From: Sedimentisphaerales bacterium
GTDB lineage: Bacteria; Planctomycetota; Phycisphaerae; Sedimentisphaerales; Anaerobacaceae
NCBI GenBank assembly: GCA_016927855.1
Contig: JAFGLV010000049.1
Span: forward strand, 1 to 64,000
Reading direction: 5' to 3'
DNA: 64,000 nucleotides
Both the position numbers and the translations under genes were made by a program. The notes beneath the pieces are model-generated. The model made no database searches. It was not told the DNA's origin and worked only from the letters and a program-made list of their open reading frames with translations. This document shows, piece by piece, positions 1 through 64,000 of the stretch; within the stretch, counting starts at the first letter, position 1; each line of letters opens with the position of its first letter.

Positions 1-1362
1 CAATGAAACAAAACTTCGTCCCAGTAAACCCGCTCCCACCAATAGCACCAAGGCCATGGCAATCTGGATCACCACCAGGGCATCCTGTAGGACTCGATAA
101 CGGGAACTCGTGGATCGTCCCGCACCGTTCTGAAGTACCGGCAGGACTTCACAACCCAGCAAACGAATCGTCGGCGCCAAACTAAACAGCACGCAGGACA
201 GCAAACAGGCCAAAGCCGTAAAAGCCAGAACCCGACCATCCATAGCAAGCTTGACCATCCAGGGAATATGGTCACCCAGCCAGGCGAACAACAGTTGGTT
301 CCCCCAAAAAGCCAGTAAAATCCCTAATGTACCCCCCAAGATCACCAATAGTAACGACTCGATAAACACCTGCTGCATGAATCGCCATCTTCCCGCTCCC
401 AAAGCAGCACGGACAGCCATCTCTCTGTCTCGGCTCGATATCTTAGTCAATAATAAATTTGCGACATTGACACACACGATCATCAACAGAAATCCCACCG
501 CGGCGAAAAGAATCCACACGGTTGTATCAACATCCTTAACCAGATCATCCCGCAACGAGACAATACGAACACCCTCATCCCCCCCTCCATATTGAGTCGC
601 CATTTGTGCGGCAATCCCATTCATCTCCGCTTGGGCCTGGGACAATGTAACGCCCGGTTTCAGTTTCGCCACAACCGTTGATATATAACTGTTTCGCTGA
701 GCAAATCGATGCTTGATTATGCTAAGAGACAACCAACATTGAGTCCCCTCAAAGCCTTCACAAAAAGAGGGGTGGAAGTCCGCCGGCAGAACGCCGATCA
801 CCGTACACTGAACAGGGCTGCCCTCTATGAAGTCATTCCCTACCGCGATTTGACGACCTATGATGTTCGGATCAGCCGCAAATTGACTTTGCCATAAATC
901 GTACGACAAGAGTGCCATAAAGTCACCATTGGGCTTGTCCTCTTCAGCGGTAAATATCCGCCCTAAAACAGGTTTAACGTCCAATGCAGAAAACAACGTT
1001 GAGGAGGCTTTCAACGTTTTTACTCGGGGAGCCCTTTCCCCAAGCAAAACAGTTGAAGGAAATCCAGCATAATTCACCAATCCCAGACATTCGAAGGATT
1101 GACTCTGTTTCTGCCAATCCAGGAGATCGGGAATGGATAAAGGGGTACGAAATCTTCTACTTGTCGGGTCAGTAAACACCCTAACCAAACGATCCGAATC
1201 CGGGTACGGAAAGGGATTGAGTAGAACCCTATTGACGACACTGAACATAGAGGTATTGGCCCCGATACCGATGGCCAGTATCAATACGACAATGAGGGTG
1301 AAACCGGGATGTTTCCGTAACAGACGTGTGGCGTATTTAATGTCGTTGATGAAAGTACTTAT
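1..1362 (-). CDS. ADOP/MacB-like ABC permease, 3' end beyond window
   Basis: An open frame runs from 1362 down to base 1 with no stop, giving at least 454 residues of a membrane permease of the MacB/FtsX superfamily (acidobacterial-type duplicated orphan permease, ADOP). The N-terminus INDIKYATRLLRKHPGF and the following hydrophobic stretch match the start of the neighbour at 1394-3784. The periplasmic MacB core follows, then the first FtsX block with motif SSRDREMAVRAALGAGR. There is no ATG. Two in-frame TAA codons lie at 1363-1368, and the only codon placed correctly behind a Shine-Dalgarno (AAAGG at 1371-1375, 8 nt spacing) is ATA at 1360-1362, where the neighbour has ATG. The start is therefore non-canonical or the gene is decaying. 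It is third in a permease operon, 31 nt after the previous stop. Its base composition is visibly more AT-rich than the adaptor gene upstream. Confidence 0.85.
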   Translation of the reverse strand, partial: MSTFINDIKYATRLLRKHPGFTLIVVLILAIGIGANTSMFSVVNRVLLNPFPYPDSDRLVRVFTDPTSRRFRTPLSIPDLLDWQKQSQSFECLGLVNYAGFPSTVLLGERAPRVKTLKASSTLFSALDVKPVLGRIFTAEEDKPNGDFMALLSYDLWQSQFAADPNIIGRQIAVGNDFIEGSPVQCTVIGVLPADFHPSFCEGFEGTQCWLSLSIIKHRFAQRNSYISTVVAKLKPGVTLSQAQAEMNGIAAQMATQYGGGDEGVRIVSLRDDLVKDVDTTVWILFAAVGFLLMIVCVNVANLLLTKISSRDREMAVRAALGAGRWRFMQQVFIESLLLVILGGTLGILLAFWGNQLLFAWLGDHIPWMVKLAMDGRVLAFTALACLLSCVLFSLAPTIRLLGCEVLPVLQNGAGRSTSSRYRVLQDALVVIQIAMALVLLVGAGLLGRSFVSL

Positions 1363-1393
1363 TTATTATTCCTTTCGTATGCTGTTTTCTCTC

Positions 1394-3784
1394 TTACTCA
1401 TACCTTAGCGCCTCCATGGGATCTGTCTTTGCTGCCCGGCCGGCGGGGACAAAGCAGGCCAACATCGAAACAATAGTAATGATCAGCGGGGCTAAGACGA
1501 AGCTTACCGGATCGGTCGTGCTGACGTCATACAAATAGCCGGCCAAAAATCGGGTTAAACCTATCGCACCAGCAACTCCAACGACTAAACCTACCATCAG
1601 CAATATCAATCCCTGCTTGAGAATCATGGCCAGGATGCCTATCTTGTGTGCACCAAGGGCCATGCGGATACCGATTTCACGCGTGCGCTGAGTCACGGCA
1701 TAGGACACCACGCCGTAGATGCCGATGACGATCAGTAATAGTGCAATGGATGCAAAGACTACCAGGAAAATGGTCGTGAAGCGTTCCTGACTAAGATAGC
1801 GATTCATTTGTGCCTTAAAGGTACTTATATCGTAAAGCGGCAAGGTCGCGTCGATGTCTCTGAGTATGGCCCGGGCCTGCTCCACAAACATGCCCGGATC
1901 AGAGCTAGCGCGAACCACAACCTTCAAATCAGAATGCTCGCGCATGGTCATCGTATCGAACGGTAAGAACATATGATTGCATTTACCACCTTTGACATCA
2001 CCCTGAATCATGTCACCGACAATACCGACGACTCGATACGGCTGTCCGCTAAAAGTCAGCTCCCTGTCAATCGCGTTCTGGTTCGGCCAGAATTGTCGGG
2101 CTAGAGATTCGCTTATAACAACCACCCTCTCTTTTTCCTGATGTTCTTCTAACGAGATATCGCGTCCGCTTTGGATCGGTATTTGCAGTGTCTTGAAGTA
2201 ATCCGGACCGACATTATGAAAGGGTACCCAGACGGGTTTTCCATCCGGAGAGGTATAGCCCTCCGCGGTCACAATAGCACAGGCTCCCATCGTAGAACAC
2301 GGCATGGATGAATCGGTGGACACACCCTTGACATAAGGCAGGCTGCTCAGTCGGCTCTGGAAGTTGCGAATGAATTGATAACGCTGTGGTTCGTCTCTTT
2401 GGTCCATCCCGATACTGAAGGTCATCAGATTCTCCCGGTTGAAGCCGGTATCAGCCGATGAAAACCGCATCATACTGCGAATCATCAAACTCATACCAAT
2501 GGACAAAACCAATGCTATGGCAATCTGGCCGGCAACCAACATATTCGAGAGTCTGGCATGGTGTACTGACGAGCTGCGTCGTTCCGTCAGGACATCGGTC
2601 AAGCGGCAGCGCTGCATAAACCAGAAAGGAGCGATACCAATGAAGATTCCCACCAACAAAGAAATCCCCAAACCGAATATAAGCACGCTCGGATCAATAC
2701 CTATAGAATCTGCCAGGGGTACAAAACCAGAAATCTTTACCCTGAATAAAATAATTGTGCAGACCGTGATGATCAGGCCCGCAGCTCCGCCTGCCAGTGA
2801 CAGCAGCACACTTTCTGTGGTGAACTGGCGCAGCAGCTGCAGCTTGTTGGCACCGAGGGCGCCGCGTATGGCTACTTCCCTATCCCTTGTCGAGGCCCTG
2901 GCAAGACACAAATTGGCCACATTGGCACAGACGATCAGCAAGATGAATCCCACAATGACGGAAAGCAACCACAGGGTCGTTCGTACATCGCGTACCACCA
3001 TATCGCACAGACCATGCATCTGGACTTCACCGTCAGGCATGCCGTAGGTTTGAGTCAGGCGACGGTGCAGTTGGTTCAATAGAGGCAAGGCTTGTTCTAT
3101 GGACAATCCCGCTTTTAGCCGCCCGACCGTGCGCAGCCAGGTATAGATTCTGCTGGTCGATTGCTCATTGGTAGGATTCAGCACCGTCCATACCTGCGCA
3201 TTCCCGATCATATCGGGATAACTAAAGCCTGCCGGCAGTACGCCAATAATGGTATGGATCTTATCGTTTAGGGTGATGGTCTGACTAACGACTTCTTTAT
3301 CTTGTGCAAATTTGCTTTGCCAGAAGTCATGACTGATCACTGCCAGGGAGGTACTGTTTTGCTGCTGGTCTGCCTGGGTAAAGGTCCTTCCGAGACAAGC
3401 AGACACCCTGAGCAACGAGAAGAAATTGCTGCTAACCGTCGCACCATCAATCTTACAGATGCCGTCATGTTCCGGCACATCGAATCGAGCGGCGGTATAA
3501 GCAGCAAGATCCTCAAATGCCTGATTCTGCTCTTTAAAATCCAGAAAATCAGGATAGGAAAACCACGTTGTTATGTCAAACTGCTTATTGTGCTGTTGAA
3601 CCACAACCAGACGGTCCGGATTCTCAAACGGCAGCGGCCGTAGCAGAATGGCGTTGACCACACTGAACATTGTGATGTTGGCGCCAATACCAAGTGCCAG
3701 CGTCAAGACCGCCACGAGTGTGAAACCGGGGCTCTTACACAAGTGACGTGAGGCGTATCTAACATCATTCATGAGCTTGCTCAT
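1394..3784 (-). CDS. ADOP/MacB-like ABC permease (796 aa)
   Basis: This is a full-length duplicated permease of about 800 aa, the usual ADOP length. Residues 1-45 carry the DVRYASRHL...PGFT prefix and first membrane segment. A MacB-type periplasmic domain (about 50-250) is followed by an FtsX block with the signature STRDREVAIRGALGANK, then a second periplasmic domain and a second FtsX block with TQRTREIGIRMALGAHK. The protein ends in DPMEALRYE, a typical ADOP terminus. Such proteins work with a separate ATPase and an HlyD/MacA adaptor in export of lipids, peptides or drugs, or in envelope maintenance; the substrate cannot be read here. ATG at 3784 has a GGAGAAGG ribosome site overlapping it. 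The gene lies 30 nt after the 3815-6283 permease in the same operon. Like the partial copy below it, it looks more AT-rich than the upstream genes. Confidence 0.93.
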   Translation of the reverse strand: MSKLMNDVRYASRHLCKSPGFTLVAVLTLALGIGANITMFSVVNAILLRPLPFENPDRLVVVQQHNKQFDITTWFSYPDFLDFKEQNQAFEDLAAYTAARFDVPEHDGICKIDGATVSSNFFSLLRVSACLGRTFTQADQQQNSTSLAVISHDFWQSKFAQDKEVVSQTITLNDKIHTIIGVLPAGFSYPDMIGNAQVWTVLNPTNEQSTSRIYTWLRTVGRLKAGLSIEQALPLLNQLHRRLTQTYGMPDGEVQMHGLCDMVVRDVRTTLWLLSVIVGFILLIVCANVANLCLARASTRDREVAIRGALGANKLQLLRQFTTESVLLSLAGGAAGLIITVCTIILFRVKISGFVPLADSIGIDPSVLIFGLGISLLVGIFIGIAPFWFMQRCRLTDVLTERRSSSVHHARLSNMLVAGQIAIALVLSIGMSLMIRSMMRFSSADTGFNRENLMTFSIGMDQRDEPQRYQFIRNFQSRLSSLPYVKGVSTDSSMPCSTMGACAIVTAEGYTSPDGKPVWVPFHNVGPDYFKTLQIPIQSGRDISLEEHQEKERVVVISESLARQFWPNQNAIDRELTFSGQPYRVVGIVGDMIQGDVKGGKCNHMFLPFDTMTMREHSDLKVVVRASSDPGMFVEQARAILRDIDATLPLYDISTFKAQMNRYLSQERFTTIFLVVFASIALLLIVIGIYGVVSYAVTQRTREIGIRMALGAHKIGILAMILKQGLILLMVGLVVGVAGAIGLTRFLAGYLYDVSTTDPVSFVLAPLIITIVSMLACFVPAGRAAKTDPMEALRYE

Positions 3785-3814
3785 CCTTCTCCTTCGGTCA
3801 TAGTTCGATACTTG

Positions 3815-6283
3815 TCATTCGTATCTCAGCGCTTCCATAGGATCGGTCCTGGCCGCCCGGCGAGCGGGGAGGTAGCTGGCCAACAAGGCTACGGCCGCCA
3901 ATAGCAGCGCCACGCATGCGAATGTCGCTGGGTCGGTGGGGCTGACATCGTACAGGAGGCTTGCCACCACGCGTGTCGCGATCAGGGCGCCGGCCAGACC
4001 GGCCGCCAATCCAATCGCTGTGAGCTTAATCCCCTGGCGCAGCACCGTTCTCAGCACGTCCGCACGGCAGGCGCCGAGGGCCATGCGAATGCCGATTTCG
4101 TGTGTACGCCGGGAGACGGCATAGACCGTGGTGCCATAGACTCCGACGCCGGCCAATACTAACGCCAACGTGCTGAAGGCGCTGAGGAACAGCATGTTGA
4201 ACTGTTCCGACGAAAACACCTCTGCGATCTGCTCTTCGACGGGCGTGATGTCACCGACCACAGCGCCTTGGGCTGCCGCCAAGACCTGTTCTCGAATGGC
4301 GTCTGTCAGGGCCTTGGGGTTCGCTGCCGTGCGCACCATCAGCTCGATTTCGGGAGAGCAGCCGCTTTGAAGGTAGGCAGTGTAGATCTCCGGCTCGTCC
4401 GCGCCGTATCGAGTGTGCCAAACGTTACCGACGACACCGACAACTTGATACACGGTCAATTCGGAATCCCTGCCGTCGTGAATGAGGGACTTGCCGATGG
4501 GATTGGCGTTGGGCCAGAAGCGTCGCGCGGCCGCTTCATTGATGATTGCCACGGGTGCGGTCGTCTTGCTGTCGTGCTCCGTGAAGCATCTTCCCCGCAA
4601 GAGTGGTATCTGCAACAGGCGGAAGTAGTTGGGAAAGACGTCTGTTTGAGGGAGGCCCACGCCCTCCTCATCGAGTCGATGTCCCTCGATGCGGAAGGCT
4701 GGCGTGCTGAAACTACCCGTGATCGGACTATAGCTGGCGATGGTGACATCCCGCACGCCGGGCAGGGCCCGTGTCCGCCTCACGGCGTCTTTGAAGGCAG
4801 CGAGACGCCGTTGGGGCTCGGGAGCATGCATCCAGTCGAAGGCAACCCCTGCGGTCACGACGTTGTGCGTATTGAACCGGGGGTCGATCTGCTGGGTCCG
4901 CACGTAGCTGTTGACCAGCAAGCCGGCGCCGACCAGGAGCACAAAAGCAATGGCGATATCGGCACTTACCAGCAGCGTGCGCAAGCTGTGAAACCGCGGG
5001 GTCTGACTGGCCGTGCGACTCGTGGACAACGACTGATTCAGATTCGTCCTGGAGGCCCCGAGAGCGGGCAACAGCCCGAACACTCCGCACGTTAGCAGCG
5101 AGATCCCCAAGACGTAGAGCAGGCAGCGCGTATCCATCCGCACTTCGACGAACCAGGGGATCGCCCCCCACGTGTCGGGACCCAAGTACCAAGGGATCGA
5201 ACGCCCACGCAGCGCTGAGAGGATGCTCAGACACCAGTGGGCGAGTATGACGCCGAGCAGACCGCCCAGAAGGGCAAGGAGCATACTTTCTGTGAACAAC
5301 TGCCGAATCAGGCGGCCCCGGTGCGCTCCGATGGCGGCCCGGACGGCAAGCTCTCTTTCCCGGGTTGCAGAGCGAGCGATCAGCAGGCTCGTTATGTGGA
5401 GACATGCAATCAGCAGCACCGCGACGACGATCCCCAGCAAGACCATCAGCGTGCGCGGTTTGCCGAAGTCGGCCGCATAGCGGGCGTACGCCTCGCTCAT
5501 CGGAACGACCTTTATGCCTCGATTGGCATTTGTCTCCGGGTAGCTCTGGGCCAGGTGTTCGGCGATCAGGCCCATCTCTGCCTGTGCCTGTGTGATGGTA
5601 CTGTCGGGCTTCAGGCGTGCTATCGCCTGCAAGCCCCGGTTGTCCCGATTTGTGTCACCGGCGTCGTTCACCGCCAGAGGCATCCATACCCCGCACGCTA
5701 TCGGCTGGAAGATCCACCGGAACCCTTCGGGCAGGACGCCAACCACGGTGTATACTTGATTGCTTAGCGTCATCGTCTTGCCTATGACGTTCGGGTCGCC
5801 ACCGAACCAGTGCTGCCAATGGTCGTGGCTGAGAACCGCGACCGGCGCGCCACTTGCCGCGTATTCCTCCGGCAGGAAGGTCCGGCCCATTGCCGGTGTT
5901 GCGCCCAGGAGGGAGAAGAACCCCTCCGAAACGAGGAAGCCCCGAGCGTACTCGGTCCGATTGCCGGCCCGCACGATGCCATTCCATTGCTTGGCACCGA
6001 CAAGCTGCTCGAAGGCGTGACTTCGCTCGCGCCAGTCTTTGAACCCGGCCAGTGAAGTGAAACTGCGATCGGCTCTTTCCGGGTTCCAGGTCTCATAGAG
6101 GCACACGAGACTGTCCGGATCTTTGTAGGGGCAAGGGCGCAGCATGGCCGCGTCCACCACGCTGAGCATGACCGTTGTGGCGCCAATGCCGACCGCCAGA
6201 ATGACGACCACGACTGCCGTGAAGCCGGGACTTTGTGCGAGCACTCGTAAGCCGTATCGGATGTCTTGCCACAGTGCGGCCAT
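3815..6283 (-). CDS. ADOP/MacB-like ABC permease (822 aa)
   Basis: This is the first of three tandem ADOP permeases. The N-terminus MAALWQDIRYGLRVLAQSPGF is the archetypal ADOP start. Two MacB periplasmic core domains alternate with two FtsX blocks (SATRERELAVRAAIGAHR and SRRTHEIGIRMALGACR), and the C-terminus is ARTDPMEALRYE. ATG 6283 follows GGGAGACG at good spacing. It starts 64 nt after the adaptor gene stop (6348), so it is almost certainly cotranscribed with it. Its codons are markedly more GC-rich than those of the two copies downstream, so the three copies may differ in age or origin. No ATP-binding subunit is encoded between these genes; it may lie beyond base 1 or elsewhere in the genome. 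Confidence 0.94.
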   Translation of the reverse strand: MAALWQDIRYGLRVLAQSPGFTAVVVVILAVGIGATTVMLSVVDAAMLRPCPYKDPDSLVCLYETWNPERADRSFTSLAGFKDWRERSHAFEQLVGAKQWNGIVRAGNRTEYARGFLVSEGFFSLLGATPAMGRTFLPEEYAASGAPVAVLSHDHWQHWFGGDPNVIGKTMTLSNQVYTVVGVLPEGFRWIFQPIACGVWMPLAVNDAGDTNRDNRGLQAIARLKPDSTITQAQAEMGLIAEHLAQSYPETNANRGIKVVPMSEAYARYAADFGKPRTLMVLLGIVVAVLLIACLHITSLLIARSATRERELAVRAAIGAHRGRLIRQLFTESMLLALLGGLLGVILAHWCLSILSALRGRSIPWYLGPDTWGAIPWFVEVRMDTRCLLYVLGISLLTCGVFGLLPALGASRTNLNQSLSTSRTASQTPRFHSLRTLLVSADIAIAFVLLVGAGLLVNSYVRTQQIDPRFNTHNVVTAGVAFDWMHAPEPQRRLAAFKDAVRRTRALPGVRDVTIASYSPITGSFSTPAFRIEGHRLDEEGVGLPQTDVFPNYFRLLQIPLLRGRCFTEHDSKTTAPVAIINEAAARRFWPNANPIGKSLIHDGRDSELTVYQVVGVVGNVWHTRYGADEPEIYTAYLQSGCSPEIELMVRTAANPKALTDAIREQVLAAAQGAVVGDITPVEEQIAEVFSSEQFNMLFLSAFSTLALVLAGVGVYGTTVYAVSRRTHEIGIRMALGACRADVLRTVLRQGIKLTAIGLAAGLAGALIATRVVASLLYDVSPTDPATFACVALLLAAVALLASYLPARRAARTDPMEALRYE

Positions 6284-6347
6284 TGGTTCGTCTCCCGTGC
6301 TCCGCGGGTGGTCGTCGGCGCCGTCATCGGAAACCGCCGCCGAGAGT

Positions 6348-7610
6348 CTATTTCAGTCTTATCTTATCGTGCTCGTCCCATTGGGACATATCCGACAGGA
6401 TGATCTCGTCGCCGTTGGCCAGACCTTCGATGATCTCGATCGTGCTGACGGAGGTGCGTCCGAACTGGACACTCGTACGGTTCGCATATTTGCCGTCGGC
6501 GGCGATCTTGAACACCTGGACCGTGCTCTCGTTGGAGGCGGAGACCGGCCGACCTACATAGAGTATGTCGTCGAGCCGCTCGATTTCTATCGTGCCGACG
6601 ACCGACAAATCGGGCCGCGCCCCCTCAGGCAACGCTCCCTGCAACGCGACGTCGACCATGACGTTGCCTTCCATGACGGTCGGATCGATCCGGCTGACGC
6701 GGCCGGACACGGTGCCGTTGTACGTATCGACCTCCGCCGCCAGGCCGATGCGCACGTCGCGGGCCTGCACCTCAGGCACTTTCAACTGCGCCTTGAGCCG
6801 CTGCGGATTGGTGATCCGCGCCAGGATCGTCCCCGCCGAGACCGATTGGCCCAGCTCGATCTTCTCACGCACCGAAGCGAGAACGCCTGCGGTGCCGGCG
6901 CGGACGTGCAGAGAATCCACCTGACTTTTCCTCAAGTTGTAGAGAGACTCGGCCTGGCGGACCGCGGCCTCCAGCTCCGCCAACTGGGCCGGCAGCGTCT
7001 GGTCGCGGAACATCGCCCAACGCTTCTTGTTGATTTCCAGGAGCTTCTCCAGTTCCTCGACGCGCGCCCGCGACAGCGACATGTTCAGTTCCGAGATCAG
7101 GTCTTCCTCGTATTGCTTCTGGTCCACCTGGGCCATCAGTTTGGCCTCTCGGACGTCCGCCTCCATCCGAGCCTGCTCGGCCTCCATGCCCAGCACCTGG
7201 TCCTGCAGTTCGGTCTTTCGGGCGTCGAGCCGCGCCTGCGCGGAGTTCAACTGCGACTGGGCGTCGAGCCACTGCAACTGGAGCTCGGGATTGTTCAGCT
7301 CCAGGATGACGGTGTTCGCGTCGACGATAGCGCCGGGCTCGACGAGAATCCGCGTGACCCGGCCGCTGACGGTGGCCGGCACGACGAGCACATCTTCGGA
7401 AACGAGGGTGCCGACCCCGCGGACCTGGCGGAGCATCGGGCCGCGTTTGACGGCGTCGATCCAGAGCGTGCGGCGGTCCACACTTGGCACCGCCGGCTCC
7501 AGCCGGGCCAGAGCGATACTGATAAGGGCAATCACTACCAGGCCGCTGACCGCAAACAGTCCCTGGCGGATGATGCGCCGTCGTCTTGAGTTCTTGCGTG
7601 GTATATCCAT
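6348..7610 (-). CDS. HlyD/MacA-type periplasmic adaptor protein (420 aa)
   Basis: Membrane-fusion protein that would link the inner-membrane permeases to an outer-membrane exit channel. It has a short basic N-terminus, one membrane segment (about residues 17-35), a barrel-sandwich/lipoyl half, a long charged coiled-coil hairpin (about 120-230, rich in Glu, Gln, Arg and Leu), the second lipoyl half, and a beta-barrel region. I chose ATG 7610 rather than the longer frame from 7772 because it has GAGGA 6-7 nt upstream and starts the basic/membrane signal directly; the extra 54 residues have no signal character. It heads the export operon and is preceded by a consensus sigma-54 promoter at 7623-7638. 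That promoter sits so close that the predicted transcript would have almost no leader. Confidence 0.92.
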   Translation of the reverse strand: MDIPRKNSRRRRIIRQGLFAVSGLVVIALISIALARLEPAVPSVDRRTLWIDAVKRGPMLRQVRGVGTLVSEDVLVVPATVSGRVTRILVEPGAIVDANTVILELNNPELQLQWLDAQSQLNSAQARLDARKTELQDQVLGMEAEQARMEADVREAKLMAQVDQKQYEEDLISELNMSLSRARVEELEKLLEINKKRWAMFRDQTLPAQLAELEAAVRQAESLYNLRKSQVDSLHVRAGTAGVLASVREKIELGQSVSAGTILARITNPQRLKAQLKVPEVQARDVRIGLAAEVDTYNGTVSGRVSRIDPTVMEGNVMVDVALQGALPEGARPDLSVVGTIEIERLDDILYVGRPVSASNESTVQVFKIAADGKYANRTSVQFGRTSVSTIEIIEGLANGDEIILSDMSQWDEHDKIRLK

Positions 7611-7622
7611 ACACGTCCTCAA

Positions 7623-7638
7623 AGCAAGCGACGTGCCA
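7623..7638 (-). promoter_or_regulatory. Sigma-54 (-24/-12) promoter of the export operon
   Basis: On the minus strand the 16 bases read TGGCACGTCGCTTGCT, a full match to the RpoN consensus TGGCACG-N4-TTGCW. It differs by one base from the site at 11124-11139 in front of the response regulator. By the usual -12 spacing, transcription would start only about 2 nt before the adaptor ATG at 7610. Confidence 0.85.
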
Positions 7639-7692
7639 GCCTCCGCCAATGGGACAACCCCCCGTTCTCCAGGCCAGAAGCCGGGTTTTCGC

Positions 7693-7764
7693 CCTATTTC
7701 GCCCTTCCGGCCGCAAAACCACTGTTCGCTCCCGCACCCCCCGCGCCCGAAATAGGACAGACGC
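7693..7764 (-). promoter_or_regulatory. Probable enhancer (UAS) for the NtrC-type regulator
   Basis: The main element is 7743-7764: GCGCCCGAAA, four variable bases, then ACAGACGC. It matches the element at 11229-11250 in 19 of 22 positions. A 9-bp inverted copy of its core (CCTATTTCG at 7693-7701 against CGAAATAGG at 7748-7756) lies 55 bp away, about five helical turns. The main element is about 115 bp upstream of the sigma-54 promoter, a normal distance for an NtrC-family activator. Binding by the 9611-11032 regulator is inferred. Confidence 0.65.
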
Positions 7765-7846
7765 GCACGCAATTGCTTTTGGCCTCTCCAGCCAGCGGGC
7801 CCGGTTTATACTTGCAGGCAGGCTTTGCAGAGAGGTGCCTGTGGTT

Positions 7847-7885
7847 GTCATTCCGACCAAGGGCAAAGCCCGCGCGGAGGAATCT
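7847..7885. repeat. Dispersed GTCATTCCG...GGAATCT-type repeat
   Basis: The segment begins GTCATTCCGACCAAGGGC and ends GGAGGAATCT, with an inner GGGC/GCCC hairpin. It resembles the short intergenic repeat family with ends GTCATTCCG and GGAATCT seen in many environmental bacteria. There is one copy in this window. Confidence 0.45.
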
Positions 7886-8006
7886 GGCACGGAATCAGGA
7901 GATCGGTTCGCTCCTGGCTGCTGCTCGATCTGTCAGGCCATTGCTGATGATTCGCTGCCGCATTACAATCACAGGCAAGATCATGCTTGGAATGGAGGGA
8001 TGACGT

Positions 8007-8255
8007 ATGAGCGTCAGAGTCGGCATTTCGTTCCCTGACGCTCTTCTGGCGCACATCGATGTGCTCATCGAGCGAAAAGGTTGCTCGCGCTCGGAGCTGC
8101 TTCGTCGAGCGACTCGCTTGTACTTCGAGCGCAAAGGTCGGTGGGACAGGATATTCGCCTTGGGGCGAGCGACCGCTGCCCGAAGAGGGCTGGTTGAAAG
8201 TGACGTCGCCGCGGAGATCGAAGCCCACCGTAAGCCCAAACGCGCTCGGCGCTGA
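8007..8255 (+). CDS. Ribbon-helix-helix (CopG-like) antitoxin-type protein (82 aa)
   Basis: A small basic protein whose first ~45 residues (VRVGISFPDALLAHIDVLI, then CSRSELLRRATRLYF) fit a ribbon-helix-helix DNA-binding fold: a beta strand, a Pro-Asp turn and two helices with the SRSELLR motif. RHH proteins of this size are usually antitoxins that also repress their own operon. The ribosome site GGAGGG lies 8 nt before ATG. It is encoded opposite to its neighbours. No intact toxin follows; only 22 bp separate it from the histidine kinase stop. The bases overlapping its stop read LKQARVV in another frame, like the first residues of a PIN-type toxin, and then end. Confidence 0.8.
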   Translation: MSVRVGISFPDALLAHIDVLIERKGCSRSELLRRATRLYFERKGRWDRIFALGRATAARRGLVESDVAAEIEAHRKPKRARR

Positions 8256-8277
8256 AGCAGGCCCGCGTTGTCCCGGC

Positions 8278-9609
8278 CTACGGGGTCCACGTGGGAGTTT
8301 GCTGAATGGGCAGGCGCAGGCAGGCGCGGGAGCCTAAGCGATCGGGGTGAGGCTCCAGGGTGAGGTAGCCTCCGTGGACTTCCGCGATTTGGCGGCCCAG
8401 CGCCAGACCGATCCCTGAGCCGGTGGGCTTGGTGGTGTAGAACGGCACGAAGGGGTCCCTGGCGGAATCGAAGCCGGGACCGTCGTCATCCACCCAGAGA
8501 TAGAACAGCCCCTCCTCGACGTGCCAGCCGACCTCGACAGACCCATTCGGTTTGGCTTCGAGGCTGGCTTCGGCGGCGTTGGCAACCAAGTTGATGAGGA
8601 GCTGATCCAGTTGGCCCCGGTCCGCCTCGATGTCCATGTCGGGACCGGAGCGAACGCTGACACTGACGCGCTTTTCCAGGCTCGTGACGTGCTGGACCCA
8701 GGCCGGGACGTTCACGGTAGCGAACACTGGGTCGGGAAGGCGGGTCAGTCGGGAGTACGACGCGATGAAACGGCTCAGCTCTTCGGACCGCGAGGCGATG
8801 ATCTCCAGTCCCTCGCGAACATCTTCCTGCCACTGGCCTGAGCCGTCGTCCGCTACGCGAGCACGCAGCGTCTGGGCTACCGATTGGATCGGCGTCAGCG
8901 AGTTGTTGATCTCGTGGCGCAGAATCTGGATCAAGCGCTTCCACGCCAGGCGTTCCTCCTGGTGGAGGGTGCGCGTCAGATCGGACAAGAAGATCAGCGG
9001 GTGTGACAGGCCTTTCTCGCGGTAGGTAGTCCGGCGCAGTTCCCAGCGGCGTACGCCACTCGGCAGTGCCAGCTCCACCACGCGCGGTGTTGCTCCATCG
9101 AGACAACCCGCCAGGCCCAGTTCGCCTGCGGAGCGTCCGAGGATGTCCTGCTCGCTCTTGCCCAGCATCTGTTGGCCGCTGTCGTTGACCAGGCAGACCC
9201 GGCCTTCCTGGTCGCACCCGAACATCGCGACGTCGATTTGCGCCAGGGTCTTACGCAGCAGCGCGGTGGTCTCGACCGCGCCGAATCGCTGCTCCTGCAG
9301 CGAGCGGGCCAGCGCATTGACCTCCAGAACCAGTTCACCCAAGGCGTCATCACGCCGCGCGCCGCGCAAACGCAGCGAGAAGTCCTTCTCCCGCAAGGCC
9401 TCCAGCAGGTTCGAGAGCGTACGCAGGGGAAACGCCACTCGGCTCCTGAGCGCGAAGGCGAAACCGACCCAGGGCAAGACGACAAGGCCGGTCAAGGTGA
9501 TCCGTGTCTGCACAGAAAAGTCACCTGCCCAGATGAACCACAGCGCTACCACGACCGCCAGCAGCCCGCTGGCCAGCGCCCGGACCAGGATTTGCCGTTC
9601 GAATCTCAC
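8278..9609 (-). CDS. Sensor histidine kinase, NtrY/NtrB-like (443 aa)
   Basis: Membrane sensor kinase partnered with the NtrC-type regulator upstream. It has two membrane segments (about 10-30 and 38-58) with almost no periplasmic loop, so it may sense membrane or cytoplasmic cues. A HAMP-like linker (about 58-110) and a PAS domain (about 115-215) follow. The H-box is LRHEINNSLTPIQ with phosphorylated His232. The ATPase domain has the N-box VANAAEAS (Asn344), VDDDGPGF, FVPFYTTK and GSGIGLAL. The start is GTG 9609, one base after the regulator's TAA, so translation is probably coupled. Autophosphorylation on His232 and transfer to Asp75 of the regulator would follow from the family. Confidence 0.94.
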   Translation of the reverse strand: MRFERQILVRALASGLLAVVVALWFIWAGDFSVQTRITLTGLVVLPWVGFAFALRSRVAFPLRTLSNLLEALREKDFSLRLRGARRDDALGELVLEVNALARSLQEQRFGAVETTALLRKTLAQIDVAMFGCDQEGRVCLVNDSGQQMLGKSEQDILGRSAGELGLAGCLDGATPRVVELALPSGVRRWELRRTTYREKGLSHPLIFLSDLTRTLHQEERLAWKRLIQILRHEINNSLTPIQSVAQTLRARVADDGSGQWQEDVREGLEIIASRSEELSRFIASYSRLTRLPDPVFATVNVPAWVQHVTSLEKRVSVSVRSGPDMDIEADRGQLDQLLINLVANAAEASLEAKPNGSVEVGWHVEEGLFYLWVDDDGPGFDSARDPFVPFYTTKPTGSGIGLALGRQIAEVHGGYLTLEPHPDRLGSRACLRLPIQQTPTWTP

Positions 9610-9610
9610 C

Positions 9611-11032
9611 TTATTGTATCTGGTGCTTCTCCAGTCGCCGGTACAGGGCGGCGCGACTCAAGCCCAAAGCGTCCGCGGTTTTGCTGATATCGCCATCACA
9701 GCGGGACAGAGCCCTGCGGACGAGCCAGCCCTCTACCTGCTCCAGGGTCATTTCCTCGAACCGCGGTCCTGTTTCGCGGCTCTGGGGCAGGCCCAGATCG
9801 CCGGGGCGGATCAGCTCGCCTTGAGTCATCAACACGGCGCGCTCCACGGCATGGTCCAGCTCGCGCACGTTGCCGGGCCAGGGGTAGTCGCACAGCATCT
9901 GCGCCGCGGCCGTGTCGAAGCCTGTGACGGTCTTGCGATACTTGGCAACGTACCCGCGCAGGAAGTGCGCCGCCAGCAGCGGAATGTCCTCTCTGCGCTC
10001 CCTCAGCGGAGGTATGTGAATTTCTACCGTATTGAGCCGATACAGCAAATCCTGGCGGAACCGCCCTTCAGCAACGTCCGCAGTCAGATCGGCATTTGTC
10101 GCCGACAGGACGCGCACGTCTGCCCGGCAGGTCTTGGACGACCCGATCGGCTCGAACTCGCCGCTTTCGAGAACGCGCAGCAGCTTCGACTGCAGTTGAG
10201 GCGGGATGGTCGCGATCTCATCGAGAAAGAGCGTGCCGCCGTCGGCAAGTTTGAAGCGCCCCAGTCGGTCGCTCTTGGCGTCGGTGAACGCACCCGCCAC
10301 ATGGCCGAACAGCTCGCTCTCGAAGACAGTCTCCGGGATGCTGGCGGTGTTGACGGTGACCATGCTCTTGTCTTTGCGTGTGGAGATGCCATGCAGTGTC
10401 TGGGCGACGACCCCCTTGCCGGTGCCGTTTTCGCCGGTGATCAGGACGTTGGCGTCAGACGGTCCGACCCGCGCGATCTTATCCAGCACCGGACGCATGG
10501 CTGCGGATTCCGCAATCAGTGTATGACGGCTCTCGGCGCGCAGCAGTACGTTTTCCTGCTCGAGCTGCCGGCTGCGGCGCAAGGCTCGTCCGAGGTCGAT
10601 CTGTGTGCGCAGGATTGCCAGCAAGCGCTCGTTTTTCCAGGGTTTGGGCACGAAATCGCGAGCGCCGCGCCGCATGACCTCGACCGCCAGCTCGACGCTG
10701 CTCCAGGCGGTCATGACGACGACCGGGAGAGTGCTGTCAATCTTCTGGATCTCCGAGAGCAGGTCCAGCCCCTCCTGGCCGGAGGTATTGCCTCGCGCAT
10801 AGTTCATGTCCATCAGCACGGCGTCGAAGTCGGTGTTGCGGATGGCCTCGAGGATACCTGCGGCCGAGGAGGCCGTCTCAATGCGATAGCCTTCGGACTT
10901 GAGCAGCAGGCGCAAAGCCCTCAGCACATCGGGCTGGTCGTCGCCGATCAGGACCCTGATGGTCGAGTTGGTGTCGTGCGATGTCGCGTGTGCGTTCAAG
11001 GGACCCCTTTCGTCGGTCCGCCACCATGACAT
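9611..11032 (-). CDS. Sigma-54-dependent response regulator, NtrC family (473 aa)
   Basis: Receiver domain (about 25-140) with acidic pocket D31-D32, phosphoacceptor Asp75, Thr108 and Lys130; AAA+ domain (about 168-395) with Walker A GENGTGKG (200-207) and Walker B LFLDE; Fis-type HTH at the C-terminus (about 430-473). The sigma-54 contact loop reads GAFTDA (247-252) instead of GAFTGA. It should activate RpoN-dependent promoters, and perfect sites lie in front of this gene and of the adaptor operon. ATG 11032 is used here; TTG 10999 behind AAAGGGG is a possible shorter start just ahead of the receiver. An extended -10 promoter at 11066-11074 and the sigma-54 site suggest basal plus autoactivated expression. 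Confidence 0.95.
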   Translation of the reverse strand: MSWWRTDERGPLNAHATSHDTNSTIRVLIGDDQPDVLRALRLLLKSEGYRIETASSAAGILEAIRNTDFDAVLMDMNYARGNTSGQEGLDLLSEIQKIDSTLPVVVMTAWSSVELAVEVMRRGARDFVPKPWKNERLLAILRTQIDLGRALRRSRQLEQENVLLRAESRHTLIAESAAMRPVLDKIARVGPSDANVLITGENGTGKGVVAQTLHGISTRKDKSMVTVNTASIPETVFESELFGHVAGAFTDAKSDRLGRFKLADGGTLFLDEIATIPPQLQSKLLRVLESGEFEPIGSSKTCRADVRVLSATNADLTADVAEGRFRQDLLYRLNTVEIHIPPLRERREDIPLLAAHFLRGYVAKYRKTVTGFDTAAAQMLCDYPWPGNVRELDHAVERAVLMTQGELIRPGDLGLPQSRETGPRFEEMTLEQVEGWLVRRALSRCDGDISKTADALGLSRAALYRRLEKHQIQ

Positions 11033-11065
11033 GGACGCCTGCGGCCATTCATCCGGCGGGAACCG

Positions 11066-11074
11066 ATTATATCA
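11066..11074 (-). promoter_or_regulatory. Extended -10 housekeeping promoter for the regulator
   Basis: The minus strand reads TGATATAAT, a perfect extended -10 (TGn plus TATAAT). The -35 region is weak. It would start transcription about 25-30 nt before ATG 11032 and give basal expression. Confidence 0.5.
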
Positions 11075-11123
11075 GAAGAACAACTGCCAGACCACGTGGG
11101 AGCCGATCCACGCAGAGGCCTTG

Positions 11124-11139
11124 AGCAAGCGGCGTGCCA
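11124..11139 (-). promoter_or_regulatory. Sigma-54 (-24/-12) promoter of the two-component genes
   Basis: The minus strand reads TGGCACGCCGCTTGCT, a full match to TGGCACG-N4-TTGCW and 15/16 identical to the export-operon site at 7623-7638. The predicted start is about 80 nt before the regulator ATG. Confidence 0.85.
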
Positions 11140-11228
11140 CGAACGGGGCACGCTACCGTCCGTGATGACGCCCTTGCCCAGGCGCGCATCGACAGCCCAC
11201 GAACCACATGGCCGATTCTGCCCGCGGT

Positions 11229-11250
11229 GCGCCCGAAAACGAACAGACGC
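11229..11250 (-). promoter_or_regulatory. Probable enhancer (UAS), second copy
   Basis: GCGCCCGAAA, four bases, ACAGACGC: the same 22-bp element as at 7743-7764 with three mismatches, all in the centre. It is about 100 bp upstream of the 11124-11139 promoter, between the araC-like stop and the promoter. This conservation outside coding sequence is the main evidence for autoregulation. Confidence 0.65.
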
Positions 11251-11260
11251 CAGGCACCGG

Positions 11261-12193
11261 CTACCGCGAGCCGAGTTCCAGCCGCCGGGTGGACTGGCGA
11301 TACTGTCTGGGCGTCGCACCCATCCTCTTCTTGAACTGCCGGTGGAAGTAGTAGACGTTGGCGAAGCCGACGCGCTGGGCGATCTCGTAGCAGCGCAGCG
11401 ACGTGAAACGCAACAGCCTCCGCGCCGCTTCGAACCGCAGGTCCTGCTGATAGGCCAGCGGGGAAACGCGAAAGGACCGCTTGAAGGTCCGAAAAAGATG
11501 ACCCTTGGAACAGTGGGACATTGAGGCCAGGTCTTCAGCACTGATGGCTTCGGCATAATGTTCGTCAATGTATTGCCTGACGCGAAGGATGGGGTGGTTC
11601 TGGCCTACGGTGGCGCCTGGGACGGCCTCGGTGTAGCAGTGGGCGGTGATGACATCGAACACGTTGGCCAGAGCGCGGCAGGCATAGTAATCGGACATCG
11701 CCGAAGGGCTCTGAAGATAGTCCACGATCTGGATCATGATGATCACCAGCTCCTGGGTGACGTCCCGAGGCAGGTGGGGCGCGTCGTGGAGATGGCCTGC
11801 GGTCCCGGTGTAGGCATTCAGAATCTGCACAAACGGCAATGTCAGCGCCTTTCCGCTCTGGGTGGTGAAGGAAAAGGTGATCTCGGAATATACACTGGAG
11901 CGGCGCACGCTGACGAAGTCATGGGGTTGGCCGGGCGAGACGATAACGAGCATGCCGGGCTCGGCCTGGTATTGGCGACCGCACTTGACGTACGAGCCGG
12001 AAGATTGCGTATAAAGCACGATATGGTAGAGATCGTGCGTGTGTTCGTGAAACGTCCTGACGTCCCCGACCGGGCGGTCCTGATCGATCGCCGCGTGCAG
12101 AAAGGTCGGGTAGTATGCCTGGCCCTCATGGAGAATCATCAGGGTCTGGGGAGTGCCCTCATGGCGCGGTTGAGTCTGGAGAAACCGTCGCAT
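11261..12193 (-). CDS. AraC-family transcriptional regulator (310 aa)
   Basis: The N-terminal cupin/jelly-roll ligand domain (about 15-170) has the histidine-rich strand FHEHTHDLYHIVLY and GMLVIVSPGQPHDF, typical of sugar-binding AraC_binding domains. The C-terminal double HTH (about 205-305) has DLASMSHCSKGHLFRTFKR and the family signature EIAQRVGFANVYYFHRQFKK with MGATPRQYR. It is probably a sugar-responsive activator. Just upstream of its start, reading away from it, is a direct-repeat operator with 21-bp spacing, repeated 440 bp further on. The divergent targets are the 12435 ORF and the secreted protein at 12903. The ligand is unknown; neighbouring secreted carbohydrate-binding proteins suggest a polysaccharide breakdown product. 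Confidence 0.93.
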   Translation of the reverse strand: MRRFLQTQPRHEGTPQTLMILHEGQAYYPTFLHAAIDQDRPVGDVRTFHEHTHDLYHIVLYTQSSGSYVKCGRQYQAEPGMLVIVSPGQPHDFVSVRRSSVYSEITFSFTTQSGKALTLPFVQILNAYTGTAGHLHDAPHLPRDVTQELVIIMIQIVDYLQSPSAMSDYYACRALANVFDVITAHCYTEAVPGATVGQNHPILRVRQYIDEHYAEAISAEDLASMSHCSKGHLFRTFKRSFRVSPLAYQQDLRFEAARRLLRFTSLRCYEIAQRVGFANVYYFHRQFKKRMGATPRQYRQSTRRLELGSR

Positions 12194-12203
12194 ATATCAC
12201 CAT

Positions 12204-12260
12204 CGTGCAAAAAATTGCCATCTTCGTGCATTTTTCGCGGCCTGCTTGGTGTATGATAAT
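12204..12260 (+). promoter_or_regulatory. AraC-type operator and promoter, copy 1
   Basis: Half-sites CGTGCAAAAA (from 12204) and CGTGCATTTTT (from 12225) are direct repeats exactly 21 bp apart, the AraC half-site spacing. TGTATGATAAT (12250-12260) is a good extended -10. The downstream half-site overlaps the -35 position, the class II activator layout. It would drive rightward transcription towards 12435. Confidence 0.7.
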
Positions 12261-12434
12261 GACGAAAGGTCAGTGTCTGCAACCCAGTAGTGCCGTCAGG
12301 TCGCGCTGGGGCCGGCCTGCACGCAGTTGCCGGGTGGGCACGCCGGCCGAGTCCATCGAGCGCAGCCTGACGGATGGGTGACCACTTGCGCCATATCCGA
12401 GGTTCGATCCATTCCCGCTGTCGGGAGGGGCAGA

Positions 12435-12551
12435 ATGAGAACGAGGGCATTCACGCTGATCGAGTTGCTGGTGGTGATCGCGATCATTTCCGTGCTGTTT
12501 GCGATTATCGTGCCGGCATTGAACCTGGCCAAACACAAGGTCGGCCGATGA
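12435..12551 (+). CDS. Very short prepilin-like ORF (38 aa), possibly a truncated gene
   Basis: The peptide begins MRTRAFTLIELLVVIAIIS, a perfect type IV prepilin/pseudopilin leader and hydrophobic helix with the FTLIE processing site, but stops after 38 residues (...LAKHKVGR). Normal members run on for 100-250 residues. It has a strong ribosome site (GGGAGGGG, 4 nt before ATG) and lies behind operator-promoter copy 1. It is either the remnant of a pseudopilin or a genuine miniprotein. The next 350 bases do not continue the frame. Confidence 0.6.
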   Translation: MRTRAFTLIELLVVIAIISVLFAIIVPALNLAKHKVGR

Positions 12552-12902
12552 CAGCTCTCGCGGTCTGGCGGCGGGGCTTTGCCTGCGCAGGTGCAGGGGC
12601 CAGGAGGGTACGCCACCATGGCAGAAGAGGCCGATGTTACGATCGTGCAACAAAACATCATTTCTATGCATTTTTTCACCCCTCGTACTGTACGATAATG
12701 CAAGATGGTTGGGTTTTTGTGTAGTCGCCGGAGCATGGGTATGCACGGATACCTTTTGGCTTGCCTGTTTGGAGAGGGTCTCAACCGGGTGCCCCCCACC
12801 CCCGTGACGCGGCGCGGCATTTGCCGACACCGGCTACGGAATGGGTACGCCGCACAGACAATTTCGATCCCGATACGCTTTGGGCAAGGAAAGGAGAGCA
12901 CG
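12552..12902. other. Intergenic leader with second AraC-type promoter
   Basis: This stretch carries operator-promoter copy 2 (12644-12699) and a leader of about 200 nt before ATG 12903. A longer frame upstream of 12903 is open but has no signal-like N-terminus, so it is treated as leader. No other gene or clear terminator was seen. Confidence 0.6.
12644..12699 (+). promoter_or_regulatory. AraC-type operator and promoter, copy 2
   Basis: Half-sites CGTGCAACAAAA (from 12644) and TATGCATTTTTT (from 12665) are again 21 bp apart. TGTACGATAAT (12689-12699) is the -10. The layout matches copy 1 within one base of spacing. It is the likely promoter of the secreted protein gene at 12903. Confidence 0.7.
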
Positions 12903-15653
12903 ATGAAGAACGCAACAGGGTGTGTGGTTTTGTGTTTGCTGGCTTGGTTTGGCACCGCGCAGGCTCAGAGCCTGAAGATCGACTTCGGTGTAACCGGCAG
13001 CCCCGTGGAAACCGATTTTCAGGCCTATACCGCAACCCACGAGGTGGCCAACACGTTTACGCCCCAATCGTTCGAGGCATTTGGCACCACGATTACGGTG
13101 GCCCTGACATGGCCGAGTGGTCCCGAGAATACGGCGATGCAGATGTTTGACCGGACGACCGATGGTCGGTACGCCTACACCGGCGAGCACGGCGACCTCC
13201 TGCGAGACTGGACCGGCACGGATGGTCGCGTGGCCAATGCCAATCCCTTGGTCTTGACTCTGAGCGGTCTGCCCAAGGGGAACTACTCCTGGTTGTCCTA
13301 TCACCATGACGGAATAGATCAAACCGGTGTGTTTTCCGCGACGGTTCACGGCGGAGCAGGTACGGTCACCACCGCGGACCTGCCCATTACGAATTCAGCG
13401 GGAGGGGACAACATCACTGACTTTGCGTCCGTTGCCACGTTCGCGACGGAGTTTACGAGCAACGGTCAAGATGACGTGGTCTTTGAGTTCACGCTCACCT
13501 CTTCCTCGGCTACCTTGACCACCGCTTTCTTTGTAATGAATGGTCTTGAGATTGAGTTACTGTCCGCTCTGAACGTGGCTCAAAACCCCAACCCGAGCGA
13601 TGGGCAGACCGATGTCTCTCGCGATATCGTGCTGAGCTGGACGCCTATGGACGTCAGCGTGACCCATGACGTGTATTTCGGGCAGAGCCGGGAGGATGTC
13701 AACGCCGCCGGCCCTTCTGGCGCCGCAGGTGTTCACGTCAGTCCGGGTCAGGATGCCAATCTGTTCGATCCCGGACGGCTGGAATTTGGCACAACCTATT
13801 ATTGGCGTGTCGATGAAGTCAACGCAACGCCGGACAAAACTGTCTTCAAAGGCGATGTGTGGAGCTTCACAATCGAGCCACTCTACTATACGGTCGAGGA
13901 TGTCACGGCGATAGTGTCAGTGCCCACCGCCGCCGGGTCGGGCGGACCCGAGGTCATCGTCGATGGCTCCGGCCTGATCGACGGCTTGCACGGCACCGTA
14001 GACGGTACCATGTGGTCGGGCAAGGGAGCTGAAGGCGATCCGGTCTGGCTGCAATTCGATTTCGACCGCGTCTACAAGCTTTATGGAATGCTCGTCTGGA
14101 ACTACAACGGCCAGTTCGAGTACATCCTTGGCTTCGGCCTCAAAGACGTGACCATCGAGTATGCCACGGAGCCGAACGAGTGGATAACTCTCGACGATTA
14201 CGAATTGACCAGGGGTACCAACCTGCCCGACTATGCCGGCCAGCAGATTGACTTGGGCGGCCTGGCGGCGCGTTCGATCCGGATCAACGTCAACAGCACC
14301 CACTCCGGCGGTCTGCAAACAGGTCTCAGCGAGATCCGGTTCCTGTACAAGCCGGTGGTCGCCAGCGAGCCTCAGCCGGCTGACGGTCAGACCGAGGTCG
14401 ATATCAACACCACGCTGACCTGGCGGCCTGGGCGCGAAGCGGCCTCGCACCAGGTTCATCTTGGCGCCGACAGCAATGCGGTGGCCGACGGTGCCGCCTT
14501 GCTCGATACCGTCGCGGCCAACGCCTACGCGCTGCCGACGCTTGACCTGGGGACGACCTACTACTGGAAGATCGTCGAAGTCAACGAGGCCGAGACACCT
14601 GCGACCTGGGCAAGCGATGTCTGGAGCTTCTCCACGCCGGAGTACTTTGTGGTCGACGACTTTGAGGATTATACCGACGACACCGGCGAAGAGATATTCT
14701 CGACTTGGGCGGATGGCTACAACGACAACAGCAACGGCTCACAGGTCGGCCACGATACCCCGCCTTACGCCGAAGAGACGATCGTCCACAGCGGCGGCCA
14801 GGCTATGCCTCTGCGTTACGGCCAGGACGGCGCGACAACCTCCGAGGCCACCATGACTCTGCCTGTCGCAGAAGACTGGGCACGCGGCGGCGCGACCACG
14901 CTGGTCGTGCATTTCTACGGCGACATCAGCAACTCGCCCGTGCAGCTCTACGTCAAGATCAACGGCACAAAGGTCCAGTACCACGACAACAGTGCATTGA
15001 CGAAACCATGGTGGACCCAGTGGAATATCGATCTGGCATCCATTCCTGGCGGCGTGAAGGCGGTCGGTGCGCTGGCCATCGGTGTTTCCGGATCGGGCAC
15101 GGGTACGCTGTATGTCGACGATATCCGACTGTACAAATCCGCTCCTGCCGGGGCAACAGAGCAGTTGTGGACAGAGGCGGAGTCGGCGACAGCGCTGCCG
15201 GCGCCGTGGACGACGACGGATGAGCCTCTGGCGTCGGGCGGCAAGTACGTCATGGCGCCGTCGACGGCTACGGCCAGCACCACGAACCCGTCAACGACCG
15301 ACGTTGCCACCTATACCTTCACCGTAGCCGGCGGCCAATACAGACTCTGGTTCCGCCTCGGTCCTGTCATTGGCTATGACAACGACTCGTTCTGGGTGCG
15401 CATCGCGGATGCGACGTCGATGGATCCGACGGGTAATGCGGACAATCCAGGCTGGGTAAGGGTCAACGGTTTGGCCGGTCAGGCCGGCGCTGATACCTGG
15501 CATTGGGGCTGGGTATGGGATGACGAGCACGGGAGTCAGCAAGTAACGTTCACACTCCCGGCCGGTACGCATACCTTGGAGGTCAGTTACCGGGAACTCG
15601 AAGTCCCGCTGGACTTGATCCTTATCACCAACGACCTGGAACTGCAACGCTGA
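12903..15653 (+). CDS. Large secreted multidomain carbohydrate-binding-type protein (916 aa)
   Basis: Signal peptide cleaved after GTAQA (residue 21). An N-terminal domain (about 23-215, starting LKIDFGVTGSPVE and including DWTGTD.RV and YHHDGIDQTGVF) is shared with the protein at 16004. Next are a fibronectin-like module (about 220-325, ending YYWRVDEVN), a discoidin/F5-8-type C module (about 330-480), a second fibronectin-like module (about 485-580, ending YYWKIVEVNE), a jelly-roll domain starting EYFVVDDFEDY (about 582-755), and a C-terminal beta domain (about 760-916). No catalytic domain is recognisable, so a binding or surface role is inferred. Start ATG 12903 follows AAGGAAAGGAG. It is probably AraC-regulated through 12644-12699. 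Confidence 0.88.
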   Translation: MKNATGCVVLCLLAWFGTAQAQSLKIDFGVTGSPVETDFQAYTATHEVANTFTPQSFEAFGTTITVALTWPSGPENTAMQMFDRTTDGRYAYTGEHGDLLRDWTGTDGRVANANPLVLTLSGLPKGNYSWLSYHHDGIDQTGVFSATVHGGAGTVTTADLPITNSAGGDNITDFASVATFATEFTSNGQDDVVFEFTLTSSSATLTTAFFVMNGLEIELLSALNVAQNPNPSDGQTDVSRDIVLSWTPMDVSVTHDVYFGQSREDVNAAGPSGAAGVHVSPGQDANLFDPGRLEFGTTYYWRVDEVNATPDKTVFKGDVWSFTIEPLYYTVEDVTAIVSVPTAAGSGGPEVIVDGSGLIDGLHGTVDGTMWSGKGAEGDPVWLQFDFDRVYKLYGMLVWNYNGQFEYILGFGLKDVTIEYATEPNEWITLDDYELTRGTNLPDYAGQQIDLGGLAARSIRINVNSTHSGGLQTGLSEIRFLYKPVVASEPQPADGQTEVDINTTLTWRPGREAASHQVHLGADSNAVADGAALLDTVAANAYALPTLDLGTTYYWKIVEVNEAETPATWASDVWSFSTPEYFVVDDFEDYTDDTGEEIFSTWADGYNDNSNGSQVGHDTPPYAEETIVHSGGQAMPLRYGQDGATTSEATMTLPVAEDWARGGATTLVVHFYGDISNSPVQLYVKINGTKVQYHDNSALTKPWWTQWNIDLASIPGGVKAVGALAIGVSGSGTGTLYVDDIRLYKSAPAGATEQLWTEAESATALPAPWTTTDEPLASGGKYVMAPSTATASTTNPSTTDVATYTFTVAGGQYRLWFRLGPVIGYDNDSFWVRIADATSMDPTGNADNPGWVRVNGLAGQAGADTWHWGWVWDDEHGSQQVTFTLPAGTHTLEVSYRELEVPLDLILITNDLELQR

Positions 15654-15662
15654 GAAACGCAT

Positions 15663-15889
15663 CTGCCCACCGCGACGTGGGTCAACGACGACCAGTGGCA
15701 TCGCGTGGCGATGACGACGGAGGTTCCGACCAGCCGATGGCGAAATTGAGCATGGGTGTCCTGAGAGACGAAGACCTGGTGCGCTATTGGCCCGGCGCGC
15801 TCGACGAGGCCTATCTTTACACGCGTCCGCTGTCGCAAGCGGAGGTCGCGTGGCTGGCCGGACGGACGCAGCCGTTCAATACGCCGTGA
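15663..15889 (+). pseudogene. LamG/concanavalin-like domain remnant, frameshifted
   Basis: In one frame 15663-15749 reads LPTATWVNDDQWHRVAMTT then hits a stop. In another frame 15757-15889 reads GVLRDEDLVRYWPGALDEAY, then YLYTRPLSQAEVAWLAG. Together these are the central strand and C-terminal end of a LamG-type (concanavalin-like) domain (W.DDQWH.VA.T ... G.LDE..LY.R.LS.AE). The middle is degraded and the frame is broken. It is probably the tail of a lost gene or of an ancestor of the 12903 protein. Confidence 0.65.
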
Positions 15890-16003
15890 CTCGGCGCGTC
15901 TCTGTATTGAGTTCTTCATTGAAGTTCTGGCGGGGCTCATGTTCACCCGGACATGAGCCTCGCTGTTATCTGGCGGGACCGCCGACAGGCGGAATCCTCG
16001 AAC

Positions 16004-19000
16004 ATGAGCGCGAATGCGATTTACCGTCAATTGACATTTCTGCTGCTTTTCGTCGCGTCCGCAAACGGCGCCCTGAGGATTGACTTCACTCAGACCACTG
16101 GCCCGGTGGAGCTGGGCTATCAGGGCTACTTCGCCGATCATGAATCGGCCGCGACGTTTACCCAGCAGTACTACAGTGCTTTCGGCACGACGGTCGCCGT
16201 GGTACCGGTTTGGCCCGCCAACCCCGCCGGCCAGGCCATGCAGATGATCGACCGGTCTTCAGGCTCCAGTCTCCTGACCGACTGGATCGGTACGGATGCG
16301 CGCGTGCCGAGCGCCGACCCGCTGGTTCTGGTTGTCAGCGGCCTGCTGGCGGGCAGCTTCTGGTGGACCTCGTATCACCACGATCCTCAAGACCAGACGG
16401 GTCTGTTCGATGTGACTGTGACCGATGCGGCCGGCTCGGTGACGACGAAGGCCGTTGATATCTCCAACGGCGCTCTCAACTTGAACGCGGTGACGAAGTT
16501 CGAGACCACCATCGTGTCCGACGGCGTCAATCCGGTGTTCGTGTTCTTTGACAATCGAGGCTACGCGAACGTCTCCGAGGCTTTCTTCGTCATGAACGCC
16601 TTGGAGCTGGAGGCTCTTGATCCGTCCTACGAAGAACCACCGCCCGTCGCAGGCCCGAATCAACCGTCGGTTGCGATCAGCGAGTTCGTCGCGTCCAACG
16701 ATCGCACTCTGGCCGATGGCGACGGCAACACGCCCGATTGGATCGAGCTGTACAACGGCACATCCAGGCCGGTTTCACTGGCTGGCTGGTGTCTGACCGA
16801 CAACGCGCGCGACCTGCAGAAATGGCCTTTCCCGCCGGGGACGACGCTGCTGGCCGGTGGGTATCTCGTCGTCTTTGCCTCAGGTCACGGCACGACGGAT
16901 TACGTCGATGCCAAGGGCAGCCTCCACACGAATTTCGCCCTCGACAAGAGCGGCGAGTACCTGGCGTTGGTCGGGCCTGACGGCGTCGTCCATGAATACG
17001 CGCCGTGCTTTCCGCTCCAGCAGGCCGATGTGTCCTACGGTCTGTGGCAGGGACAACTCCAGTACTTCGCGCCGCCAACGCCGGGACGGGCCAACGCACG
17101 AGGCTTCCGCGGGCTGACCGACAGGACGAAGCACAGCCACGAGCGAGGATTCTACGACGAGGCCTTCGATCTCTGGATCTCCTGCGCCACGCCGGACGTA
17201 TCGATTCGCTATACGCTGGACGGCTCGGAGCCGACGGACCACCATGGGATTGTCTACGATCCGAGCGCACCGATTCGCATCCTGACGACAACGTGCGTAC
17301 GATCGGTGGCGTACCGGGTCGGCTGGAAATCGCCCGAGGTGACGACGCACACGTACATCTTCGTCGATGACGTCGCCCGCCAACCGGCGAATCCACCGGG
17401 CTGGCCCGGTGACTGGGGCTACGATTCCGAAGTCCGCGGCACCGTGCCGGCCGACTACGAGATGGACCCGCGCGTCGTGGACAGCGCGCTGCCGGGCTAT
17501 TCCATCCGCGACGCGCTGCTCGACGTCCCGACGCTGTCCATCTCGATGCTCCCCGACGATTTCATCGGCCAGGTGGGCGGTATCTATACGCACCCACAGA
17601 GCCGTTGGGAACGCCAGTGCTCGATCGAGTACATTCTGCCCGATGCCTCGGGAGGTTTTCAATGCGACTGTAAGATTGAGGTTCACGGTAATTCGAGCCG
17701 CCGGCCGTGGCGGATGCAGAAACACTCGATGCGCCTGACGTTCACCAGCCAGTACGGCCCGGCCAAGCTCGACTACCCTCTCTTTCCGGAATCGGACGTG
17801 CAGGAATTCAACCAGCTAGTCTTGCGCGCCAGCTTCACCGATTCCTGGGCGCTTGTCTCGTGGTCCTCGTCGCGCTACCGTCCCAATGACTCCCAGTACA
17901 TCCGCGACGTCTGGATGAAGGAGAGCTTGCGCGAGATGGGCCAGCCCTCCAGCCATGGTCGTTTCGTGCACGTCTACTTCAACGGTCTTTACTTCGGCAT
18001 CTTCAACCTCACCGAGCGGGTGGACGCAGATTTCTTCGCCGACCATCTCGGAGGTCGGCCTGAGGATTGGGAGGTGAACGAGGACCTCTCCAGTCCCGGT
18101 TCGCGCTGGCGCGCCATGGTGGCGCTCGACCCGTCCACGCCGGCCGGCTACGCGCAGATACAGGAGTACCTCGACGTGAACGACCTCGCCGATTACATGC
18201 TGCTGCACTTCTACGCCGACGCGGAGGATTGGCCGCACCACAATGGGTACGCCGCCGCCAACGCGGCCAGTGATGACGGCAAGTTCCGCTTCTTCGTCTG
18301 GGACCAGGAGATCGTTCTCGATTACCACGGTCGCGCCGCCTCGCGCATCGACAGTACCGGCGGAGTGGGCGACCTCTTCCAGAAGATGCGCACCAGTGAC
18401 CAATTCCGCCTGCTCTTTGCCGATCGGGTCTACCGGCACTGTTTCAATGGTGGCGCTCTGAGTCTGCCCGTGTCGCAGGATCGCTACCTGCGCGTCGCCA
18501 ACTGGATCGACAAAGCCATCGTCGCCGAGTCCGCACGTTGGGGCGACACCCAGATGAGCACGCCCTATGGCAACACGATCGAGCAGCCCAACCCACCGGC
18601 CGACATCAACCACAACCTCTATCCGCCCGCGCCGCATGGGCCTGACTACTATTTCACGCGCGGAGACTCGTGGGTCGTCGAGCGGGACAACATCATCGCC
18701 AATTACCTTCCCGCCATCCACAATACCGCCAACTCTTACGCTCTACTCACCGTGCTCCGCGCGAGGGCTCTCTATCCGAACATCGATCCGCCGGAGTTTC
18801 GGATTGACGGGATAAATCAGCATGGGGGTCCCGTGTTGCCCGGCGCTGTGCTGACACTGCATGCTGCTGCCGACCAGGGAGCGATCTACTACACCTTGGA
18901 CGGCAGTGACCCGCGCGTGCCACCGGTCGGCGCGCAGCCGGGCGCTTCGCATGATCTGGTCAGCGAGCAGGCGGCCAAGCGCGTTCTCGTGCCGACGGGC

Positions 19001-19648
19001 GACATCGGCTCGGCCTGGACGGGCGGCACGCCCTATGACGATGCCGGCTGGCTTTCCGGCACGGGCGGCGTGGGATACGAGATGTCGTCGGGCTACGAAT
19101 CACTCATCGGCATTGACGTGGGGCCGCCAATGTACAGCGTCAGCACGAGTTGCTACCTTCGCATCCCGTTCACCATCACCGCCCAAGACCTGCGGGACCT
19201 GGGCAGCCTGGCGCTGGACGTGCGATACGACGATGGCTTCGTCGCCTACATCAACGGTGTCGAGGTGTGCCGCGGCACATTCGCCGGCACGCCTCGCTGG
19301 GACTCCGCTGCCGACGGTAGTCACTCGGACGTGGATGCGGTATATCCGGTCAGCTTCAACGTCACTGCCGGGATCGAGGCGCTGCGGGCAGGCGAGAACA
19401 TCCTCGCCATCCAGGGTCTGAACGCCTCCGCGACCAGTTCCGACTTCCTCATCAGCGCGGCGCTCAGCGGTCGGGAGGGCAGCCCGACCGGCCCCGGCGA
19501 TCCCAGCATCTCCCCGACCGCCGCCAGATACGTCGGTTCGATTGCCCTGACGCAAGACACGTGGGTCAAGGCCCGCGTGTTGTACAACGGTCAGTGGAGC
19601 GCCCTGCACGAAGCAGTCTATTCGGTAGACGCTCATCCTGAACCGTGA
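16004..19648 (+). CDS. Secreted CotH-kinase-like protein with lamin-tail domain (1214 aa)
   Basis: The signal peptide ends near VASANGA. The N-terminal domain (about 25-215) is homologous to that of 12903 (DWIGTDARV, YHHDPQDQTGLF). A lamin-tail domain follows (about 225-350; ISEFVASNDRTLADGDG, WIELYNGT, GWCLTD). A chitobiase-like module YTLDGSEPT sits near residue 410, a CotH-type domain (about 500-880; KIEVHGNSSRRPW, HVYFNGLYFGIFNLTERVD, FFVWDQEIVLD), a second YTLDGSDPR module near 965, and a C-terminal beta-sandwich (about 990-1150). CotH proteins are atypical kinases that phosphorylate surface proteins; here WDQE replaces the usual acidic pair, so activity is uncertain. I preferred ATG 16004 to 15953 because it starts the signal peptide. 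Confidence 0.88.
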   Translation: MSANAIYRQLTFLLLFVASANGALRIDFTQTTGPVELGYQGYFADHESAATFTQQYYSAFGTTVAVVPVWPANPAGQAMQMIDRSSGSSLLTDWIGTDARVPSADPLVLVVSGLLAGSFWWTSYHHDPQDQTGLFDVTVTDAAGSVTTKAVDISNGALNLNAVTKFETTIVSDGVNPVFVFFDNRGYANVSEAFFVMNALELEALDPSYEEPPPVAGPNQPSVAISEFVASNDRTLADGDGNTPDWIELYNGTSRPVSLAGWCLTDNARDLQKWPFPPGTTLLAGGYLVVFASGHGTTDYVDAKGSLHTNFALDKSGEYLALVGPDGVVHEYAPCFPLQQADVSYGLWQGQLQYFAPPTPGRANARGFRGLTDRTKHSHERGFYDEAFDLWISCATPDVSIRYTLDGSEPTDHHGIVYDPSAPIRILTTTCVRSVAYRVGWKSPEVTTHTYIFVDDVARQPANPPGWPGDWGYDSEVRGTVPADYEMDPRVVDSALPGYSIRDALLDVPTLSISMLPDDFIGQVGGIYTHPQSRWERQCSIEYILPDASGGFQCDCKIEVHGNSSRRPWRMQKHSMRLTFTSQYGPAKLDYPLFPESDVQEFNQLVLRASFTDSWALVSWSSSRYRPNDSQYIRDVWMKESLREMGQPSSHGRFVHVYFNGLYFGIFNLTERVDADFFADHLGGRPEDWEVNEDLSSPGSRWRAMVALDPSTPAGYAQIQEYLDVNDLADYMLLHFYADAEDWPHHNGYAAANAASDDGKFRFFVWDQEIVLDYHGRAASRIDSTGGVGDLFQKMRTSDQFRLLFADRVYRHCFNGGALSLPVSQDRYLRVANWIDKAIVAESARWGDTQMSTPYGNTIEQPNPPADINHNLYPPAPHGPDYYFTRGDSWVVERDNIIANYLPAIHNTANSYALLTVLRARALYPNIDPPEFRIDGINQHGGPVLPGAVLTLHAAADQGAIYYTLDGSDPRVPPVGAQPGASHDLVSEQAAKRVLVPTGDIGSAWTGGTPYDDAGWLSGTGGVGYEMSSGYESLIGIDVGPPMYSVSTSCYLRIPFTITAQDLRDLGSLALDVRYDDGFVAYINGVEVCRGTFAGTPRWDSAADGSHSDVDAVYPVSFNVTAGIEALRAGENILAIQGLNASATSSDFLISAALSGREGSPTGPGDPSISPTAARYVGSIALTQDTWVKARVLYNGQWSALHEAVYSVDAHPEP

Positions 19649-19702
19649 GCGGTGTCAACGCGTATCCCTGGGGATGCTGTACATATGCTGTGAAAGCCAG
19701 AG

Positions 19703-20461
19703 ATGAACGTCTTTTCACTTGCCGATGACAGAGCGATCGTTACCGGCGGCGGGTCAGGCTTGGGCGCCGCCATCGCAGAATGTCTGGTCAGCGCTCGTGC
19801 GCGGGTGCTGATTTGCGGCCGCCACGAGGATGCACTGCGCCGGACCTGCGCACGCTTGGGCGCACGGACTTCGTATCTCGTGCATGACGTCACCGATGTT
19901 GCCCGGTCGGATCGGCTGATGGAGGCCGCGGCCGGCAAGAACGGCGGGCCGGCCACCATCCTCATCAACAACGCCGGCATCCACTTGCGAAAGCCTGCGG
20001 TGGACGAGAGTCCGGACGAGTTGCGACAGTTGTTCGACACGCACGTACTTGGGGCAACATCCCTGGCGCGTGCGGTAGCACCGAGCATGATCGAGCAGGG
20101 CAAGGGGTCTATCGTTTTCATCACCTCGATGGCGGCGCTCTTCGGCATCCCGCAAGTCGCGGCGTATTCGGCCGCCAAGTCGGCGCTGCTCGGGCTCGTC
20201 CGCGCGCTGGCGGTGGAATGGTCGCCGCACGGCGTACGCGTCAACGCCATCGCTCCCGGCTGGATCGACACACCCATGTTGCACCGTACCGTGGACACCG
20301 ATCCCCACCGCAAGAGTAAGATACTCGCACGAACGCCTCTGGGCCGGTTCGGGGAGCCGAGCGACGTCGGCTGGGCAGCGGTCTACCTGTGTTCGCCACA
20401 GGCCAAATTCGTGACCGGCCAGCAATTGGTCGTTGATGGCGGCGTGAGCATAGGATTCTGA
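19703..20461 (+). CDS. SDR oxidoreductase, probable fructuronate/mannonate reductase (252 aa)
   Basis: Classical short-chain dehydrogenase: nucleotide-binding TGGGSGLG (residues 15-22), NNAG near 90, catalytic Ser in ITSMAALFG and YSAAK, and a C-terminal VDGG. It overlaps the start of uxuA by the TGATG arrangement at 20459-20463, so the two are translationally coupled. In Bacillus subtilis the mannonate oxidoreductase UxuB/YjmF is also an SDR, so reduction of fructuronate to mannonate before UxuA is the best guess. Sequence alone does not fix the substrate. Confidence 0.9.
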   Translation: MNVFSLADDRAIVTGGGSGLGAAIAECLVSARARVLICGRHEDALRRTCARLGARTSYLVHDVTDVARSDRLMEAAAGKNGGPATILINNAGIHLRKPAVDESPDELRQLFDTHVLGATSLARAVAPSMIEQGKGSIVFITSMAALFGIPQVAAYSAAKSALLGLVRALAVEWSPHGVRVNAIAPGWIDTPMLHRTVDTDPHRKSKILARTPLGRFGEPSDVGWAAVYLCSPQAKFVTGQQLVVDGGVSIGF

Positions 20462-21525
20462 TGAAGATCGGACTGGGACTCTATCGGCACCAGCTCAACC
20501 GCGAGCACTATGACTTTGCCCGGCAGTGCGGCGCCACGCATCTGGTCGTACACCTCGTCGATTACTTCCAGCAAGGACGACACAATCCCGGCGACAACCA
20601 GCCCACCGGTGGCAGCGCCGGTTGGGGACGCGCCGGAGACGCCGACCGGCTGTGGACCGTCGAGGAGCTTGCCTCCCTCAAACGCAATATCAACGCGGCC
20701 GGGCTCGAACTCGAAGCCGTCGAGAATCTCGACCCGGCCCACTGGCACGACGTTCTGCTCGACGGGCCGAAGAAGGCCGAGCAGCTCGAGAATGTCAAGA
20801 CGATCCTGCGCCGTCTGGGCCAGGTAGGCATCCCGGTGATGGGCTACAACTTCAGCATCGCCGGCGTCGCCGGCCGCGTAATCGGTCGGTTCGCGCGGGG
20901 AAATGCGCTCTCTGTCGGCATGGATGGCGCCGACGACGCGCCCATCCCGCAGGGCATGGTCTGGAACATGGTCTACGATCCCGGTGCTCCGCCAGGGGTC
21001 CTTCCCGAGATCAGCGACGACGAGCTCTGGCGGCGAGTGGAGGGCTTTCTCAAGGCAGTGCTACCCGTTGCGGAGGAGGCAGGCGTCACGCTGGCGGCGC
21101 ATCCTGACGATCCGCCGGTGTCGCGCCTGCGCCGTCAGCCCCGTCTGGTGTACCAGCCTCGCATGTACCAGCGCCTGATCGATATCGACCCGAGGCCCGC
21201 TAACAGGCTCGAATTCTGCATCGGTACGCTCGCGGAGATGACCGAAGGAGACCTCTACGACGCCGTCGAGCAGTATAGCCGCCAGCGCCGAATAGCCTAC
21301 GTGCATCTGCGTAATATCGCCGGCAAGGCGCCGCACTATCGCGAGACTTTCATTGACGACGGCGACGTAGACATCGTGCGAGTCCTGAGCATCCTCCATC
21401 GAAACGGATTCGACGGGGTGGTGATTCCCGACCACGCGCCTCAGATGACGTGTTCGGCGCCTTGGCACGCCGGCATGGCGCATGCGCTGGGTTTCATCGG
21501 GGCTGCGTTGAAAAGCATATCGTGA
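20461..21525 (+). CDS. uxuA: Mannonate dehydratase
   Basis: A 354-aa TIM-barrel enzyme of the UxuA family, converting D-mannonate to 2-keto-3-deoxygluconate in glucuronate catabolism. Family features: an N-terminal strand with HLVVHLVDYF-like residues, VENLDPAHWHDVLLDG, the metal/substrate motif AAHPDDPPVSRLR, FCIGTLAEM (metal-binding Cys), VHLRNI, and the C-terminal FDGVVIPDHAPQM. The length is normal for the family. It is coupled to the upstream SDR. With GH28 and GH127 genes elsewhere in the window it fits a plant or algal polysaccharide diet. Confidence 0.93.
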   Translation: MKIGLGLYRHQLNREHYDFARQCGATHLVVHLVDYFQQGRHNPGDNQPTGGSAGWGRAGDADRLWTVEELASLKRNINAAGLELEAVENLDPAHWHDVLLDGPKKAEQLENVKTILRRLGQVGIPVMGYNFSIAGVAGRVIGRFARGNALSVGMDGADDAPIPQGMVWNMVYDPGAPPGVLPEISDDELWRRVEGFLKAVLPVAEEAGVTLAAHPDDPPVSRLRRQPRLVYQPRMYQRLIDIDPRPANRLEFCIGTLAEMTEGDLYDAVEQYSRQRRIAYVHLRNIAGKAPHYRETFIDDGDVDIVRVLSILHRNGFDGVVIPDHAPQMTCSAPWHAGMAHALGFIGAALKSIS

Positions 21526-21618
21526 AGTGGGCCTCGTGAAGCGTGAAGCGACATCGGGCATCCTGCGCGCCGCGTTGGCCTTGACGCCGGTCACCCCGAA
21601 TCGTAGAGTGGTAGGTTG

Positions 21619-21640
21619 TAGGGTGGATCTTAGCCCATGC
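21619..21640 (+). repeat. TAGGxxGGAxxTTAGCCCATGC repeat, copy 1
   Basis: The 22 bases at 21619-21640 match 31048-31069 at 18 of 22 positions, both ending TTAGCCCATGC. Both lie next to gene starts. This copy contains the first ATG (21637) of the following gene, which makes that start doubtful. Confidence 0.5.
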
Positions 21641-24600
21641 TGATGACCACACACTTTGGCGGGATGTGTCTCGTGGCAAGACTGGCAGACTGTAGTCGTA
21701 GACGCAGGACGGGCTCCTCTTCGTTCGTGCGCCTGGCGGTGCTCGTAGCAGCGACGTTTGTTCTGCTCGGCTGTGCTTCTGAACCGGCCAACCAGGCACC
21801 GCCGCTGCAGGTCAATGTCTCTGAGCCCGTTCGACAGGCTCTTGTACGATTCAACCAAGGTGCGGCGCTGCTGGAGCAGTACAAGTACGTCGAGGCGGCC
21901 GAAGCATTCGAGCAGGTCCTCCAGACCGCGTCGGGTTGGACGGCAGCCAGGTTCAACCTGGGTCTGGCCTACCTGAACACGCAGGAGGAGGCCGGGGCCC
22001 AGGAGAACTTGAACAAATCCAGGGAGGCGTTCGAGTCGGTCCTTCGGGAGACCCCGGACCATCGCTACGCGCGGTTCTGCCTGGGGTTGTACTACCAGCA
22101 TATTGGCGAGCACGGCGCGGCGCTGGAGTGCTTTCGGGCCGTCCATGAAGCCGACCCCAATGACCCGCACGCTGCCTACAAGTACGCCGAGACCCTCATC
22201 AACCAGGAGCAGAGAGAGCCTGCCGCCAGGCTGCTCGAACGAATCGTCGAGCAGGATCCCGGCTTCGTCTCGGCCGTGTACCGCCTGGCCATGGTCTACC
22301 AGCGGGTGGGCCGGCGCGACGAGGCGCGCGATCTGTTCGCACGGTTCCGAGAGCTCCAGAACGCCGAGTTGACCGGCGGCACGTTCGCGGTCCTGAACGC
22401 CTATGGGAGTGTGGGCAGGTATTGTCTGGCACTTGGCGCAGACGGCCTTCCGATTCAGCCGTCTCAAGCGCCCTCGTCGCGGGTGGTCTTCTCGCCGCAG
22501 TTCAAACGGTTTTCAGAGCCGGTGTCGGCGTGGAGGGCCGGACAGGTGAGCGTGAAACTGCCCGGTGTCGCGGCCGGTGACGTGGATGCGGATGGCGACA
22601 TCGACCTTTGTATCTGCGCCCTCGGCGCTAACGGCGATACCGCGCTCTATCTCAATGATGGCAGCGGAGCATTCGAGAGAGGCCAGGTCCTGGCCGAGCA
22701 AGGCATCTGTCCGGCCCTGGGCGATGTGGACAACGATGGCGACCTCGATCTCTGGCTTGGACGCATCGGTGCCGACATGTACTTCACCAACGACGGCACG
22801 GGACATTTCACCCAGGCCGAGCTTGGCGGCGTCGCGCCGCCCGACGTCGGCACGCACAGCGCGCGTCTGGTCGACATCGACAGCGACGGCGATCTCGATC
22901 TCATGGCCTTTCACCTGACCGAAGGCTCAATTCCCAGAAACGAGCCGGGTCAGGGCGTCGCGAACAACGTGTTCAACAACAATCGCGACGGCTCCTTCGC
23001 CGATATCGCGGAGAAACTCGGTTTGACGTTGGCGACGTTCGCTGTTGCAGCTTCCGTCTGCGACGATTTCGACAACGATCGCGATCTGGATATGGTCATT
23101 TTCGCGCAGGGTGGTTCGCCTATCGGGTGGGTCAACGATCGGGTCTGGCGATATCACGCGCTGACTGCCGAAAGCATGGGGATTGCCGGCATCGAGAATG
23201 TGCTCGGCGCCACGACCGGCGATCCTGACGGCGATGGCGATCGCGACCTGCTCGTGTTCACTGAGAGCGCGGTTCATCTGTTTCTGAACACCGGCGGCTT
23301 TCGGTTTGAGCGCGATTCCGAGTTCACGCAGCGTTGCGGGCGCACCGGCGCTTCCGGCGGCCAGTTCGTCGATATCGACAACGATGGCGATCTCGACATT
23401 ATGGTCGCGGACCGGTTGCGGCCCGACGGCCGGCGCGGTCCGGCGCTGCTGGTGAACGAGTGGCCGCGACGTCGGTTCACCGGTGCGGCTGAGATGGACC
23501 CAGGCCTGCTCCTGGAGGTGCTGACATTCGACGGGTACGCCAGTTGCATCGCTGCCGATTTCACCGGCAACGGGATCTGTGACGTCTTCCTGGCGCCTGC
23601 AAACGAGGCGCCCTTCCTGGTCGAGAACGCCACGAAAGGGGGACATTGGATCCAGGTGGACCTGCAGGGCATTCAAGGCGAGGATGGCAAGTCGCGCTCG
23701 AACAACTCGGCGATCGGGGCTCGCGTCGATGTCAAGGCGGGCTTGATCTCGCAGCAGCACGTGGTCGGTGTTCCTTCGGGGCCGGTGGCGTCGCCACCAC
23801 TGCGGGTTCACGCCGGGTTGGGGGCGCAGACGCAGGTGGATTGGCTGCGCATCACTTGGCCGGACGCGGTCCTGCAGGCAGAGCTTGAATTGCCTGCCGA
23901 TCAGACCGTGAAGATTGCGGAGGTTCAGCGAAAGGTCTCTTCCTGCCCGCACCTGTTTGCATGGAACGGCTCACATATCGAGTTCGTGTCCGACTTCGGC
24001 GGCATGGGCGGGCTGGGCTATCTCGTTGCTCCCGGCACTTACGCGCCGCCCGACTCGACGGAGTACGTCCCGGTTCCGAACCTCGCGCCGCGCAACGGGG
24101 AATATCTCCTTCAGGTCGTCGAACCGCTCGAAGAAATCGTCTACATGGATGAAGTCAAGCTGCTGGCGGTCGATCATCCCGCTGGCACGACGGTCTATCC
24201 CAACGAGATGATGGCGGTCAACGCACCGGCGCCGGAGTTCGAGCTGTTCTGTGTCGGCGAGACCATCGAGCCGGTCCGCGCGGTCGATCATCGCGGCGCG
24301 GAGGTCACGCAGGCGATCAAGGCTGTGGATCGAGTCTACGCGGGACCGACGCAGCCGGATCCGCGCTTTGTCGGCTACGCGGAGGAGCACTTCGTCGAGT
24401 TAGATTTTGGCGAGCGTTTGTCGTCGATTTCGTCTGACGCACGTCTAATTTTGTTCCTCTATGGCTGGGTCCACTACGGTTATTCGGCCACGAATTTCGC
24501 CGCTGGCCAGGCGGGCATCGCGCTGCAGGCGCCGAGCATTTATGCCGAGCGTGAAGGCCGGTGGGTCGAGCTGTTCCATGAGGTTGGCTACCCGGCCGGC

Positions 24601-25197
24601 ATTCGGCACATGATGACACTGGACGTGACCGGCAAGCTCCTGCCGACGGATCGGCGCATTCGAATCGCCACGAACATGGAGCTCTATTGGGACCAGATCT
24701 TCGTCGCGTCGGTGCTCACCGACGCTGCACGGAGCGTGCATTCGATCGACCTAGACAGCGCCGATCTCCATTTCTTCGGTTATCCGCGAGAGTATTCACC
24801 GGACGGTCGGCACCCGAACCTGTATGACTACAGTCAGGTCGATCGGGCCTTGCCGTGGAAGACCATGCGCGGCGCGTACACGCGCTACGGTGACGTGACG
24901 ACCCTGCTGCAGGCGCCCGACGATCGGTACGTGATTATGGGACCAGGCGAAGAAATCACGCTCCACTTCCCGGCGGATACGGCAGGGCAGCCTGCGTCGG
25001 GATCCCGAAGGTCCTTCATCCTTAAGACCGATAGTTACTGCAAGGACATGGACCTGTACACCGCCTATCCGGAGACGGTCGAGCCTCTGCCTTTCCACGG
25101 CATGAGCACGTATCCGTACGAAATCGACGAGCGCTATCCCGAAGGCGAGGAACATCAGAAATACCACGTGGAATTCAACACGCGCCATATACGGTGA
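21637..25197 (+). CDS. Lipoprotein with TPR, FG-GAP/VCBS and UnbV domains (1186 aa)
   Basis: Lipoprotein signal with lipobox VLLGC. TPR units occupy about 60-250. An FG-GAP/VCBS beta-propeller (about 290-650) has calcium-binding repeats DVDADGDIDL, DVDNDGDLDL, DIDSDGDLDL and DIDNDGDLDI. An ASPIC/UnbV domain follows (about 660-760), then a ~400-residue C-terminal region of unrecognised fold with many Tyr and Pro. ATG 21637 lies inside a repeat; ATG 21664 is an alternative that keeps the signal peptide. It heads a set with 25245 and 26588. Family members are extracytoplasmic, often adhesion- or catabolism-linked, with no proven reaction. Confidence 0.88.
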   Translation: MLMTTHFGGMCLVARLADCSRRRRTGSSSFVRLAVLVAATFVLLGCASEPANQAPPLQVNVSEPVRQALVRFNQGAALLEQYKYVEAAEAFEQVLQTASGWTAARFNLGLAYLNTQEEAGAQENLNKSREAFESVLRETPDHRYARFCLGLYYQHIGEHGAALECFRAVHEADPNDPHAAYKYAETLINQEQREPAARLLERIVEQDPGFVSAVYRLAMVYQRVGRRDEARDLFARFRELQNAELTGGTFAVLNAYGSVGRYCLALGADGLPIQPSQAPSSRVVFSPQFKRFSEPVSAWRAGQVSVKLPGVAAGDVDADGDIDLCICALGANGDTALYLNDGSGAFERGQVLAEQGICPALGDVDNDGDLDLWLGRIGADMYFTNDGTGHFTQAELGGVAPPDVGTHSARLVDIDSDGDLDLMAFHLTEGSIPRNEPGQGVANNVFNNNRDGSFADIAEKLGLTLATFAVAASVCDDFDNDRDLDMVIFAQGGSPIGWVNDRVWRYHALTAESMGIAGIENVLGATTGDPDGDGDRDLLVFTESAVHLFLNTGGFRFERDSEFTQRCGRTGASGGQFVDIDNDGDLDIMVADRLRPDGRRGPALLVNEWPRRRFTGAAEMDPGLLLEVLTFDGYASCIAADFTGNGICDVFLAPANEAPFLVENATKGGHWIQVDLQGIQGEDGKSRSNNSAIGARVDVKAGLISQQHVVGVPSGPVASPPLRVHAGLGAQTQVDWLRITWPDAVLQAELELPADQTVKIAEVQRKVSSCPHLFAWNGSHIEFVSDFGGMGGLGYLVAPGTYAPPDSTEYVPVPNLAPRNGEYLLQVVEPLEEIVYMDEVKLLAVDHPAGTTVYPNEMMAVNAPAPEFELFCVGETIEPVRAVDHRGAEVTQAIKAVDRVYAGPTQPDPRFVGYAEEHFVELDFGERLSSISSDARLILFLYGWVHYGYSATNFAAGQAGIALQAPSIYAEREGRWVELFHEVGYPAGIRHMMTLDVTGKLLPTDRRIRIATNMELYWDQIFVASVLTDAARSVHSIDLDSADLHFFGYPREYSPDGRHPNLYDYSQVDRALPWKTMRGAYTRYGDVTTLLQAPDDRYVIMGPGEEITLHFPADTAGQPASGSRRSFILKTDSYCKDMDLYTAYPETVEPLPFHGMSTYPYEIDERYPEGEEHQKYHVEFNTRHIR

Positions 25198-25244
25198 GCC
25201 GATAGGGAACGGTGATAAAAGGCCCTGATTTTCCGTGGTGGACT

Positions 25245-26591
25245 ATGACAGCGAAAAGCATCTCAGCCAAAAGTCTGTGCGCCGCGAGGGCAGCGCATTT
25301 GCTGGCGGTTGCGGTCGGCTTGGGGCTGGCGTTCTGCGCCGGCGCGTTCGGCGCCGAGCCCAATGCGACCGCCGAAGAAACAAGGCTCGCGCTGTTGCTG
25401 GACGAGGAAGTCCGCTTGGCCGAGCAACTGGCCAAGGCATTTCCCCAGAGCGAAGAGCCACTGGTGATCCTGAGCCGGGTGTATGTACGACGCGGTGACA
25501 CGGACAAGGCCATCGAGTACTGGGAGAAAGCGGTGCAGATGAATCCGCGCCGGGTAGATGTATACGACCAGATGGCCAAGGTCGCGGTGCAGATGGACGA
25601 GTACGAGAAGGCCATCGAGTTGTGGAGCCGAGTCCTCCAGGTCGATCCGAACTGGCAGGGGACCCGTAACCAGATGGCCGATGCCTATATGAATCTGGGC
25701 CAGTACGAGCGCGCGATCGAAACCCTCCGTGAGGAAATCGAACGCTCCGGAGGCGATGCCGAAAGCCACTTCCGGCTCGGACAAGTCTGCCAGCACCAGC
25801 AGAAGTACGAAGAGGCCAAGGCCCATTACGAGCGCGCCGTCGGCCTGCAGAGCGACCACAGGGACGCTTGCTACGGCCTGTACATGGTGTGCGCTCGTCT
25901 CAGACTAACCGAGGAAGCGAAGCGGTATCTGACGCGTTTCCAGGAATTGAAAGAAGAGGACAAAGACGCGTTGAAGCGGTACGACGAGACCTTGCCCAGC
26001 GACCTGGACTGCGCTTACCAGAGCCTGGCGAAGCTGTGTTTCGACACGCACATGCTCCATGTCTACACGGGACAGACGCCAGTGACGGCCGACGTGCTGC
26101 GCGCGGTTGGGGCGTTGGGCAGCGATAGTCCCGTCTATCTCAAGCGTCTGGCGGAGCTGTACGCGTCGATCCAGCGCGTTCCGGAGGCTCTGACCCTGTA
26201 CCGCCGGGTCGCGCAATTGGATCCAAACGACAGGCAGGGTCAGTTGAACGTGGGTCTGTTGTCGGTCCAGATGGGTCTGCTGGGAGACGCCCAGAAGGCA
26301 TTTCAGCGGCTCATCGCCTTGGATCCCAACGAATACGTCGGCTACCAGGAACTGGCCCGCCTGTACCTGAGGGCCAAGATGAATCTGCCGGAGGCCAGAC
26401 GGCTGGCCCAGAAAGCGGTCGATCTGGAGGGCAGCGCGAGCGCGTACTACGACCTGGGCCTGGCATGTTATGCCAACGGCGACGCGACCGGGGGGCTGGC
26501 AGCGCTGAAGCGTGCGGCCGAGCTGGAACCTGAGAATTCCACGTACATCGACGCGTATCAGCTCTTCCAGAAAAGGAGCCGGGCACAGTGA
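25245..26591 (+). CDS. Secreted TPR-repeat protein (448 aa)
   Basis: The signal peptide ends near AGAFGAEP. At least eight TPR-like units follow from about residue 70 to the end (VYVRRGDTDKAIEYWEKAVQMNP, cut short here as two-helix units; similar units recur every 34 residues). TPR proteins scaffold protein complexes, and this one probably sits in the periplasm with its FG-GAP neighbours. A GTG start at 25212 is possible; ATG 25245 is preferred because it begins a compact signal peptide. Its stop overlaps the GTG start of 26588 by GTGA, so the two are coupled. Confidence 0.88.
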   Translation: MTAKSISAKSLCAARAAHLLAVAVGLGLAFCAGAFGAEPNATAEETRLALLLDEEVRLAEQLAKAFPQSEEPLVILSRVYVRRGDTDKAIEYWEKAVQMNPRRVDVYDQMAKVAVQMDEYEKAIELWSRVLQVDPNWQGTRNQMADAYMNLGQYERAIETLREEIERSGGDAESHFRLGQVCQHQQKYEEAKAHYERAVGLQSDHRDACYGLYMVCARLRLTEEAKRYLTRFQELKEEDKDALKRYDETLPSDLDCAYQSLAKLCFDTHMLHVYTGQTPVTADVLRAVGALGSDSPVYLKRLAELYASIQRVPEALTLYRRVAQLDPNDRQGQLNVGLLSVQMGLLGDAQKAFQRLIALDPNEYVGYQELARLYLRAKMNLPEARRLAQKAVDLEGSASAYYDLGLACYANGDATGGLAALKRAAELEPENSTYIDAYQLFQKRSRAQ

Positions 26592-28264
26592 CCCGTCGTT
26601 CTGGTATCTCCGCGACCGCGATTGTTCTGATCGGCCTGTGCAGCGCATTCGCCGCCGAGCGCAAGAGCACCATTCTGCTCACGGACGTGACGAGCCGGAC
26701 CGGGATCACCTTCGTACACACGGACGGCTCCAGCGGGAGCCACTACATCGTGGAGAACGTCGCCTCCGGCTTGGCGCTTTTCGATTACGACAACGATGGT
26801 GACATCGACATCTACTTCCTCAACGGTGGCGCCTTGAAGGGCACTCACTATGAAACACCGCCGCGCAATGCGATGTACCGCAACGAGGGTCACTGGAGGT
26901 TTACCGACGTGACCGAGCCGAGCGGCTTGGGCGACCTCGGCCATGCTTTGGCCGTGGCGGTCGGAGATTACGATAACGACGGCGACCAGGACGTCTACGT
27001 CACCAATTTCGGGCCGAACGTGCTTTTCCGCAACAACGGCGACGGGACGTTTACCGACGTCACTGGAGAGGCCGGCGTGGGCGACGGCGATAAGGTCGGC
27101 GCCGGCGCTAATTTCCTGGATGCCGACGGCGACGGTGACCTCGACTTGTTCTCTTCGAGCTACATTGCTTTCACCTACGAGAACCACGTGGAACGGACCA
27201 TCGGTGGGCATCCCGTTTACGTCGGCCCCCGGGCTTACGAGCCCACACGGGACACATTGTTTCGCAACGAAGGAAACGGCACTTTCACGGATATCAGCAA
27301 CGAATCGGGCATCGCCAGCAGCCGCGGCGCCGGGATGGGGACCGTTTGCATCGACTTTGATGACGACGGCGATACCGACATCTACGTGGGCAACGACGTG
27401 ATGCAGAACTTCCTTTGGCAGAACGACGGGACCGGCAAATTCGAGGAGATTGGGCTTCTGGCCGGCGTGGCTTGCGATATGAACGGCAGGGACATGGGTA
27501 CCATGGGCACCGGGTGCGGCGACTACAACAACGACGGCCTGCTGGATCTCTATGCGACGGCTTACCAGGACCAGTTGCCCTCCCTCTATCGCAACTGCGG
27601 CGATGGTTTGTTCGAGGACGTGAGCCTCATCACCGGCGCCGGCGCCGGTGCTAACCGTACGGTGACGTGGGGCAACGATTTCGTCGATTTCGACTACGAT
27701 GGCGACCGAGACCTCTTCGTCGCCCTGGGCCACCTCCAGGACAACATCGAGCTGTGGGACAGGCGCAGCACCTATCATGCGACGAACGAGCTCTACATGA
27801 ACACCGGCGACGGCAAGTTCGTCAGTGTTTCGGATTCGAGCGGTGACGGCCTGAAGGTCAAGCTCAGCAGCCGCGGTGCCGGCTTCGACGATCTGGACGG
27901 TGACGGTGACGTGGACGTGGTGGTCCTCAACTCGCGGCGCGAGCCGACGCTCATGCGCAACGACTCGCCCAATCTGGGGCACTGGTTGCAGGTCAAGCTG
28001 CGCGGGACCAAGACCAATCGCGACGGCGTCGGGGCGCGCGTCAAGGTCTTCGCAGGCGACCTGACCCTGGTCGACGAGGTACACAGCGGCGAAGCCTACC
28101 AAAGCCACTACGGCACGCGGCTCTACTTCGGCTTGGGTCGGCGCGAGAAGATCGACCGCGTCGAGGTGCGCTGGATCGGCGGAGCCGTGGAGGTCTTCAA
28201 AGACATCAAGATCGACAGTTTCGTGACTCTAGTCGAAGGGCAGTCTGAAGCGAGCGGTTCGTAA
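26588..28264 (+). CDS. CRTAC1-type FG-GAP/UnbV protein (558 aa)
   Basis: Signal peptide (first ~22 residues, ending SAFA), then about seven FG-GAP/VCBS calcium-binding repeats (DYDNDGDIDI, DYDNDGDQDV, DADGDGDLDL, DFDDDGDTDI, DYNNDGLLDL, DFDYDGDRDL, DLDGDGDVDV) and a C-terminal ASPIC/UnbV domain (GARVKVFAGDLTLVDEV, YFGLGRREKIDRVEVRW). The start is GTG overlapping the TPR gene stop. It is a secreted calcium-dependent beta-propeller, with binding or adhesion likely. A homologue sits at 35145-36785 in the cytochrome cluster. The last 36 bases overlap the convergent gene at 28229. Confidence 0.93.
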   Translation: MTRRSGISATAIVLIGLCSAFAAERKSTILLTDVTSRTGITFVHTDGSSGSHYIVENVASGLALFDYDNDGDIDIYFLNGGALKGTHYETPPRNAMYRNEGHWRFTDVTEPSGLGDLGHALAVAVGDYDNDGDQDVYVTNFGPNVLFRNNGDGTFTDVTGEAGVGDGDKVGAGANFLDADGDGDLDLFSSSYIAFTYENHVERTIGGHPVYVGPRAYEPTRDTLFRNEGNGTFTDISNESGIASSRGAGMGTVCIDFDDDGDTDIYVGNDVMQNFLWQNDGTGKFEEIGLLAGVACDMNGRDMGTMGTGCGDYNNDGLLDLYATAYQDQLPSLYRNCGDGLFEDVSLITGAGAGANRTVTWGNDFVDFDYDGDRDLFVALGHLQDNIELWDRRSTYHATNELYMNTGDGKFVSVSDSSGDGLKVKLSSRGAGFDDLDGDGDVDVVVLNSRREPTLMRNDSPNLGHWLQVKLRGTKTNRDGVGARVKVFAGDLTLVDEVHSGEAYQSHYGTRLYFGLGRREKIDRVEVRWIGGAVEVFKDIKIDSFVTLVEGQSEASGS

Positions 28265-29527
28265 CGTGCGCGCAGGGGCGAACGATCGTTTGCCCTCATC
28301 CGACGATTGAGGAGCCGGCCTCTCACCGCGCGAGGGCGAACGATTATTCGCCCCTACCAGCGGACACATGCGTCCTTCCACTATCGTGCCAAGGCTAACG
28401 GGTCTGGAATTGGCGCCGGCATCGTCCCAGCGGATTTCACCGCTGGCGCCCTGCCAAGGCGACAGCTCCCTGAGCGCATCCCGTATCCGCGTTCGGTCCA
28501 AGCCGCCTTTGCGGATAGCAGCGATGGTCATCGTCACGGCGTCGTAGGTGTGCGCCGCGAGGTAGTCGGGCTGCCGGCCGAACCGCTCGGTGAAATCCTG
28601 CTCGAACTTGCGCGTCGCGTCCGAAGTGACGCAGAGATATGGGAACACCACTCCGTCGGCGGCCTGACCGGCTGGCTCGACGAACGCGCGACGTCCCATC
28701 CAAGGACCGCCGAAGACAACGCCGTCGCAACCTGCGGCGCGCAGCTCGCGCAACATGCGAGCGCTGTCACGCGCATCGGCGATGAGAACAACGGCCTTCG
28801 GATCGATACTCAGGAGCTTGGCGAGCGCGTCGGGGACGAGCGCCTGTCCCGGCTTCAATTCGAAGTGGTACGCCGGAGCGAGCCCTTGTTCCTTGAGGAC
28901 CTTCAGCAGTTCGACCACGAACAGATGCGAGTCGTGATCTACCGTTGAGACCATCGCGAAAGGTCTGCCTTCGGCGCGCGACGCAATCGCCGGAGCGAGG
29001 GCAGCGGCCTGGACATCATCCTGTGGGATGCACGAGAACATCCAGGCGACGCTGGCCTGGTTGACGGACTTATCCGTCGCGGCCGGGTTGACCAGCGCCA
29101 GACGTGCCTTCGCGATCACCTGCTCGGCCAGATGGGTGGACGGACCATCGATCCCGCCGACGATGGCCCAGGCCTTGTGCGTGTACGCCATGCGCGCCAC
29201 GTCGCTGACGCCTGTGCCCCAGGGGTTTTCCGACCAGCCCGCGATCAGGTGGAAGGGTGCTCCCCTATACCCTCCCGCTGCGTTGGCCTGCTCGATCGCC
29301 AGCGAAGCGGCGCACCACATGTCGCCGGCCTGCGGATGAGAGGCGGAGGCAGGTCCGAAGTAGCCGATGAGGACTTCTCCGGCATTCGGATCGGCGGGCG
29401 TAGCTGCTTGTAGTGTGCCCGTAGGAGCCTGCCCTGAGCTTGTCGAAGGGGCATAGGAACAACGCCTCACGGCGTCACTACCGACGACGGCCAGGGCAAC
29501 GAGAAGTAAGACGCGGATACGGCCCAT
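28229..29527 (-). CDS. Periplasmic binding protein, branched-chain amino-acid type (432 aa)
   Basis: Type I periplasmic-binding fold (Peripla_BP_6): VLIGYFGPASASHPQAGDMW, AAGGYRGAPFHLI, WAIVGGIDGPSTHLAEQVI and the C-terminal lobe YDAVTMTIAAIRKGGLDRTRIRDAL. ATG 29527 begins a membrane/signal stretch (MGRIRVLLLVALAVVG), 11 nt after the stop of the paralogue 29539-31020. No transporter permease or ATPase genes accompany it, so it may act as a sensor. Two oddities: the linker after the signal (STSSGQA) is translated from a palindromic repeat, and the last ~40 residues come from another repeat pair plus antisense sequence of the convergent gene, as if the original stop was lost. Confidence 0.87.
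   Translation of the reverse strand: MGRIRVLLLVALAVVGSDAVRRCSYAPSTSSGQAPTGTLQAATPADPNAGEVLIGYFGPASASHPQAGDMWCAASLAIEQANAAGGYRGAPFHLIAGWSENPWGTGVSDVARMAYTHKAWAIVGGIDGPSTHLAEQVIAKARLALVNPAATDKSVNQASVAWMFSCIPQDDVQAAALAPAIASRAEGRPFAMVSTVDHDSHLFVVELLKVLKEQGLAPAYHFELKPGQALVPDALAKLLSIDPKAVVLIADARDSARMLRELRAAGCDGVVFGGPWMGRRAFVEPAGQAADGVVFPYLCVTSDATRKFEQDFTERFGRQPDYLAAHTYDAVTMTIAAIRKGGLDRTRIRDALRELSPWQGASGEIRWDDAGANSRPVSLGTIVEGRMCPLVGANNRSPSRGERPAPQSSDEGKRSFAPARTLRTARFRLPFD
28274..28355. repeat. Inverted pair of 23-bp GGGGCGAA...CGCCC palindromes
   Basis: AGGGGCGAACGATCG... at 28274-28296 and its inverted copy at 28333-28355 agree in 20 of 23 positions and are 36 bp apart. A third, weaker copy is at 54193-54215. 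The pair can form a hairpin between the convergent genes but lies inside the 3' part of the 28229-29527 reading frame. Confidence 0.6.
29432..29450. repeat. CCCTGAGCTTGTCGAAGGG palindromic repeat within a CDS
   Basis: A 19-bp imperfect palindrome of a form seen dispersed in many bacterial genomes. It is in frame in the binding-protein gene and encodes the linker STSSGQA just after the signal peptide. Confidence 0.55.
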
Positions 29528-29538
29528 CGCGGCCTGCT

Positions 29539-31020
29539 CTACTGCCTGGAGACCTGAGCCATGGCGGCCTCCGTTCGGTCGCGCAAGGGGGTATACTCGC
29601 GTGGTACACCCAGATCCTGGCGCGAATAGTACTGCCACCGGTCGCCCTCGCGCCTGGCCAGGTACACCTCTCCGACGTCGTCCAATGCAGCACTCAAGGC
29701 GATGTCACCCGTGACGCCCTCCCAGGGCTGGGCGCGGTGGGCCAGGACATCGCGAATCTTGGCGCGGTTGAGCCCGGCCACCTGAATCGCCCAGAGGATC
29801 ATATCCATGCCGTCATAGGCGTGGGCGGCGTAGGTCTCGGGTTCCTCGCCGAACCGCTCGCGAAACCTCTCGCGAAACGCGAGGTACTTCTCGTCGGTGT
29901 GGGTCGGGTTCCAGGGGGACGTGCAGATGACGCCGTCGGCATTCGGCCCGGCCAGTGTGACGAACTCGTCCAAAAGACAACGGTCGCAGGCGAAATAGGG
30001 CTGCTCCATCCCCATCTGCCGCATCTGGTTGAGGATCAGGGCGCCCTCGCGCGCGTCGCCCCAGTGGACGATCGCCTGGACGTCGACTTCTTTGAGCCGC
30101 TCCAATTGGAGCGAGAAGTCGTCGAGGCCGAGTTGGTAAGCCATCTCCAGAATGATCGGGTGTCCCAACCGCCGGCTGCCGTCGACAATTTCGCGTACGC
30201 CGAAGCGGCCATAGCGATTGCTCGAGCGGATAATGCCGACCCTGTCGAGTCCGAGCTTGCGATAGAGATAATCAACCAGCAAATAGCCTTGTTGCCGATC
30301 ATCGCTGATGCAGCGGAAGACCCATGGGATGTTGGTCTCGATGAAGGTTGGATCGGTATCGCCGGAGTTCATCATGGTGATCTCGGCCTTCAGCGCCACG
30401 CGGATAGCGATGTGGCTGTTGGCGCCGTCGATGGTGCCGAGGATCGCCCAGACGTGGTCTTTGTAGGCCATTTTGACGATCTCGTTCCCAGAAGCGCCCC
30501 AGAGCCCGTTGTCGTTGCTGACGACCAGTTCGAAGGGAATACTCCGCCTGAGATAGCCGCCGGACGCATTCGCTTCTTCAATCGCCAGTCTCGCGCCCTG
30601 GAGCATCTTGATGCCTAGCGGTTCCTCGTGGCTCTTGCCGCCGGTGGCCACCGAGACGGTGGACATGATCGGGCCGATAAAGCCGACCTTGACGGTGTCC
30701 ACGTGCTCGGGCTCCGGGATGGCCCGGCCGGGACCGGTGTACTCCATCTGCACCAGGAAGTGCTCCTTGTAGGGCTCGACGTGACGGAACGGCCGCACGT
30801 CCTCGGTCGTCTCCGCGTAGTCCTCGTCTTCTTGCAGCGCCAGGTCCGGGACCTCGTAGGCGCTGACGGAGTTGATCTTGGCGACCACCTCGGCGGTGTG
30901 AGCGTCTACCTGGACGGGGTCCTCCGTGACGACGGGTTGAGCTTGCCTCTCTTGAGGCTTGTGGCACGACGGCAGACAGACCGCCAGCGCCACGCATGAC
31001 AGAACAACCAGACGTTTCAT
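29539..31020 (-). CDS. Lipoprotein binding protein, branched-chain amino-acid type (493 aa)
   Basis: Lipoprotein signal with lipobox LPSC (Cys19). An acidic linker (about 20-105) precedes the Peripla_BP_6 fold: VKVGFIGPIMSTVSVATGG, GARLAIEEANASGGYLRR, WAILGTIDGANSHIAIRVAL, RVGIIRSSNRYGRFG and YAAHAYDGMDMILWAIQ. It is a clear paralogue of the next gene (shared order, GTIDG/GGIDG, DRTRIRDAL/NRAKIRDVL). The strong ribosome site GAGGAGG is 6 nt before ATG. The pair has no permease or ATPase partners. In this cluster it may deliver or sense a small organic acid or amino acid for the cytochrome proteins; that is inference. Confidence 0.9.
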   Translation of the reverse strand: MKRLVVLSCVALAVCLPSCHKPQERQAQPVVTEDPVQVDAHTAEVVAKINSVSAYEVPDLALQEDEDYAETTEDVRPFRHVEPYKEHFLVQMEYTGPGRAIPEPEHVDTVKVGFIGPIMSTVSVATGGKSHEEPLGIKMLQGARLAIEEANASGGYLRRSIPFELVVSNDNGLWGASGNEIVKMAYKDHVWAILGTIDGANSHIAIRVALKAEITMMNSGDTDPTFIETNIPWVFRCISDDRQQGYLLVDYLYRKLGLDRVGIIRSSNRYGRFGVREIVDGSRRLGHPIILEMAYQLGLDDFSLQLERLKEVDVQAIVHWGDAREGALILNQMRQMGMEQPYFACDRCLLDEFVTLAGPNADGVICTSPWNPTHTDEKYLAFRERFRERFGEEPETYAAHAYDGMDMILWAIQVAGLNRAKIRDVLAHRAQPWEGVTGDIALSAALDDVGEVYLARREGDRWQYYSRQDLGVPREYTPLRDRTEAAMAQVSRQ

Positions 31021-31047
31021 AGCGAACCTCCTCGCCTTTCCAGCATG

Positions 31048-31069
31048 TAGGACGGACGTTAGCCCATGC
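31048..31069 (+). repeat. TAGGxxGGAxxTTAGCCCATGC repeat, copy 2
   Basis: 18 of 22 bases match 21619-21640. It lies in the 72-bp gap between the propeller gene and the binding-protein gene. Confidence 0.5.
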
Positions 31070-31092
31070 CGAAAAGGCTTTCATTTTCCCGT

Positions 31093-32256
31093 TCAATTGG
31101 CCTGGCGCGCATCGACGAGATTGCGTGCCGACGGCGTGTGTACAGGTCTGTCTTTCAGGCCGGGATAGTAGCCGGTCCCCTTGGCGTGGCCCAGCCCCTT
31201 CGACGTTCCCACCCACACGTCGTTGCCGTCAAACTCCACCCAGAGGGCATAGTTGTGCGGAATCCCCTGCGGACTACGGACCTTCTCCAAGACGTCCTTG
31301 TTGCGGCTCACCACGGCAATCCCCTCGTGGGTGTTCGGGTCCATCGTATATGTCACCCAGGTATCGCTGGCAAAGTCCGTCACGACACCAATGCCCTTGT
31401 CCGTGGCAAACCACGCTTCATTCGCGTTTCGGCCTTTGACGGCGTTGCCGAAATCGCTGGGCAGTCCCGTCTCACGCTCGTAATAGCCGCGCCAATGCCG
31501 CCCATCGTACCGGCACATGCCAAAATACGAGCTGACCCACAGGATGTTATCCACGTAGCTGACACCCGTCGTAATGACATGGACCACTCCGTCATCCCGG
31601 TAGAGGTCGATCTCCATCTCGCCGTCTGGGTCCAGATAGTCTTTCCACTTTTCCGTGGCCACGTCAAACTCCAGGACGCCACTGCCCCAGATCCCCAGAT
31701 AGACCTTGCCGTTATTATAGCAGACGCCGTAGTTCCAAATCTCCTCCATCGGCGCATTCTTCTCTGTGTAGATCGTCCATTCGCCGGTAACGGTGTTGTA
31801 GCGACTCGCACCGGCGGTGGTAGCCGCCCAGACGTTGTCGTTCTCGACGGTGACGCCATAAACGACATCGTTGACCAGGCCGCTGTTGAGCTGGTGCCAG
31901 TGATCGAAGCGGCCGCCGCTGAACCGCGCCAGGCCGCCTCCGAACAGCCCGATCCAGACCTCTCCCGTCTTCGGATTGACATCTATGGACGACACGACCT
32001 GCCAGGGCAGTCCGTCCTTTTCCTGCCAGCTCCAGACCTCACCGGTCGGTTTGTCGATGCGAGCCAGCCCATTCTCCGTGCCGACCCAGACGCGCGGCCC
32101 GTCCACCTTCACGCAGAAGACGTGATCGTTTGGCAGTCCGTCCTTGACGGTGAAGTGCTCCCAATCGGTGTAGACGTAGGGCAGCTTGGCGGTTGCAACG
32201 CTGGTGCTGAACGCGATGCACACCAGACACACGCGGCGACTGTTCATCCGGCTCAT
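31093..32256 (-). CDS. Secreted reg_prop beta-propeller protein (387 aa)
   Basis: The N-terminal signal ends near SVATA. About seven propeller blades of the two-component-regulator propeller type follow, each with the W.GT..GL.R pattern: VWVGTENGLARID, VWIGLFGGGLARF, VWAATTAGASRY, VYLGIWGSGVLEF, LWVSSYFGMCRY, AWFATDKGIGVV and VWVGTSKGLG. In other proteins such blades form the ligand-sensing part of hybrid sensor kinases; here there is no kinase, so it is a free periplasmic binding or sensor protein. I preferred ATG 32256 (GAGGG 5 nt upstream) to 32268. It lies 27 nt after the decahaem gene in the same operon. Confidence 0.88.
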   Translation of the reverse strand: MSRMNSRRVCLVCIAFSTSVATAKLPYVYTDWEHFTVKDGLPNDHVFCVKVDGPRVWVGTENGLARIDKPTGEVWSWQEKDGLPWQVVSSIDVNPKTGEVWIGLFGGGLARFSGGRFDHWHQLNSGLVNDVVYGVTVENDNVWAATTAGASRYNTVTGEWTIYTEKNAPMEEIWNYGVCYNNGKVYLGIWGSGVLEFDVATEKWKDYLDPDGEMEIDLYRDDGVVHVITTGVSYVDNILWVSSYFGMCRYDGRHWRGYYERETGLPSDFGNAVKGRNANEAWFATDKGIGVVTDFASDTWVTYTMDPNTHEGIAVVSRNKDVLEKVRSPQGIPHNYALWVEFDGNDVWVGTSKGLGHAKGTGYYPGLKDRPVHTPSARNLVDARQAN

Positions 32257-32283
32257 AGACACCCTCATTCGTAACGGATTTTC

Positions 32284-35148
32284 TCACAGCGTTTTGATGT
32301 ACTCGATCAGATCGTTGAGCTGATCCTTGGTCATGTCGTTGGTAACTCCGTGCTGGTCGTGCGGATTGTACCGCGTCCAGATTTCTTCCAGCGTCTCGGC
32401 GATACCGTTGTGCAGATAGGGAGCCGAGTCGTAGATGTTGTTCAGGTGCGGCGTGTCGAAGTGCGACTCGCGGTCGAATTGCAGCTTGGTGCCGATGTCG
32501 TGGCGCTGCCGGTCCGTATACAACGGCGGGCAGTGACACGTCACACAGCGGTTCTCCTTGGGGATCATCTGTCCGTCGTTGGCCATAGTGCGCTCGAACA
32601 CGATCTTGCCGCGGCGCTGGGCCTCGGTCAGCTCGGCGCCGAGCGGGCGATAGCGGTTCGGCGGTCGCGGAATCGTACAGATGTAGTTGTCCAGCGCCGA
32701 GAGCTCCTCCGGCGTGAACGGCTGAATCCGCGTGAAGAACACCGCCAGGCGCGGGCCGCACTGTCGCTGGAGACTCGGATTGGTGCCTTCCCATTTGAAC
32801 GGCGCCGTGTCGAGGATGCCGCGCAGCGTGCGGTTGTCCACTGGACTGACGCCGATCCCGTCCGGCTCGATGTCGTACGTCAATCCGTCCACGTGTCCAT
32901 CGGGATGGCAGGAGTGACAGGAGAACTGGCGGTGGAAAGTGATATCGGCACCGTGGAAGAGCCGCTCACCATAGCGGACTTTGGTGATAACTTTCGGACC
33001 GCCCAAGTCGATGCGTCCGACCGTTTCAAGTTTGTCCAGGTCGATGACGCTCACCGAATCGTCCAGGGCGTTCGCCACGAAGGCAATCTTTCCGTCAGGC
33101 GTAATGGTGATCCCGCGCGAACCGTACTCCACGTCGATGTGCTTGACGACGAATTCGGTCGGTTTGCCCAGATGGTTGGGAAAAACGTGCTCCCGCTCGT
33201 GCGCCGACGCGGAGGTGAGCATCTCTATGAGTTTGGCGATATCGACCACAGCGACACGATTCGATCCCGAACTGGTGACCAGCGCCCACTTTCCGTCCGG
33301 CGTGACAGCGACGTCGGCGGGATCGGGAAACGACGTGTTCGGCTCATCCAAAAGGACCTGGTCCACTTGGCCGTCCTGCCAGACGACACCGAGACCGTTG
33401 GTGATGGTCCAGCCTTGCATCAGGCGGGTCATCGGCACGAGGTTCTTTGTGCGGTTCAGCGTGATCAACGCGAACTTGCCGCTCGGATGCCAGGCGACGC
33501 CTTGCATCAGGTTCGCGGCCGGGACCACCCGGCGCTCGGTGACCACTCGCCGTGCGGCATCAATGACCGTCACCTCCGACATCGAAGGCTCGCGGAACGG
33601 AACGAACCGCGACAGGTTGTTAGTGACGTAGATGTCGGACCCGTCCGGTGCCAGAGACAACGACCAGGGACTGCGGCTGGCCGCGAGGCGCTTGGTCTCT
33701 CTCAGCGTCGCGGTGTCGATGATCGAAATGCTGTCGCCGGAGGTATTCAACACGTAGAGGAATGCTCCCGAGCGGTCGGTCAGGACCCCGTGGGGCTCGT
33801 CGCCCACCGGAATAGTCGCGATCTGCGTGCGCGAGACAACATCGACGACCGAGACGGTGTCATCCAGGCGATTGCTCACGAAGGCTCTCTGTCCATCGGG
33901 GCTGAACGCGACGTCTGTCGGATGCCGGCCGACCTCGATCTCCGCCACCTTCGCGCGGCTCGCAACGTCCACGACGATAGCAGTATGCGATGCTTCGCAG
34001 GTGACATAGAGCTCTCTGCCATCCGGCGTCAAGGCCAGGTTCAAGGGAGTCTTGTACCGAGGCGTCTCGGCGGCTTGCGCGAGCTTGGTCGGATGTGCGA
34101 TCTTGGCGAAGGCCTCCTCGTAGTCGAACGGTTTGTCGTGTGCGTTCTCGTGGCAGCTCAGGCAGGTCTGCCTCGTCACGTCCTTGAGCCCGGCGGTATG
34201 GGCCGCGCGCGCGTCGAGCATCCGCGCTTCCTGGGCATACTCGCTGCCGGCGCCGTGGCAGGCCTCGCAGCCGACGCCCTCGTGGACCCAGTACGAATCC
34301 CGCTGGCCACCGGCCGGCTCGAAGAAGGCACTGGCGTGACATTTCAAACACGCTTCGCTCGTCTGCGGCGATCCGCCTGTACCTTTTTCCTTGGCGATCT
34401 CGTAGGCGTGCTCGGTCGCGAGGGTGGCGAACGCGCGAGCGTGGGGACCCATCCGCCACTTGCTGAACTGGTAGCCCATCATCGGGCCCTTGTGACAGGC
34501 GGCGCAGGCGAAGACGCCGATATAGGCGGGATGGTGGTCGCCTGAATCTCCCTCTGGTAGCTTCGGACCGAGATCGTACTTCCAGGGACTGGGGGTCGGA
34601 TGGGCGACACGCTGCAACGCCTTGGCAATGTCGATCTGGGGCCGATTGTGAACCGCCACGTGCGAGCCCTTGGTCGCGTGGCAGACCATGCAATCCGATT
34701 CGGTCGGCATTTGCAGACCCGCGGCCATGGCTTTTTCGGGATTCACCATGACCGACTGGTCCATGTACTCGCTGCCTGGGCCGTGACATTGCTCGCACTG
34801 GACGCCGTCCTCGACGAAGAAGCCTTCATCCTTTTCCCACTCTTCCGCATGGGCGCCGGTCGCGTGACAGCCGAGGCACATCGGACTTTCCTGGGGCTCG
34901 CGCGGGATGCCGCTGAGCTCGACAATGGTTTTGGCCTCCGGCTTGGCCAGCACGGCGTAGGCGCGGGCGTGCTTCGAGCGCACCCAGAGGCTGCACTGGT
35001 TACCCATCCCGGCACCGTCGTGGCAGGTCGCGCAGGCTCTGACGCCAACATAGACGGGCTGCTTCTGCGCCAACTCGGCGCCTAATGCGGCGCCGGCGGC
35101 GAGCCCGACCGATAGTAGAGTAACAAGATGTCGGTGCATTTCGATCAC
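32284..35148 (-). CDS. Decahaem cytochrome / YVTN propeller / dihaem-peroxidase-like fusion (954 aa)
   Basis: Secreted c-type cytochrome with ten CXXCH motifs. The first eight form two tetrahaem modules at residues 39, 91, 118, 153 and 215, 267, 294, 329; the spacings 52/27/35 are identical, so the module was duplicated with a 176-residue period. It resembles cytochrome c554-like multihaem proteins. Residues about 365-720 are a YVTN/NHL-type propeller (SPDGQRAFVSNRLDDTVSVVD and similar repeats, each with PDG). Residues about 725-954 carry CHSCH (744) and CVTCH (868) with the order of dihaem cytochrome c peroxidase/MauG-like proteins (TLRGILDTAPFKWEG, HLNNIYDSAPYLHNG). Start GTG overlaps the upstream stop (GTGA); ATG 35139 is an alternative. 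Probably moves electrons between a substrate site and a peroxidase-like end. Confidence 0.93.
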   Translation of the reverse strand: MIEMHRHLVTLLSVGLAAGAALGAELAQKQPVYVGVRACATCHDGAGMGNQCSLWVRSKHARAYAVLAKPEAKTIVELSGIPREPQESPMCLGCHATGAHAEEWEKDEGFFVEDGVQCEQCHGPGSEYMDQSVMVNPEKAMAAGLQMPTESDCMVCHATKGSHVAVHNRPQIDIAKALQRVAHPTPSPWKYDLGPKLPEGDSGDHHPAYIGVFACAACHKGPMMGYQFSKWRMGPHARAFATLATEHAYEIAKEKGTGGSPQTSEACLKCHASAFFEPAGGQRDSYWVHEGVGCEACHGAGSEYAQEARMLDARAAHTAGLKDVTRQTCLSCHENAHDKPFDYEEAFAKIAHPTKLAQAAETPRYKTPLNLALTPDGRELYVTCEASHTAIVVDVASRAKVAEIEVGRHPTDVAFSPDGQRAFVSNRLDDTVSVVDVVSRTQIATIPVGDEPHGVLTDRSGAFLYVLNTSGDSISIIDTATLRETKRLAASRSPWSLSLAPDGSDIYVTNNLSRFVPFREPSMSEVTVIDAARRVVTERRVVPAANLMQGVAWHPSGKFALITLNRTKNLVPMTRLMQGWTITNGLGVVWQDGQVDQVLLDEPNTSFPDPADVAVTPDGKWALVTSSGSNRVAVVDIAKLIEMLTSASAHEREHVFPNHLGKPTEFVVKHIDVEYGSRGITITPDGKIAFVANALDDSVSVIDLDKLETVGRIDLGGPKVITKVRYGERLFHGADITFHRQFSCHSCHPDGHVDGLTYDIEPDGIGVSPVDNRTLRGILDTAPFKWEGTNPSLQRQCGPRLAVFFTRIQPFTPEELSALDNYICTIPRPPNRYRPLGAELTEAQRRGKIVFERTMANDGQMIPKENRCVTCHCPPLYTDRQRHDIGTKLQFDRESHFDTPHLNNIYDSAPYLHNGIAETLEEIWTRYNPHDQHGVTNDMTKDQLNDLIEYIKTL

Positions 35149-36785
35149 AGCTCCTTCGAATCGGACTTCGAGGGTTGCACGACTTTCAGTATCTGATCGG
35201 CGCGGACGTCTTTCAAGACCGTCGTGGTCTTGTCGCGCCAGTCGATCTCGACCACGTCGGCCGACGTCGCCTGGCCCAGGCCGAAGTGGCAGCGCGGGTC
35301 GGCCTGAGACAAATACCCGCGGACGGGAATGGCGTCTTGTATCTGGACGAGAGCGCCAGTCTTGACGGTGACGCGCGGGCCATACGCGAGACTCTTACCG
35401 TTGGCCAGTCTCAGGTCGATCATCAGCCAATGGTTCCTGTTGCCGCCGTCATTGCGCAGCAGACGGGGACTGTCGTTGAGGTTCACGACCAGCAGGTCGA
35501 GGTCACCGTCATTGTCGTAGTCGCCGAAGGTGGCGCCGCGTCCGACGTACTTCTTTCTGAAGTAAGGCCCGGACTTGTCCGCTACATCGATGAAGTTGCC
35601 CTTGCCGTCGTTACGCATCAGCACGTCTTCCTCGCTGTACTCGTGGTGAGCGTTGCCGTTGGCGACGAAGACGTCGAGGTGACCGTCGTTATCGTAGTCG
35701 AAGAGGACGCCGCCCCAGCCGGTGTACTGGCCGCACACGACCGCCAGGTTGCTCGCCGCGGTCTTGTCCTCGAAGTACTTCTCGCGGTTCATCAGCAGGC
35801 AGCCGTAGCCCATGTCGGGAACGTAAACATCCAACCAGCCGTCACCGTCGACGTCGCCCACCGCCGGCCCCATCGAGGAAACGCCTTGACCGCCTTCGCC
35901 GAAGGCCAGGCCCATCTCCAGTCCTTCGTTCGCGAAGCGTCCGCCGCCCAGATTGCGGAAGAAGTAATTCTCCATGCCGTCGTTCGGCACGTAGATATCG
36001 AGCCGTCCGTCGTTGTTCAGATCGGCTACCGCGGCGCTCATGGCGCGACCGTTCGGTTGGAGGATGCTGGCTTCCTTGGCAACATCGGTGAACGTTCCGT
36101 CGCCATTGTTGCGATAGAGTGCATCGGCCTGACCGCTGTAACTAAGCGGACCCGGATAGCCTGCCGCGGCGTAGAACGAGCGGAACTTGCCGCTGTCGTA
36201 TTCGAGGTAGTTCGCGACGTACACGTCCAGGTCGCCGTCGTCGTCGTAATCGAACCACGGTGCCGCCAGAGACCAGCGCGGGTCGGCCAGCCCCGACTCT
36301 CTCGAGATGTCGGTGAAGATCCCATCGCCGTTGTTGCGGTAGAAGACGTTCGGTCCGTAGTTGAGGACATGCAGGTCGAGGTCACCATCGTTGTCGAAAT
36401 CCGCCGACGAGCAGCCAAACCCGGATCCTTGGTCGCCGACGCCGGCCTCTTTGGTGACATCGGTGAAGGTCCCGTCGCCATTGTTGCGATACAGCGAGTT
36501 GGCCAGGTTGCCGCGCAGGCGTCGTCCCCGATTGTCGCTGACGTCCTGGAGCCAGCAGCCGTTGGGGAAATAGAGATCGAGGGTGCCGTCGTTGTTATAG
36601 TCGAAGAACATGGCGCCGGCGCCGGTGCCCTCTACGATGTTGCTTAGATCGAAATCACCGTAGCTGTGCTTGACGCGGATGCCGGCTTCCTGCGTGACGT
36701 CCGTGAAGGTCGGAAGCTCCTGGGCTGTCGCCGGCAGCACCACCAGGGAGAAAAGGACTATCGCGATTCCCACCGTTGCCTTCAC
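35145..36785 (-). CDS. CRTAC1-type FG-GAP/UnbV protein (546 aa)
   Basis: GTG 36785 follows GAGGA by 8 nt and begins a signal peptide ending LPATAQE. It also avoids the 72-nt overlap with the upstream gene that the longer frame would need. Seven FG-GAP/VCBS calcium repeats follow (DYNNDGTLDL, DFDNDGDLDL, DYDDDGDLDV, DLNNDGRLDI, DVDGDGWLDV, DYDNDGHLDV, DYDNDGDLDL), then ASPIC/UnbV at the C-terminus (GPRVTVKTGALVQIQD, HFGLGQATSADVVEIDWRD). Its stop overlaps the start of the decahaem gene, and 11 nt separate it from the dihaem gene upstream, so it is tightly coupled in the cytochrome cluster. It may provide a calcium-dependent scaffold. Confidence 0.92.
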   Translation of the reverse strand: MKATVGIAIVLFSLVVLPATAQELPTFTDVTQEAGIRVKHSYGDFDLSNIVEGTGAGAMFFDYNNDGTLDLYFPNGCWLQDVSDNRGRRLRGNLANSLYRNNGDGTFTDVTKEAGVGDQGSGFGCSSADFDNDGDLDLHVLNYGPNVFYRNNGDGIFTDISRESGLADPRWSLAAPWFDYDDDGDLDVYVANYLEYDSGKFRSFYAAAGYPGPLSYSGQADALYRNNGDGTFTDVAKEASILQPNGRAMSAAVADLNNDGRLDIYVPNDGMENYFFRNLGGGRFANEGLEMGLAFGEGGQGVSSMGPAVGDVDGDGWLDVYVPDMGYGCLLMNREKYFEDKTAASNLAVVCGQYTGWGGVLFDYDNDGHLDVFVANGNAHHEYSEEDVLMRNDGKGNFIDVADKSGPYFRKKYVGRGATFGDYDNDGDLDLLVVNLNDSPRLLRNDGGNRNHWLMIDLRLANGKSLAYGPRVTVKTGALVQIQDAIPVRGYLSQADPRCHFGLGQATSADVVEIDWRDKTTTVLKDVRADQILKVVQPSKSDSKEL

Positions 36786-36796
36786 GTTTATCGTCC

Positions 36797-38755
36797 TCAA
36801 TCGCTGCTGTCCTGAAGAGGTCTCATGTCGTCTGGGATCCCGTCCCAGAGGGCGCCCATATCGATCCACTCGACGAACGTTTGAATCTCGTCATCGGTCA
36901 GCGCGGGCCCACCGTCCGGCGGCATCTTCCGCACCGTTCTCGTATCGGCCGGTTCGTCCCAGGGCCTTGAGGTATTGCGCCCGTAAAGGTGCCAGATCAA
37001 GGGGCTGGTCCGGGCCCTTCCGGCGTGTACGTACCTGCCTTCTTCCGGCGTCTCGCCGGTCGCCAGCAGGCTCTCGTAACTGCGGCCAGGCTGGCCATCT
37101 CCGTTACCCAGACGCGGCGCCGCGTTCGCTCGACCATGGCATTGGGCGCACTTGGCGTCGATAATCGGCATCACGTCTCGGCGGAAATCGACCGTTCGCC
37201 TCTGCGCCGCAGGCAGCGTCAGCTTGATCGAGGGCTTGGCCACTGCCGCGACGAAGCGATTCTCGGGCGTCAATTCGGGGTCCTCATGACAGCCGATGCA
37301 GCCTTGCCTGGCGTAGTCCTTGGCCCAGATCCAGCCACAACTACGCAGCGCCATCCCATCGGCATCGAGGATCTGAAGCTCGACCGGCGTATTGGCCGGC
37401 ACTTCGATGTTGAAAGAGCCATCCCTCTCGACCGGGATGTCGCCCAGAATCCGGCGCTGAGCCAGGGGCGGAGTGCCCACGGGTTGGCTCCGTCCGTCGT
37501 CGCGCACCGGGATGCCTTCGAGGACTCGCAAGCGCTGGACCGAGCCCGGCGGCAGCCAGCCTGGTTTGAGGTCGGACGTGTAGACGTTCAGGCAGTAGAA
37601 CTTGCCGGTCAGTGCCGAGCTTTCCGGGTCTTCCGGAACCGCGGTAGAGCGCCCGTCCGGCTCCTTGCGAGGTCGCACCAGCTTCGCCTCGATATCATGA
37701 TATTCGGGATCGTCGAAGACCAGCTCGCTCGCGCCGGTGGCGGGATCGACGCGGTATACGCCATGCGTGCCAGACCCGTCGGCGGGCCGGCGCGAGACCA
37801 GTATCCGCCCGTCGGGCAGCGGAGAGGGCGAGTGGAACAAGCCGTCCGAGTCGTTTGTGATTTGCCGGTACGAGTGCAGCGGTCTACGCGTCTGGACGCA
37901 GGCAAGTCGTCCCGCGCCGTCCCAGGTGGCATCATCGGCCTCGACGAACACGGCCAGCCCGGCTTGGGTCACACAAGGCATTCGTTTGATGCGGCCGCCT
38001 TCGTAGCCGGCGTAGAGGGCATAGTCGGCGCCGTCGATGTTGACGCCCATGAGTGCCACCCGCCCAGTCAGTCCGTGGTCCAGCTTGGCCCGCTGCCAGC
38101 TCGCCAGGAGCAGCCGACCATCGTCCATCAGGAACGGGTCCATGTCGCCGGAGAGATTGTAGGTCAAACGGCGCGAGGCTGACCCGTCGAACTTGCAGGA
38201 ATACAGATCAGTCGCTCGCGAAGAACCACATTCGTTCAGTCTGTCCTGGCGTCTGACGTACGTGAGATGGTATTCGGGCTCCGATGGCACGCCTACCGGC
38301 TTGATGGTGTAGAGCGTCGATTGGTAGCCCGGGCTGCGGCAATCACCCTGGTCGCGCGTGATCTGACGTACCGACGTGCCGTCGAGTGCCATCTCATAGA
38401 TGTTCCAATTGTCCGCAGGGGCTTTCTTGCCGGCAAAAAGCAGACGCGTTGCGTCGAACGAAATGTCGGGATCGCAAGCGCTGTCGAAACCCTCGCTCAG
38501 GACTCCGGTCGATCCATCCGGCCGCAGAAGGACCAGCCGTGCTCCGCTCGCAGGAGACGCCCCCAGCAGTCCGTCAGCTACCGGCGCGGCTCTCAAGGGG
38601 ACTTGCACGAGAACCATGGCGCCATCTGCGGCGGCTTGGGCAAAAGCCCGAGGCGTGAAAACAGAAGACGCAAGACAGAGAACGGAGGACAGAAGACAGA
38701 TGACAGCGTAGGATGACGTCCGATTTCTGCGGGTGTAGCGGGAACTCAGACTCAT
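36797..38755 (-). CDS. Hydrazine-synthase-alpha-like propeller dihaem protein (652 aa)
   Basis: The signal peptide ends near TPRAFA. A PD40/WD40-like propeller (about 75-360) has SDACDPDISFDATRLLFAGK-like blades, with conserved Cys in DQGDCRSPGYQS and CGSSRATDLYSC. A beta region (about 385-465) follows, then haem motif CIGCH (486-490) and a C-terminal cytochrome c domain with CAQCH (536-540) and KMPPDGGPALTDDEI. This order is that of the hydrazine synthase alpha-subunit family, widespread in planctomycetes outside anammox. No HzsB or HzsC gene is present, so hydrazine synthesis is not implied. It is first in the six-gene cluster. The signal peptide is encoded by a purine-rich repeat (38655-38712). 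ATG 38755 is preferred to longer in-frame starts. Confidence 0.88.
   Translation of the reverse strand: MSLSSRYTRRNRTSSYAVICLLSSVLCLASSVFTPRAFAQAAADGAMVLVQVPLRAAPVADGLLGASPASGARLVLLRPDGSTGVLSEGFDSACDPDISFDATRLLFAGKKAPADNWNIYEMALDGTSVRQITRDQGDCRSPGYQSTLYTIKPVGVPSEPEYHLTYVRRQDRLNECGSSRATDLYSCKFDGSASRRLTYNLSGDMDPFLMDDGRLLLASWQRAKLDHGLTGRVALMGVNIDGADYALYAGYEGGRIKRMPCVTQAGLAVFVEADDATWDGAGRLACVQTRRPLHSYRQITNDSDGLFHSPSPLPDGRILVSRRPADGSGTHGVYRVDPATGASELVFDDPEYHDIEAKLVRPRKEPDGRSTAVPEDPESSALTGKFYCLNVYTSDLKPGWLPPGSVQRLRVLEGIPVRDDGRSQPVGTPPLAQRRILGDIPVERDGSFNIEVPANTPVELQILDADGMALRSCGWIWAKDYARQGCIGCHEDPELTPENRFVAAVAKPSIKLTLPAAQRRTVDFRRDVMPIIDAKCAQCHGRANAAPRLGNGDGQPGRSYESLLATGETPEEGRYVHAGRARTSPLIWHLYGRNTSRPWDEPADTRTVRKMPPDGGPALTDDEIQTFVEWIDMGALWDGIPDDMRPLQDSSD
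38655..38712. repeat. Degenerate GAAGACAGA-type repeat encoding a signal peptide
   Basis: The plus strand is a run of related purine units (AGAAGACGCAAGACAGAG, then AACGGAGGACAGAAGACAGA). Read on the minus strand in frame it encodes the hydrophobic core of the dihaem protein's signal peptide (ICLLSSVLCLASSVF). Confidence 0.45.
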
Positions 38756-38797
38756 TGGCGTTCTCACCATTGCGTGTCGGCTGGGACGTCCTGGTAG

Positions 38798-38816
38798 GGC
38801 GAGCGTCCCGCTCGCC
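38798..38816. repeat. GGCGAGCGTCCCGCTCGCC perfect hairpin repeat
   Basis: 8-bp perfect stem with a 3-base loop, preceded by TAG, in the 178-bp region before the dihaem gene. A related half (GTAGGGCGAGCATCCC at 43318-43333) lies inside the DUF1501 gene just after its Tat signal. Confidence 0.55.
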
Positions 38817-38933
38817 TGTCGTGCGGGGAAGCACAACCTGCGAACCCTCGCGATTATACAGAAATCAATGATGCCACACAAGGCCGATTGGACGCGGCTG
38901 GCGGCCGCACCCACCTCGCACCGCGCGTCCAAA

Positions 38934-41339
38934 TCACGGGGCCTGCCAGTTTGTGTTCACCAGACGCACCTCGCAGATTCGGGCCGTGCGTGAATCCGCC
39001 TGGGCCTGGAATCTGACTGTCAGGCGCCCATTCTCGGATTGCGCGAGGATTTCTGGATCGATGCGATAGCGAGCCTGCGCAAACAGCTCTTGGCTTCTAC
39101 GGTTCAGGCTGACCGTCGCGGTGGTTTTGTCGTTGACCAAGATGTCGAACCGTCTCCGGCGGTCCTGGGCGCCATAGGTCACCAGCAGATCGACCGGCAC
39201 GCCGGGCTTGGTGCGAAGCTCGTAGCTGAACCAGGCCGCGCTGTCGCGCCAATGCCTGCCCTCCAGCTCGCCGACCTCGGTCTGCTCGCCCTGGTAGGCA
39301 TGGTCCATCTCAGGCTGCTGCTCGCCCGCGACGACCTTGTCGAGCGTGTTCTGCTCCAGGACCAGCCTGGCCTGCTCCTCAGCCTTGAGCTGTTCGACAA
39401 CCTCTTCGTACTGCTCCGGCGTCGCTACGCGCCAGTACGACATGTACCGTGCATCGTGAACGCGGAAGAACGGGACCAGCTCCAGCGACTGGTATTTCTC
39501 GGGCCGGATCAGAGCGGACGCCGTGAAGGTCATCGGCTTGCCCTCAACCGGTTTGATCTGTGCGGACAGTGTCTCTGCGTCCTCGGTCACGAGCATCGGC
39601 GCCTCATTCAGCGGCACCAGCGGTCCGTTCGGGATGTGTACCCAGCGTCCCTCGCCCGCGCGGAGGCCCTCCAGGTCGTCCGTGCCGGTCTTGGCAGCTA
39701 GAACGATTGGGCCGTGAACGAGTGCGACGTAGTCGGAGCCGTCGGGCAAACGCTCGATCTCAGTGTGCATCGGCAGTTCGACGTCGATCCGGTCGCTTGT
39801 TCTCCAGGTGCGCGCGATTGGCACGTAGCTGCCAGGCCGCGCCTCGATCGACAGTGGCTCGCCGTTGACCTTGATGGAGAGCTTTCCCTCCTCGACCCAG
39901 GCGGGGTAACGGATCCTGATCGTCAGCGCTGTCGGCTGGACTGCCAACAGGCGCAGGCTGCTGCGCGGTTCATCCGGAAAAGACGTCACTTGCCCTACTT
40001 TCAGGCCTTTTTCCTTCCAGGTCAGCACCGAATCCACGAACAGATTCACGTAGAGACTGTCGGGCGAACGGGCATAGATGAATTGCCCGTACTTGCTGTG
40101 GTTCTCCATCCCACTGCCGACGCAGCACCAGAAGTGCATCTCAGGCTGGGAATAAACCCGGTAGTGCCTGGGCCGAATCGGGGTGAAATAGACGAATCCT
40201 GGGGTCTCCGGATGCTGGCTGGACAGGATATGATTGAACATGGCGCGCTCGTAGAAATCCGCGTAGCGCGCCTCCGGTTGGGCATAGAAGAGCAGCTCAC
40301 TGAGCCTGAGCATGTTGTACGTGTTGCAGGTCTCCGGCCCTTGGCGGTGCTCCAGCATGCCCTGGAAGTCATCGACCGGGTTGAAGTGCTCGCTGACGCT
40401 GTTGCCGCCGAGGGCAATCGAACGCTTGCTCGTGACGGCCTCCCAGAAGAACTCTGCTGCCTCATGCAGCGAGGTTTCGCCTGCCAGTTGCGCGATCCGC
40501 TGGAAGCCGACGACCTTGGGGATCTGCGTATTGGCATGCAGACCGGTCAGACGGTCCTGACGCTCAACCAGCGGATCCAGAATCTGGCGGTGGTTGAAAC
40601 GCTTCGCCAGGTCGAGGTACTTCTTCTCGCCTGTAATCGCGTAGACATCCGCGAAGACCTCGTTCAGACCGCCATGCTCGCTGCGCAGCATTTGCTGGAT
40701 CTGCTCGTCGGACAGTCCGCTGACGACCCCCATCCACCAGTCCGTGAGCTTGACCAAGACCTCTCTAGCCTGCTCGTTGCCGCCGATCAAGTAGGCATCC
40801 CGCAGGCCGGCCCAGAGCTTGTGCAGGTTGTATAGCGGAACCCAGCGTCCGTTGAGGCTGAAGGCTTGCGCGTCGATCTTGCCGCTGGCGATCTCATCCC
40901 ACAGTTGCTTGCTGTTGGGAACGCCTCCGACGTAGCCATTGCCGTTGCTCTGCTGGCAGGCCGCCAATTCTTGGACCATGTAGTCCAGCCGCCGCTGCAT
41001 CTCAGGATCGCCTGTCGCCGCTGCCATCTGGGCGAGAGCGGTCAGGTAGTGTCCGCCGACGTGCCCGCTGAGACCGCCGGATTCCCAGTCGCCGTACATC
41101 TCGGCCTTTGACTCCAGACCCGCCTCTTTGCGAAACGGCGCCAGGAACCGATTGGGATCGTGCGCCAGGATGTACTGGCGGACCACGTTTTGCGCTTGCT
41201 TGAAAGGCCCATTCAGCAGCCGGACATCGCGCAGGGCGAAAGGCTCGACCGCCGTCTGACCCTGCGTCGCCGGACACGCCACAAACCAGAGGACTATCGA
41301 GCACGCACCAATGAACGCTGCTGCCCAACGATTTCGCAT
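38934..41339 (-). CDS. GH127-family beta-L-arabinofuranosidase-type hydrolase (801 aa)
   Basis: Secreted enzyme: the signal peptide ends near ATQGQ. The (alpha/alpha)6 barrel has the family motifs HVGGHYLTALAQM, PLYNLHKLWAGLRDAY, SEHGGLNEVFADVY, GPETCNTYNMLRLSELLF and HFWCCVGSGMENHSKYG. The zinc and catalytic residues of GH127 are all present: Glu336, Cys338, Cys405 and Cys406, the last two containing the nucleophile. Two beta-sandwich domains follow; the C-terminal ~150 residues (after DHAYQGEQTEVGELEGRHW) are an added domain. It cleaves L-arabinofuranose units from glycans. ATG 41339 has AAGGG 6 nt upstream; the longer frame lacks a signal. It is transcribed away from the DUF1549 gene. Confidence 0.94.
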   Translation of the reverse strand: MRNRWAAAFIGACSIVLWFVACPATQGQTAVEPFALRDVRLLNGPFKQAQNVVRQYILAHDPNRFLAPFRKEAGLESKAEMYGDWESGGLSGHVGGHYLTALAQMAAATGDPEMQRRLDYMVQELAACQQSNGNGYVGGVPNSKQLWDEIASGKIDAQAFSLNGRWVPLYNLHKLWAGLRDAYLIGGNEQAREVLVKLTDWWMGVVSGLSDEQIQQMLRSEHGGLNEVFADVYAITGEKKYLDLAKRFNHRQILDPLVERQDRLTGLHANTQIPKVVGFQRIAQLAGETSLHEAAEFFWEAVTSKRSIALGGNSVSEHFNPVDDFQGMLEHRQGPETCNTYNMLRLSELLFYAQPEARYADFYERAMFNHILSSQHPETPGFVYFTPIRPRHYRVYSQPEMHFWCCVGSGMENHSKYGQFIYARSPDSLYVNLFVDSVLTWKEKGLKVGQVTSFPDEPRSSLRLLAVQPTALTIRIRYPAWVEEGKLSIKVNGEPLSIEARPGSYVPIARTWRTSDRIDVELPMHTEIERLPDGSDYVALVHGPIVLAAKTGTDDLEGLRAGEGRWVHIPNGPLVPLNEAPMLVTEDAETLSAQIKPVEGKPMTFTASALIRPEKYQSLELVPFFRVHDARYMSYWRVATPEQYEEVVEQLKAEEQARLVLEQNTLDKVVAGEQQPEMDHAYQGEQTEVGELEGRHWRDSAAWFSYELRTKPGVPVDLLVTYGAQDRRRRFDILVNDKTTATVSLNRRSQELFAQARYRIDPEILAQSENGRLTVRFQAQADSRTARICEVRLVNTNWQAP

Positions 41340-41627
41340 ATCGAACCCTTTCCCCGAGCTACCTGATACCGTGGAGCCGACCGACAGGCCGACACGCCCC
41401 ACACTGGCGGAATACGCCAATTAGAACAGAATTGTCTGACATCCTCAAGCCGATCCGGGTGGCATTGTTTCCGAACCGTTTCTCCACTTTCTGCGACCCG
41501 CGGGTGTTCATCGCTCGTGAGGTGCTGCCGTTTGAGTTTGCTTCTTCCATGCAATTGGCGGGGATTGCCGAGCGTCTTAAAGGCGAGGTTGTCTGGGTGC
41601 TTTGGGCTGGATTCGGAGTTGGGCGGC
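41340..41627. other. Divergent promoter region, GH127 / DUF1549 genes
   Basis: A 288-bp gap between divergent secreted-protein genes. I see the ribosome sites of both genes but no AraC-type half-sites like those at 12204 and 12644, and no sigma-54 promoter. Confidence 0.5.
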
Positions 41628-43196
41628 ATGGTGAAGAAATGTGCCATCGTAGCGGTGATTCTCCTTGGAGCCGGGGTCGCCGGCGCCGCGTCCAGCGTGG
41701 CTGTGGCTCCGTTTGAGGGCCGTGCCGTTGCGAGACCTGCGACGGAGATTGACAGGCTCGTCCTGAGTCGGCTGAGGCAGTTGGGCGTTCAGCCTGCTCG
41801 GCTGTGCTCGGATGCTGTGTTTGTCCGGCGGGTCTATCTGGACGTGGTCGGCACGCTGCCCACCGCCCAGGAAGCACGGCAGTTCCTCTCCGACCGAGAC
41901 CCGAGCAAGCGCAGCGCCCTGATCGACCGGCTCCTGGAGCGCGATGAATTTGCCGACTACTGGGCGATGAAATGGAGCGACCTGTTGAGGGTCAAGTCGG
42001 AGTTTCCCATCAACCTCTGGCCCAACGCGGTGCAGGCCTATCACCGCTGGATTCGCACCAGCATCAAGGAGAACGTGCCTTACGACCAGTTCGTGCGAGA
42101 AATGCTCACCGCCAGCGGGAGCAACTTCCGCGTGCCGCCGGTCAACTTCTACCGCGCGGCCCAGAGCAAAGAGCCAGACGCCATCGCGCAGGCGGTCGCG
42201 CTGACCTTCATGGGCGCGCGGGCCGAGCACTGGCCCGCCGAACGCCTCTCAGGCATGGCGGTCTTCTTCTCGCAGATCGGCTACAAGTCGACGTCCGAAT
42301 GGAAGGAGGAGATCGTCTACTTCGATCCGAATCATGTGGCTGGGGAAGTCTCGGCGGTCTTCCCTGACGGCACGACGGTCCGGCTCGCTCCCGACCGCGA
42401 TCCGCGCGAGGTGTTTGCCGACTGGCTGATCGAGCCGGACAATCCATGGTTCGCGCGTTGCATCGTCAACCGCATCTGGTCTTGGCTGTTAGGCCGAGGT
42501 ATCGTGCACGAGCCCGACGACATCAGGCCGGACAATCCGCCCAGCAATCCCGCGCTGCTGGCGCTGTTGGAGCGAGAGTTGATCTCCGCGCACTACGACC
42601 TCAAGCACATTTTTCGCCTCATTCTCAACTCGCAGACCTACCAGCTCTCGTGCGTTCCGCGCAGCGACGATCCCCGAGCGGAGGCGAATTTCGCGTCGTA
42701 CCCGCTGCGTCGGCTCGAAGCGGAAGTGCTGATCGACGCCTTGAACCAGATCACCGGGACGACGGAAAGCTACTCCAGCGCAATCCCGGAGCCGTTTACC
42801 TTCATCCCCGCCGACCAGCGTTCGATCGCGCTGGCCGACGGGAGCATCACCAGTTCCTTCCTGGAGATGTTCGGTCGCTCGCCGCGCGACACCGGACTGG
42901 AGTTGCAGCGAAACAACCGTCCGACGCCGGACCAGCGTCTGCACCTGCTCAACTCCAGCCACATCCAACGCAAGCTCGAACAGAGCCGTAAGCTCCGCCC
43001 CTTGCTACAAGGCGGAAGGAACCCCAGGCAAGCGGTCACGACGCTGTATCTGACGATCCTGTCCCGCTTTCCCACAGACGAGGAGGTGGGTATCATAGAG
43101 GCGTATGCTGTTTCCGGGACGGCAAACCGGCGCAAGGCGATGCTGGACCTGGCCTGGGCGCTGGTCAACAGTGCGGAGTTTCTCTACCGGCACTGA
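41628..43196 (+). CDS. Secreted DUF1549/DUF1553 protein (522 aa)
   Basis: The signal peptide ends at GAGVAGA. The DUF1549 domain (about 30-220) has EIDRLVLSRLRQLGVQPA, FVRRVYLDVVGTLPT, ERDEFADYWAMKWSDLLRV and PYDQFVREML. The DUF1553 domain (about 260-510) has DWLIEPDNPWFARCIVNRIW, HEPDDIRPDNPPSNPALL, SQTYQLS and FLEMFGRSPRDTG. This planctomycete pair often has an N-terminal cytochrome domain, which is absent here. The biochemical function is unknown. It forms an operon with the DUF1501 gene 22 nt downstream and the PPC gene. ATG 41628 begins the signal peptide. Confidence 0.92.
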   Translation: MVKKCAIVAVILLGAGVAGAASSVAVAPFEGRAVARPATEIDRLVLSRLRQLGVQPARLCSDAVFVRRVYLDVVGTLPTAQEARQFLSDRDPSKRSALIDRLLERDEFADYWAMKWSDLLRVKSEFPINLWPNAVQAYHRWIRTSIKENVPYDQFVREMLTASGSNFRVPPVNFYRAAQSKEPDAIAQAVALTFMGARAEHWPAERLSGMAVFFSQIGYKSTSEWKEEIVYFDPNHVAGEVSAVFPDGTTVRLAPDRDPREVFADWLIEPDNPWFARCIVNRIWSWLLGRGIVHEPDDIRPDNPPSNPALLALLERELISAHYDLKHIFRLILNSQTYQLSCVPRSDDPRAEANFASYPLRRLEAEVLIDALNQITGTTESYSSAIPEPFTFIPADQRSIALADGSITSSFLEMFGRSPRDTGLELQRNNRPTPDQRLHLLNSSHIQRKLEQSRKLRPLLQGGRNPRQAVTTLYLTILSRFPTDEEVGIIEAYAVSGTANRRKAMLDLAWALVNSAEFLYRH

Positions 43197-43218
43197 CAAC
43201 ACACGACAGGGTGAATGT

Positions 43219-44598
43219 ATGAGCACTCAACATGATTCAAACGGTGCGTCGGTATCCCGGCGCGAATTGCTGCGTCGAGGTTTTTTCGGTGCGGCCAGCC
43301 TGCTGCTGGCGGACCACGTAGGGCGAGCATCCCTTCGGCAGGGTCAGGGCAGCCTCTCCCTCGCGGATCGTGTGGCCGCGCAAGACTCACCTAAGGCCAA
43401 AGCAGTTATCCAGATCTGGCTCTGGGGCGGCGCCTCCCACCTCGACACGTTCGATCCGAAACCCCAGGCAGGCAACGACTATTGCGGTCCGCTCAACAAA
43501 CCGATCCCCACCAATGTGGACGGTATCTTCATCGGTGAGCTTCTGCCTCTGCTGGCAGGCCAGGCGGACAAGTATTCGCTCATCCGCAGCATGACCCACG
43601 GGATCAACGCGCACGAAACCGCCTCCTACATCGTTCAGACCGGGCGCCAGCCCGGCGACGGCCAAGTCTATCCTTGCGTCGGCGCCGTCGTCTCGCTGTT
43701 CAGAGGGTATGGCGCGGGATACGCGGGCCTGATTCCTCCCTACATCGTGCTGACCGAGCCCCAAGGACGTTTCTCCGAGGCGGGCTTTCTGGGGTCGCGG
43801 TATAAGCCTTTCGCCACCGGAGGCGATCCTGCGCGGACGCCGTTCGTGGTCGAGGGCGTCGTCGCCCAGGGCATCTCCACCGAGCGCCAGCAGGCGCGAC
43901 GCGAGCTGCTGGGCCAGTTGAACACGCTCCAGCGCGTTATGAAGGACGATCCGCAACTGGAAGCTTCTGCCCAATGTGAGAAGCAGGCGTACGATCTGAT
44001 TCTGGGCGATGCGGGCAAGGTGTTCGACCTTTCGCAAGAGCCCGACGAGCTGCGCGAACGGTACGGGCGCAACACGCTGGGACAATCCTGTCTGACCGCG
44101 CGCCGCCTGGTCGAGCGTGGTGTGCCCTACGTGACCATCAACGCCAGAGGTTGGGACACGCACCAACAGCACTTCCCGGCCATGCGGCGCAAGCTGCCGG
44201 AGTTAGACAGGGGGTTGGCGACGCTATTGGCGGATTTGTCGGACCGAGGCCTGCTGGACAGCACGATCGTCTGGTGTTGCGGAGAGTTCGGCCGAACGCC
44301 CAAGGTACAGTGGGAGTCGCCTTGGAACGGCGGGCGCGGCCATTATGGCAAGGTCTTCTCCGCTCTCGTCGCCGGCGGCGGATTCAAAGGTGGTCGCGTC
44401 GTCGGCGCCTCCGACGCAACCGGAGAACAGGTTGCAGAGCGCCCCGTCTACCCCGTCGATCTGATAGCCAGCATCTACGAGTTGCTCGGCATTGACCCGG
44501 CTGCGACCTTGCCGCACCCCCAAGGCCTGTCAGTGCGCGTGACACCGCCGTACGAAGACGGCGCCACCTCCGCCGGTCGTCTCAGGGAGATCATCTAG
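43219..44598 (+). CDS. DUF1501 protein with Tat signal (459 aa)
   Basis: Twin-arginine signal SRRELLRRGFFGAASLLLA, then the DUF1501/sulfatase-like alkaline-phosphatase fold: IQIWLWGGASHLDTFDPKP, LPLLAGQADKYSLIRSMTHG, YVTINARGWDTHQQHF, WCCGEFGRTPKV, GRGHYGKVFSALVAGGGFKGG and PVYPVDLIASIYELLGID. It is probably a metal-dependent enzyme exported folded, with unknown substrate. Partner of the DUF1549/DUF1553 gene in a standard planctomycete operon. The segment after the Tat signal (HVGRASLRQGQGSL) is encoded by repeat-like DNA at about 43318-43350. A paralogue is at 52962-54176. Confidence 0.93.
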   Translation: MSTQHDSNGASVSRRELLRRGFFGAASLLLADHVGRASLRQGQGSLSLADRVAAQDSPKAKAVIQIWLWGGASHLDTFDPKPQAGNDYCGPLNKPIPTNVDGIFIGELLPLLAGQADKYSLIRSMTHGINAHETASYIVQTGRQPGDGQVYPCVGAVVSLFRGYGAGYAGLIPPYIVLTEPQGRFSEAGFLGSRYKPFATGGDPARTPFVVEGVVAQGISTERQQARRELLGQLNTLQRVMKDDPQLEASAQCEKQAYDLILGDAGKVFDLSQEPDELRERYGRNTLGQSCLTARRLVERGVPYVTINARGWDTHQQHFPAMRRKLPELDRGLATLLADLSDRGLLDSTIVWCCGEFGRTPKVQWESPWNGGRGHYGKVFSALVAGGGFKGGRVVGASDATGEQVAERPVYPVDLIASIYELLGIDPAATLPHPQGLSVRVTPPYEDGATSAGRLREII

Positions 44599-44601
44599 AC
44601 C

Positions 44602-46818
44602 ATGACGCGCGTCACGAATCGATTACGATCGTCACTGGTTCTGTGCCTGACGTTGTTCGCATCAGTGACGTCGGCGCAGCGCGAGCCCCACATCGGGTAT
44701 GTGTATCCCGCCGGAGGCCGGCAGGGCGATACGTTCCAGGTCGTTGTTGGCGGACAGTACCTGGACGGCGTGGCTAACGCTTCCGTTACCGGAGATGGCG
44801 TCGAAGCTGTCGTGCTCAAGCACGTCAAGCCGCTCACCCAGCGCCAAGCCAGTGAGCTGCGCACGAAGATGCAGGAGCTTCAAAAGGAAAGAGACGATCC
44901 CAATGTCACCCGGGAGATCGCTGAGATCAGGCGGGAATTGGCCGCCTTCAGGCGCCGAGTCAACCCCGCGATCGCCGAGACCGTTACGGTCCAGGTCACG
45001 GTGCCTCCCAGCGCGCAGCCCGGAGCGCGCGAATTGAGGTTGGTCACACCGACCGGCGTCTCGAACCCGCTGGTCTTCGAGGTCGGACAACTGCCCGAAC
45101 TTCGCGAAACGGAAGGAGAGACAGATCGCGCGGTTGTCGAAACGAATGTCACACTACCGGCGATCGTCAACGGTAGGATCATGCCGGGCGGTGTGGACCG
45201 CTTCCGGTTCCAGGCGAGCAAAGGTACGCACTTGGTGGCGACCGTCGCGGCGCGGGAGTTGATCCCGTATCTGGCGGACGCCGTGCCTGGTTGGTTCCAA
45301 GCCACGCTGGCGCTCTACGACCGCCAAGGCAACGAACTGGCATACGACGATGATTTCCGCTTCCATCCCGATCCCGTTCTGCACTTCGAGATTCCGGAGG
45401 ATGGCGAATACGTCGTCGAGGTCAAAGACGCCATCTACCGTGGTCGCGAGGATTTCGTCTACCGCCTTAGCGTCGGCGAGCTACCGTTCCTCACGAGCAT
45501 CTTCCCGCTGGGCGGCCCAGCCGGGGCCAAGATCGTCGTCGAGACGGTGGGCTGGAACCTCCCGACGGCTTCGTTGACGGTCGAAACCCGCGGGCAGGAC
45601 GCCGGCGTGCAGATGGTTTCGATGTGCAAAGACGGGCAAGTCTCCAACGGCGTGCCGTTCGCGCTGGATACCCTGCCTGAAGGCCTGGAGTTCGAACCGA
45701 ACAACCGCGAGGACGAGGCTCAGGCCGTCACGCTGCCCGTCATTGTCAACGGATGTATCGATTCTCCCGGCGACTGGGACGTGTTCCGTTTCCAAGGGCG
45801 AGCGGGCGAGCGGTTCGTTGCAGAAGTCCTCGCACGCCGGCTGGATTCGCCACTGGACTCGCTGCTCCGCTTGACCGACGCGGCCGGTACGCAACTGGCG
45901 TTCAACGACGACCACAACGACAAAGGCTCAGGCTTGAACACCCACCATGCGGATTCCTACCTCAACGTAGCGCTGCCCGCCGATGGAACGTACTATGTGC
46001 ATCTCGGCGACGCCCAGCAAAAGGGCGGCCAGGCGTATGCCTACCGCCTGCGGCTCGGGGCGCCGCGCCCCGGTTTCACGCTGCGCGTCGCACCCGCGAC
46101 CGTCAACGCCCGCGCCGCTGCGACCGTTCCGCTGACGGTGTACGCGTTGCGTCAGGACGGTTTCTCCGGCGACATCGCGCTGGCGCTGAAAGACGCGCCC
46201 GACGGCTTCGCACTGAGCGGCGGCTGGGTCCCCGCCGGGCAGGACGAAATCCGAATTACGCTGACCGTCCCACCAACACCCTCGCCCGAACCGGTCGCTT
46301 TGCGTCTGGAAGGTCGCGCAAGCATCGAGGGACGTGAGATGGTCCGCATCGCCGTGCCGGCCGAGGACATGATGCAGGCCTTCGCCTACCGCCACCTCGT
46401 TCCAGCGCAGGACCTGCGCGTCGCCGTGACCGGCAGCGCGCGCCGTGGGGCCGTGACTGGCATCGTCACGGACTGTCCGGTGAAGATCCCCACCGGGGGC
46501 GCGGCGCGAGTCCGAATCAGGTTTCCCATCAGCCCACGCAATGCGCGCTACGAATTCGAAGTGCCCCAGCCGCCGACGGGGATTGAGATTCGCCACGCTG
46601 ATCCATTTCCGGGAGGTGTGGAGCTCGAACTTGCCGCCCAGCCGTTCTCGGCTGGGTCCACCCCCGAGGGCGAGGGTGCCCCACTGAAAGGCAATCTGAT
46701 CGTCAACGCCTTCGCAATCCGCAATCCCGCACCCCAAAGCGACCGCCCGCGAGCCAACCAACGCCGCGCCGCGTTAGGCGTCCTGCCCGCCATCCCCTTC
46801 GAAATCGTCCAACCGTGA
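44602..46818 (+). CDS. Secreted PPC/TIG-domain protein of the DUF1501 operon (738 aa)
   Basis: The signal peptide ends near SVTSAQ. An IPT/TIG-like domain (YVYPAGGRQGDTFQVVVGG) is split by a charged helical insert (about 75-115). Two pre-peptidase C-terminal type beta domains follow (VDRFRFQASKGTHLVATVAAR and DWDVFRFQGRAGERFVAEVLARR), with Ig-like domains after them. It starts 3 nt after the DUF1501 stop. It probably binds the surface target on which the DUF1549 and DUF1501 proteins act. Near the C-terminus, residues QPFSAGSTPEGEGAPL are encoded by a two-hairpin repeat (46637-46684) inserted in frame. Confidence 0.88.
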   Translation: MTRVTNRLRSSLVLCLTLFASVTSAQREPHIGYVYPAGGRQGDTFQVVVGGQYLDGVANASVTGDGVEAVVLKHVKPLTQRQASELRTKMQELQKERDDPNVTREIAEIRRELAAFRRRVNPAIAETVTVQVTVPPSAQPGARELRLVTPTGVSNPLVFEVGQLPELRETEGETDRAVVETNVTLPAIVNGRIMPGGVDRFRFQASKGTHLVATVAARELIPYLADAVPGWFQATLALYDRQGNELAYDDDFRFHPDPVLHFEIPEDGEYVVEVKDAIYRGREDFVYRLSVGELPFLTSIFPLGGPAGAKIVVETVGWNLPTASLTVETRGQDAGVQMVSMCKDGQVSNGVPFALDTLPEGLEFEPNNREDEAQAVTLPVIVNGCIDSPGDWDVFRFQGRAGERFVAEVLARRLDSPLDSLLRLTDAAGTQLAFNDDHNDKGSGLNTHHADSYLNVALPADGTYYVHLGDAQQKGGQAYAYRLRLGAPRPGFTLRVAPATVNARAAATVPLTVYALRQDGFSGDIALALKDAPDGFALSGGWVPAGQDEIRITLTVPPTPSPEPVALRLEGRASIEGREMVRIAVPAEDMMQAFAYRHLVPAQDLRVAVTGSARRGAVTGIVTDCPVKIPTGGAARVRIRFPISPRNARYEFEVPQPPTGIEIRHADPFPGGVELELAAQPFSAGSTPEGEGAPLKGNLIVNAFAIRNPAPQSDRPRANQRRAALGVLPAIPFEIVQP
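46637..46684. repeat. Two-hairpin structured repeat inside a CDS
   Basis: Hairpin 1 is CCCAGCCG (46637-46644), loop TTCT, CGGCTGGG. Hairpin 2 is CACCC...GGGTG (46659-46678). CCAC follows at 46681-46684. The order matches the reverse complement of the element at 58635-58683. It is translated in frame near the C-terminus of the PPC protein. Confidence 0.6.
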
Positions 46819-46837
46819 TCGTTCGCAGCGTGCCCAC

Positions 46838-47065
46838 ATGAAAGCCAAGGACTTCGACAAGCGATTCGACGAAGGCAAAGACGTCTCTCGACACTTGGAC
46901 CTGTCACGGGCCACGCGGGTCAACCAGGAGCAGAGGCGTGTCAACGTCGCCCTTCCCTCCTGGATGATTCATGCCCTCGATAAGGAGGCCGGTCGCCTCG
47001 GGGTCACGCGCCAATCCGTCATCAAGGTATGGATCTCCGAGCGATTGAAGGAGAAGACGGCGTAA
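46838..47065 (+). CDS. BrnA-type antitoxin, orphan (75 aa)
   Basis: A small protein with the organisation of BrnA/CopG antitoxins: an N-terminal charged region (KAKDFDKRFDEGKDVSRHL, DLSRATRVNQEQ) followed by an RHH DNA-binding domain (RRVNVALPSWMIHALDKEA, GVTRQSVIKVWISERL). BrnA normally neutralises the BrnT RNase encoded just upstream; here the upstream gene is the PPC protein, 19 bp away, and no BrnT-sized frame is present on either side. It is a solitary antitoxin or regulator. Confidence 0.82.
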   Translation: MKAKDFDKRFDEGKDVSRHLDLSRATRVNQEQRRVNVALPSWMIHALDKEAGRLGVTRQSVIKVWISERLKEKTA

Positions 47066-47140
47066 GAGCCTACGCCCGTCTGCAGGGCGCGCAGGATACG
47101 TACTGCACACCCGCCCAAAGCTCAGATCAAGGGCTCACCC

Positions 47141-47674
47141 TCAGACCTGATCTTCTTTAATGATCTTCCCATAAGTCCACAGGGCTCGATCCAACACCCG
47201 GCGTCTAACGATCGCCACGTCAACATCGTCTATCTGCGGGACGTTCATGATTTCGATGCCATGTTCATCCAAGAGCCGGTTGAAGAAAGGGATGTAGCGG
47301 CGCCGGTAGTGGTCTTCCCAATGGTCAGGATTCATCGGTAGCCGGCCCAACGGCTCGGGAGCCATCTGTCGCATTGCGAGCCAGACATACTTGTCGAGGA
47401 TCGGGAACTCAAGCGGTTCATGCAGATGGTACAGAAATGCACGCGTTACAGGCGGAAACCGGTCAAACGCGCCCACAACAAGTCTGTTCCGATTCCAGAT
47501 CTCATTAAGCCTTTTCCATATCGGTGTTCTGTTCAAGCCCTTCCACCTCAGCACGGCGCGCAACGTGTGCTCTGCCGGGTTTTGGAACCAAGCGAAGTAC
47601 TGATGGTCGCCGTAAAGGAATGCAAGTTTCTGAACGTTGAAAACCAGTGGGTGTTCGTCATAGGCTCCATTCAT
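47141..47674 (-). CDS. Unrecognised protein (177 aa)
   Basis: I do not recognise a family. The start at ATG 47674 is well supported by GGGGAGG 9 nt upstream; a longer frame to 47770 lacks this. The protein is soluble, with no signal peptide or membrane segment, and rich in Trp, Tyr, His and Arg (FLYGDHQYFAWFQNP, AVLRWKGLNRTPIWKRLNEIW, FPPVTRAFLYHLHEP, HWEDHYRRRYIPFFNRLLDEHG). The composition suggests a compact alpha-helical protein. It is flanked by a BrnA-type orphan and ~530 bp of non-coding DNA, so it may be accessory. Confidence 0.7.
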   Translation of the reverse strand: MNGAYDEHPLVFNVQKLAFLYGDHQYFAWFQNPAEHTLRAVLRWKGLNRTPIWKRLNEIWNRNRLVVGAFDRFPPVTRAFLYHLHEPLEFPILDKYVWLAMRQMAPEPLGRLPMNPDHWEDHYRRRYIPFFNRLLDEHGIEIMNVPQIDDVDVAIVRRRVLDRALWTYGKIIKEDQV

Positions 47675-48202
47675 GGGAAATGTCCTCCCCGTATAATGTG
47701 ATGTTTGACATGGAACACATGCACCAACGCGGTCCCTATGGGATTGGACGGGCTGCGCGCAGACACACATCCCTTATCGCTGGTCATCTCAGTAGCCCGT
47801 TGACAGTTGAAGGGGTAGTCTCTTTTCGTTCCGTGACGGACGCAAGCTAAACCACTCGCTGCAACATTCGCCCGCACTGCTTCCATGATATACATCTCCT
47901 TCGCCTACCGCCATCATCATAGCGCCTTCGCGGGGCAGGTCAAGACATCTTCCGTGACTGTTTCTACGCGCAGTTCGGATCCCCAGCCACTAGTCCGCAC
48001 AGCAACTTGTCGAGCGTTTGGTTCCTTCGAATTTCGGTCTTGTTCCGAGCTTCGCGATTTGGATTTCCCTGCTTCGGTTTGTCCCTCGTAGCGAAACGGC
48101 AAACACGCCAACGGCCTAATGTGAGAAATGCCAAGCTGATGTGATACCGGGCAAGACGCGCACGTGCCATCCCGGTCAGTTAGATCGGGACGCGGCGGGC
48201 AG
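47675..48202. other. Non-coding stretch with degenerate repeat
   Basis: 528 bp without a credible gene. It has lower GC than its surroundings. Bases 48014-48072 contain a run (GGTTCCTTCGAATTTCGGTC, then TTGTTCCGAGCTTCGCGA and TTTGGATTTCC) that looks like a degenerate dispersed repeat with several TTCG/CGAA units. Nothing else was identified. Confidence 0.5.
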
Positions 48203-49639
48203 TCACGGCGTCGGCAGGAAGCGGATATTGTCCGTGTTGTTTCTGATTTGCACGTGTGTTGACTCTGCCGTCAATTTCTCACCGGCGATGGTGACGTTCT
48301 CGAAGGTTACGTCGCGGACGTTGTGCTCGGGGTCGGCGCCTTCGAGTTGCACGAGGTAGTCGCCGGGCTGGCCTTCCAGCGTTACGTTTCTGAATGTTAC
48401 ATTGCGGATGAAGCCGGGGACTTTCTTGCGCATGTATTGGTTCACCACGGGACGTAGGCGGATGAACTCGCGCTGGGCTTCGCCGTGGATGCGGATGTTC
48501 TCGACGGTGACGTTCTCCAGACGCATGTCCTCGCCCGGTTCCAGCAGGAATGGCGTCATGCTGAAGTGGATGATGTCGAGGTTGCGTAGGGTGATATCGC
48601 GCATGAAGGTGGCGCGGCTCTCGTGACCCAGCAGGAAGATGCGGGCGCGGTCGCAGCAGAGGACGGAGTTCTCCACGGTGATGCGCTCGACGTTGGAGTT
48701 CGGGTCGCTGAAGTCGAGCCCCTTCAGTGCGACGCAGTCGTCGTCGCTGCGAATGAAGCAGTCGGTGATGAGTACGTCCTGTGAGTTGCACGGATTGATG
48801 CCGTCGTCGTTCTGGACGCGCGAATTGCACAGCTTGACGTTGCGGATCGTGACGTGGCGGCTGTCGTTCGGCACGATGGTCCAGTGCGACGAGCCGCGCA
48901 GGGTAATGCCACTGACCTCGACGTCGGTGCAGTTGCGGATCGCAATCAGGTTGCCGACGGGGCCCTTGCGCCATTCCCAGTCGGAGCCGTCCAGGATACC
49001 CCGGCCGCAGATGCGAATGTTGTCGCCCTGAGCGAGCACCTCCGCGTGCACGACCGCGCCGCCGGCAAGGTAGAGCGTCTGGTTGCTGCGCAGAACGACC
49101 CGCTCAGGCTTGTGCACGCCGGGACCGAAGTAAACCACATTGGCGTCGTCGGGCTTGGGTGCGTCCGTCTGGAGAGGATTGGCGAACAGCAGCAGAGGTC
49201 CCTTCTTGCCGTCGGGCTCGATGCTGAGCTTGCAGGGTTTCTGCAAGGTCAAAGCGAGAGTATGATCGTCCTCCACGACGGGCTTGACGCCTGCGGAGGT
49301 GGGCCGGACCACGGTCTGGCGCAACGATCGCGCTGAGGTGATCCGCACGACGACCGGCCCCGACATGTCGAAATTCGCGAACGAGTAGGGGCCGCCATAG
49401 TCGTATTCCTCGTCTGCAAAAGGAGGGTCGAGGACGCGAGCGCCGTAGACGTCAACGCTCTTGCCCGCGGCCTCTACCCTGTATTCGCGCGACAGGATTT
49501 CGCCTGCGGGAGCGGGATAGACGACGACCTCGGCCGTGCTCCTTGCGGTCCAGGCCAGCAACAGTCCGAGCAGCAGGGACCAGCGGTAGCGGAGCGTCCA
49601 GTTCTCGGAGGGTTCGTACTGTGGGTTGGCGACGCTCAT
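48203..49639 (-). CDS. GH28-like right-handed beta-helix glycosidase (478 aa)
   Basis: Secreted: the hydrophobic segment ends near TARSTAE. An N-terminal beta domain (about 35-150) precedes a right-handed parallel beta-helix (about 165-470) with many N-V-T-F/I repeats. Active-site motifs resemble GH28 polygalacturonases: NDDGINP (for NTDG), SDDDCVALKG (for the DD pair) and LGHESRA (for GHG). The usual RIK is not evident, so the substrate may differ from homogalacturonan. ATG 49639 has AAAGG 9 nt upstream. It could feed uronic acids to the uxuA pathway, although the two are 27 kb apart. Confidence 0.87.
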   Translation of the reverse strand: MSVANPQYEPSENWTLRYRWSLLLGLLLAWTARSTAEVVVYPAPAGEILSREYRVEAAGKSVDVYGARVLDPPFADEEYDYGGPYSFANFDMSGPVVVRITSARSLRQTVVRPTSAGVKPVVEDDHTLALTLQKPCKLSIEPDGKKGPLLLFANPLQTDAPKPDDANVVYFGPGVHKPERVVLRSNQTLYLAGGAVVHAEVLAQGDNIRICGRGILDGSDWEWRKGPVGNLIAIRNCTDVEVSGITLRGSSHWTIVPNDSRHVTIRNVKLCNSRVQNDDGINPCNSQDVLITDCFIRSDDDCVALKGLDFSDPNSNVERITVENSVLCCDRARIFLLGHESRATFMRDITLRNLDIIHFSMTPFLLEPGEDMRLENVTVENIRIHGEAQREFIRLRPVVNQYMRKKVPGFIRNVTFRNVTLEGQPGDYLVQLEGADPEHNVRDVTFENVTIAGEKLTAESTHVQIRNNTDNIRFLPTP

Positions 49640-49795
49640 GGTTGCAGACCTTTCTCCATGTAGATGAATCTCACGGGCACACTACAAACGGATTTCTCGG
49701 GACAGTCAAGAGCGAATCGGGTATAAGGGAAGATACTTTGAGGGCTGGGGATTGGGGTACTGATGATGGCCACAAGCAGATTCCGGAGGTACGGC

Positions 49796-51562
49796 ATGTC
49801 CACGAAACTTCGACTTGCGTTCAGTTTCGCCTTTCTTGCCTTCGCGCCGGCGACGTCCGCACCGGCGCAGAGCCCGCCGGCCGCTACCGAACTGATTCCC
49901 TCGGACGCGCTGTTGGCTGTACACCTGTCGCGGCCGAAGGCGCTACTCGATCTGCTGGCGGGGGAGGATATGATGCGATGCCTGCGTTCGCTGCCGCAGT
50001 TTGCCCAGCACATGGCGCAACCCAAGACGCAGGAGTTCCTCAACCTCGTCAACGTCCTGGAGACCAGCCTGAACACCGATTGGCGGACAGGTCTGCGCAA
50101 GCTCACCGGCGCGGGCGTGACGCTGGCGGTGTGTCCGAACGACAGAGTGCTCATCGTCATCGACGCGGAGGATCAGCGGCTCCTGGAGCAACTCCAAAGT
50201 CTCTTCCTGACCTTCGCGCGCGGAGAGGCCCAGAAACAGGGGCGCGCTGAGGTGGTGCCCAAGCAGTACGCTGGCGCGACGATCTGGAGCTTCGACGGCA
50301 ACGAGGCGCATGCGCTCCTCGGCAACCGGCTCGTCTTTGCCAATTCGAGGGAGAGTCTCCAAATGGCTCTCGATTTGCGCGAACAGGGGAAGGACGAAAG
50401 CCTGGCAGCGAACGGCGCGTTCCAAGCGGCTGTGCGTGCGGCAGGGAGGGACGCAGTCGGCACGGCCTTCGTGAACGTCAAAACTCTGGCTGGCTTGCCG
50501 CAGGTGTCGCGGCTCTTGAACGGGCAGGGCAGCAATCCGCTGGCGGCGTTGGCTTTTGCCGGTATCGTCGAATCGCTCCGCAGTTCGACCTGGCTGGCTT
50601 TGGACTTGCAGGTCGAGAAAGAAGGGTTGGCGCTGCGAGCGCTGACCGATGGCAAGAACACCGGCGCGACGAGTCCCGCCGCGTTCGCGCTGCCTCAGAA
50701 CAGCAGCGCCGGTGCTTGGCCTGGCATCGTCGTGCCAGGACGCATTGCGGCCTTGAGCCTGTACCGCGACCTGCACCGTTTCTACGCGGCCAAGGACGAT
50801 CTCTTTCCCGAGCGCACGTCGGGGCTGATCTTCTTCGAGAACATGATGGGCATCTTCTTCAGTGGTCGCGACCTGACCAGCGAGGTCCTGGCGGAAGCGG
50901 AGCCCGAGATTCGCATCGTGGTGGCCGAGCAGCGGTACGACCCGGCTGTCGGGACGCCGCAGGTCAAGCTACCGGCGTTTGCGGTCGTTCTGCGGATGCG
51001 CCATCCGCAGCAGTTCAAGCCGGTCATGGAAGAGGCCTGGCAGAAGGCGGTGGGCCTAATCAACTTCACGCGCGGGCAGAAGGCCCTGCCCGGGCTGATT
51101 ATCGACCGACCGGTCCACGCCGGCACGACATTCACCGTGGGTTACTTCTCCACCATCGACGTCGAGGACAAGACAAAGCTGGACCAGCGTTTCAACTTCC
51201 GCCCCACACTGGCCATGCCAGGTGACTACCTGATCCTGGGCTCGACTGACACGCTGACGCGCGACCTGATCGAAGCCCTGGGCCGGGAGGGTGAGCAGAC
51301 GATTGCCCCTCTGGCTGGGACGGACAGTCTCGTCGAGATCGAAGGGGCGCATCTGGCCTCCATCCTGCAGGATAACCGCGAGGGAATCATCCGCGATGAC
51401 ATGCTCAAGAAGGGCAGAAGCCACGCAGAGGCTCAGGCAAACGCCGATACGCTGCTGGCTGTGGTCAGACTCCTGGATCAGGTGCGCTTGAGCATCGGCA
51501 CGCATGAAGGCCTGACCGAGGCACGGCTGCGGATCAAGCTTGACCTGTCGCCGCGACAGTAG
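49796..51562 (+). CDS. Secreted protein of unknown function heading DUF1800/DUF1501 set (588 aa)
   Basis: ATG 49796 has GGAGG 6 nt upstream and starts a signal peptide ending TSAPAQ. The remainder is a soluble alpha/beta protein with repeated units in which a strand such as GVTLAVCPNDRVLIVIDAED is followed by helices, and residues near 140-190 (IWSFDGNEAHALLGNRLVFANSRESL) recur in form near 480-520 (MPGDYLILGSTDTLTRDLIEAL). This pattern resembles DUF3352-like planctomycete proteins, but I do not claim the family. It is 35 nt before the DUF1800 gene, so probably cotranscribed. Confidence 0.8.
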   Translation: MSTKLRLAFSFAFLAFAPATSAPAQSPPAATELIPSDALLAVHLSRPKALLDLLAGEDMMRCLRSLPQFAQHMAQPKTQEFLNLVNVLETSLNTDWRTGLRKLTGAGVTLAVCPNDRVLIVIDAEDQRLLEQLQSLFLTFARGEAQKQGRAEVVPKQYAGATIWSFDGNEAHALLGNRLVFANSRESLQMALDLREQGKDESLAANGAFQAAVRAAGRDAVGTAFVNVKTLAGLPQVSRLLNGQGSNPLAALAFAGIVESLRSSTWLALDLQVEKEGLALRALTDGKNTGATSPAAFALPQNSSAGAWPGIVVPGRIAALSLYRDLHRFYAAKDDLFPERTSGLIFFENMMGIFFSGRDLTSEVLAEAEPEIRIVVAEQRYDPAVGTPQVKLPAFAVVLRMRHPQQFKPVMEEAWQKAVGLINFTRGQKALPGLIIDRPVHAGTTFTVGYFSTIDVEDKTKLDQRFNFRPTLAMPGDYLILGSTDTLTRDLIEALGREGEQTIAPLAGTDSLVEIEGAHLASILQDNREGIIRDDMLKKGRSHAEAQANADTLLAVVRLLDQVRLSIGTHEGLTEARLRIKLDLSPRQ

Positions 51563-51597
51563 ACAGCGCGCGGATGGCGATTGAAAGGCGATTTGGA

Positions 51598-52944
51598 ATG
51601 GCTGAGCGAATTGATACGCTGCGCCGCGACGATCTATCTCGGGCCTGGGCGCCATACGAGCCGGACGCACGGCGACCCTGGAATCTGGCCTTGGCGGCGC
51701 ACTTGTACCGACGCGCCGGCTTCGGTACTCGCTGGGAGCAGCTCCAGCAGGCGCTCGCCGACGGACCCCGGCGAACGGTCGATCGGCTGCTGCGCCCCGA
51801 TGCCGACATTGACGCGTTCAATCGTGGCTTCGACGAAAATGAGAACGCGACCGGTTCGATCGAGGGGTTGCAGGCCTGGTGGCTGCGCCGGATGATCGAG
51901 ACGCCGCATCCGCTGCTGGAGAAGATGACGCTGTTCTGGCATAGCCACCTTGCCACCAGCGCCGAAGCGGTGAACAGCCCGAGTCTGATGCGAGCGCATA
52001 TCCAGTTTCTGCGATGCGGCGCGTTGGGCTCCTTCGCTTCGTTGCTGGAGGGAATCTCGCGCGACCCTGCTATGCTCGTCGGGCTCGGCGCCGGCGCCAA
52101 CCGTAAGGCGGCGCCCAACGAAGGCTTCGCGCGACCGCTCTTGCAGACGTTCACACTCGGAGCGGGAGCGTTCGACGAGACAGACGTTCGCGAAGCTGCC
52201 AGAGCTCTTACCGGCTGGTTTGTCCTGCGCGAGCGGCTGCGCTACATCCCGCGCGAGCACGATGACACCGCCAAGCAGGTTCTCGGCAGGCAAGGCAACT
52301 TCACTGCCGATGACATCAGGCGGATGGTGCTCGAACACCCGGCCACCTCACGCACGCTCGTGCGCAAGCTGTATCGCTGGCTGATCAGCGAGAGCGACGA
52401 ACCGAGCGATGCTTCGATTGCTCCGTTGGCGGACTCTTTCGCGCGAGACTACGACATAGCGAGACTCGTGGAGACTATGTTGAGATCGAACTTGTTCTTC
52501 TCGCCTCAGGCGTATCGTCGCCGGGTCAAGAGCCCTGTCGAGTATGCTGTGGGTATCGTCACGGCATCGGAAGCAATAGTATCCACGACACAACTGGCGA
52601 AAGACGTCGCCGGTCTCGGCCAGAGCCTGTACTACCCACCCACGGTGAGAGGCTGGAGCGGCGGACAGCACTGGATCAGCACGGCGACGATGGTGCGCCG
52701 TCATAATCTGGCCGCGGCCCTTCTGGCAGACGATGGACCCTACGGCGGCAAGCTCAATCCTTGGGCCCTCGCGCAGCGACATGGATCTTCCAGCCCTGAT
52801 TCAGCGGCTCGATTCCTCGCTGACTTGCTCGTGCAGAGCGACCCGCCGGAATGGGGGCTGCCGGAAAGTCGCCGCGATTCGAGCAGTCTCGTGCGTGCTC
52901 TCGCGCGACTGGTGATGACTCTACCCGAGTTTCAGTTGGCTTAG
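51598..52944 (+). CDS. DUF1800 protein (448 aa)
   Basis: DUF1800 signatures: AAHLYRRAGFGTRWEQLQQAL, MTLFWHSHLATS, MRAHIQFLRCGALGSFASLL, ISRDPAMLVGLGAGANRKAAPNEGFARPLLQTF (broken here into known family blocks), ARALTGWFV, LVRKLYRWLISE and GQSLYYPPTVRGWSGGQHW. Such proteins are encoded beside DUF1501 genes in many bacteria and the pair is thought to act together outside the cytoplasm; no reaction is established. ATG 51598 (AAAGG 9 nt upstream) is preferred to 51574. No typical signal peptide is visible. The next gene begins 17 nt after the stop. Confidence 0.92.
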   Translation: MAERIDTLRRDDLSRAWAPYEPDARRPWNLALAAHLYRRAGFGTRWEQLQQALADGPRRTVDRLLRPDADIDAFNRGFDENENATGSIEGLQAWWLRRMIETPHPLLEKMTLFWHSHLATSAEAVNSPSLMRAHIQFLRCGALGSFASLLEGISRDPAMLVGLGAGANRKAAPNEGFARPLLQTFTLGAGAFDETDVREAARALTGWFVLRERLRYIPREHDDTAKQVLGRQGNFTADDIRRMVLEHPATSRTLVRKLYRWLISESDEPSDASIAPLADSFARDYDIARLVETMLRSNLFFSPQAYRRRVKSPVEYAVGIVTASEAIVSTTQLAKDVAGLGQSLYYPPTVRGWSGGQHWISTATMVRRHNLAAALLADDGPYGGKLNPWALAQRHGSSSPDSAARFLADLLVQSDPPEWGLPESRRDSSSLVRALARLVMTLPEFQLA

Positions 52945-52961
52945 ATAGCGGAGCGAACGCG

Positions 52962-54176
52962 ATGGTGCAGACTCGACGTGATTTTCTCAAAGGCGCTTTT
53001 GGCGCCTCGGCGCTAGTGTCCCTCGGACCGGTTGTGCCGAATTTCCTCGCGCGTGCGGCCGCCGCGGCGTCTGCGCGCGTTACCAACGACAGGGTCCTCG
53101 TGGTCCTCCAACTGACCGGAGGCAACGATGGCTTGAATACCGTGGTTCCCTATACCGACGACGAATACGCGCGAAACCGTCCTACCCTGCGCCTGCCGAC
53201 AAGTGAGCTGCACAAAATCGACTCGTCGCTGGCATTTCATCCGCGCATGGGAGCGTTCCTGCGTTTATACGAGGAGGGGTGCCTCAGCATCGTGCAAGGC
53301 GTAGGCTATGCGAACCCGGATCAGTCGCACGAACGCGCGATGCGAATCTGGCATACCGCCGATCCGGAGCGGCCTGAACGGCAGACCGGGTGGCTGGGGC
53401 GAGCCGTTGACGCAGGCAGGAGCTCCGTCCGGACCGATACCGCCGCTGTGTTTGTGGGACGCATCAGTCGGCCCTTTGGTCTCAACGCTGAGAACGCAGT
53501 CGTTCCGGCTATCAAGTCCGCAGATGACCTCGTGTTGCGTTCCACATTCCCCAGCCCGACGTCTCAAGCCGCCGCCAGTTCGGAGAATCCGTTGTTACGG
53601 TTCGTTCGCCAGGCCACCGTCGATGCGCGTGCCATGAGCCGGCGTATCGAGAAGACCGCCGCGTCCGATGATTATCCGTCGTTGGGCCTGGCGGGAGATC
53701 TTCGCACGGTGGCTCGACTGACTCGCGCCGACGTCGGCATTCGCATCTTCTTCGTGGAACTTGGCGGCGGTGGAATCGGCGGCTTCGACAATCATGCCAA
53801 CCAACTCGGCAACCATTGCGCTCTGCTGGGCCAGTTGGCCGAATCGGTGGGTGCGTTCGTTGACGACCTGAAACGAGCTGGTCTGCTCGATCGCGTCCTG
53901 CTGATGACCTTCTCGGAATTCGGTCGGACCGTCGCGGAGAACGGCCGGCGCGGCACCGGACATGGGGCCGCCGCTCCCGTCTTCCTCGTCGGCAGTAAGG
54001 TCAAAGGCGGTCTTGTCGGACCCCATCCAAGCCTCACCCACCTGGAAAAAGGCTCTTTGAAGTTCCATACGGACTTCCGCCAGGTATATGCCACCATGCT
54101 GGCGTGCTGGCTCAGCCTCGACAGCACCGCTGTGTTGGGCCGGCATTTCGAGCCACTGGATGTGCTGGAGACGTGA
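52962..54176 (+). CDS. DUF1501 protein with Tat signal (404 aa)
   Basis: A Tat-type N-terminus TRRDFLKGAFGASALVSLG is followed by the DUF1501 fold: RVLVVLQLTGGNDGLNTVVP, RPTLRLPTSELHKIDSS, YANPDQSHERAMRIWHTAD, FDNHANQLGNHCALLGQLAES, MTFSEFGRTVAENGRRGTGHG and KFHTDFRQVYATMLACWLSLD. It is more typical of the DUF1800-linked branch than the paralogue at 43219. It probably acts on a polymer or phosphorylated/sulfated substrate in the periplasm, by fold analogy only. ATG 52962 is chosen because it begins the Tat signal and has GGAG upstream; the longer frame overlaps the DUF1800 gene. Confidence 0.93.
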   Translation: MVQTRRDFLKGAFGASALVSLGPVVPNFLARAAAAASARVTNDRVLVVLQLTGGNDGLNTVVPYTDDEYARNRPTLRLPTSELHKIDSSLAFHPRMGAFLRLYEEGCLSIVQGVGYANPDQSHERAMRIWHTADPERPERQTGWLGRAVDAGRSSVRTDTAAVFVGRISRPFGLNAENAVVPAIKSADDLVLRSTFPSPTSQAAASSENPLLRFVRQATVDARAMSRRIEKTAASDDYPSLGLAGDLRTVARLTRADVGIRIFFVELGGGGIGGFDNHANQLGNHCALLGQLAESVGAFVDDLKRAGLLDRVLLMTFSEFGRTVAENGRRGTGHGAAAPVFLVGSKVKGGLVGPHPSLTHLEKGSLKFHTDFRQVYATMLACWLSLDSTAVLGRHFEPLDVLET

Positions 54177-54192
54177 CTTCGCGCTGCCGGCA

Positions 54193-54215
54193 AAGGGCGA
54201 GCGATTGTTGGCCCC
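54193..54215. repeat. GGGCGAGCGATTG...GGCCCC repeat, third copy
   Basis: 23 bases matching the 28333-28355 repeat at about 19 positions. It lies in the 118-bp gap after the DUF1501 gene, where it could act as a weak terminator hairpin. Confidence 0.45.
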
Positions 54216-54294
54216 ACTTGCGATTTCGTGGCTGCCTCTATAAGATCGCACTCATTACAGCGGCGAATTGTTGTTGAGCATAAAGGTCACCTGG

Positions 54295-55836
54295 ATGCAG
54301 AGAAACCTGGCCCGTAGGGCAGTCTTTGGCAGCGTCGTTGTCGTGGCGGGAATGTGGCTGGTCTCGTGCGCTCCGGAAGCCCCGCAGGCGAGCGGCGAGA
54401 TCGCGCGCCAGCCCGACATCAGTCCTGACTATGCGGCCGTTACCATCCCGCCTAATATTGCGCCGCTGAATTTTCGCATTCTCGAAGAGGGCGATGCCTA
54501 CTTCATCAAAGTCCACTCCGAACGGGGCCGGCCGATCGACCTCTTCAGCAGGACGGGCGAGGTGCACATTCCGCTCAAACCGTGGCGCGCATTGCTCGCG
54601 GAGAACCGAGGCAACTCGATTCTTCTCGACGTCTGTGTGCGGAATGCCGACGGCACCTGGCGCCGCTTTGGGCGCATCACGAATACCATCGCCGCTGAGA
54701 CCATCGACGACGTCCTCGTGTACCGATTCATGAAGCCGATCTATACCTGGTGGAAAGACATGGAGATCCGCCAGCGCGATCTAACCGGTTACGACGTGTC
54801 GGTCGTTCTGCACGGCCGATCGTTTGGCCACGGCTGCCTCAATTGTCACAGCTTCGTCGGCAACAGTCCCGACGTCATGACGATTGGCCTGCGCAGCGCG
54901 ACGTACGGGAGCTATACGCTGCTGGCGCGCGACGGCGCCGTCGGCAAGGTGGGTGCCAAGTGGGGTTACACCGCGTGGCATCCGAGCGGGACGTTGGCCG
55001 TCTACTCCATTAACAAGGTCCGCCAGTTCTTCCAGACCGCCGGCACGGAGGTCAGAGACGTGCTCGATCTCGACTCGGCACTGGTCTGCTACCACGTGGC
55101 CAGTCAGAAGGCGATGTGCCCTGAACCGCTGTCGGAACCCAACCGGCTCGAGACCTATCCTGCGTGGTCTCCCGACGGCAGGCATCTCTACTATTGCAGC
55201 GCGCCGATCCTGTGGCAGGATCGTGACACGGTGCCGCCGAAGGACTACGACCAGGTCAGGTACGATCTTCGACGAATCCCCTATGAGGTGGAAACGGATC
55301 ACTGGGGCGTGCCTGAGACGGTGTTGTCCGCTGAAGAGACGGGTCTGAGTATCCTGCTGCCGAGAGTGTCGCCGGACGGACGCTTTCTGCTGTTTTGCAT
55401 GTGTCGCTACGGGTGCTTTCCGATCTACCAGCCCAGCAGCGATCTCTACCTGATGGATCTGGCGACAGGCGAGTATCGCAAGCTGGAGGTCAACAGCGAC
55501 CACTCCGAATCGTGGCACAGTTGGTCGAGCAACAGCCGCTGGATCGCGTTCAGCAGCAGACGGCCGGGCGGGCCTTTCACTCGAACGTATCTGAGCTACG
55601 TCGATGAGCGCGGCCGGGCGCACAAGCCTTTTATTCTGCCACAGCGCGATCCGGCCTACTACGACTCGCTGCTGGAAGCGTTCAGTGTCCCGGAACTGAT
55701 CACCGGCCCAGTCGAGGCCGGCAAGACGGCGCTGGCCCAGGCCGCTCGTTCTGCGCCGTCAGGCGTCGTGGATATTCCCATCAGCGGTGCGACGCCGAAA
55801 GCCGAGCCCTCCGATCCCTGGCAACAGCGCGAGTAA
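54295..55836 (+). CDS. TolB-like lipoprotein with one haem-c motif (513 aa)
   Basis: ATG 54295 (AAAGG 8 nt upstream) starts a lipoprotein signal with lipobox VSC. A beta domain (about 50-165) is followed by the single haem motif CLNCH, in FGHGCLNCHSFVGNSPDVM near residue 185. A TolB/PD40 propeller follows (AWHPSGTLAVYSINKVRQFF, YPAWSPDGRHLYYCSAP, PRVSPDGRFLLFCMCRYG, WSSNSRWIAFSSRR). Proteins of this type occur next to DUF6057 membrane proteins in Bacteroidetes and planctomycetes, as here (55868, 31 nt downstream). It is a probable redox or haem-binding surface lipoprotein with unknown partner. Confidence 0.88.
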   Translation: MQRNLARRAVFGSVVVVAGMWLVSCAPEAPQASGEIARQPDISPDYAAVTIPPNIAPLNFRILEEGDAYFIKVHSERGRPIDLFSRTGEVHIPLKPWRALLAENRGNSILLDVCVRNADGTWRRFGRITNTIAAETIDDVLVYRFMKPIYTWWKDMEIRQRDLTGYDVSVVLHGRSFGHGCLNCHSFVGNSPDVMTIGLRSATYGSYTLLARDGAVGKVGAKWGYTAWHPSGTLAVYSINKVRQFFQTAGTEVRDVLDLDSALVCYHVASQKAMCPEPLSEPNRLETYPAWSPDGRHLYYCSAPILWQDRDTVPPKDYDQVRYDLRRIPYEVETDHWGVPETVLSAEETGLSILLPRVSPDGRFLLFCMCRYGCFPIYQPSSDLYLMDLATGEYRKLEVNSDHSESWHSWSSNSRWIAFSSRRPGGPFTRTYLSYVDERGRAHKPFILPQRDPAYYDSLLEAFSVPELITGPVEAGKTALAQAARSAPSGVVDIPISGATPKAEPSDPWQQRE

Positions 55837-55867
55837 GCTGCCGCATCGAATGAGGAAGAACCAGACC

Positions 55868-57733
55868 ATGTGGTCGGCAATCAAACGGATGCCAAACAGC
55901 GCGCTGTTCTTCATACTGGCCTTCTTGTACCTATGGCTGGTTACGGAGCCGCGGTTGACCTACTATGCCTTCGGGACCATCGTCGACGCCTGCCCGTTTG
56001 CCACCGGATGGTCGTTCCTTCGGGACTCGCTCGCCGCGCCGGGCGGACTTGTAGTCTATGTCTCAGGACTGCTTTCGCAGGGTTACTACCACTCATGGCT
56101 TGGCGTCCTGATTATCGTGCTCGTTGGTCTGGGCCTGGCCGAACTGGCTCGGCGGCATTTCGTCCGGGCCGGGTGCAAAGGCCGGGAGGTCTTATCCATG
56201 CTCCCGGCGATCGCGTTCTTCACGCTTTGTGCTTCATACAAGCACCCTCTTACGGCTTGCCTGGCTGTCTCGATGGGCCTGTTTCTCTCTCTGGTCTTCG
56301 AGACCGCCGCACCCACAAGAGTCGTGATGCGTGTCGTTCTCTATCTCTTCATGGCGGCGTTGGTGTTCTGGCTAGCCGCCGGAGGCGGGCTGCTGGTGTT
56401 CGTCCTCATGACGATCCTCTACGCTGCTTTCGTACGCCGGGATGCGTGGCTGGCTGTGTTGGCAGCACCGGCAGGCGTCGGGATTGTCTGGGCTCTGGCG
56501 AGGCACGTGTTCCTCGTAGCGCCGCAACAGGCGCTGCTCGTTTTGACGCCGTTCTCTGATCCGTTGACAGGCGCTCTGACGCCGTTCCAGAAGAGTCTGG
56601 TTATTTTGCTCTACGGCTTCGTCCCGTTCACAGCCGCACTCACGCTCTTGCTTACCAGGTGGCCGGTCCTCAAGAAACGGGCGGCAACGACTCGCAAGAA
56701 GCATGACCGCGCGAGAATGCCGCTTCCGGCGATCCTCAGGAAAGCGGTGGTGATCGGCGTCCCGGTTGCAGTCTTGGCCATCTCGCTGGGCGCCAGTCAC
56801 GAGAAAACGGGCAAGGCGTTCGTCCTATCGAACTACTACTGCCGTGAGCGGCAATGGGACCGGATTCTGGAGCTGGGTCGCGAATTGCCCAAGGGACAGA
56901 GCAACATCTATGTGAACCACGACATCATCCGCGCGTTGTATCATACCGGTCGATTGCCCTATGACATGTTCGAATTCCCCCAAGTGCCACCGGCCCTGCT
57001 ACTGACGCACGAGGGTGACGAGTCGGACCTGACGCAGTCCAGGCTCTGCGACCTCTTCCTGGAACTGGGTCACGTCAATGTGGCAGAAAGGTTGGCGTCG
57101 GAACTGCTCGCGGTGCGGGGACGTTTCGGACATGTCCTCGAAAGGCTCAGTTGGATCGCCATCATCAAGGGGCAGGAGCAAGCGGCGCGCGCGTATCTGA
57201 ACGCGCTGAGTGAAAATCCGGTCTATCACGGCACGGCCGAATCCTTGCTCGACGGTCTGGACCACGGTTTCGCGCCGGATCAAGTGACTCATATCGATCG
57301 AATACGCTCATACATGCCAACCGACAGTGACACCGTCACGGGCGATAGTTCCGTGGAGGAACTGCTGACGGCGCTTCTCGAGCGCAACCCTGGCAACCGG
57401 ATGGCTTTCGAGTATCTGATGGCCTGCTACCTGCTCACGGGCCAGGTGGACAAGGTGGTCGCCAACTTAGAGCGACTCGACCGCCTGGGATATCGAACGA
57501 TTCCCACGCTCTACGAGGAGGCCATCCTCTTGTACCATGGTGTCCAAGGGCGAAAGCTTGACGTCAGCAAGTTCAACGTGAGCCCCGAGACCCTTCGGCG
57601 GTACGTGACGTTTGTGCAGATCCACAACTCCATGCAGTCTCAGAATCGCAGCGCCGTATTGAACCGCCTGGTCCGGGATTTCGGTACGAGCTACTTTTTC
57701 TACTTCACGTTCGGGCGGGTGGGACTGTCTTGA
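55868..57733 (+). CDS. DUF6057-like polytopic membrane protein (621 aa)
   Basis: The N-terminal half has about 8-10 membrane helices (first FFILAFLYLWLVTEPRLTYY, then AAPGGLVVYVSGLLSQGYYH and others to about 320). The C-terminal half (about 330-621) is soluble and helical with TPR-like units (NYYCRERQWDRILELGRELP, LFLELGHVNVAERLASELLA, LMACYLLTGQVDKVVANLER). This organisation matches DUF6057-type proteins found with TolB-like haem lipoproteins. The function is unknown; the membrane half resembles glycan or lipid transfer proteins only in overall shape. ATG 55868 is preferred for its GAGGA and immediate signal-like helix; ATG 55850 is an alternative. Confidence 0.85.
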   Translation: MWSAIKRMPNSALFFILAFLYLWLVTEPRLTYYAFGTIVDACPFATGWSFLRDSLAAPGGLVVYVSGLLSQGYYHSWLGVLIIVLVGLGLAELARRHFVRAGCKGREVLSMLPAIAFFTLCASYKHPLTACLAVSMGLFLSLVFETAAPTRVVMRVVLYLFMAALVFWLAAGGGLLVFVLMTILYAAFVRRDAWLAVLAAPAGVGIVWALARHVFLVAPQQALLVLTPFSDPLTGALTPFQKSLVILLYGFVPFTAALTLLLTRWPVLKKRAATTRKKHDRARMPLPAILRKAVVIGVPVAVLAISLGASHEKTGKAFVLSNYYCRERQWDRILELGRELPKGQSNIYVNHDIIRALYHTGRLPYDMFEFPQVPPALLLTHEGDESDLTQSRLCDLFLELGHVNVAERLASELLAVRGRFGHVLERLSWIAIIKGQEQAARAYLNALSENPVYHGTAESLLDGLDHGFAPDQVTHIDRIRSYMPTDSDTVTGDSSVEELLTALLERNPGNRMAFEYLMACYLLTGQVDKVVANLERLDRLGYRTIPTLYEEAILLYHGVQGRKLDVSKFNVSPETLRRYVTFVQIHNSMQSQNRSAVLNRLVRDFGTSYFFYFTFGRVGLS

Positions 57734-57767
57734 GGCTGGAGGCCGTGGAGGCGACCAATCCTTCGCT

Positions 57768-58613
57768 TTACCCTTGATCTCGGTCTGGGTGTTCCTCGGG
57801 GCCGGAACGGTTCAGGACGATGCCGCAGAAGCGCCAGATGGCTTCAAACTGGGCGCGGGACATCGACCGAAGGCCAACGCTGGGATCGGCGACCGTAACG
57901 GTCTCGTCGGCGATAGCGAGAACGGTCACGCAGTGATCGAGCAGGAAGGCATCTTTCACCACCGCCAGCGTGATGCCGGAATCGCCAAGCTGCGAGATGG
58001 AGTCGAAGAGACGGTAGCGACATTCGAGCCCGTCAGAGCCGTAACGATTGCGCAGGGCCTTGCACAATGACGTCGGCAGGGTGCCGGTTACCGGGCTCGC
58101 GCACGACAGTATCGCGATTTCACCTTCTCCGGCAGGTAGGCCCAGTTTCCTCAAGGCGGTTACCGCTGCCGCCGGTCCGCAGGTATATCTCGTGCTCTGA
58201 AGGCAGACGCCGTTGGCGTCGATTGTCGTTTCGAGGTTAACGAGGCGGCCCTTTACCCAGGCCGGTGCCAGGCAGGGCAGAACCGAGGACCACAGCAGCA
58301 GCAGGCTCGTCACCAGGCACACCGCCACCTTTTCCCCCGCGCGAGGCAGACGGTTCAGGAGGGTGGACACGCCGAGCGGGATGGCCAGCGCCAAAGAGAT
58401 GGGTCTGGCCCAGCCTGTGACGATCCATGAAAACGGCGGCACGAACTGCAGCGTCGAACCATGTCGAGCCAAGGCGAGTACAGCGATGAGGATGAGGGAG
58501 AAGGCGTACCCAAGCAGCCAACAAGGCGTGACAAGACGCCGTGACCTTCGGCCCAGCACCATACCCAGGCAAGCCGCCAGGACAACACTCGCTGTCTGAA
58601 ACCAGGGGTTCAC
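57768..58613 (-). CDS. Membrane C39-type cysteine peptidase-like protein (281 aa)
   Basis: GTG 58613 has GGAGGA 8 nt upstream. The N-terminal ~115 residues form about four membrane segments. The C-terminal ~150 residues are a peptidase C39-like domain: CLQSTRYTCGPAAAVTALRKLG with oxyanion Gln139 and nucleophile Cys145, His227 in DHCVTVLAIAD, and Asp243 in VADPSVGLR, all in the right order. C39 domains cleave double-glycine leaders, usually as part of an ABC transporter; here there is no transporter domain, so it is an independent membrane peptidase. It is convergent with the DUF6057 gene. Confidence 0.85.
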   Translation of the reverse strand: MNPWFQTASVVLAACLGMVLGRRSRRLVTPCWLLGYAFSLILIAVLALARHGSTLQFVPPFSWIVTGWARPISLALAIPLGVSTLLNRLPRAGEKVAVCLVTSLLLLWSSVLPCLAPAWVKGRLVNLETTIDANGVCLQSTRYTCGPAAAVTALRKLGLPAGEGEIAILSCASPVTGTLPTSLCKALRNRYGSDGLECRYRLFDSISQLGDSGITLAVVKDAFLLDHCVTVLAIADETVTVADPSVGLRSMSRAQFEAIWRFCGIVLNRSGPEEHPDRDQG

Positions 58614-58634
58614 CCAATCCGTCCTCCAAACCCG

Positions 58635-58683
58635 GTGGCACCGCCGCTTCGGCGGCGATCCCAGCCGGGGGCGGCTGGGCCAC
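58635..58683. repeat. Three-way-junction palindromic repeat
   Basis: Outer stem GTGG (58635-58638) with CCAC (58680-58683) encloses hairpin CGCCGC-TTCG-GCGGCG (58642-58657) and hairpin CCCAGCC-GGGGGC-GGCTGGG (58660-58679). The TTCG loop would be an unusually stable tetraloop in RNA. A related element lies inside the CDS at 46637-46684. It is upstream of the leftward peptidase gene, so it is not that gene's terminator. Confidence 0.7.
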
Positions 58684-58801
58684 ATCGTGCCTATTGTAGC
58701 AGGTCTGGAGGACCGCGTCAAGCCAATTGCGGATATGTTTGTGCCTCTTTTGGGTGGCAGTGTGGCGCGCGTGCGTCGTTCGTGCTGCCGTGCGGCGGGT
58801 G

Positions 58802-59449
58802 TCAGCCGAGGAACTTGAAGAGGAAATACACGCCGGCGCCGAGGGACGAAGCGACGCCTGCGATCAGGAGGGCCAGCGCGATGATCGCGGGTGGACGATC
58901 ATCCATGACCCCCATCCACAAGCCTTTTCGGACCGCCGGTCTGGTCATGCGGGACCTGCGCAATATCGGGGGCGGCGGATAACTCTCCGGCTCGGCCCTC
59001 CGGGACCCGGTTTCGCGATACGTGTGCGGCTGTCGCCCGGTTTCGACAGAGTCGGTGGACGGCGACCATTGCGGTGTTATAGGTGTGAACAGTGACTGGC
59101 TTTCGCTCTCGTCCCCGTCGGGAAGCATCGCAGTCTCGGTGTGGCGAGCCGGCGGGTCAAGTAGCGCTGTGCCGGTTAGAGGCAGTGGGATATCCGGCGC
59201 GAGGACCTCTTGCGTCAGACTGTCGGCTGGGGGGCGCTCGATTGGCCCGTAGGGTGTCGAAGCCGGGCATGGCTGTTCGTCCGAGAATCGCACGGCCGCC
59301 AGAGCGCGCACGTCCGCTACGCGCAGCAGTCGGTTTTCGCCGTTGCGAAACTCACGCAAAAGGCCCTCCGCCAGCATCGTCTTGATGCGCGATTCCGTCG
59401 TCCCCAGCCAGGCGGCGGCTTCTTTCAGAGTACAGAAGATCCGAGCCAT
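58802..59449 (-). CDS. HTH (excisionase-like) protein with C-terminal membrane anchor (215 aa)
   Basis: Residues 1-55 are a MerR/excisionase-type winged HTH (IFCTLKEAAAWLGTTESRIKTML, LLREFRNGENRLLRVADV). A long Pro/Ser/Thr-rich, low-complexity linker (about 58-180) follows, ending in a basic patch. The last ~25 residues form one membrane helix (IIALALLIAGVASSLGAGVYFL). A cytoplasmic DNA-binding or protein-binding head tethered to the membrane is implied. It is divergent from the ParA gene (210 bp) and next to pilus ATPase genes, suggesting a role in placing or regulating the pilus machinery. Confidence 0.85.
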   Translation of the reverse strand: MARIFCTLKEAAAWLGTTESRIKTMLAEGLLREFRNGENRLLRVADVRALAAVRFSDEQPCPASTPYGPIERPPADSLTQEVLAPDIPLPLTGTALLDPPARHTETAMLPDGDESESQSLFTPITPQWSPSTDSVETGRQPHTYRETGSRRAEPESYPPPPILRRSRMTRPAVRKGLWMGVMDDRPPAIIALALLIAGVASSLGAGVYFLFKFLG

Positions 59450-59659
59450 AGTCGCCGATTCCGTCCAAGGTCACTCTGTCATCGCGCCGGCGGCGGTGCG
59501 GCCGGATCGACAGCCATCTCCACCGGTGCATTATGAGATTCGGCAGGTTGGCTGCCGGCCATTACAGATTCTGGTCAAGGAAGGCAACTTTCGTCCCGGC
59601 GGTCTAAAGGCGCCCCGCGGAAAGACCGATATGGATGGTGCTTGGGAGGATCACCACAA

Positions 59660-60580
59660 ATGAAGGTAATTGCAGTTGTCAACCAGAAAGGTGGGTGCGG
59701 CAAGACCACCACGGCGGTCAACCTGGCGGCGGCAGCAGCCGAGCAGAACCAGCGCGTTCTTCTCATGGATCTCGATCCGCAAGGGCACGCGACCATCGGC
59801 CTGGGCTGGGATCCGGACGTCCTCGACCGGACGGTATACGATGCGCTGACCGACCCAAGCGTTTCCCTGTGCGATACGCTGGTTCAGACACAGATGAGCC
59901 GGGTCACGCTCGGGCCGGCCGGTATCGTTCTGGCCGGCGCCGAAATCGAGCTGTCGCTGGTCGATGACAGAGAGCTGGTCCTGGCGCGCCGACTGGCGTC
60001 GGTCCGGGACCGATTCGACGTGTGTGTGATCGACTGTGCCCCGTCGTTCGGGATACTCACCATCAGCGCGCTGGTAGCCAGCACCGACGTCATCATACCC
60101 GTCCAGGCCCAGTATTACTCGCTGGAGGGTCTGCGCCGGGTGCTGGAGACCGTCCGCTTGATTCGCCGACGCTTCCATTCCTGCTCAGCCGAAAGCCTCC
60201 ACATTCTGCTGACCCTGGTCGAGGACAGAACCGTCGTCAGCCGGCAGATTCAGATCCAGGTGCGTGATATCTTCAAGTCGCTCGTTTTTCGGACGGTCAT
60301 TCACAACGACGTTCGCTTGTCCGAGGCGCCGAGCGCCGGAGAAGCGGCGCTGGTCTACGCCCCGCGCAGCCGTGGGGCCATGGAGTATCGCCAGGTGGCC
60401 CAGGAACTGCTTGGAAGCTCGGACGCGATCGAACCGGTCAGTCGCGGCAAGCCGAGGAGAGGAATCCACAAGGACCTGTCGGCCTTCTTCGATGGTTTCG
60501 AGACGCCCGGGGAGAGTGTCCCTGAGAGTGTCCAGCCAGAGGACCAGACGCTCGTGGAGGAGCTCGTGCAAACGACCTAG
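59660..60580 (+). CDS. ParA/MinD-type ATPase (306 aa)
   Basis: Deviant Walker [13 protein letters not shown] (Lys10, Lys15), Walker A' [17 protein letters not shown] and Walker [10 protein letters not shown] are diagnostic of ParA ATPases. The C-terminal tail (about 255-306) is extended and acidic. No ParB and no parS-like repeats are visible, and the gene lies 46 nt before the PilB-type ATPase gene, so positioning of the secretion/pilus apparatus is more likely than plasmid partition. ATG 59660 has GGAGG 10 nt upstream; the six extra upstream codons are not favoured. Confidence 0.93.
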
Positions 60581-60626
60581 AAACGGTTGGCTGGACGCTG
60601 TCGGGAGATGTCGCACGAGGAGAAAC

Positions 60627-62405
60627 ATGAATTCGGACGTGACAGAAATCTCGCAAACCTCCTCGTTGCTCGGCGCCGATCCGGGGCTTCAGTTCGGGGA
60701 CTTGCTCGTCCAGCGACGTCTGATAACCCCTGAGGACCTGCAAAGGGCCCTGGCTGAGCAGCGCAAGAGCGGTGGACGCCTGGGCGAAGTGCTGCTGCGT
60801 CTGGAGGTTATCGACGATTCGACCCTCACGAACACGCTGGCCGAGCATCTGGCGATCGAAAGGGTCAACCTGGAAGACCTGACCACGGTGGACACGCGCA
60901 TCGCGCGGATGGTGCCTGAAGCGATTGCCAAGCGTTTCTGTCTGGTGGCCATCGGTGAAGAGGGCGACAAGCTGGTCGTCGCGATGGCCGATCCGCTGGA
61001 TGTTTTCGCCATCGACACGGTTGTGCTGAAGGTGCAGCGGCCCATCAAGCCGACGGTCAGCTCCAGCAGGGAGATCAACCGGGCGATCGATCTCCTCTAC
61101 CACAGCTCCGATATCGAGGAACGTCAGTTGCGCGACCTGATCGCGCTCGAGGCTGACACTGAAGAGGGCCCGACGGAAAACGTTCAGATAGAAGAGATGC
61201 CCCAGGTCGACGCCGGCGGCGAAGAAGCCGCCAACCAGGCGCCGGTCATTCGCTTCGTGGGTCTGCTCTTGAAACAGGCCGTCAAAAACCGGGCCAGTGA
61301 CATCCACATCGAACCCCAGGCCAACACCACCGTGGTACGCATGCGCGTGGACGGACTGCTGCGCGAGATGGTCCCGCCTCCCAAGCGGATGCAGGCCGCG
61401 GTTGTCGCACGCATCAAGATTCTGGCCCAGATGAACATCGCGGAGCGCCGCCTGCCCCAGGATGGGCGGCTGCGCATTCGCACCTCCGGGCGAGACATTG
61501 ACGTGCGCGTCTCCACGATCCCGACGATCTACGGCGAGAAGGTGGTCATGCGTATCCTCGACGCCTGCGCGGTCAATCACGATCTGTACCGGCTCGGTCT
61601 GGAACCCGAAGCGCTGCTGGAGTTCAGGTCCATGCTCAGTCGGCCGCACGGCATCATCGTCGTCACCGGGCCGACCGGCAGCGGAAAGAGCACGACGTTA
61701 TATGCCGCCTTGAACTACCTGAAGGACCCTGCGGTCAACATCACCACGGTCGAGGACCCCGTCGAGTATCGCCTGGCGGGCATCAACCAGATCCAAGTCA
61801 AACCTGAGATCGGGCTGGATTTCGCACGGTGCCTGCGCGCGATTCTCCGCCAGGACCCGGATGTGGTCCTCATCGGCGAAATGCGCGACAAGGAGACCGT
61901 CGATATCGCGATCAAAGCTTCGTTGACCGGCCATCTGGTGCTGAGCACTTTCCACACCAACGACGCGCCCAGCACGATCAGCCGGCTCACGCACATGGGC
62001 GTGGAACGCTACCTGCTGGCCTCGACGCTGAATCTCATCATGGCTCAACGACTCGTGCGCAAGATTTGCGACCACTGTCGAGAGCCGGTAGAGGCGACCG
62101 AAGATATGCTCAGACGTCTTCGCATAGACCCCGAGCAGGCTCGGGACGTGGTGTTTCAGCATGGCAAAGGATGCAGCGCCTGCGGAGAAACAGGCTACGT
62201 CGGTCGGCTGCCCATCTTCGAGTTCCTGGTGGTCGACGGGGACATCGCCGAGCGGATCGTGGACAATCAGAGCGAAGCCCAAATCAGGGAGGCCGCACGC
62301 CAGAAGGGCTTTGGCGGCCTGCTGGAGAACGGCGTACGCGCCGTGCTTCGAGGGCAGACGACGGCGGAAGAGGTTCTCCGAGTCGCCTCGACCGTCGACA
62401 AGTAG
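60627..62405 (+). CDS. PilB/GspE-type secretion or pilus ATPase (592 aa)
   Basis: The N-terminal GspE/MshE-type domain (about 20-165; FGDLLVQRRLITPEDLQRALAEQ) may bind c-di-GMP in relatives. The catalytic domain (about 205-580) has SDIHIEPQ, Walker A GPTGSGKST, the Asp box TTVEDPVEY, Walker B PDVVLIGEMRDKET, the His box GHLVLSTFHTNDA and a zinc tetracysteine (CDHC and CSACGETG). It powers assembly of type IV pili or a type II secretion pseudopilus. ATG 60627 has GAGGAG 4 nt upstream. PilC/GspF follows 28 nt downstream. Pilus versus T2SS cannot be decided without more of the locus. Confidence 0.96.
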   Translation: MNSDVTEISQTSSLLGADPGLQFGDLLVQRRLITPEDLQRALAEQRKSGGRLGEVLLRLEVIDDSTLTNTLAEHLAIERVNLEDLTTVDTRIARMVPEAIAKRFCLVAIGEEGDKLVVAMADPLDVFAIDTVVLKVQRPIKPTVSSSREINRAIDLLYHSSDIEERQLRDLIALEADTEEGPTENVQIEEMPQVDAGGEEAANQAPVIRFVGLLLKQAVKNRASDIHIEPQANTTVVRMRVDGLLREMVPPPKRMQAAVVARIKILAQMNIAERRLPQDGRLRIRTSGRDIDVRVSTIPTIYGEKVVMRILDACAVNHDLYRLGLEPEALLEFRSMLSRPHGIIVVTGPTGSGKSTTLYAALNYLKDPAVNITTVEDPVEYRLAGINQIQVKPEIGLDFARCLRAILRQDPDVVLIGEMRDKETVDIAIKASLTGHLVLSTFHTNDAPSTISRLTHMGVERYLLASTLNLIMAQRLVRKICDHCREPVEATEDMLRRLRIDPEQARDVVFQHGKGCSACGETGYVGRLPIFEFLVVDGDIAERIVDNQSEAQIREAARQKGFGGLLENGVRAVLRGQTTAEEVLRVASTVDK

Positions 62406-62433
62406 AGTTGAAGGAACCCGCTGGGGAACCACG

Positions 62434-63648
62434 ATGGGAAGTTACGTATACATAGCCCGTGACACAGGCGGGTTGCGACGCGAAGGGGTGCTGCCGGCAG
62501 CCACACCGAATGAAGCCCTTGATATCCTGCACCACCGAGGTCTGACCCCGATATCGATCGAGGAGACGGCGGCGCAGAAGAAACAACGACAGCGCGCCGT
62601 CGCGGGCGGTGGGCGCGTCAAGTCGGCGGAGCTGGCTGCCTTGTCCTGGCAGCTCAGCACGATGGTCGAAGGTGGTATCGCCATCACGACCGCGCTCGAG
62701 ATCGTCGCAGGTGACACGACCAATGCCCAACTCAAGGTCGTACTGCATCGGACCCTGGCGAAGGTCAGTGAGGGCCGGCCTCTTTCAGACGGCCTGAAAG
62801 AGTTCCCTCATATCTTCGCGCGCATTGCCATCGCGATCGTCGTGGCCGGAGAGACCAGCGGAAACCTGGCCCAGGCCCTGCAAACGCTGGCGGAATATTT
62901 CGAGAGCAGGGACCGGCTTATCCGGAAGGTCAAAGGGGCACTGGCGTATCCGGTCTTTGTACTGGTCCTGATCACTTCGATTGTCGCCGCCATCATGGTG
63001 TTCGTCGTGCCGCGTTTCCGGGCGATCTTCGACCAGCTCGGCGGCAAGCTGCCGGCCTTTACGCGCGCGTTCATGCAGTTCCACGATCTGCTCAGCCATA
63101 ACGCCCTGTACCTGATCGTTGCGGTTGCGGTCCTGACCGGCGCCGGCGTGGTCTTCTCCCGGACCGGCAAGGGACATAAGGTTCTCAGTCAGGTGGTGCT
63201 CGGCCTGCCTCTGTTCGGCAGACTCATTTCAGAGGCGTTTGTCGCGACGTTCTGCAGCACGATCGCGATGCTGCTGGAGTCAGGCGTACCGGTGCTCGAT
63301 GCGTTCGAGATTCTCCGGGGCATGACCAGCAACGACGTGATCGATTCGGCCATCGCCACGACCAAGCAGCACATTACCGGTGGCTCCAACATCGCGATAA
63401 GCATGGCGGCGGCGGGCTTCTTTCCCAACATGGTCGTCAAGATGACCCAGGTTGGCGAGGAGAGCGGCTCGCTCGCAGCAGTCCTGCGCAAAACCAGCGA
63501 GCATTACGAGCGGCGCCTTACCTCGACGATCGACACGCTGACCGGCCTGTTGGAGCCTTTGATGATCGTGGTTATCGGAGCCATCGTGCTGGTGGCGGTG
63601 GTAGCGCTGTATTTGCCGGTGTTCACGATTTCCGATATGGCCGGATAG
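62434..63648 (+). CDS. PilC/GspF-type inner-membrane platform protein (404 aa)
   Basis: A short N-terminal beta region (about 1-50; YIARDTGGLRREGVLPA) and two T2SSF domains (about 70-190 and 270-395). Each has a membrane helix and the family block GGIAITTALEIVAG ... VGEESGSLAAVL. Membrane helices are near 170-190, 225-245 and 375-395. It couples the PilB-type ATPase to pilin polymerisation. It lies between the ATPase and prepilin genes, the canonical order. Confidence 0.96.
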   Translation: MGSYVYIARDTGGLRREGVLPAATPNEALDILHHRGLTPISIEETAAQKKQRQRAVAGGGRVKSAELAALSWQLSTMVEGGIAITTALEIVAGDTTNAQLKVVLHRTLAKVSEGRPLSDGLKEFPHIFARIAIAIVVAGETSGNLAQALQTLAEYFESRDRLIRKVKGALAYPVFVLVLITSIVAAIMVFVVPRFRAIFDQLGGKLPAFTRAFMQFHDLLSHNALYLIVAVAVLTGAGVVFSRTGKGHKVLSQVVLGLPLFGRLISEAFVATFCSTIAMLLESGVPVLDAFEILRGMTSNDVIDSAIATTKQHITGGSNIAISMAAAGFFPNMVVKMTQVGEESGSLAAVLRKTSEHYERRLTSTIDTLTGLLEPLMIVVIGAIVLVAVVALYLPVFTISDMAG

Positions 63649-63863
63649 GCGAGCGCCGACCGCGACGGGCCGTTGTTAACGGACCGGAACGGCATGAACG
63701 AAAATATCGGCAAAGTCGATGGCTGATTCTGCCGATAAGTGACACGAAACCACGGGGTGATGGATCATCCACTTTGGGCACGGTGCGGTGTGTTCCGTAC
63801 GGTGTACATTTCCAGGCGGAGGCAGGGAGTCTCCTGAGAACGTTTGATTTTGGGAGGTGCAGC

Positions 63864-64000
63864 ATGAAGGGCAGAAGTGGCTTCACGATGGTCGAGCTTA
63901 TGGTTGTTGTCTTGATCGTCGGCATTCTGGCGGCGGTAGCGGTCCCGCTGATGAGCGGTAGGATCGACGCCTCCAAGTGGTCCGAGGGCAAGGCGGGAAT
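63864..64000 (+). CDS. Prepilin-type protein, 3' end beyond window
   Basis: ATG 63864 follows GGGAGG by 6 nt. The first 45 codons read MKGRSGFTMVELMVVVLIVG and continue as a hydrophobic helix then SGRIDASKWSEGKAG. GFTMVE is a type III prepilin processing site with Glu5. It is the major or minor (pseudo)pilin of the upstream machinery. The reading frame is open to the window end. Confidence 0.92.
   Translation, partial: MKGRSGFTMVELMVVVLIVGILAAVAVPLMSGRIDASKWSEGKAG

Follow-up and report, generated by a model that had tools for sequence, protein, structure and literature searches.

A secreted N-terminal domain of predicted malectin-like fold, absent from Pfam and NCBIfam, in Planctomycetota and Verrucomicrobiota

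Introduction

Two neighbouring genes of a Sedimentisphaerales bacterium (GCA_016927855.1, contig JAFGLV010000049.1) encode secreted proteins, here A and B, that begin with the same domain and then continue in entirely different ways. A preliminary description of the window (the whole 64,000-nucleotide stretch analysed) proposed that this domain is new, that it is shuffled between proteins and that it serves surface attachment or glycan binding. What is the domain, how far does it extend beyond this locus and what might it do? PMC11131199 ranks Sedimentisphaerales with those Planctomycetota that have the most glycoside hydrolases and polysaccharide lyases, and several loci of this analysis belong to that order by name.

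Results

The genes for A and B lie on the same (+) strand with a gap of 350 bases (Table 1), and both products have a signal-peptide-like start. They had been called giant secreted proteins; at 916 and 1214 residues they are large rather than giant. A domain of about 190 residues directly follows the signal peptide in each, and the two copies are 50% identical (E 1.5e-43 in a whole-genome search; 49% over the global alignment). The motifs originally quoted for it are all present, with A reading GSPVE and FQAY where B reads GPVE and YQGY. Behind the domain the architectures differ, as described: A continues with a Fn3-like/F5-8C/Fn3-like stem and a C-terminal jelly-roll-like part, B with a lamin tail domain (LTD), a CHB_HEX_C_1/Fn3_assoc domain and a CotH kinase-like region (Pfam). 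Neither C-terminus carries a PEP-CTERM signal (PEP motif, hydrophobic stretch and basic tail). With a two-row profile, no third copy was found in the window's genome at E ≤ 0.01. Weak extra matches in two further contigs, C41 and C38 (E 0.01–0.33), were discarded, as none passes E 0.01 with the profile; the two C41 genes are paralogs of A by their stems but have different heads, and the match at C41:20637-20807 lies inside the stem.

Table 1. Positions and basis of the features discussed; positions are those of the window unless a locus is named.
Feature	Position	Strand	Length	Basis or remark
Divergent AraC-family regulator	11264..12193	-		Pfam HTH_18/AraC_binding; kept beside A-type genes
Protein A	12903..15653	+	916 aa	ORF and translation
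Shared domain, copy A	12966..13569	+	201 aa	50% identity to copy B; AlphaFold2 model
HHD motif, copy A	13302..13310	+		His134-His135-Asp136 of A; kept in 76/76 close members
Stem of A	13611..15140	+		Common to about 38 paralogs of the window's genome
F5/8 type C (discoidin-like) domain of A	13998..14309	+		aa 366-469; PF00754, E 2.7e-8
Protein B	16004..19648	+	1214 aa	ORF, translation, Pfam
Shared domain, copy B	16070..16624	+	185 aa	Search with copy A, alignment, two-row profile
Lamin tail domain of B	16661..16987	+		PF00932, E 1.2e-14
Chitobiase C-terminal/Fn3-associated domain of B	17147..17344	+		PF13290, PF13287
CotH kinase-like region of B, best-scoring stretch	17675..18046	+		PF08757, E 1.4e-15
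Short-chain dehydrogenase (SDR)	19703..20461	+		PF13561; same order in L071/L168
UxuA-type mannonate dehydratase-like gene	20461..21525	+		PF03786; same order in L071/L168
Putative circularly permuted copies	L091:2525-3472; L089:1048-2010; L083:583-1500; L129 ORF 2098-4137

The domain proved new to the catalogues searched: none of the 57 members of our alignment (A3) matches any Pfam or NCBIfam model at E ≤ 0.01. A match to an existing Pfam carbohydrate-binding family, named beforehand as the result that would count against a new domain, was looked for and did not occur, the two window copies matching no Pfam model of a carbohydrate-binding module (CBM) even at E ≤ 1. The best Pfam score of the window domain was to DUF3208 (E 0.15, under that model's cut-off), and whole proteins A and B gave nothing above cut-off in NCBIfam. 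A PDB sequence search with the domain profile yielded no match at E ≤ 10, F5/8 type C (PF00754) matched the stem of A and not the shared domain, and tblastn of the B domain against phage and plasmid collections found nothing. In a viral structure library the best match, A0A385A154, which is without a name in the tables, spans the whole domain (TMq 0.65, E 9.6e-7). We found no published description of the domain, or of the head and stem repertoire reported below, in titles and abstracts, a weak absence given that most subscription journals were outside the scope of that search.

Relatives were found in 8 of 60 genomes with the two-row profile (the window's genome counted), in 28 of 161 genomes of the order with a 13-row profile (A2) and, with a 57-row profile, in 3 of 392 genomes of the phylum (again counting the window's own). 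For the Roseibacillus genome that is the source of locus L099 (G542; Verrucomicrobiota), the 57-row profile found relatives in 10 of 387 genomes of its phylum and 13 of 189 of its order. By these tallies the family is patchy, with most of its weight in the family to which the window belongs. Scanning named genome contigs yielded 73 pattern matches; 50 are relatives, and they come from 48 loci. By the names of the metagenome-assembled genomes these are mostly Planctomycetota and Verrucomicrobiota; Kiritimatiellae, Sumerlaeota, Bacteroidetes and Acidobacteriia are represented by one contig each, which may be mis-binned. Two subfamilies could be distinguished, subfamily I by the signature IDF..QTGGPVE..GY and subfamily II by VDFNS..QDGGP..Q.GW/Y, an extra loop and GTPTY; subfamily II matches the profile of the two window copies at E 1e-16 to 1e-26.

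An AlphaFold2 model built on A3 (57 rows) is a beta-sandwich with a mean pLDDT of 95.1 and a pTM of 0.91. Foldseek comparison with the PDB gave CBM4-2, CBM35, CBM6, CBM22, GH101, binary-toxin receptor domains and plant malectin-like receptors as neighbours, with modest global TM-scores (0.25–0.44 by query length). On re-alignment with VIA, the N-terminal domain of B. subtilis YxiM came top (2o14; Z 12.7, 140 residues, rmsd 2.8), and the C-terminal domain of B. uniformis beta-glucuronidase (Z 12.6), FERONIA (Z 11.7), human malectin (9ikp; Z 10.1, 140 aligned, rmsd 2.9), CBM61 (Z 9.3) and HpiC1 (Z 9.0) were also recovered. The shared domain is thus predicted to have a malectin-like beta-sandwich fold. 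The strand order read from the sequence (G-x-Y-x-W-x-S-Y ending HHD, F-x-V-x-V and a final (F/M)MN-x-(F/L)-E-(L/I)), which we take to be that of malectins, agrees with this prediction. For the dorei glucuronidase, the published account, in the part considered here, gives a CBM57 assignment based on malectin.

Kinship in sequence with malectin (PF11721) was considered and rejected: hhalign against malectins of related genomes gave a probability of 1%, no better than the controls (F5/8C 0.2, Fn3 1.6, LTD 0.4, CotH 0.3), a rejection that holds at the sensitivity of a thin profile (Neff 3.4) and with malectin row L149, which is in the wrong frame, left out. PF11721 has no match in the window's own genome; 26 of 60 relatives have one. 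The domain would then have malectin's fold by its model, with membership in the malectin family finding no support in the sequence.

The 76 members at E < 1e-30 all have R63, L78, G84, D86, R88, H113, H114, D115, F123 and N192 (numbered within the domain; add 21 for protein A), and H113 and N192 are the residues best kept in the 20 weaker members. W49, W109 and F123 are among the conserved aromatics. Loci L063-L110 were found by the patterns DL..DWIG.D or W.SYHHD, so that motif conservation there is partly forced; members from genome searches were found by profile. All 57 rows are acidic, with net charges from -6 to -34 (mean -18). In distant members the HHD varies to HHE, HHA, HND or LHD; such degenerate forms occur in L125 (ORF 1242-3476, -), L131 (ORF 205-3888, +), L118, L119, L120, L121 and L123, and this distant set (profile hits at E 1e-22 to 1e-6) hints at a larger superfamily. 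In two distant members the domain is followed by an apparent right-handed beta-helix, pectate-lyase-like by eye and without Pfam support.

Pfam scans of partner domains covered 24 relatives (7, 9 and 8 proteins). Among the partners were CotH/LTD/CHB_HEX and F5/8C with Laminin_G_3. The domain is fused to GH98 with CBM6/35 in L068, to CBM9 and Laminin_G_3 in L106 and to CBM_4_9 in L110; other CBMs or LamG also accompany it in L064, L066 and L067. Further combinations were PKD/Big_2/HpiC1-like parts (L087), a T9SS sorting tail (L085), dockerin with PEP-CTERM (L080) and TSP3 with a weak PA14 match (L090), and three of the 24 (L099, L091 and L084) had no Pfam match at 0.001. By pattern and hand count, 14 of 62 domain-bearing open reading frames, all shorter than 400 residues, consist of the domain alone with a PEP-CTERM tail. 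Tandem domain pairs occur inside one protein in L080, L082, L095, L099, L100 and L104, and two or three domain-bearing genes lie together in 11 of 48 loci. The domain is a discrete module attached to carbohydrate-active proteins, as carbohydrate-binding modules are.

The suggestion that it is shuffled between proteins held up, as a tree of 80 domain rows required at least 23 changes among four architecture classes (39.2 on average when shuffled; 3 minimum). On this tree the head of A has its nearest neighbour in the A-type head of L165 (SH-aLRT 88, 54% identity). The B domain groups, in a starred clade (97), with heads that CotH-type proteins carry in other genomes; L074, whose truncated protein is outside the architecture classes, lies in that clade too. 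The copies in A and B are therefore not sisters.

In each of four loci one copy has its two parts exchanged, running from about column 46-52 to the end and then directly through the first 55-110 columns. Halves of a PKD-like domain, read by eye, flank these copies on both sides (in L129, Pfam K319L-like_PKD at E 1.9e-4, under its cut-off). Such an arrangement is what one expects of a circularly permuted domain lodged in a loop of a second domain; the mean pLDDT of 38.4 that AlphaFold2 gave a permuted copy (A4, 3 rows) leaves sequence as the sole ground for the putative permutation.

The stem of A belongs to a much larger set. In the window's genome, 79 candidates yielded 47 matches to it at E ≤ 1e-10, of which 38 reach E < 1e-90 (one with an internal TGA), and matches at E ≤ 1e-30 occur in 56 of 89 genomes of the family. 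All 666 pairs among 37 stems compared match each other, with a median identity of 52%. The 38 heads, some of which include a few upstream residues and one of which (L232) is uncertain, sort into 21 groups that show no BLAST similarity to one another at E ≤ 1e-5; by Pfam they comprise 13 Laminin_G_3, 2 CBM9 and 2 CBM_4_9 heads, with single cases of PA14, CBM96, beta-propeller, beta-helix and others.

Of the genome's 35 own stems, 30, that of A included, form a starred own-only clade in a tree of 77 stems. Grouping the A stem with the stems of L165 and L169 was rejected (p-AU 1.1e-5), as was grouping it with seven A-type rows (p 0.0012); these constraint groups were chosen after the first tree, and the foreign stems are those most like A, so that sampling is not neutral. 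The head and the stem of A thus differ in history, the former tracking the locus and the latter the genome.

The window reads AraC (-), A, B, SDR and UxuA-like, and one record, CP070782 (L071/L168), keeps this order with identities of 67% (B), 75% (AraC), 70% (SDR) and 78% (UxuA-like). There the A-type protein starts with Laminin_G_3 where A has the shared domain, and a LamG head likewise stands beside a B gene in L074. This replacement of the domain by LamG, a known lectin-type domain, at a syntenic locus is the strongest functional hint that we have. The AraC gene also lies beside an A-type gene in genomes G030, G063, G103 and G064 (71-75% identity). SDR and UxuA-like genes occur together only in L071/L168 among the 60 loci compared, of which several are the same record twice and many end early. 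A uronate-polymer ligand, which the SDR and UxuA-like neighbours could suggest, was not adopted, since the gene pair is rare and the acidic character of the domain argues against polyanionic ligands of this kind. Elsewhere in the window, a pair of large FG-GAP/ASPIC-UnbV proteins stands in a row with a TPR protein (21637-28264), and two adjacent Peripla_BP_6 proteins (branched-chain amino-acid-type receptor) lie on the - strand (28229-31020).

Discussion

The shared domain is real and forms a family that the catalogues searched lack; its fold is a known one, and its role is well supported but inferred. We consider it probable that its members are carbohydrate-binding modules without catalytic activity, built on a malectin/galactose-binding-like beta-sandwich and used as exchangeable secreted heads. 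The malectin/CBM-like predicted fold, the fusions to carbohydrate-active and carbohydrate-binding parts, and the LamG replacement favour the glycan-binding half of the earlier proposal, with direct binding itself inferred. The surface-attachment half found no specific support, as A and B carry no PEP-CTERM or other anchor that we could find, unlike the 14 stand-alone relatives. Exported behind its signal peptide, the domain would keep the remainder of the protein attached to a polysaccharide or to a glycan of the cell surface, whether that remainder is an enzyme, a CotH kinase-like part, a discoidin stem or a PEP-CTERM tail. The invariant polar cluster R63, D86, R88, H113, H114, D115 and N192, accompanied among the conserved aromatics by W49, W109 and F123, is a putative ligand or metal-ligand site. 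A and B may be co-deployed on one glycan under the divergent AraC regulator, which would imply their co-regulation.

Several observations count against the glycan-binding reading. CBM families rely on variable aromatic sites, so that an invariant charged set is unusual for one; the stand-alone domain with PEP-CTERM would be a CBM without cargo; and the neighbour HpiC1 is a reminder that proteins of CBM fold can be enzymes. Nor is a malectin-like fold proof of sugar binding, since the part of PMC6038381 cited here reports no oligosaccharide binding detected for ANXUR1 and HERCULES1, and ANXUR folds are among the structural neighbours of the shared domain. We nevertheless think it unlikely that the domain is an enzyme on a CBM-like beta-sandwich, such as a polysaccharide lyase or hydrolase, with the Arg, Asp, His-His-Asp and Asn residues as an active or metal site and the attached parts doing the binding. 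The seven charged or polar residues invariant in all 76 close members, the secreted stand-alone form and the presence of a cyclase, HpiC1, among the fold neighbours would suit such an enzyme, but the domain is usually a single copy among other ligand-binding domains, is fused to a separate GH98 catalytic domain or to CotH, forms the tandem pairs listed above and loses its intact HHD in distant members that keep the remaining profile similarity.

The clustering of domain genes, and the PEP-CTERM stand-alone genes beside CotH-type genes in L073, L067, L065 and L088, could instead point to a homotypic or protein-protein adhesion module of an extracellular matrix, in which surface PEP-CTERM copies capture neighbours bearing the domain. 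This is improbable in our judgement: neighbouring copies can differ greatly (L065 has subfamilies I and II side by side), tandem duplication predicts clustering as well, and the window's genome has no stand-alone copy. That the two window copies merely reflect a recent tandem duplication without wider meaning, as their adjacency on one strand might suggest, is very hard to credit, because the domain tree contradicts it by placing A near the L165 head and B in the CotH-type clade, and because the family is present in 28 of the order's 161 genomes.

A glycan-binding head remains our preferred reading. For the proteins that polysaccharide-degrading Planctomycetota and Verrucomicrobiota secrete, the analysis adds a domain family that Pfam and NCBIfam lack, and it supplies a defined construct and candidate site residues for testing. 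The head and stem organization is more surprising than the domain family itself. We tentatively suggest, as a possibility only, that A comes from a surface or secreted repertoire of about 38 proteins in its genome with variable heads and a constant stem: the stem would be genome-specific and kept similar within the genome by recombination, and the heads would be swappable and of at least 21 unrelated kinds. The HHD domain would be one such head and, instead of a plain lectin site, might carry a catalytic or metal site. If confirmed, this would be a bacterial polysaccharide-gripping repertoire built by head swapping.

Compared with known systems, the domain resembles malectin/CBM57 (PF11721) in predicted fold, in secretion and in being joined to carbohydrate-active parts, but none of 57 members matches in sequence and the invariant R/DxR/HHD/N signature is its own. 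The YxiM N-terminal domain, its best structural neighbour, is also an N-terminal module, but is only 16% identical and was not matched by the PDB sequence search. CBM4, CBM6, CBM35, CBM61 and other beta-sandwich CBMs are fold neighbours with equal partners and position in modular proteins, whereas the shared domain has no Pfam match to them; we know of no CBM of the CBM4, CBM6, CBM35 or CBM61 type with its polar signature. BT0996-C, a PGA-binding CBM, is the opposite in charge: it relies on a positively charged site according to PMC9843283, and the shared domain is acidic. Laminin_G_3 and other concanavalin A-like lectin domains differ from it, in that it has no Pfam match to Laminin_G_3 and its model's neighbours are malectin/CBM-like, yet they take its N-terminal place in proteins with the same stem.
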